Below are positions 1 to 22,747 of a stretch of 22,747 bases of DNA, piece after piece. The DNA comes from a virus. How positions within the stretch are numbered: the stretch's first letter is position 1; each line of letters starts with the position of its first letter. Both the position numbers and the translations under genes were made by a program. Below the pieces are notes generated by a model. The model saw only the letters and a program-made list of their open reading frames with translations. It did not search any database and was not told the DNA's origin. The stretch covers positions 1 through 22,747 of the IMG/VR virus record IMGVR_UViG_3300033980_000156; one strand, written 5' to 3'.

Positions 1-1675
1 GGCCCGAGTCGTTGTCAGCCTCGCCGGCGACAGCAATCGAAGCCTGCGCGCTCGCCGCCGTTCCGCTCGCGTTGGTCAGCGTGCTCTCAGTCCACGTGTC
101 TACGAACGTCGTCTTGTCGCCGTTGACCGTGAAGATGTTCAGGCACTCCAGCGAGCCTTCGACGATGCGCGAGCTTGTGCCGTCGATGACGTTCCCCGCC
201 GCGGTGACCGTGACGTTCGGGTCGACGGCGTCGAACACGATCTGCGCGCCGCCGAGGTAGACGCGCATGACGACAGCGCCCGTGTTGTTCGACGACGCAT
301 CGAGCAGGTTGTAGGCGTCGAAGCGCAGCGTGTAGTCGGTGTCGACCGCAGCCGTTACGACCTTGTCCGCGAGCAGCGTTTGCGACGGCGTGAATCGGTA
401 CAGCTGCGCGACCGCCGTTCCCGCGCCGTCGTTGATGCGGACAACGGCCGAGTAGCCGACGAAGTTACCCGTGTTCGTAACCGCGGGCTCAAGGCTCATC
501 GAGCCGCGCAGGCTGATACCTACCGCACGCTCCGCAGTGGGGTTCGTTGTGCCAGCCGCCCCGCCTTGCTGGAGCGACGAGAACCGAAACGTGATCGTGC
601 GATTTTGCGAGCGGCGATCGGTCGCGCGCCTCTGCGACGGCATGTACGAACCGCGCAGCGTTGTCGCGTTGCCCGTCGGTTCCGTGTCGGGCTTGACGTT
701 GATGCGATCGGTTAGGCCGCCGACCTTCGAGCGCCACAGCTTTTGATCGTAGGCCGCGACGCCGTGGAAGTCGCCGCACCATGACTGGAGCAGCGATCGA
801 CCGGTGAAGCCAGCCTTCGGCGTCGACTGCAACGCCGACAGCGGGAACGCGCGTTGCCACTCGTCACGCACGCGCACCGTAGAACCTTCGACAACCTCGA
901 AGCGCGAGCACTGCGCCGCGAAGTCGCCGCCCGTCACGGTAACCGCGCCGTTCATTGCGAAGCCGTAGCGCCCCGCGGTCGTGATCTTTGAGCCGGAGGT
1001 GTCCGTCACGTCGAAGACTTGCGTGTCCGTCGTGTCGCCGCCGCGTCGATAGCCTCCGCGCAGCCGAACGTCGGAGCCGCTAGCCGAAACGGTTAGGTAG
1101 ACCTCGCCCGAGCGTGACTTGAACAGCTCGTCGAAGTTCGACGCCGATAGAACCGACGATGTCGAGAACGTGGACGATTGCAGGATCGTCCGCGTCCCGC
1201 TGTTCACGCGAACCAAGTACCACGTGCACCCAAGGCCAGAGCCGTTGCCCAGCCAGCCGAAGAAGTAGCCGTTTTGGATTGCGCTGTGCGAGTTGGTCGC
1301 GCTCGTGTACGTCGAACCCGACACGCGGGCGCACACCATGCCGATCGTCATTCCGTTGTTCACGAGCGGAACGCCGGTGAGAACGCGCACGTTGAACGCC
1401 ATACGCACGGTGCCTTCGGCGTTCGATTCGAGCTGACGCCAGAGGTATCCAGACGGGTCGGTGCTAGGCGTCGCCGAGCTCGCGTCCGCACCCTGCGTCT
1501 TGGAGAACGCATCCGTCAAGTCCGAAGCGTTGACGGTGCTCGTGTAGCTGGACGAAACGGGATGCGCGAAGCTCGCGGCGCTCCACCACGCGGCCTTCAA
1601 GTACGCGGACGGCCAGTCGCCGTAGGCCGTAGAGCCCGCGGCGAAGTCATCCGAGGTAGGCCAGACGTGCGTCAT
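1..1675 (-). CDS. Distal tail / adsorption-type protein, LamG-like, C-terminus cut by the window edge
   Basis: An uninterrupted frame begins at the ATG whose complement is 1673-1675 and stays open to base 1, giving 558 visible residues with no stop. The start lies two bases after the tape-measure stop (TAG-GC-ATG), so the two genes are probably translationally coupled. The protein opens MTHVWPTSDDFAAG and is rich in Ser, Thr, Gly and aromatic residues in beta-strand-like runs. At least two regions look like concanavalin/LamG-type jelly-rolls: one around residues 60-200 and a second after about residue 300. I see no transmembrane segment, collagen repeat or protease motif. The gene directly after the tape measure usually encodes a distal-tail or tail-tip protein, so a role at the tail tip or in host binding is likely. 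The specific role is inference, and the fold assignment rests on composition and strand pattern only. Confidence 0.7.
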   Translation of the reverse strand, partial: MTHVWPTSDDFAAGSTAYGDWPSAYLKAAWWSAASFAHPVSSSYTSTVNASDLTDAFSKTQGADASSATPSTDPSGYLWRQLESNAEGTVRMAFNVRVLTGVPLVNNGMTIGMVCARVSGSTYTSATNSHSAIQNGYFFGWLGNGSGLGCTWYLVRVNSGTRTILQSSTFSTSSVLSASNFDELFKSRSGEVYLTVSASGSDVRLRGGYRRGGDTTDTQVFDVTDTSGSKITTAGRYGFAMNGAVTVTGGDFAAQCSRFEVVEGSTVRVRDEWQRAFPLSALQSTPKAGFTGRSLLQSWCGDFHGVAAYDQKLWRSKVGGLTDRINVKPDTEPTGNATTLRGSYMPSQRRATDRRSQNRTITFRFSSLQQGGAAGTTNPTAERAVGISLRGSMSLEPAVTNTGNFVGYSAVVRINDGAGTAVAQLYRFTPSQTLLADKVVTAAVDTDYTLRFDAYNLLDASSNNTGAVVMRVYLGGAQIVFDAVDPNVTVTAAGNVIDGTSSRIVEGSLECLNIFTVNGDKTTFVDTWTESTLTNASGTAASAQASIAVAGEADNDSG

Positions 1676-1677
1676 GC

Positions 1678-3318
1678 CTAGGCGTTTCCGACCGCGACGC
1701 GAAGGGCCCGGCTGCTGCCGTTGCTGATGCTGGACGCAAGCGCGCGCTGAATCACGGGCATCTGCGACAGGACCACGTCGGCCGCGCCGCGAGGATCGAG
1801 CGACGTGACGCTCAGCGAGACTTGGATTCCTGCGCCGCGCGAGGCCGCGAAGGATTGCCCGCCGCCTTGGATGCCGAGCGTTGAGAAGCCGCCGCTACCC
1901 AGCGAGATGGAGCCCGCCGCGCCGCCAGCCGCAACGCCAGCCCCGCCGGCCGCGCCGACGCCAGCGCCGGCCGCAGCCCCACCGAAGCCAAAGAAGCCGA
2001 GCACGCGCAGCGCCGCTTGTTGCGCAAGGATCTGCGCGCCGAGCTGGACGAACGAGCGCCCAAGGTCGCGCAACGTCGCTTGCCCCTGGATCGCCTGCGC
2101 GAAGAAGTTGGAGAGCGCGTTGAAGCTGCCGAGGACGACTTGGTCGCCGATGCTGCTACGGATCGCGTTGCCGAGGTTGTCGAAGGACTGTGCGGCCTGC
2201 TCGGCGAAACTGGCGATTTGCTGCGTTTGCTGAACGGCCTCGGTGAACTCCAGCGGCAGGAACTGCGATTGCTCGCGGCGGCGATTCTGTGCGACACGGC
2301 CGGCGACAGCACGGCGACGCGCGTTGGCTGCGTTGAACTCGGCGCTGAAGGTGGAGCCGGAGCCGCGCGACGAGCCGGAGCCGCCGGAACCGCTGGGAAT
2401 GAACTCGAAGCCGCGCGGGATCTCGAAGAACTCGGGCGCGGGCGGGCCGAACTGTTCTCCGGTGCGCAGCCGCTGTAGCGCTTGCTGTTGAATTCCGCGC
2501 TGGATCTCCGCCTCACGCTCCGCGATGTAGTTGGAGAATCGAAGGTTCTCGGCAAAGATTTCGACCTCGCGTGCGGCACTTTGCAGCCGATTGCGCAAGT
2601 CGTCCGTGACGGCCACAGGATCTTCGGCGCGACTGACAGCGCCAGTCCGTGGATCTTTCGTGAACGACAGGCGTTGGCGGCCCTCGGCCGCAAGCGCTTC
2701 GACGAGTACGCGGAGCGAATCGGCCCGCCCGATGACCTGCGCCTCTTGGTCAGGCGAAAGCCCTTGCGTTGAAATGAAGTTCTGCGGGATCGTAAGAGAA
2801 CCAGTCCCCAGTCGCAGGGCTGGAATGTCTATCCCCGGCCCGCGGGATGCCTGCTCGGCGGCCTCGCGCGCCCGGCGCAGTGCGTCCCAACCCGCGGCGG
2901 TCTGCTTGAGGACTTCCTGCTCACGAATCAGCTTTTCCTCGTAAGCCGTAATTCCAAGCGCGTCGCGAAGAGCCTCGGCTGCCGCCTCCGCCGCCTTACT
3001 GACGAGGTCCAACGCCGACGAGAACCCGGCGACCTTTGCCACGACGTCGGCCGCAAAGATGCCGATAGCGGCCTTGCCGAGCGCCTCAAACTTCTTTTGC
3101 GCAACGTCGGCAAAGTCGATCGCCTTCTTTTTCGTCGCGTCGATGCTCGCCCCGGCGTTCGACACGCCAGCCGAGAGCTTCGACGCCGAATCGTCGACCC
3201 GGTCAAACCCCGCCTTCGCCGTCGTAGCGAAGTTGCCGACAGCCTTGTCGGCCTTTTGCAGCGCAGGCGTCAGCTCGTCGCGGACGGATACGTCGATGAT
3301 GAGTTTTTCGTCAGCCAC
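1678..3318 (-). CDS. Tail tape measure protein (546 aa)
   Basis: Tape measure proteins fill the tail tube lumen, set tail length and take part in DNA delivery. This 546-residue protein fits in order, composition and position. It begins VADEKLIIDVSVRDELTPAL, an N-terminal pattern common in short tape measures ('D.S..LTPAL.KA'). Long Ala/Gln/Glu-rich helices occupy about residues 15-110 and 190-400. A hydrophobic Gly/Ala-rich stretch near residues 425-480 could be a membrane-active segment. It directly follows the G/GT chaperone pair, the standard arrangement. The start is a GTG at 3316-3318 that overlaps the end of the GT reading frame by eight bases, with GAGGAA about ten bases upstream. The length is short for the family, predicting a short tail if the usual length rule holds. 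Confidence 0.9.
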   Translation of the reverse strand: MADEKLIIDVSVRDELTPALQKADKAVGNFATTAKAGFDRVDDSASKLSAGVSNAGASIDATKKKAIDFADVAQKKFEALGKAAIGIFAADVVAKVAGFSSALDLVSKAAEAAAEALRDALGITAYEEKLIREQEVLKQTAAGWDALRRAREAAEQASRGPGIDIPALRLGTGSLTIPQNFISTQGLSPDQEAQVIGRADSLRVLVEALAAEGRQRLSFTKDPRTGAVSRAEDPVAVTDDLRNRLQSAAREVEIFAENLRFSNYIAEREAEIQRGIQQQALQRLRTGEQFGPPAPEFFEIPRGFEFIPSGSGGSGSSRGSGSTFSAEFNAANARRRAVAGRVAQNRRREQSQFLPLEFTEAVQQTQQIASFAEQAAQSFDNLGNAIRSSIGDQVVLGSFNALSNFFAQAIQGQATLRDLGRSFVQLGAQILAQQAALRVLGFFGFGGAAAGAGVGAAGGAGVAAGGAAGSISLGSGGFSTLGIQGGGQSFAASRGAGIQVSLSVTSLDPRGAADVVLSQMPVIQRALASSISNGSSRALRVAVGNA

Positions 3319-4071
3319 GCTTCATCGCTTCCTCGCGCTTGCGGCGCTCTCGTTCGATTGTCGATCGCTCGGCGTTGATGACGTCACACGCGCGCGCGAA
3401 AAGCTCCGGCTGGTCCGACCATCCGCCAGCGTTCGGCAGGATTCCGCTTTCGAGCATGTGGTAGCTAGATAGCGCTTCCGCCACGTCATCGCTCGCATGG
3501 CTGTTCGGGCAGCGGCGCAAGAACTCGAAGCCCTTGCCGTCGCAGGCTTCGCAGTCACGCGAGGAGCCGTGGCACTTTGAGCAAGTGATCCGAAGGACCG
3601 GCCGCGGCGCAGGCTTGTCGCAGCCCCACTCTTCCCTGAGCGCCGGGTCACGGTGGCAGCTCGGGCAGCGAGGCTTGACAGTGTCGTCCCAAAGCCCACG
3701 CGCGACCGCCCTTAGTTTCCCACGTCGGCCTCGGACAGCGCGCGCTCGATCTCCGGCGAGAAGGCGAGTTCCTCGCGGTCCTTCTCGGGGATGCGCGACA
3801 GAGTCTCTTCCGTCGCGAGGCCGGCCTGGTCCTTTTTGAACTCGGCCGGATGCCCGTTCGCTTCGAGCAGGTTTTCCCAGCCGGCGAGCGTGTAGCGAAG
3901 CTGCGCGATGATTGCATCGAAGCCGCTTTCCTTGAACGCCTGAGCGACCGCGCGGCCGCCTGCGATCGAACGCGGCTTGAGGATGTAGACGGTCTGCTTT
4001 TCCTTGGGAAGCGCGCGCTCGCGCGAGACCACGTAGCGAACCGTCTTTGCGTAGTTGACTGCGATTGCCAT
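3311..4071 (-). CDS. Tail assembly chaperone GT, made by -1 frameshift (253 aa)
   Basis: This is the long form of the tail chaperone, equivalent in layout to lambda gpGT. Ribosomes read the 119-aa G frame and slip -1 on GGGAAAC (3715-3721). They then continue at CTA (3713-3715) for 134 codons to the TGA at 3311-3313, giving 253 residues. The extension frame has no ATG, GTG or TTG from the slip site until the TTG at 3518-3520, which lies after most of its cysteines. Its conserved-looking part is therefore reachable only by frameshifting. The extension carries CPSC, CSKC and CEAC pairs plus single Cys residues, and CEACDGKG resembles a DnaJ-type zinc-finger repeat. It ends in a charged helix (ERERRKREEAMKRG). 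In lambda the T domain is needed to load tail tube subunits onto the tape measure; the same role is inferred here. I read the fusion frame by hand. Confidence 0.82.
3671..3721 (-). promoter_or_regulatory. Programmed -1 ribosomal frameshift site: slippery heptamer plus downstream stem
   Basis: On the minus strand the G frame ends GTG GGA AAC TAA, so bases 3721 to 3715 read G GGA AAC. That is an exact X-XXY-YYZ heptamer in the correct phase, followed at once by the stop. Lambda uses the closely similar GGGAAAG. Two nested stems can be drawn downstream. GGGCTT (3692-3697) pairs with AAGCCT (3671-3676), and an outer GGGCGG (3706-3711) pairs with CTGCCC (3663-3668), starting three bases after the heptamer. 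The heptamer and its phase are seen directly. Pairing was done by eye, and its stimulatory role is inferred. Confidence 0.8.
3712..4071 (-). CDS. Tail assembly chaperone G (119 aa)
   Basis: Short form of the tail chaperone, ending at the TAA (3712-3714) immediately after the slippery heptamer. It is a mixed helical, charged protein, starting MAIAVNYAKTVRYVVSRERA and ending ALSEADVGN. It lies between the tail tube and tape measure genes, where lambda-type phages carry G and GT. The ATG (4069-4071) has a strong ribosome binding site, GGAGGG, nine bases upstream (4081-4086). Sequence alone would not identify it, because these chaperones are very divergent. The call depends on position, size and the frameshift signal. 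Confidence 0.82.
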   Translation of the reverse strand: MAIAVNYAKTVRYVVSRERALPKEKQTVYILKPRSIAGGRAVAQAFKESGFDAIIAQLRYTLAGWENLLEANGHPAEFKKDQAGLATEETLSRIPEKDREELAFSPEIERALSEADVGN

Positions 4072-4099
4072 GCGTTGCGGCCCTCCGGTGCCGCGGGTA

Positions 4100-5524
4100 C
4101 TAGGCGGTGATGTAGGCGATGAGCAGATCGTTGCGCGCGTTGGGGGAGTCGCCCACGTTCGCCATCGAGCCGCCCGTCATCTGGAAAGCAAGCTCTTCGG
4201 TGCGGATGCCGTTGCGGTCTCCGACAGTCACGCCCGTCGTGCGCAGGCCCGGCACCTGATGGACGAACTGGTTGCCCAGCGTCGAGCCCACCGTGAACTT
4301 GAGCGCGCCGACCTTGTTGTCTTTGAAGTTGGTGATGGCCGGGTAGCTCGCTTCGAGGTCGGCCTCGGGGTCGATGCTGCCAGAGCCCGAGCGGCCAACG
4401 ATCATGTACTCGCGCACGCCGCTGGACGCCGATGCGTCATCGCGCGAAGCCAGCGTGTTGTTCGCGTTGAGCGTGATGGCCGAGAAGCGCGCCGCGTAAC
4501 TGCCCGCGGTGCCTTCGGTGCGCAGTTCGACGGACGCGCCGAGCATCGTCGGCGGGATCTCGTCTTCGTAGGTGATGCCGGTCAGCTGCGACGTGTCCGC
4601 AATCGCGCCGAACGCGCCGCGGAACTCGAAGCCCATCGTGACGGGCTCGCCAACGCGCGCCGACAGCGTGAACGTGCCGCGCATACCGATTGCGGTCTTG
4701 CGCTTGCCGTCTTCGTACAGCGCGCACGTGAGCGTCGGCATGTCCTCCTGCGCGATGGCCGAAGCCGTGCCGATTGACGTGCTCGGGAGGGCCGTCAGCG
4801 TCTCGCCTGAGCTGTAGATCTTGGCGTTGCGAACGCGGATCTTCGCCGTACCGCCAGAGCCGGTAGCGTTGATCGACTCGATAACGCCAATCGCTCCCGA
4901 CGTGCCGCCGGAGATGACGTCTCCAACCGCGGGGTCCGTTCCGCTGTAGGTGACCGTGACAGTGTCGAAGTCAACCGGACGCCAGCCGAAACCCGCCGCG
5001 GTGTTCGCGTCCGTGCTCGGAGTCGCGGTCGCGCCAGACGTTCCGCCCGTCCAGACGCCCGAGTTGTTTTCTGATCCGACGACGTCGTAGACGTAAAGCG
5101 TCGTCGTTCCGGTGTAGGTGTCCATGAACACCTTTGCCGTCGCGCTGGTCCCGGTCTGCGTGATCGTCTCGCCGTGACGGAACGGCCCGCCGGTCACTGC
5201 GCCGATGGTGACCTTGTAGAGCGTCTCGACTCGGTAGCCGCACGCCTTCATGAACTTCGACCACGTCGGCTCGGTCGACGAGCTGTGGCCGGCCTCTTCG
5301 ATCGAGAACGTCAGCGTGGCGTCCTGCCGACCGCTCAGGCCGGGAACAGGCGTCAGCGTCTCGCGCTTGATGCGCCGGTCGAACGTCGGGAAGTCGAACG
5401 CCATGCGCGCATCAATGAGCTGATGCTTCGCGTTCGCAGCGCTGTAGACGCCCGTGTCCAGCGTGCCGGGGACGTCCTCAATCTTGGCGGCGAGAACAAG
5501 CCGATTGGTGAGTGATCCAGACAT
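4100..5524 (-). CDS. Major tail tube protein with two inserted beta-repeats (474 aa)
   Basis: Major tail protein, forming the stacked rings of the tail tube. Support is position (after the tail terminator, before G/GT), the N-terminus MSGSLTNRLVLAAKIEDVPG, which is typical of tube proteins that open with a short conserved strand, and an overall beta-rich composition. It is long for a tube protein. The excess lies at about residues 108-170 and 197-258, where two related Gly/Thr-rich modules carry GTSATA/GTSGATA and GGTSGAIG motifs, so these probably project from the tube as surface domains. The remaining core (residues 1-105 and about 260-474) is of normal tube size. The ATG at 5522-5524 follows the preceding stop by two bases (TAG-CC-ATG), with no clear Shine-Dalgarno, suggesting coupling. 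Confidence 0.85.
   Translation of the reverse strand: MSGSLTNRLVLAAKIEDVPGTLDTGVYSAANAKHQLIDARMAFDFPTFDRRIKRETLTPVPGLSGRQDATLTFSIEEAGHSSSTEPTWSKFMKACGYRVETLYKVTIGAVTGGPFRHGETITQTGTSATAKVFMDTYTGTTTLYVYDVVGSENNSGVWTGGTSGATATPSTDANTAAGFGWRPVDFDTVTVTYSGTDPAVGDVISGGTSGAIGVIESINATGSGGTAKIRVRNAKIYSSGETLTALPSTSIGTASAIAQEDMPTLTCALYEDGKRKTAIGMRGTFTLSARVGEPVTMGFEFRGAFGAIADTSQLTGITYEDEIPPTMLGASVELRTEGTAGSYAARFSAITLNANNTLASRDDASASSGVREYMIVGRSGSGSIDPEADLEASYPAITNFKDNKVGALKFTVGSTLGNQFVHQVPGLRTTGVTVGDRNGIRTEELAFQMTGGSMANVGDSPNARNDLLIAYITA
4751..5203 (-). repeat. Two divergent ~60-residue modules inside the tail tube protein
   Basis: Residues 108-170 (bases 5015-5203) and 197-258 (bases 4751-4936) share a pattern of G-[ED]-x-I near the start, then GTS(G)A, an acidic/aliphatic strand pair, and a second GTSGA or GTASA at the end. 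The similarity is at protein level only; I see no DNA-level repeat. Such modules are known as surface insertions in phage structural proteins. Confidence 0.5.
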
Positions 5525-5526
5525 GG

Positions 5527-5994
5527 CTAGGTGGCGGTGTTGGGGTCGTCGTACAGGTGGCGGAAGTGAATCAGCACGGTGAGGTCGACGCTTGGGTTAG
5601 CGCCGCCCTCCTCAACTCCTAGCGCAGCCTCTTGGCTCTCGATCCGCGTCCAGCAGGCAAGCCCGCCGCGCGTCGTGTCCGCCAATAAAGCCTTGCGCAC
5701 GTCGGCGGCAAGCCAGTTGACGCTCTCGAAGCCGGATTCCCGGTCGAGGACAACGCCGCGAATGGTCAGCCGCATATCGCCGGTCAGCCGGTTTGAGACG
5801 TTGTCGCGCCACGTGATCGTTGGCACGCCGATCAAGAGCAGCGGGAACTCGCGGAACTCAAGCATTCCCGTAGGCCGAATACGCTCGACTCGCGCGATCG
5901 TGTAGCGGTAGTTCGGCGTGGCGATGCCTTCGAGCGTCGTCTTGACGTTGTCGAGGATGGCCTCGTCAACCGGCGTCCCTGTCGGGTACGGCAT
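5527..5994 (-). CDS. Putative tail terminator / tail completion protein (155 aa)
   Basis: A 155-residue protein starting MPYPTGTPVDEAILDNVKT. The order helix, strand, helix, then beta strands (residues 28-110) and a final strand (VDLTVLIHFRHLYDD) matches gpU-like tail terminators, which cap the tail tube and join it to the neck. The position directly upstream of the tail tube gene supports this. The ATG at 5992-5994 has a strong GAGGAGG Shine-Dalgarno ten bases upstream, lying within the last codons of the preceding gene. The stop and start are two bases apart. A neck or head-closure role is the main alternative. Confidence 0.6.
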   Translation of the reverse strand: MPYPTGTPVDEAILDNVKTTLEGIATPNYRYTIARVERIRPTGMLEFREFPLLLIGVPTITWRDNVSNRLTGDMRLTIRGVVLDRESGFESVNWLAADVRKALLADTTRGGLACWTRIESQEAALGVEEGGANPSVDLTVLIHFRHLYDDPNTAT

Positions 5995-5996
5995 GG

Positions 5997-6326
5997 CTAG
6001 AGAACCTCCTCAAGTTCCAGCGCGATCGAGGCGTGCATGTACGTCGACAGCGACAGATCGGGCCGCTCGGCGAACCGGACGCGCACGGCGTTACCGTCGG
6101 GGTCGGTCCAGTCCATCGCGAGCACTGCGCCGTTTTCGTCCCACGCCTCGCGCACGAGTTCGTAGACGCCGCGCGGGGCGACGGGCCAGTTGAGCCGCCA
6201 GCGCCGCAGCTTGCGCTCGGACACGCGACGCCGAAGCACCGCGCCGTCAGCCGCGCTTGACTGATAGGCGCGCTGTGCGTCGCGCGTCTCGATGTCGAAG
6301 CCCAGCGGTAGCGCCAGCGTGCTCAC
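5997..6326 (-). CDS. Small tail/neck protein, gpM or DUF2460-like pattern (109 aa)
   Basis: A 109-residue beta-rich protein. The spacing of RRRVSERKLRRWRLNW, then a helix, then MDWTDPDGNAVRVRF and a terminal LELEEVL recalls the lambda minor tail protein M family, in which an arginine-flanked W-x-L strand precedes a 'F.W..P' strand and an 'EV' end. The position, between the gp10-like gene and the tail terminator, is not where gpM normally lies, so it could instead be a neck protein with a similar fold. The start is GTG at 6324-6326, overlapping the previous stop as GTGA, with GAGGGG close upstream. No catalytic motif is seen. Confidence 0.4.
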   Translation of the reverse strand: MSTLALPLGFDIETRDAQRAYQSSAADGAVLRRRVSERKLRRWRLNWPVAPRGVYELVREAWDENGAVLAMDWTDPDGNAVRVRFAERPDLSLSTYMHASIALELEEVL

Positions 6327-6949
6327 GCGCCCCTCGCTTGCTGGACGATGCGACGCGCGGTCGCGTCAAGGATCGACCGGCGTTGGCTGGCGTTCTCCCG
6401 CCAAGTGCGATACCAGCCGAGGTTGCCGTGGATGCGGACGCTTGTAACGAGCTTCCATAGAAGCGCGAGCTTCCCGCCTGCGCCTTGGCGCTCCGCAATG
6501 AACAGCCCGCCCTTCTTCGACTTGAAGACGAACGTGTCCGCTCCGCTCGCGCGGTAGGCTCCAGCGCCGCCGGCATACTTGCCCTTGATCGTTCCCGACG
6601 CCGTCTTGGTCGCGTCCAGCGGGACGGTCAGGAACTTCTTGGCCTTCGGGCGAATGATGCCGCCGCGCTCTTGGATGTCGGCGTACTTGACTCCCGCCAC
6701 GAAAACGCGCGTGCGAATCCCGCCGATCCCGCCGACCTGCCGCGTCTCCGTCGTGAATCGGTCGCGCAGGAACCCCGTGCGAGTCTTGACGAGGCCCGCG
6801 CCGTCGCCGCGCATCCGCTGCGCCATCGACGTAACGTGCTCCTCGCCCATGCGCTTGGACGCGATGACAAGCTCGCGCTCCACGATCGTGGGCAAGCGCC
6901 CGAGCATCCGGCGCAGTCCATCGTCGACCACTCGCGCGTTGACGTTCAC
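6323..6949 (-). CDS. HK97 gp10-like neck / minor tail protein (208 aa)
   Basis: A basic 208-residue protein whose centre carries YADIQERGGIIRPKAKKFLTVPL-like spacing. The 'E-x-G-G-x-I-x-P-K-x-x-K-x-L-x-x-P' signature is typical of HK97 gp10-family and related neck or minor tail proteins. It begins with a helical segment (residues 1-45) and ends with a helix rich in Arg. It lies directly after the gp6-like connector, as expected for this family. Its GTG start (6947-6949) overlaps the connector stop as GTGA. These proteins are thought to act at the head-tail junction or in tail completion; the exact role is unsettled even in model phages. Confidence 0.65.
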   Translation of the reverse strand: MNVNARVVDDGLRRMLGRLPTIVERELVIASKRMGEEHVTSMAQRMRGDGAGLVKTRTGFLRDRFTTETRQVGGIGGIRTRVFVAGVKYADIQERGGIIRPKAKKFLTVPLDATKTASGTIKGKYAGGAGAYRASGADTFVFKSKKGGLFIAERQGAGGKLALLWKLVTSVRIHGNLGWYRTWRENASQRRSILDATARRIVQQARGA

Positions 6950-7761
6950 CGCAGGAACACCCGTCGATGGCCGGCGAGCGCCTGCTTCGAGCTCTCCAGC
7001 ATTCCGAGCGCTTCGTCGAACGCGGTCGAGCCGGCGTCACTCGTGACGTTTCCGCCCGGCGTGTTGCGCCGGTTGTATTCGTAGGCGCACTGGATGTCGG
7101 CCGCGCGCGCGATGTCTGGATAGGTCGCGACGAAGTCGGCCGTGTCGTCAGCCATACCGCCGACGTAGACAACCTGGACGTAACCGGGACGCCGACGATC
7201 GTTCAGCGGCATCTCGATCAGGAAGCGCACAAGGCCCGCCGCCGAGTCCTCCAGGACGTACAGGTCCGAACTCATCGCCGTGGTTCCAGCGAAGTCGCTC
7301 GGGTGCGATGCGTACTTGATCGACGTAATCGACGAGACGGGCGCGGCGTCGAGCGTTACGACCGTCGAAAGCTGCGCCAGCGGAAACGTCTTTGTGTTGG
7401 TAGTCCTCAACACCTGCCGACGCATGTAGCGCTCGAAGCGGCTCGACACGTCGGAGATGATCTGCCCGATTAGCGAATCGTATGCGCTCGTTGAAAAGCC
7501 GCCGAGCGTGCTCTTGACGCGCGTGAGTGTGGTTAGGTCCATGCTGTAGACGGCCTCTGCCCAGTCGAGATAGATGCGGGTTACGCCGTCGCTGTCGAGC
7601 ACAAACGGGCGCGCGGTGGGCGGCAGTCCCGTAGGGTCGAAGTCGACCGTGATCTCCGTAGTTCCGTCCGAGTCAAGGACGGTCAGCGTGTCGCCGCCGT
7701 CGACTGCGACGTGCGCAATCGAGCCGTCCGAGCGCCGAACCGGAACCTTGTAGATGGTCAC
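6946..7761 (-). CDS. Head-tail connector, HK97 gp6-like (271 aa)
   Basis: Connector protein of the gp6/gp15 type, forming the ring that attaches below the portal. The diagnostic part is residues about 75-271: an LTTLTRVKSTLGG-type helix start, a second helix SLIGQIISDVSSRFERYMRR, then a beta section and C-terminal helices (PDIARAADIQCAYEYNRR). The first 75 residues form an extra beta-rich N-terminal domain (VTIYKVPVRRSDGSI onward) that typical gp6 proteins lack. I place the start at GTG 7759-7761, eight bases past the upstream stop, with GGAG ten bases before it. The frame is open further upstream, but that part overlaps the preceding gene and reads as Arg/Ser-rich noise. Confidence 0.75.
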   Translation of the reverse strand: MTIYKVPVRRSDGSIAHVAVDGGDTLTVLDSDGTTEITVDFDPTGLPPTARPFVLDSDGVTRIYLDWAEAVYSMDLTTLTRVKSTLGGFSTSAYDSLIGQIISDVSSRFERYMRRQVLRTTNTKTFPLAQLSTVVTLDAAPVSSITSIKYASHPSDFAGTTAMSSDLYVLEDSAAGLVRFLIEMPLNDRRRPGYVQVVYVGGMADDTADFVATYPDIARAADIQCAYEYNRRNTPGGNVTSDAGSTAFDEALGMLESSKQALAGHRRVFLR

Positions 7762-7768
7762 CGCGGCG

Positions 7769-9643
7769 TCACTCCTGGTTGAGGACGATGTGGGACACGT
7801 CCAGCGTCGTCGCCGGGGACGATGCGACAGCCGTAGTCGCGCCAACCTCGTTGACCAGCCCCGACGCGCCGCCGATCGTCATTACCGTGTCCGTCAGCGC
7901 GGTGATGGTGCCTGTGCTCAGGTTGTTCCCGGCGTTCGAGAACGACGAGAACGAAACCGCGTCCGCTGCCGTTCCAAGTCGGAACCCGTCGGCGATCCAG
8001 CTGCCGGAGGCGCGCGTGAACGTCTTAGCCGCGGCGTCGACCGTGATCGAAACGCCCGCCGCCGTGTAGCCGGCAATGTTGCGATTGCTCGCGTGGATTT
8101 GAAGCGCGGACGCGGCAGCCGGCGACGTGGTCGTGATCGTCGAAGCGTTGACCCACGTTCCCGTTGCCGTGTCGTAGTTCGAGCACTCCCACTCGCTCGT
8201 GTTGACGTTGCGGATGCGGAAGACTTGGTAGGTGTTCGCGACCGCAGGAATCGACGTAACAACTTCGGTCTGGTCCGCACTCGTCGCGCCGCCGTTGGCC
8301 GTGACGAAGCGCCAGACGGGCGAGTTGTTGCTTTCGCAGGTGACCGATCCGGCAGGCGACTCGTTGACAAGGGCTCCGCCGGAGCACTCCATGACCGTGT
8401 CAGTAAGCGCGGTGATCGCGCCGCCCGTGTTGTTTCCGGCGTTCGCGAATCCAGTCCAGGTAACCGTCATGCCGACGCGGAACCCTTCGGTGATGAACGA
8501 TCCGCTAGCGCGCGTGTAGGTCGTCGCCGAGGCGCTGACGACAACGCCAGAGAGCCCAGCGGTCTGGATGATCCCGGTAGCGCTGACGCTTGCGCCGCTG
8601 GATTCGTTCGTCATCGTCGCGCCGTTTTCGGTCACGGTCATGACGGTTGCCGTCAGCGTCGTGATCGTCGCGCCGTTCTGGTTATTCACAGCGTTGGCGA
8701 AACCAGTCCACTTCACCTTCAGGCCAACGCGGAAACCGTCGGCGATGAAAGAGCCGTTCGTGCGCGTATAGGTCTTGGACGTTCCGTTGACCGCGACGTC
8801 AGCAATCGGATTGCTCGTCGCAGGCGCACCGACGCGACGGTCGTAGTAGAGCCCGACGCCGTGGAGGCTGCCGCTGAACAGGTCCGTACCGCCGCTCGGG
8901 TCCGACTCGAACAGTCCGACCCACGCGCGCGAGCGCAGTAGCGCCGTGCGAAACACGATGTAGAACTCGGGCGTCAGGCCGCGTCGGCTCGTGTCCGTCG
9001 TCGAAATGCCGGCCACCATCGCGTTGGTCGACGGGCTGTTCGTGAGTCGGACGTACGACCCCGTCGCGTCCACCTGCGAAGACGCTGCGGTGGGGCTCGT
9101 TACCGTCGGCGTCGGCAGTCCGACCGTGTCGAACGTCGTGCCGTACGCCTTGCCGATAATGAAGCGCGGCGCGCGGATCGTCGACATGAACGGGTCGCCC
9201 TTGTAGTCGGGGCGCTCCGTGTTCGAGATGCGGACCTGAACCGTACCGTTCTCGTCGGTGATGCGATTCAGCCACGCCGACGAGACACCCGAAGCGCCGC
9301 CGCCGTAGGTGCCATCGCCGCGCAGGGGCCGAAGCGTGTCACTCGTGCTCGCGGTGCCAGTGCCTTGCGGCGTGGGGACCGTGCCGCGCGTGCCGTTCGA
9401 GCTGCCGCTCGTTCCGACCATCGTGGGCAGCTGCGCGACCGGGACAAGGACGCTGGAGTCGAGCGTCGCAAGGCCGCTCGCTGCGCCCGCGCCGAGCTCC
9501 GTGCGAAGCTCAGCCATCGTGCCGACGCTGACGCCGGTGCCGCCGACGCGACGCGAAAGCGCCGTGTCCGTTGCGTGCGTCGTGTTCGTGTCGGACTGCG
9601 AAACCGTTTCGACCGGGCGAACTTGCTTGGAAGCGTCTGCCAT
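7769..9643 (-). CDS. Fibre-like structural protein with three internal beta-modules (624 aa)
   Basis: A 624-residue Ser/Thr/Gly-rich protein. Residues 30-125 look like a fibre attachment or shaft region (GLATLDSSVLVPVAQLP and GDGTYGGG are phrases common in phage fibres). Residues about 130-275 and 440-520 read as the two halves of a jelly-roll, or receptor-type, sandwich (EFYIVFRTALLRSRAWVGLF, then YQVFRIRNVNTSEWECSNY). Between them sit two copies of a ~75-residue module; a third copy is near the C-terminus. The ATG at 9641-9643 is three bases after the preceding stop. The gene lies between the hydrolase gene and the connector gene, not in the tail-tip region. A capsid-surface fibre or decoration is therefore more likely than a tail fibre, but that is inference. 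No catalytic motif is visible. Confidence 0.6.
   Translation of the reverse strand: MADASKQVRPVETVSQSDTNTTHATDTALSRRVGGTGVSVGTMAELRTELGAGAASGLATLDSSVLVPVAQLPTMVGTSGSSNGTRGTVPTPQGTGTASTSDTLRPLRGDGTYGGGASGVSSAWLNRITDENGTVQVRISNTERPDYKGDPFMSTIRAPRFIIGKAYGTTFDTVGLPTPTVTSPTAASSQVDATGSYVRLTNSPSTNAMVAGISTTDTSRRGLTPEFYIVFRTALLRSRAWVGLFESDPSGGTDLFSGSLHGVGLYYDRRVGAPATSNPIADVAVNGTSKTYTRTNGSFIADGFRVGLKVKWTGFANAVNNQNGATITTLTATVMTVTENGATMTNESSGASVSATGIIQTAGLSGVVVSASATTYTRASGSFITEGFRVGMTVTWTGFANAGNNTGGAITALTDTVMECSGGALVNESPAGSVTCESNNSPVWRFVTANGGATSADQTEVVTSIPAVANTYQVFRIRNVNTSEWECSNYDTATGTWVNASTITTTSPAAASALQIHASNRNIAGYTAAGVSITVDAAAKTFTRASGSWIADGFRLGTAADAVSFSSFSNAGNNLSTGTITALTDTVMTIGGASGLVNEVGATTAVASSPATTLDVSHIVLNQE
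7820..8056 (-). repeat. Inserted beta-module, copy R3
   Basis: Residues about 530-608 of the 624-aa protein. Signature: TFTRASGSWIADGFRLG, FSNAGNN, TITALTDTVMTI, LVNE. It is closest to R2 in ITALTDTVM and lies near the C-terminus, after the second half of the putative sandwich. Confidence 0.7.
8333..8548 (-). repeat. Inserted beta-module, copy R2
   Basis: Residues about 366-437 of the 624-aa protein, separated from R1 by under ten residues. Shared signature: TYTRASGSFI-x-EGFRVG, WTGFANAGNN, AITALTDTVM, LVNES. It has a Cys near the middle and another at the end that R1 lacks. Confidence 0.7.
8573..8797 (-). repeat. Inserted beta-module, copy R1
   Basis: Residues about 283-357 of the 624-aa protein. 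It follows the pattern TYTR-x-x-GSFI-x-DGF-x-VG, W-x-GF-x-NA-x-NN, T-I-T-x-L-T-A-T-V-M, then a strand ending in NES. It shares this order with copies R2, R3 and R4. The copies are divergent at the DNA level. Confidence 0.7.
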
Positions 9644-9646
9644 GAA

Positions 9647-11038
9647 TCAGAATCCCCGCGAGGTGAGGAAGGCTCCAAGGACGGCCGACGAGAAGTCAGC
9701 GTTTCGCCCCTTGTTCCAGTTCGTCGCCGCTACCGTCGTGTTCGAGGTCGAGTTGCCCTGATACACCGCGACGTTCGACGTATTGCCCGCGGCGTCCAGC
9801 GCGTAGCCCATCGCGAACGCCTGCGCCTCTTCGTGGAGGTTGATGAAGCCGGGGTGGATCGTGCCCTCGGTCGCGAGCCCGTACGGGGCCGGGAGGATCT
9901 GGCGGAAGCTCGTTTCGCCGGTCAGCGCCGACGTGAACAGCGGGTCATCGGTGCCAGCGCCGACGCTCGCGCCAATGAACATCCACGCCACTTCTTTGAC
10001 GCGCGGGTTGTCCGACGTGATTTGCAGGTCAGCGTCCGCTTGGCGCTTCGTCTCCCACGGGAATTCAGCACCGCTCGCGCCGCTAACCGTGTCGGCCTGC
10101 CAGATGTAGTCGCCGGAGCGGAAGAAGTAGCCGCCACACCATGCGTGGTCGCCGTACTTATCCATGCCCGTTTCGACGCGCTCGATCGTCTCGCCGCCGG
10201 AGAGCGTCACGCGCAGCGCCGGGAAGATGTCGAGCGAGCCCGCGCCGCTAGCCTTGTCCGTGCGGACCGCGTACTGCTGCGAATCGCCGGTGATCGTCAG
10301 GCGGTTTCCCTTGACCCACGCGCCGGTTCCGCCGGTGATCGAGACCGACGTAGCGCCGATGCTGTGCGCGCCGTTCACTGTGTAGCTGTCGACCGGGTCA
10401 GTGGCCGCGACCTTCGACTTGCAAAAGCTCGACAAGATCGACTGGTGCTGATTGACCAGCACGAAGTTGCAGCGGTGGTCAAACTTCCGCGCGAAGCGAG
10501 CCTCGCCGCGCTGAATCGCCCCGCTGGCGTACTCGAACTCGCCGTCGCGCGCCAGCTGCGTTTTCACAACATCCCAGCCGCCGCTAGACAGGCCCCAGTG
10601 CAAGGACTTACCCGGCAGCGTGGAGATCGAGCCGCCCGCGCCAAAGAGCGCCGTGTCGGTCGCCCGGCTGCGAATCCACGCAATAAACGCCGCGTCTTCC
10701 TCGTGCGTCTCGGGCCAGTATTTCGCCTCAGGCTCGACCGCGCCGGGCTCATAGAAGCCGCCGGGCGTCGTGTCGTAGCTGATGACCGCGCAGCCCAGCG
10801 TATTCGCGAGGTAGAGCGCGGTTGAGTTGGAGCCGAGGTCGAGGTCGTCGGGGTTCATCTTCCCGCCGCCGTGCTTGAAGAACACCACGCGCCACGGCGG
10901 GGCGAGGTAGCCGCTGACGTTGCCGCCTCCGACCGGGTTGGTGGGCGGCCAGATGCGGACGCGCTGGAACTTCCCGCGCTTGCCCCAGCGACCCGAATAG
11001 GCCGCGGTCGTTCGGTCGAGCGTTGTGTAGTCCGGCAC
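9647..11038 (-). CDS. Alpha/beta hydrolase (putative esterase) of the fibre block (463 aa)
   Basis: The sequence shows a serine-hydrolase plan. HGGG at residues 56-59 after a hydrophobic strand (WRVVFFKHGGG) fits the oxyanion-hole loop of hormone-sensitive-lipase-type esterases. SLHWGLSSGGW at 145-155 fits a GxSxGG nucleophile elbow with Ser151. DDPLF (364-368) and HPGF (395-398) are candidate sites for the catalytic Asp and His, since HSL-type enzymes have a D-P-L motif followed by a His. A beta-rich segment (about 214-292) is inserted before the Asp/His part. The C-terminal 60 residues are Asn/Thr-rich and could be an attachment region. The GTG start (11036-11038) overlaps the previous stop by one base, with GGAGGG six bases upstream. 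A phage structural-block esterase could deacylate host surface glycans, but the substrate is not visible. Triad assignment is inference. Confidence 0.68.
   Translation of the reverse strand: MPDYTTLDRTTAAYSGRWGKRGKFQRVRIWPPTNPVGGGNVSGYLAPPWRVVFFKHGGGKMNPDDLDLGSNSTALYLANTLGCAVISYDTTPGGFYEPGAVEPEAKYWPETHEEDAAFIAWIRSRATDTALFGAGGSISTLPGKSLHWGLSSGGWDVVKTQLARDGEFEYASGAIQRGEARFARKFDHRCNFVLVNQHQSILSSFCKSKVAATDPVDSYTVNGAHSIGATSVSITGGTGAWVKGNRLTITGDSQQYAVRTDKASGAGSLDIFPALRVTLSGGETIERVETGMDKYGDHAWCGGYFFRSGDYIWQADTVSGASGAEFPWETKRQADADLQITSDNPRVKEVAWMFIGASVGAGTDDPLFTSALTGETSFRQILPAPYGLATEGTIHPGFINLHEEAQAFAMGYALDAAGNTSNVAVYQGNSTSNTTVAATNWNKGRNADFSSAVLGAFLTSRGF
10163..10399 (-). other. Beta-domain insertion within the hydrolase
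   Basis: Residues about 214-292. GAHSIGATSVSITGG, then GNRLTITGDSQQYAVRTD and LDIFPALRVTLSGGETIE, form a strand-rich unit of the sort found in phage capsid and fibre proteins ('GA...GATS..I.G......G..ltI.GDsq.Y.V......PALr...'). It lies between the proposed nucleophile and the proposed Asp/His, so it does not belong to the hydrolase core. Confidence 0.55.
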
Positions 11039-12561
11039 TAGAAGCCCTCCGCGCTGACGCCGTAGTTCTCAATCGCAAGACGCAGCGTCGTCAGTCCTTG
11101 ATACGTCGCGTCGTAGGTGTCGAGGTTGGCGATGCGGTCCACGCGCCAGCGCATTTGCAGGTTCGTGTCGTTCGCCATCCAGTTGTGACCGCCCGTCACG
11201 CGGCCGCCCGCCTCGCGGCGAATGCCGGTTTGTCCCGCGCCGCTCGCAACGAGGAACTCGCCCCAGTATTCGTAGGAGTCGGGCCCGAGGTTGTAGAGCT
11301 CGATTCGGTAGCGGAACGCGCGATTGCCCGTCCACGTCTGCCCGAGTTCGCCGGTCAGCATTCGCATTCGGTTCGCGCCGGTGTAGACCGGAGCGCCGGC
11401 CACGGTCGGGTTCGGCTCAAGCACGAACTCGAAAAAGGCGTCGGCGTTGACCGTGTTCGCCGCGTAGCCGCAGCCGTCGAAGATGATCTTCGCGCCGTTG
11501 CGGAACTCGCCGGCCGCGACAAACTCGCCGTGCGCGTAGCCGAGCGTCTCGCTGAGCCCGCCAGACGACAGGCTCGCCTCAAGCCGTTGGTGCCGATCGT
11601 GCGGATATCCTTCGTAGTCGAGGCACGTCGCGACCATCCACGGGTAAAGGTGCTCCGTGTAGCTGGTCATGACAGCGACGCCGGGCGCTGACTCGGTCGT
11701 CAGCCCGCCGCCGACTTCGAGCGTCGTGTGACTGACCGCGGTAACGGTCTTCGTTCCGTTGTTCGGCCCTCCAGGGCCGCCCGTCGCGAATCCCGAGACC
11801 GTCAAGACGTTGCCGACGCTGAAGCCGTCGATGATCCAAGAGCCCGACGAGCGCACGTAGTGCCCGCCGCTGACACTGACAGCGGCAGCGTTCGTGAGCG
11901 CCGGGCCGTGAAGCGACGGAGCCGAGGCGTTTGCGCCAGCGATCCAAGGGCCACGCGCGCGGCGCGGCTGGAATCGGTCGAAGTGCTCGCGCTTGGGCTG
12001 ATACCGCGGAGCGTCGTAGGCGACTACGACGTCATTCGTGCTGATGCTGGTTTGCACCTGCCGGCCGCTGACGATCGGTCGCAGCTGGAGCGTCGAACCG
12101 CTCTTGCTCGCGTACACGCCAGATCCGCCGTGCGCCGCCGTCGCCGTGAGGTTGGACGCCGCGTTGACTTCAGCGCCAGCCGCGACGCCATCCAGCTTCG
12201 TCCCGTCCGTCGCAACGTCGCGCCCATCGACCGTGCCGCCCACGGTGATGTTGCCCGTGACCGCCAGCGACGCGACGCCAGACACCGCGTTCGAGTCATC
12301 GACGACGACGCCCGACGCTTGAATAGTCTTACCGCCCGTGCCGTTGTAGCGCGGCAGCGTGTTGTCCGTGCTGGACGCCGGGCCCGTCACGTCGCCGATG
12401 CCGCTGCCGCCGCCTACGGCTTCCCATGCGCCATCATCGCGCAGGAACTTGCTTCCGTCGCGCGTGCCAGTGGCAAGCAGCGCAGGGTCGATCGTGTCGC
12501 CGCTTTCGAGCTCGGCGAGCTGATTCGATGCGTTCAGCTTTAGCGGCGTGCGGGTCGGCAT
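11038..12561 (-). CDS. Fibre-like structural protein (507 aa)
   Basis: The N-terminal third is a typical phage fibre shaft. LKLNASNQLAELESGDTI and SKFLRDDGAWEAV (residues 7-49) are followed by GDVTGP...DNTLPRYNGTGG and ITVGGTVDGRDVATDGTKLD (residues 105-124). That last phrase is recurrent in tail and head fibre proteins. Residues about 200-226 and 301-507 form a beta-rich receptor-like domain with paired aromatic strands (AFFEFVLEPN, RAFRYRIELYNLG, WGEFLVASG). It is interrupted at about 227-300 by module R4, also present in the 624-aa protein. The ATG (12559-12561) lies one base past the preceding stop (TGA-A-ATG). The gene is the first of the three-gene fibre block downstream of the capsid genes. 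Head fibre or decoration is inferred from position; tail fibre is the alternative. Confidence 0.65.
   Translation of the reverse strand: MPTRTPLKLNASNQLAELESGDTIDPALLATGTRDGSKFLRDDGAWEAVGGGSGIGDVTGPASSTDNTLPRYNGTGGKTIQASGVVVDDSNAVSGVASLAVTGNITVGGTVDGRDVATDGTKLDGVAAGAEVNAASNLTATAAHGGSGVYASKSGSTLQLRPIVSGRQVQTSISTNDVVVAYDAPRYQPKREHFDRFQPRRARGPWIAGANASAPSLHGPALTNAAAVSVSGGHYVRSSGSWIIDGFSVGNVLTVSGFATGGPGGPNNGTKTVTAVSHTTLEVGGGLTTESAPGVAVMTSYTEHLYPWMVATCLDYEGYPHDRHQRLEASLSSGGLSETLGYAHGEFVAAGEFRNGAKIIFDGCGYAANTVNADAFFEFVLEPNPTVAGAPVYTGANRMRMLTGELGQTWTGNRAFRYRIELYNLGPDSYEYWGEFLVASGAGQTGIRREAGGRVTGGHNWMANDTNLQMRWRVDRIANLDTYDATYQGLTTLRLAIENYGVSAEGF
11662..11883 (-). repeat. Inserted beta-module, copy R4
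   Basis: Residues about 227-300 of the 507-aa protein. HYVRSSGSWIIDGFSVG, LTVSGFATG, NNGTKTVTAV and a final LTTESAPGVAV match modules R1-R3 of the 624-aa protein in order and spacing. It shows the same module reused in a neighbouring gene. Confidence 0.65.
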
Positions 12562-12562
12562 T

Positions 12563-12874
12563 TCAGTTGGCGGCCTTCGTTCGCTTGGGGACGGTCACGG
12601 ACGGGAGAGGCTTGGCGGCTGCCGAGCGAGACTCCGCGCCGTTGGCTTTCGTGTGGGCAGCGATCAGGCGCAGCGCCGTCGCGAGTTCGATCTTGCTCGG
12701 CTTCGCGCCATCGGCCGCGACTTCGAGCTTGTGCTCTTGACCCTTGAGAAACCGCGCTTCGCAGGGCGCGTCGGTATCAACGACGTAGCCCGCGCCACCG
12801 CGGTAGCGCATCTGCACCGAGGTCATGTCCTCGGGCCAGTGCAGGTGTTCGTTCTTCTTGACTTGCTTCAGCAT
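12563..12874 (-). CDS. Hypothetical small protein between decoration and fibre genes (103 aa)
   Basis: Not recognised. The protein starts MLKQVKKNEHLHWPEDMTSV, has a beta-like section to about residue 55 (MRYRGGAGYVVDTDAPCEARFLKG), a helix (KIELATALRLIAAHTKA), and a basic Pro/Ala tail (AAKPLPSVTVPKRTKAAN). I prefer the ATG at 12872-12874, which has GGAG eleven bases upstream. A GTG four codons earlier is too close to that site. Its stop is one base before the 507-aa fibre gene. Small proteins in this position are often capsid-associated or head-joining, but nothing here proves it. Confidence 0.6.
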   Translation of the reverse strand: MLKQVKKNEHLHWPEDMTSVQMRYRGGAGYVVDTDAPCEARFLKGQEHKLEVAADGAKPSKIELATALRLIAAHTKANGAESRSAAAKPLPSVTVPKRTKAAN

Positions 12875-12966
12875 GGCGGCGCGCACTCCGTATGCGCTTC
12901 GTCCCTAGTTGATGAGCCGGCGAGACGCGGGACACACGCCCCGCCGGCTTTCAGTTCACGTCAGGA
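12875..12966 (-). other. Short gap with a GC-rich hairpin, possible weak attenuator
   Basis: A 92-base gap between the decoration-like gene and the next gene. It contains a perfect 8-base inverted repeat, AGCCGGCG (12915-12922) and CGCCGGCT (12942-12949), with a 19-base loop. In the minus-strand transcript the hairpin is not followed by a U-run, so it is not a good intrinsic terminator. It might attenuate or stabilise the highly expressed capsid message. Speculative. Confidence 0.25.
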
Positions 12967-13416
12967 TCAGACCGGGAAAGGGCCCGTGGCGTTGGTCTGG
13001 ACGCCAGCCGTGCCGATCGACAGCGAATCGGTCGCGCCCCACAGGATGCAGCACGCCGAGACGTCGCTCGCCGTGATGCTGCCGTAGGTGAACGCCAGTT
13101 GCAGGTAGCGCTCGCAGCGCTGGAGGTCGATGGTGATCGACTTCAGCGTGCTGTCGTCGGTGTCGCCCCAGACCGGAATCGACGCGCCGGTGATGTCAGA
13201 GGCGGCGTCCGACACAAAGTTGTCCGACGACTCCTGCACCTTGCAGGTGATCGACGTTCCGGCCACGTTGCCGACCTGGACAACGAACGTCGCCCAGCGG
13301 AAGCCGAGCGTGTCGACGTTGAGGCACTGCGTCGCGTTCGGCGCAGTGTTGCCGAAATCGTCGGGCACGAGGGCGTTGACGATCTTGACCGCGGACTTGG
13401 GAGTGAGAGAAGCCAT
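12967..13416 (-). CDS. Putative capsid decoration / head protein (149 aa)
   Basis: A 149-residue beta-rich acidic protein following the major capsid gene. It starts MASLTPKSAVKIVNALVPDD. The pattern 'D-T-L-G-F-R-W-A-T-F-V-V-Q-V-G' followed by 'CKVQESSDNFVSDAASDITG' and a 'D-L-Q-R-C-E-R-Y-L-Q-L-A-F' strand recurs in unannotated proteins downstream of phage capsid genes. These are likely head decoration or stabilising proteins. The ATG (13414-13416) has AGGAG eleven bases upstream. It carries several Cys residues (for example ACCILWG), unusual for a secreted-type beta protein. Function is inferred from position and fold type. Confidence 0.55.
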   Translation of the reverse strand: MASLTPKSAVKIVNALVPDDFGNTAPNATQCLNVDTLGFRWATFVVQVGNVAGTSITCKVQESSDNFVSDAASDITGASIPVWGDTDDSTLKSITIDLQRCERYLQLAFTYGSITASDVSACCILWGATDSLSIGTAGVQTNATGPFPV

Positions 13417-13440
13417 GTGTGTGAGTGCTCCTGTGTCCGA

Positions 13441-14610
13441 TCAGGACGGACGGCAGAACGATTGCGGGTGACGGATGCCGATGTCGAAGAACGACAGGGC
13501 GCGGATGTGCTGCTGAGCGCTGGCGAAGTTCACCGCGTTCGTCGTGTCGATCTTCATGCCGCCCCACTGGGCGATCACGAGGTCGGCGAAGTTGCCGAAG
13601 ATCACTTGGCCGTCGCTGAGCTGCGTGCTCACGCGGACCGGGTAGCCGAGCAGCTCCGAGCCGTCTTCCGAAAGCAGGCGGCGACGCTCGTGGATCTGGT
13701 TGGTGGTGTTCGTACCGCCAGACGAGGTGTCGACGATCTGCTCCAGCTCCGCCATGTCGGCATTCGACACAGCCCAACCGAGACGGCCCGCAAGGGCGTT
13801 GTCGGCGCGCACTTCGCTGATGAACTGCGCGTACTGGTTGTAGGTGCCGGGGTCCGAGAGCGTCGTGGTGTTGACGCCCGACGCCGTCAGGATGCCCGTC
13901 GGCTGACCGCTCGCGCCCGTACCCGCGAGAGCCGCGAGGTCGAGCTTGAGCGCCATCTGACGCGCCATGTCCTCGCGCAGCATCGACTCGACGCCGGGCG
14001 AATCCATGCCGAGCAGGAGTTCGCTCACAACCGTCATGGCCGCAAGGCCGTGCGGCATCAGCTGGACTTGCTCGACAGCCGCGTCGCTCGCGGTGATCGT
14101 GCCGGTCTCGCCGATCCAGTAGGCCGTGGTGCCGCCGCCGACGCGGGGGATCTGGATCGGAGCGCGGGTCAGGCCATCAAGGCGAGTCGCGCCCAGCTCA
14201 ACGCAAACGGTGTTGGCGTAGAGCAGCGGGATCAGCTGCGAAGTGAGGACTTCGTTCGGGACGAGGAAGCCGCCCGCGGTGTCGACGCCGAAGCTCATCG
14301 CCTTGGCGCGCACTTCGTTGTGCATCGCGTGCTCGAGCGGGCAAACGCTCATGTCCTTCGTGAGGACGCCGAGCATCGCCTTGGCGAAGGAGTAGCCCTT
14401 GCCCTTGTGCGTCGCGTCTTCGCTACCGGGCAGCGAGAACTTCGCAACGCGCGACTCGAACTCCGCCGACTTCTTGGCGAGCTCTTCCTGGAATTGACGT
14501 TGGAGCCGTTCGACGAGAGCCGAGTCCCGATCGTCCAGCGACTTCTTGAGTTCGGCGTTGATCTTCGAGGCCATCGCCTCGAGTTCGCCGCCTTCGACCT
14601 TTTGAATCAT
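13441..14610 (-). CDS. Major capsid protein, HK97 fold (389 aa)
   Basis: Phage_capsid (HK97 gp5-type) protein that builds the icosahedral shell. Residues 1-60 form a charged coiled-coil delta domain (SLDDRDSALVERLQRQFQEE), normally removed by the prohead protease. The core starts near residue 100 with SFGVDTAGGFLVPNEV, which is highly typical. Then come an E-loop-like region (TRAPIQIPRVGGGTTAYWIGE), the spine helix with LREDMARQMALKLDLAALAGTG and GQPTGIL, and the P-domain end (SELLGYPVRVSTQL, FGNFADLVIAQWGG). Length and order are normal for the family. The ATG (14608-14610) overlaps the protease stop as ATGA, and a GGGGG tract lies ten bases upstream. Confidence 0.95.
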   Translation of the reverse strand: MIQKVEGGELEAMASKINAELKKSLDDRDSALVERLQRQFQEELAKKSAEFESRVAKFSLPGSEDATHKGKGYSFAKAMLGVLTKDMSVCPLEHAMHNEVRAKAMSFGVDTAGGFLVPNEVLTSQLIPLLYANTVCVELGATRLDGLTRAPIQIPRVGGGTTAYWIGETGTITASDAAVEQVQLMPHGLAAMTVVSELLLGMDSPGVESMLREDMARQMALKLDLAALAGTGASGQPTGILTASGVNTTTLSDPGTYNQYAQFISEVRADNALAGRLGWAVSNADMAELEQIVDTSSGGTNTTNQIHERRRLLSEDGSELLGYPVRVSTQLSDGQVIFGNFADLVIAQWGGMKIDTTNAVNFASAQQHIRALSFFDIGIRHPQSFCRPS

Positions 14611-15599
14611 GAGCGTTGCGCCCCCTTTGAGCGCGAGAGAACGGCATCGAATGCCGCGGAGAAGAACGCTTGCGGGTCAACAGACCGGCTATCGGGGGCG
14701 GGCGTTTGCGTGTCCGCGTTTGCGGCCACCGGGGCCGGCAGGGACGACACGCCGCGCGAGACGATTTCCAGCTGACCTTTCAGCGCCGCAAGCTCCGCGC
14801 TGAAGGTGGTTTTGAGCTCGGCGAGCGAGCGCTCAATGCGCTCCAGAGCTTCGCCGTGTTGGTCTTTCACAACGCTAGGCGCGACTTCAGCGACCTTGGC
14901 GACGGGGACCACGACGCGAGACGAAGGCTCGAACGTCTTGGCGACCATCGCGGCGAGCGACTTCTCGACCTCGCCGGCCTCGACCATCGAATCAAGGCGG
15001 CGCATGAGCGCGGCGGGATTCGCGGGGACCGTGACGACCGACAGCTCGAGCAGCTCGGCGCTTTCGTAGAGAACGCCGTATTCGCCGACGCCAAGCTCCT
15101 TGCGCTCCGCTTCGTCCTCGGGGCGGCGCACCTTCAGCGGCATGAATCCGACCGACACCGCCGGCATATCGCCATCGAGAACCAGGCGCGCGAGAATGCG
15201 GCCGGCTTCGTCCTGCTTCTCGTCATCGAAGAACTGCGAATTGGCGAGCAGCGCAGCGCGGCCCTCAGCTCGGCCCTTGCGCACGTCGGTAACGAGACCG
15301 AGCGGCAGCGCTTCGTTGTTGTGGTTGCGCAGGAGGACGGGGTTCTTCAGGAAGTTGTCGAGATGCCAGCCCTTGACGCGGATGACGTCGCCCATGCGGT
15401 CGGGCGTCTCATCGCTGGCGACGTGCTCGACCGTGCGCGCTTCCTTGTCAGCGCTCTTGCGCGTCGTGCTCGCGCGGACGCGAACGTGCTCGGCGTCGCT
15501 CTTGATCGCGTAGACGTCCTCGGCCTTGATCGACGCCAGTTCGTCGGGCGTTGCCACGCCGGCCCAGATGCGCGGGGCGATGTCTGCGAATTTGCTCAT
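14607..15599 (-). CDS. Prohead protease, HK97 gp4 / peptidase U35 type, with scaffold-like tail (330 aa)
   Basis: Matures the capsid by removing the N-terminal delta domains. The protease domain is about residues 25-205. SDETPDRMGDVIRVKGWHL leads to the family His motif LLRNHN (His93), and DGDMPAVSVGFMP contains the Ser motif (Ser149); LSVVTVPANPAAL follows, as in the family. Residues about 247-280 form a coiled coil (ALERIERSLAELKTTFSAEL). The Pro/Ala-rich C-terminus ends in a short helix; such extensions can act as internal scaffold. The chosen ATG (15597-15599) lies four bases after the portal stop. The frame is open a little further upstream, but that segment overlaps the portal gene and reads as basic noise. 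Confidence 0.9.
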   Translation of the reverse strand: MSKFADIAPRIWAGVATPDELASIKAEDVYAIKSDAEHVRVRASTTRKSADKEARTVEHVASDETPDRMGDVIRVKGWHLDNFLKNPVLLRNHNNEALPLGLVTDVRKGRAEGRAALLANSQFFDDEKQDEAGRILARLVLDGDMPAVSVGFMPLKVRRPEDEAERKELGVGEYGVLYESAELLELSVVTVPANPAALMRRLDSMVEAGEVEKSLAAMVAKTFEPSSRVVVPVAKVAEVAPSVVKDQHGEALERIERSLAELKTTFSAELAALKGQLEIVSRGVSSLPAPVAANADTQTPAPDSRSVDPQAFFSAAFDAVLSRSKGAQRS

Positions 15600-15603
15600 G
15601 TGG

Positions 15604-17868
15604 TCAGTCCTCGAAAACCGGGGCCGTAGTGCAGCGGCACTGGATGACTTCCTCCGCGGGCCCGTTTTGGTCCTGCGGGTAGGCAAGGCCGTTCTTGAAA
15701 CGCCCGCCAAGGCTCACGACGTCGCCGTCAAGCGCCACGTGCGACTCGCGCACAGCGCCGTCGCCTTGCGTGATCCAGCGAATCTTCGTGATGCCGTCCG
15801 ACTTGAACTGCTCGAAGCGCGCCGACTTCGCAGCGTGCCCCGCCTCGGTCCGTGCGATGACCTGCGCGCGCGCGTCCTTGTTGGCGAACACTTGGCGCAC
15901 GGAGCCTTCGAGCTCCGGCAGGCGCTCGCGCACGGCGGCCTGAAGGTCTGCGATGGACGAAGCCTGCGACAGCTCCTTCATCAGCGCCGTCTTGACGCGC
16001 TCGGCCAGCGTCGACGTGACGCCTTCGGCGAGCTTGATCTGTTGCGCGAGAAGCGCCTCGGTGATGCGCGGGTCGCCGACGCCGATCGAAATGGAGCTGA
16101 CTTCCTCAGCGGCCTGCGTCAGCGCAAGCGACGTGACGCGCTCAAGCGGCTGCTCGAACAGCCGGCGCATCTTCTCTTCCCATTCCGACTTGTTGAGCAG
16201 GAGGATGCGAACCTGTTCCTCAAGCTCGCTCGGCGCGATCTCCCGCTTGACGTAGCCGTCGAAGCGCTTCGTGTCGCGCGCGAACTCGCGCAGGCGGGCG
16301 AGCTGTGCGTCTGCGTAGCGGCGCAGGAGCGTGCGGGCGGCGCGGAAGACCAGCTGCTCGGCCGGGACGTGCACGGCCTTCTCGATCGAGCGCCAGTATT
16401 CGACGCGGGCCTCGCGCGTGGTTAGGTCGCGGGCGTCGCGCGTTTCGATGGACTTCTCGGACTCGTCGGGCGATTCTGCTTCGTCCCCGGCGTCATCCTC
16501 GGCGTCCTCGACCTCGGGCGCTTCGTCCTCGCCTTCGCTCTCGTCCGTGTCGTCAAGGCCGAACGGATTCGGCGCGACGTCGCCACCCTCAACCGAAGCG
16601 TCGACGCCGTGGAGCTCAAGCGCAGCGTTGAACGGGATGCCGACGGTTACCGACGTGCGCGCAGCGGCCTCAACCTTGGCCGAGTTGTCGCTTTGCAGCG
16701 CGGCGATCCCCGTCGTGTCGAAGTACGCGCGGAACTTGCGGTAGCGCGGATCGGCGAGCGACGGGAAGAACCGCTCGTTCAACACCGCTTCGATGCTGCG
16801 CAGGTACGTCAGCACGCCATTGGGGCCGACCCACATTGCGCGGGTCGCCTCGGCATACATTGAGTAGTTCGCGTCCTTGAACACGCCGACGCACGGCGCA
16901 GGGACGCCCACAAGGCCAAGCGCAGCCTCGCGGACCCATTCGAGGAGCTGGACGAACTCCATGTCCTTGGGCGCGAGCGTGTTCGGCGTGAACGTCGCCT
17001 CGCCGCCGAGCACAAGGAAGCGCCCGCGGTTGTCAGGGTTGGACTGGAAGCTGTCCATCTCCGCCTGCGAACGGCGGATCTCTTCGGCCGCGGTCTGCGT
17101 CGGAACGCTGATAACGCCGCCGGGCTCGCCACCATTCGCCGCGAGGGCGTGCAGGTAGCGGTTTACTTGGAACTTGACGGCGATGAGGCGGTCAAGAACT
17201 TCAGCGACTCCGACGCCGCGGAACTGCCGATAGGGGTCGGCGTCGATGAAGGGCAGCATTGCGTGCACAGGCCACGCCGATTCAGCGCCAGTCGCCGCGG
17301 ACCAGCGCCACGTCTTGGGCAGGCCCGTCGTCGCGTCCTGGTCGCCCTCTTGGACGATCCGGCCCGTCATCGGGATGATCTGCGCCGGAGTGGCGATGTA
17401 GTCGCCCTGGAGCTTTACCGGCTTGCCTTCGCTGTCCGCGAGCGCCCACCAGTTCTCACCGCACTCAACTCGGTTCAGCACGGCGCGGTACATGACCTCG
17501 CCGAACGTCATCGCGCGATTCGGGCGCGCAGTCACGAGGCGCACTAGCGGGTCGCTCGCGTCCGCCGGGTTGTCCATTTCCGGCCGGTCGTCTTGGTAGA
17601 CAACGAGCGGGACCGAGCGAACGGCTGACGCCTTCGTTGTCGCCGCGGCGTACAGGTACTCGTCCTGTTTCAGCGGGAACTTGGCCGACTCTTCGCCGCC
17701 AAGTTGGAGCCGCGCGCTGAGGATGTTGTCGATACCGGCGAACGCCTTCGTAATGCGCCCGCCCTGAAGCTCGACTAGTTGCGCACTGTGCAACGAGTGC
17801 AGCGAAATACCGCCAGCGCCGGAAAACGGCGGCTTACTGCCGGCGCGCGCTTGGGTTGCCGAGGACAA
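15604..17868 (-). CDS. Portal protein fused to MuF-type head morphogenesis domain (754 aa)
   Basis: Residues 1-435 are an HK97-type portal: an ITKAF-type start, then YLYAAATTKASAVRSVPLVVY, RPNRAMTFGEVMYRAV, GEPGGVISVPTQ and DMEFVQLLEWVREAALGLVGVP. Residues about 439-475 are a very acidic linker. Residues about 480-754 are helical and end in the MuF/SPP1 gp7 signature: ARTEAGHAAKSARFEQFKSDG, IRWIT, ESHVALDGD (His710), YPQDQNGPAEE and CRC (744-746). Separate portal and MuF genes are the usual arrangement, so this is a natural fusion. MuF-type proteins are minor head components, some ejected with the DNA. The start is a TTG (17866-17868); a stop (TAG) lies about 23 codons upstream with no ATG or GTG between, so a TTG start is needed unless translation begins further in. 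Confidence 0.9.
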   Translation of the reverse strand: MSSATQARAGSKPPFSGAGGISLHSLHSAQLVELQGGRITKAFAGIDNILSARLQLGGEESAKFPLKQDEYLYAAATTKASAVRSVPLVVYQDDRPEMDNPADASDPLVRLVTARPNRAMTFGEVMYRAVLNRVECGENWWALADSEGKPVKLQGDYIATPAQIIPMTGRIVQEGDQDATTGLPKTWRWSAATGAESAWPVHAMLPFIDADPYRQFRGVGVAEVLDRLIAVKFQVNRYLHALAANGGEPGGVISVPTQTAAEEIRRSQAEMDSFQSNPDNRGRFLVLGGEATFTPNTLAPKDMEFVQLLEWVREAALGLVGVPAPCVGVFKDANYSMYAEATRAMWVGPNGVLTYLRSIEAVLNERFFPSLADPRYRKFRAYFDTTGIAALQSDNSAKVEAAARTSVTVGIPFNAALELHGVDASVEGGDVAPNPFGLDDTDESEGEDEAPEVEDAEDDAGDEAESPDESEKSIETRDARDLTTREARVEYWRSIEKAVHVPAEQLVFRAARTLLRRYADAQLARLREFARDTKRFDGYVKREIAPSELEEQVRILLLNKSEWEEKMRRLFEQPLERVTSLALTQAAEEVSSISIGVGDPRITEALLAQQIKLAEGVTSTLAERVKTALMKELSQASSIADLQAAVRERLPELEGSVRQVFANKDARAQVIARTEAGHAAKSARFEQFKSDGITKIRWITQGDGAVRESHVALDGDVVSLGGRFKNGLAYPQDQNGPAEEVIQCRCTTAPVFED

Positions 17869-17884
17869 CGCGAGCCTGTATAGA
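17856..17884 (+). promoter_or_regulatory. Candidate sigma-70-like promoter for the RHH gene
   Basis: TTGCCG (17856-17861), a 17-base spacer and TATAGA (17879-17884) match four of six bases in each consensus hexamer. A start near base 17891 would leave a leader of about 45 bases before the ATG at 17937. The -35 region overlaps the portal start codon on the other strand. Prediction by eye only. Confidence 0.35.
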
Positions 17885-17936
17885 GGCCCGTTGGATCTCC
17901 ACTCGGGTCGACGCCACTTACCGGGGAACAGAAACT

Positions 17937-18131
17937 ATGGCCAACCGTCAGGGACGCCCGCCTCTCCCCACTGGCAAGCGAAGGGACGCGGAACTCAAGA
18001 TCCGGTTTACGCGCGAGGAGCTTGCGCGGCTCTACTCAGCAGCGGCAGACAACCGCACTCCGCTTTCGAGTTACGCGCGCCGGCTCATTGTGGCGGCTGT
18101 AGGCGGCCGAACTCACGCGCGGCCCGCCTAG
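17937..18131 (+). CDS. Ribbon-helix-helix-like DNA-binding protein, opposite strand (64 aa)
   Basis: A 64-residue basic protein on the strand opposite the structural operon. After a Pro-rich, basic start (MANRQGRPPLPTGKRRDAEL) comes LKIRFTREELARLYSAAADN and LSSYARRLIVAAV. That is the strand-helix-helix pattern of small RHH proteins (Arc/MobC-like): a short basic beta strand for DNA contact, a helix, a turn with L-S-x-Y-x-R, and a second helix. The ATG (17937-17939) has GGGGAA about nine bases upstream. The gene's last 47 bases overlap, tail to tail, the end of the minus-strand gene 18085-18408. Such proteins act as dimeric repressors or relaxosome accessories. Autoregulation or control of the portal-side transcript is inferred from its place beside the portal start. 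Confidence 0.6.
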   Translation: MANRQGRPPLPTGKRRDAELKIRFTREELARLYSAAADNRTPLSSYARRLIVAAVGGRTHARPA

Positions 18132-18408
18132 CTGCGGCGCGTAGCTCGCGCCTCGAGATCCCGACCGCGTCCAAGAACGCATTCAGCGCGATGCGCCCGG
18201 CCTTCGTGATCCGCACGATCTCGACTCGCTCGCCGCCGTGCGATTCGTCCGCGAACGTCTCCCGCGTGACGAAGCCGTTTTGCTCCAGCATGTTGAGGAC
18301 TTGCCCGTCGACGTCCAGCTCCACGCTGCGCTCGTCGGCCTCCCGAATGATGTAGAGCGGCGCGAACAGCATCCAGTCGCGCAGGGAGGGGCGGTTCATG
18401 GCCTGCAT
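18085..18408 (-). CDS. Possible winged-helix protein between terminase and portal (107 aa)
   Basis: Not assigned to a named family. The 107-residue protein has helices at the start (SLRDWMLFAPLYIIREADE), then DVDGQVLNMLEQNGFVTRET and VEIVRITKAGRIAL. That is a helix, helix, wing arrangement like the end of MarR- or PadR-type winged-helix domains ('L...G.V......g....v.iT..G...l'). A basic C-terminal helix follows (ISRRELRAAARRAAREFGRL). The ATG (18406-18408) is 15 bases after the terminase stop, with only a weak ribosome site; an ATG three codons later is an alternative. It is co-directional with the packaging genes and could be a regulator or a packaging accessory. Function unproven. Confidence 0.55.
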   Translation of the reverse strand: MQAMNRPSLRDWMLFAPLYIIREADERSVELDVDGQVLNMLEQNGFVTRETFADESHGGERVEIVRITKAGRIALNAFLDAVGISRRELRAAARRAAREFGRLQPPQ

Positions 18409-18423
18409 GGTAGGTCCAATCGG

Positions 18424-20016
18424 CTAGACGCGGAACACCGACACGCGCTGCGGCTCCGAGAAGGCCAGCACGTCGGCGTCTGCGTGGTCAGGCGAGCGCC
18501 CGAGCTTCTTGCGCACGCCTTCCTTGGGGTCGATGAGCAACTCGTTCTGCGTGTCGGTGTAGCGGTAGGTGTGCGACGTCAGCTCCTGCCAGCTCTTGTT
18601 GTACGCCTTGGGCAGGCACAGGCCGCCCGTGCGTAGCAACTCGCGGAAGACCCAGTAGAGCTCGGCGCGCCGGTTCTTCAGCTTGACCTCGCCGACGAGC
18701 TTCGACCATGCGCCGGTGGGGGAGCCTCCGAAGTTGACGGCGTCCAGGTCTGCGCCTTCGCGCCGCGCCTTGTCGATGATGCCGGCCGCAACTGGTGCGT
18801 CGTCGATGTGGACATTGCGCCACGGGATCTCGCGCCCGATCTGGCCGGACCAGTGCTGCCGCAGCATCTTGAGCCGGTCCCATGACGCAAGCGTGTCCTG
18901 CCCGTGCCACTCGTCGACGCTGACCTTGACCGAGTCGACCCACAACGCAGCGACGTTCAAGTCTGAGCCCTTCCACGCCGTATCGAAGCCGATGTGCGGC
19001 CCGCGCTTCAAGTTCGACTCGCGCGGCTCACACGCGGCCAAGAGCATGGCGTGCGTTACGACGGCCCCGCTCAAGTCGCCCGACGCGAACTGACCGAGCA
19101 CCATCGGCCGATAGAGCGGGTCGTCGACTTGGTACATCGCCGCGAGCTCTTCGCCCTTGGCGATCCACCGCGGCGTTACGAACTCCTCGTCGCACGGGTC
19201 GGGGTCTTCCGCCCGCAGCGCAGCGATCTTGATTCGGTGGTAACGCGAGCCGTCCGCGTGCATGCGGCAGCTTTCGTGCGAGTCGTTGGCCTCGCGCGTC
19301 GGGTTGCCCATCGCGAGCACGTACACGCTGTCGCCGATCATCGAGCCCTTGGCCGCGTCGAAAATGATCTGGTCGATACCGAAGCACTCGTCGAACAGCA
19401 GGAGGAGCCGCTTCGTGCTCGACTTCTTCGACACGTCATGCGCGGCCCGCTCGATCGCCTCGGCGACCTTGGACGGCGCGACTTGCTCGAGGTGGTCGTT
19501 CTCGCCGTCGATGTCCTCCGGCGGCTCAACGCCAGCGTGGAAGCCCTGGAAGCGCGTACTGTCGTTCGTGCTGAAGCCGATGGCGTACCAGTCGGGCCCG
19601 AGCTTCAACGACGTGCTGCGGCACTCGCCGCGCAGCTTGACGCGCGCGTTGGCGTGAATGCGGTTGACGCGCGACCATAGACCTGTCTCAACTTGTCGAC
19701 CGCCAGCCGCCGTACTAATCACATTGCACGGGCCGAGCTGGGCGAAGGCTTCGATGATGTAGCCGCCAATCTCCGTCTTGCCGCCCTTGCGAGACGATCG
19801 CACGGCGACGAAGCGCTTCTCGAACAGCCGCTCGACGATGGCGCGCTGGCCCGCCCACAGCTGCGCGCCGAGGACTTCGCGCATGAATGTCAACTCGTCG
19901 CCGTTGAAGCGGCGGAAGTCTGACGCGCCGGTTGTCGCAGCGAGCGCGCGCATCATCGTCGTTAGACGGTCGATGCGGGCCGGGATCGACTTGGAAGCGT
20001 GGACGCCACGCGCCAC
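18424..20016 (-). CDS. terL: Terminase large subunit (530 aa)
   Basis: The DNA packaging motor, ATPase plus headful or site-specific nuclease. The ATPase part shows a variant Walker A, VAVRSSRKGGKTE (residues about 70-82, with RKGGKT), and Walker B LLLLFDE (204-210). STAAGGRQV (101-109) and LAMGNPT (234-240) fit the adenine-binding and coupling regions. The C-terminal RNase H-like nuclease has IGFDTAWKGSDLNVAALW with Asp345, HIDDAPVAAGIIDKA with Asp405/406, and RSPDHADADVLAFSE with Asp510/513/515 as candidate metal ligands. The start is GTG (20014-20016), two bases after the small-subunit stop, with AGAGGA nine bases upstream. Length is normal for the family. Confidence 0.92.
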   Translation of the reverse strand: MARGVHASKSIPARIDRLTTMMRALAATTGASDFRRFNGDELTFMREVLGAQLWAGQRAIVERLFEKRFVAVRSSRKGGKTEIGGYIIEAFAQLGPCNVISTAAGGRQVETGLWSRVNRIHANARVKLRGECRSTSLKLGPDWYAIGFSTNDSTRFQGFHAGVEPPEDIDGENDHLEQVAPSKVAEAIERAAHDVSKKSSTKRLLLLFDECFGIDQIIFDAAKGSMIGDSVYVLAMGNPTREANDSHESCRMHADGSRYHRIKIAALRAEDPDPCDEEFVTPRWIAKGEELAAMYQVDDPLYRPMVLGQFASGDLSGAVVTHAMLLAACEPRESNLKRGPHIGFDTAWKGSDLNVAALWVDSVKVSVDEWHGQDTLASWDRLKMLRQHWSGQIGREIPWRNVHIDDAPVAAGIIDKARREGADLDAVNFGGSPTGAWSKLVGEVKLKNRRAELYWVFRELLRTGGLCLPKAYNKSWQELTSHTYRYTDTQNELLIDPKEGVRKKLGRSPDHADADVLAFSEPQRVSVFRV

Positions 20017-20018
20017 GG

Positions 20019-20384
20019 CTAGAAGTCCTCTGGAACCTGCGGCATGACGCCGGTGCGCATGAACTCCGACACCGCGGCTTCAAGCGTCGCGAGCTTCTCC
20101 GTAACGTCCATCGCCTCGGGCGCGCCCATCAACCGCTCGAATACGACCTTGGCCGCGGCTACGTCGCCTTGCTTCGCGATGTCCACCATCGCGCGCATGA
20201 TATCCGCGGCGTCCTTGGGCGTTACCGCCTTGTAGATCGCCTCGCGGTACTCGCGCGTGCGACGGCCGAGATAGTTCCCCGGCCCGCCCTTGTTGCCGCG
20301 AGCGAACAGGCCATCCGGTCGGCGTCCGTCGCCGCGGTCCTCGGGGTGATGCTTTGTCATGCGAGAAGTACCGGCCAGCGCCAC
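20019..20384 (-). CDS. terS: Terminase small subunit-like, DUF5681-type N-terminus (121 aa)
   Basis: Recognises phage DNA and hands it to the large subunit. Support is position directly before the large terminase gene and the sequence. A basic Gly-rich segment, GLFARGNKGGPGNYLGRRT (residues about 25-43), is the DUF5681-type 'GN.GGPGN..GRR' motif. It is followed by helices EYREAIYKAVTPKDAADIMR and VDIAKQGDVAAAKVVFERLMG, the usual 'vTp.D...i...lv..Ak.GD..AAk..le..lG' pattern. The C-terminal helix may oligomerise. The frame starts at GTG 20382-20384, which has GGGAA about seven bases upstream; an ATG at 20358-20360 is an alternative with a weaker site (113 aa). Confidence 0.72.
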   Translation of the reverse strand: MALAGTSRMTKHHPEDRGDGRRPDGLFARGNKGGPGNYLGRRTREYREAIYKAVTPKDAADIMRAMVDIAKQGDVAAAKVVFERLMGAPEAMDVTEKLATLEAAVSEFMRTGVMPQVPEDF

Positions 20385-20431
20385 AAGGAATTCCCAGTGC
20401 TCACGCTGGCCGGCGGCGGGTAGCCGTTTGC

Positions 20432-20460
20432 TCTATACACCTGCGATGCGGTGGGGGTAA
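20432..20460 (-). promoter_or_regulatory. Candidate promoter for the terminase/packaging operon
   Basis: On the minus strand, TTACCC (20455-20460), 17 bases, then TATAGA (20432-20437). It lies in an 82-base gap that is among the largest on this strand and has no minus-strand gene. The -10 sits in TGTATAGAG, the same nine bases as in the plus-strand candidate at 17878-17885. The -35 match is poor (three of six). Confidence 0.3.
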
Positions 20461-20466
20461 GCGGGG

Positions 20467-20706
20467 TCACTCGGCGCGCTTCATCCACGGGACTCGCCGC
20501 CACCAAGGCGCACGCTCCGTCTCCTTCCGCTGCGAAATCCCAACACGCAACACCGGCTTACCGTCGACCTCGACAAGCTCGACCGGCGCGCCCAACGCAT
20601 CGCTCTTGCACACGCTCGCCGCGTGCATCCGCGCCTCGGGGTTGTCGTTGAGCCAGCGCCGGAAGTCGCGTAGCGTCATCTCGTTCTTGTTGCAAGGGCA
20701 GTTCAT
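20467..20706 (-). CDS. Hypothetical protein, Cys-containing (79 aa)
   Basis: Not recognised. Starting at ATG 20704-20706 (GGAAAG eight bases upstream), the protein begins MNCPCNKNEMTLRDFRRWLN. A helix with DNPEARMHAASVCK follows, then two beta strands (PVELVEVDGKPVLRVGI) and a basic Trp-rich end (RAPWWRRVPWMKRAE). The Cys-x-Cys near the start and a later Cys could bind a metal, though too few are visible for a clear finger. The frame is open upstream, but that part overlaps the divergent HTH gene region. It lies upstream of the terminase genes and is transcribed with them or just before them. Confidence 0.55.
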   Translation of the reverse strand: MNCPCNKNEMTLRDFRRWLNDNPEARMHAASVCKSDALGAPVELVEVDGKPVLRVGISQRKETERAPWWRRVPWMKRAE

Positions 20707-20744
20707 TGTTTGCGCTTTCCGCGGCGTTCGGTCATCGTGGGGGA

Positions 20745-20975
20745 GTGGCGGAACATCTTGGGGCAAGGATCAAGCGGCTGCGGCTGGCGCGCGGTCTAGG
20801 GTCGCGGCAGCTTTGCAGGATGTGCGAGGCGGCGGCGGGGGCTGTTACGCGGTGGGAGGCGGGGGAGCTAGTGCCTTCGCTGCGGCACGCGAGGTTGCTG
20901 GCGAAGGCGCTGAAGGTGTCGCTTGACGAGTTGGTCAAGGGTGCGGAGTTGAGGCCGACGAAGCGGGGGAAGTAG
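20745..20975 (+). CDS. XRE-family helix-turn-helix regulator, opposite strand (76 aa)
   Basis: A Cro/CI-type DNA-binding protein. LGARIKRLRLARGLGSRQLC, then MCEAAAGAVTRWEAGELVPS and LRHARLLAKALKVSLDELVKG, is a complete five-helix XRE domain: helix 1 with R-I-x-x-L-R, recognition helix with AVTRWEAGE, and the closing ALxVSLDEL. I choose GTG at 20745-20747 so the domain starts at once, although the GGGGGAG before it is too close to be ideal. A TTG at 20706 in the same frame would add 13 residues. It runs opposite to all its neighbours except the RHH gene, and its last 41 bases overlap the coiled-coil gene tail to tail. Likely a phage repressor or Cro-like switch, or a local autoregulator; no operator was identified. 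Confidence 0.7.
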   Translation: MAEHLGARIKRLRLARGLGSRQLCRMCEAAAGAVTRWEAGELVPSLRHARLLAKALKVSLDELVKGAELRPTKRGK

Positions 20976-21381
20976 GGGGCGCTTTCGTTTGCGCGGCGAG
21001 GGCGGCGCGAAGAATCGACAGCCCCAACCTGACCTCGCCCGCGTCGGCGCCTTCGCAGACGGCGCGTGCGGACTCCTTCAGTGCGAACAGGTGGCGCTCA
21101 AGCATCGCCGAGTAGTCCGCTTGATGACGGTGCGCGAACTGCGCGTCGGCCAGTTGGACCTCGAGCTCGGCCACGCGGGCGCGAAGCTCCGATCGCTCGT
21201 CCGCCCAGTTGAGGCTACTGGCCTCAAGCTGGTCGCAGGTCAACTCCCACTCCAGCGCCTCGGCTTTCGCTTTGGCTAGCTGGGCATCCAGTTCGACGAT
21301 GCGGGCGCGCAGTTGGTCAGCTTCCACCGCCACCAGCCCCGCCTCGGAGATCGCTCCGCATTCGTTGCCACCATTCGCCAT
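20935..21381 (-). CDS. Coiled-coil protein of unknown function (148 aa)
   Basis: Not recognised. Almost the whole protein is heptad-rich helix: AVEADQLRARIVELDAQLAK, then LEWELTCDQLEA, then ERSELRARVAELEVQLADAQ, with a Pro/Ser/Thr-rich tail (KAPPTSPASSASTPHP). Two successive blocks repeat the phrase L-R-A-R-[IV]-x-E-L-[DE]-x-Q-L, suggesting an internal duplication. The ATG (21379-21381) overlaps the 66-aa gene by 65 bases and has no good ribosome site. A GTG at 21331-21333, eight bases after GAGG, is a better-supported alternative start (132 aa). A spacer, scaffold or regulatory partner are all possible. Confidence 0.6.
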   Translation of the reverse strand: MANGGNECGAISEAGLVAVEADQLRARIVELDAQLAKAKAEALEWELTCDQLEASSLNWADERSELRARVAELEVQLADAQFAHRHQADYSAMLERHLFALKESARAVCEGADAGEVRLGLSILRAALAAQTKAPPTSPASSASTPHP

Positions 21382-21517
21382 CCGCAGCCGCGCGGAAGGC
21401 AATGCCGCTATCGGTGAGCTCCACTCCGTAGAAGTACAAGCGCCCGGCAAGCTGCGATGCCGGCTTGCGAGCTAGCCACCGCTGCGCGCGGCGCTTTCGA
21501 CGTTGACGCTGTTTCAT
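21317..21517 (-). CDS. Small basic hypothetical protein (66 aa)
   Basis: Not recognised. It starts MKQRQRRKRRAQRWLARKPA, continues with a short beta-like part (GRLYFYGVELTDSGIAFRAA), and ends in EWWQRMRSDLRGGAGGGGS. The N-terminus is strongly basic and could bind nucleic acid. The ATG (21515-21517) overlaps the DUF3310 stop as ATGA, with AGGA about six bases upstream, which is good evidence that it is translated. It overlaps the following coiled-coil gene if that gene uses its ATG. Confidence 0.5.
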   Translation of the reverse strand: MKQRQRRKRRAQRWLARKPASQLAGRLYFYGVELTDSGIAFRAAADGEWWQRMRSDLRGGAGGGGS

Positions 21518-21942
21518 TTCCCATCCTTCCGCGGATCATCACCCGCCAGCCAGCTGACATACCAAGCCGCCTTGCGCGCCTCCTGCTCCGGCGCGTCCTT
21601 GCGGCCGAGTCGCCAAAGGTACGACATCGCGCTGCCCTTACAGTAGCCGCGGAACTCTTCGGGCGTCAACGCGGAGCGGAGCGCGTCGATGCACTCGACT
21701 TCGCCGGATGCGTAGTGGGCGGGGTTGGTGGGGGTGGATACTTTGATGTTCTTGTGTTCGACCGCGGGGCTTTGGGCGTCTGGGTTCATTACCCGTTGAT
21801 TCAGGATGGCTACGCGCTCAGCGCAATCGCGGCACCGGAATAGAACGAGGCTCGATGCGCTATCCCACGCGCCGCGAGACAATTCACTGCCCGCAAGTCC
21901 ATCGGGGTCCATTCCGCAATCAAGGCACCTGCGGATAATCAC
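21514..21942 (-). CDS. DUF3310 protein with N-terminal CxxC pair (142 aa)
   Basis: The C-terminal half (about residues 71-133) is a DUF3310 domain: NPAHYASGEVECIDALRSAL, then EEFRGYCKGSAMSYLWRLGR, then EARKAAWYVSWL. That matches the family pattern 'P.HY..G.iEcID.......e...g...Gn..KYl.R...K......KA.wYl..L'. The family is common in phages and its function is not established. An extra N-terminal part contributes Cys6-x-x-Cys9 and Cys37-x-x-Cys40, a zinc-ribbon-like arrangement. The start is GTG 21940-21942, with GGAGG eight bases upstream, overlapping the metallophosphoesterase stop as GTGA, so the two are translationally coupled. Confidence 0.75.
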   Translation of the reverse strand: MIIRRCLDCGMDPDGLAGSELSRGAWDSASSLVLFRCRDCAERVAILNQRVMNPDAQSPAVEHKNIKVSTPTNPAHYASGEVECIDALRSALTPEEFRGYCKGSAMSYLWRLGRKDAPEQEARKAAWYVSWLAGDDPRKDGK

Positions 21943-22747
21943 TTCGCCGCCCTCCGCGCCATCTCAGCCCGCCCATGCGGCGCGCGCACCTTGCGCACGG
22001 GCCCGCTCAAGCTGAACTGCCCATTGTAGTAATCGCGGTCGTAGTAGTAGCGGATATGCGGCGTCGCCTGCCGAATCTCACCGCGCGGGCTTTGCTCTAG
22101 CTCGAGGATTGAACCTCCAACGTGGTAGCTCAGGCGTTTCTTGCGGCCGAACGTGTCCAGGTCTTTCGTGCACCCTGCCTGCAAACTCCACACTCCGCGG
22201 ACGTTGGCAAACTCCATCTTGTGCCAGTGCCCGAAGATGACGACGCCCGGCTTCTCACCCGGCTGGAAGCTCTCGATTACCTTTTGCGGCGCATAGCTCA
22301 GCGCGTACGCACTACCGCCGCCAGGATGCTGGAGCAACAGCTTGCTCGTCTCGCCCGTGCGTTTGTTTTCCAGCGTGAAGAACGCTTCGACGTATCCGCA
22401 GTTTCGCAGGTCGTCGCGGCCACTCTCGCGCGCTAGGCGTTCAAGATCCCCGCCAATGTCGCCGCCGTCGCTCTGGTTGTACCAGCCCTCGTGATCGTCG
22501 CCGGTGACGTACAGCGTCGTGATGCCGCGACGGTGCGGATACTTCGCGACCATGTAGGCAAGCTGATTCTGCCGGCCGTGCGCAGCGTCCTGGAGCTCGT
22601 GGCGGTTGAAGTGCTTCTCGCCGTCGATCCAGTTCCCGCCGTGCAAGACGTGCGTGACGCCTTCGCGCGCGAACCAGTCGTACAGATCATCGCACACGTC
22701 AAGGCGCTCGTGCTTCGAGCCGAGGTGCGTGTCCGAGATGACGCCGA
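21939..22747 (-). CDS. Calcineurin-like metallophosphoesterase, N-terminus cut by the window edge
   Basis: At least 268 residues are visible; the frame is open to the right edge and the true start is outside. Reading in from the edge gives GVISDTHLGSK, the metallophosphoesterase motif I (D-x-H at 22725-22733). It is followed by VLHGGNWIDGE in place of the usual GD-x-x-D, VTGDDHEGW in place of GNHE, LLLQHPGG, and FGHWHKMEF (the GHxH motif). The C-terminal region has Tyr-rich strands (HIRYYYDRDYYNGQF) and a basic end (AEMARRAAK). Phage relatives are often annotated as DNA repair exonuclease-like or phosphodiesterases; the substrate cannot be read here. A GTG at 22695-22697 would give a shorter 252-aa frame but would lose motif I, so it is not the start. 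Confidence 0.82.
   Translation of the reverse strand, partial: GVISDTHLGSKHERLDVCDDLYDWFAREGVTHVLHGGNWIDGEKHFNRHELQDAAHGRQNQLAYMVAKYPHRRGITTLYVTGDDHEGWYNQSDGGDIGGDLERLARESGRDDLRNCGYVEAFFTLENKRTGETSKLLLQHPGGGSAYALSYAPQKVIESFQPGEKPGVVIFGHWHKMEFANVRGVWSLQAGCTKDLDTFGRKKRLSYHVGGSILELEQSPRGEIRQATPHIRYYYDRDYYNGQFSLSGPVRKVRAPHGRAEMARRAAK

Follow-up and report, generated by a model that had tools for sequence, protein, structure and literature searches.

The gene that occupies positions 9647 to 11038 of the window, i.e., of the whole 22,747-base IMG/VR virus record of a metagenome-derived phage (66% GC), likely encodes a member of the alpha/beta-hydrolase superfamily, as judged from motif statistics and from its ranking against a profile of hormone-sensitive-lipase-like (HSL-type) esterases. 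We favor the view, at about even chances, that this protein is a divergent, virion-associated esterase that carries an inserted beta-domain at the position of the cap, resides on the particle together with the fibres, and uses Ser151, His395 and Asp365 to act on esters of the host surface.

Genomic Context of the Hydrolase Gene

The phage is HK97-like and probably a siphovirus. Its genes follow each other in the order small protein, large terminase, portal-MuF, protease, capsid, two small proteins, fibre-like gene, hydrolase, fibre-like gene, head-tail connector, tail terminator and a likely tape measure (weak match), after which an open ORF runs into the end of the contig. The features that frame the hydrolase gene are:

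13441 to 14610, minus strand: major capsid protein of the HK97 type (PF05065, E 8e-40)
11038 to 12561, minus strand: upstream fibre-like gene, 507 aa (phrog_32829 tail fiber, E 5e-11; TAGTG coupling to the hydrolase gene)
9647 to 11038, minus strand: alpha/beta-hydrolase-like protein, 463 aa (ORF; profile ranking against HSL-type esterases)
7769 to 9643, minus strand: downstream fibre-like gene, 624 aa, containing repeats of a small beta-domain (resembles the upstream fibre)
6946 to 7845, minus strand: head-tail connector (phrog_442, E 1e-14)

A preliminary description of this DNA had given the ends of the hydrolase ORF exactly but not its strand, and had placed it between two fibre-like genes with a one-base overlap as the coupling device; both statements hold. 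The ORF reads from a GTG start at 11038 to a TGA stop at 9647, and the TAG stop of the upstream fibre-like gene shares its G with this GTG (TAGTG), a junction that has GGAGGG closely ahead of it. Only three bases separate the TGA from the start of the downstream fibre-like gene. Third-position GC of the hydrolase ORF (0.873) matches that of the neighboring genes, which marks it as a real, resident gene. On both sides the fibre assignment is backed by matches: the upstream protein resembles cyanophage and roseophage fibres, and the C-terminal domain of the downstream protein resembles Salmonella phage tail proteins. Both fibre-like genes have in common a repeated small beta-domain (SGSxIxDGFxVG...TAL/VxxTxMxV), whose last copy in the downstream fibre is 45-50% identical to the Salmonella phage tail proteins.

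The closest relatives of the capsid protein, at about 33% identity, are those of the Synechococcus siphoviruses S-LBS1 and S-CBS3, whose tail-fibre genes lie in the same interval; the large terminase reaches only about 25% identity to any phage record. A single ORF (15604-17868) joins the portal and a MuF head-morphogenesis domain (PF04860 and PF04233), and a small protein for which the profiles gave no identification (20019-20384) stands in the position of the small terminase subunit. The ORF at 3322-3699, ahead of the tape measure, has a third-position GC of 0.63, unlike all other ORFs, and may be misframed or may be part of a frameshifted tail chaperone.

Sequence Motifs of the Hydrolase-Like Protein

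The signatures on which the preliminary description had relied, HGGG, GLSSGG around Ser151, and the later DDPLF and HPGF, are all present in the order and at the positions given there. Together with a further stretch that we recognized by alignment, they are:

10862 to 10873, minus strand: HGGG, residues 56-59, candidate oxyanion hole (motif and shuffle statistics)
10676 to 10729, minus strand: EAKYWPETHEEDAAFIAW, residues 104-121, resembling the HSL motif PExxFPaxxED..AA..W (HSL alignment A2 and profile alignment)
10577 to 10594, minus strand: GLSSGG, residues 149-154, candidate nucleophile elbow with Ser151 (motif and shuffle statistics)
9935 to 9949, minus strand: DDPLF, residues 364-368, candidate acid Asp365 (motif; weak C-half profile support)
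9845 to 9856, minus strand: HPGF, residues 395-398, candidate catalytic His395 (motif)

HGGG is preceded by the strand-like segment RVVFFK. Among 300,000 composition-preserving shuffles, 32 contained HGGG followed by GxSxGG 60-120 residues further on, corresponding to p of about 1e-4 per protein; this figure has to be scaled up by how many proteins were read, and the motifs taken alone are consequently suggestive of an esterase but no proof of one. In 0.6% of the shuffled hydrolase sequences a DPL was followed by a His at a distance of 28-32 residues. GxSxG by itself is a weak signature, since the protein contains a second copy at residues 356-360. GLSSGG agrees with the general GxSxGG pattern and departs from the GD/ESAGG of HSL enzymes, and the sequence near the motifs, such as the KMNP that follows HGGG, deviates from that of active HSL enzymes.

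Profile Comparison With HSL-Type Esterases

In searches of Pfam, NCBIfam, PHROGs and PDB the hydrolase part had no match with a meaningful E-value; the best library match was the HSL model of NCBIfam (E 0.13), with HGGG in register, and the family cut-off of Abhydrolase_3 (PF07859) was not reached. We built an HSL profile from esterases of plasmids and of two mycobacteriophages; it begins ahead of the oxyanion motif and extends past the nucleophile. With local HMMER scoring against this profile the protein stayed at noise level, and ungapped motif-block scores were likewise not significant. When the whole N-half profile was aligned to each protein, a procedure chosen after the local tests had come out null, which somewhat weakens this evidence, the hydrolase scored 7.1, compared with -13.5 (sd 5.2) for the mean of the background, and ranked first of 150, i.e., ahead of 149 real bacterial and phage proteins, with an annotated alpha/beta-fold hydrolase as the runner-up. 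Shuffled versions of the protein averaged -18.9 (z 6.2), and those in which both motifs were kept averaged -15.1 (z 4.5); none of the 300 in either set reached 7.1. Across 20 gap settings and in competition with 181 other ORFs, the protein took rank 1 of 182 in each of the 12 settings with gap-open values of 4-8, and was first in one of the eight with values of 10-12, where its lowest rank was 7. Similarity to the alpha/beta-hydrolase superfamily thus exceeds that of background proteins at gap-open 4-8. As the local HMMER and block scores were not significant, the HSL-like signal is spread along the length of the protein.

The recognizable stretch is VEPEAKYWPETHEEDAAFIAWI, which aligns with LAPEHKF-PAGLEDCLAAWRWL of the HSL enzymes. 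In the best profile alignment Ser137 stands opposite the profile Ser, and residues 153-154 stand opposite the GG, so that Ser151 is not firmly placed; we prefer Ser151 because it alone lies within GxSxGG. The protein shares with the HSL-like (bacterial family IV) esterases of the Abhydrolase_3/BD-FAE kind the succession HGGG, PExxF/Y..P..ED..W, GxSxGG, DPL and, 30 residues on, an IHxF-like motif, along with the profile similarity of the N-half. It differs from them in falling below every family cut-off, in having nine additional residues ahead of the PE motif and about 14 ahead of the nucleophile strand, and in possessing a beta-domain insert, about 75 residues long, in place of the helical cap.

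AlphaFold models of the whole protein and of residues 24-212, computed without homologs, both had a pLDDT of 30. Their secondary structure fits an alpha/beta-hydrolase but carries no weight at this pLDDT, and Foldseek searches with the two models yielded nothing usable, as the comparison is meaningless at such a value. The missing family match, the pLDDT of 30, a glycine content of 12% and the selection of this finding out of many ORFs would also suit a glycine-rich structural fibre accessory that displays the motifs by chance; in view of the shuffle statistics and of the ranking against real proteins we regard this as improbable. The assignment to the alpha/beta-hydrolases made in the preliminary description consequently gains statistical backing from the shuffles and the HSL profile, although it does so without a matching family model.

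The Inserted Beta-Domain and the C-Terminal Half

Downstream of the nucleophile region the protein contains a segment that the preliminary description does not mention:

10169 to 10405, minus strand: inserted beta-domain, residues about 212-290 (partial resemblance to distal-tail and P22-type coat proteins)

Residues 214-286 match phrog_1302 (distal tail protein, E 0.00038) and phrog_283 (major head protein, E 0.0043), and the insert also matches a 129-aa protein of Vibrio phage V6Aob encoded directly after the tape measure (E 6e-5) and, weakly, P22-type coat proteins. Residues about 214-286 thus represent a beta-domain common to PHROG 1302, PHROG 283 and the insert, which sits in structural proteins there but in an enzyme-like protein here. 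Alpha/beta-hydrolases commonly bear caps after the sixth strand, ahead of the helix that comes next. Since the insert follows the strand-like FVLVNQ and precedes the acid region, it would occupy the cap position of the fold.

The fibre-hydrolase-fibre gene order and the tail- and coat-like insert make an association with the virion plausible, and we consider it somewhat more probable than its absence. The earlier proposal of a virion component is strengthened by these two observations; it is not helped by the N-terminus, in which no fibre-type anchor was recognized. The lack of a recognizable fibre-type attachment domain would fit a soluble alpha/beta-hydrolase that functions outside the particle late in infection, either as the product of a cargo gene in the structural operon or as a cell-envelope esterase that aids lysis in the manner of mycobacteriophage LysB. 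Soluble HSL-like esterases do exist in phages, e.g., Courthouse gp91 and Gaia gp70 of mycobacteriophages, and LysB is itself an alpha/beta-hydrolase (PMC7022511). However, the gene is coupled to fibre genes and not to a lysis gene, and the protein contains a virion-type beta-domain, which leaves the soluble enzyme rather unlikely. Courthouse gp91 and Gaia gp70 are phage-encoded HSL-type enzymes like the protein studied here, but they measure about 260 aa, are devoid of the inserted beta-domain, and, in the stretches that were read, do not lie among genes annotated as structural. LysB, likewise a phage alpha/beta-hydrolase esterase, shares features with cutinases and has no lid (PMC7022511); it acts in lysis, and its oxyanion residues differ from HGGG.

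In the C-terminal half, the 30 residues from Asp365 of the DPL motif to His395 equal the Asp-His spacing of DphAN1 (295/325), Xtj8 (246/276) and EstJ6 (240/270) (PMC10537300). With an HSL profile of the C-half the hydrolase ranked 2 to 13 of 182, and because these ranks are weak, Asp365 and His395 are candidates only. Related contigs carry identical hydrolase DNA and hence leave the catalytic residues without an evolutionary signal. The weakly supported acid/His half and the motif surroundings unlike those of active HSL enzymes, such as KMNP after HGGG, would fit a non-catalytic fold that the adsorption apparatus uses for binding or as a structural module. HGGG, GxSxGG and the candidate Asp and His nevertheless stand in catalytic order and with the published Asp-His spacing, and we judge a non-catalytic role to be unlikely.

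A GDS at residue 251 and the HP at 395 could recall an SGNH (GDSL) esterase of the sort seen in the known phage deacetylase tailspikes. The GDS, however, falls inside the structural beta-insert, and GxND and DxxH are absent from the whole protein; membership in this family is thereby largely refuted, and we rejected it as hardly credible.

A Proposed Model for a Particle-Borne Esterase

The ORF, its motifs, the similarity of the N-half to the HSL profile, the order of the genes and the resemblance of the insert are observations; the model that we infer from them for fold, triad, catalysis, virion location and substrate can be put as follows. The protein would be a serine hydrolase of the HGGG oxyanion type, with a pattern nearest to that of HSL/family IV esterases, and would be made in one coupled operon with the two fibre proteins. 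It probably rides on the particle with these fibres, attached through the inserted domain. The candidate Ser151, activated by the candidates His395 and Asp365, would then attack ester bonds, for instance those of O-acyl groups of a host surface polymer, while the fibres grip the cell. The protein may be an active esterase directed against host surface polymers.

Esterases of phage particles are known mainly with SGNH domains, as in the deacetylase tailspikes or tail fibres of E. coli phage G7C (gp63.1), Klebsiella prophages (receptor-binding proteins) and Pectobacterium phage Possum (gp66) (PMC13123978; PMC9569702). The job proposed here is the same, an esterase borne with the adsorption fibres, but fold and motif set are different, and the enzyme is encoded by a separate gene between the fibre genes. 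More tentatively, and with some doubt on our part, the protein might represent an alpha/beta-hydrolase of the HGGG type in which a particle-docking structural beta-domain of phages has taken the place of the cap. Such a virion enzyme would be of a kind undescribed in the literature searched and would stand independently beside the SGNH tailspikes as an esterase solution. If true, such an alpha/beta-hydrolase, constructed around a virion domain, would be an independent answer to the task performed by the SGNH enzymes and would show one way to fit an enzyme onto a phage particle. Such enzymes can escape all standard family libraries.

Related Contigs and Other Phage Hydrolases

A homolog search of IMG/VR recovered only near-identical copies of the same phage, GTDB genomes contained no homolog of the hydrolase, and phage and plasmid records gave matches only to the insert or by chance. 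Because of its excessive diversity, the HSL alignment A2 could not serve as a search query and was dropped. A degenerate DNA pattern for HGGG...GxSxGG led to a methyltransferase-like ORF, to frame-shifted chance matches and to one unrelated secreted alpha/beta-hydrolase-like protein, none of which we retained. One IMG/VR phage lineage (L035, match 3046-3309; L040, 3265-4305; L038) encodes a secreted, lipoprotein-like alpha/beta-hydrolase with HGGGGG...GMSQGGW and weak Peptidase_S9 and Abhydrolase_1 matches.

The only non-identical relative found is L014 (3398-4963), whose terminase is about 73% identical to that of the window; this contig ends before reaching the hydrolase region. Among the near-identical copies, L004 and L006 were compared with the window over positions 13168-18936 and 7806-18004. 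Hydrolase and capsid of L004 are identical to those of the window and its upstream fibre gene has one synonymous change, whereas protease and portal differ by 78 synonymous and 16 nonsynonymous codon changes (the overlap of both ORFs is counted twice). L006 is identical from capsid to portal and differs in the terminase. These mosaic copies reflect either recombination or assembly chimeras.
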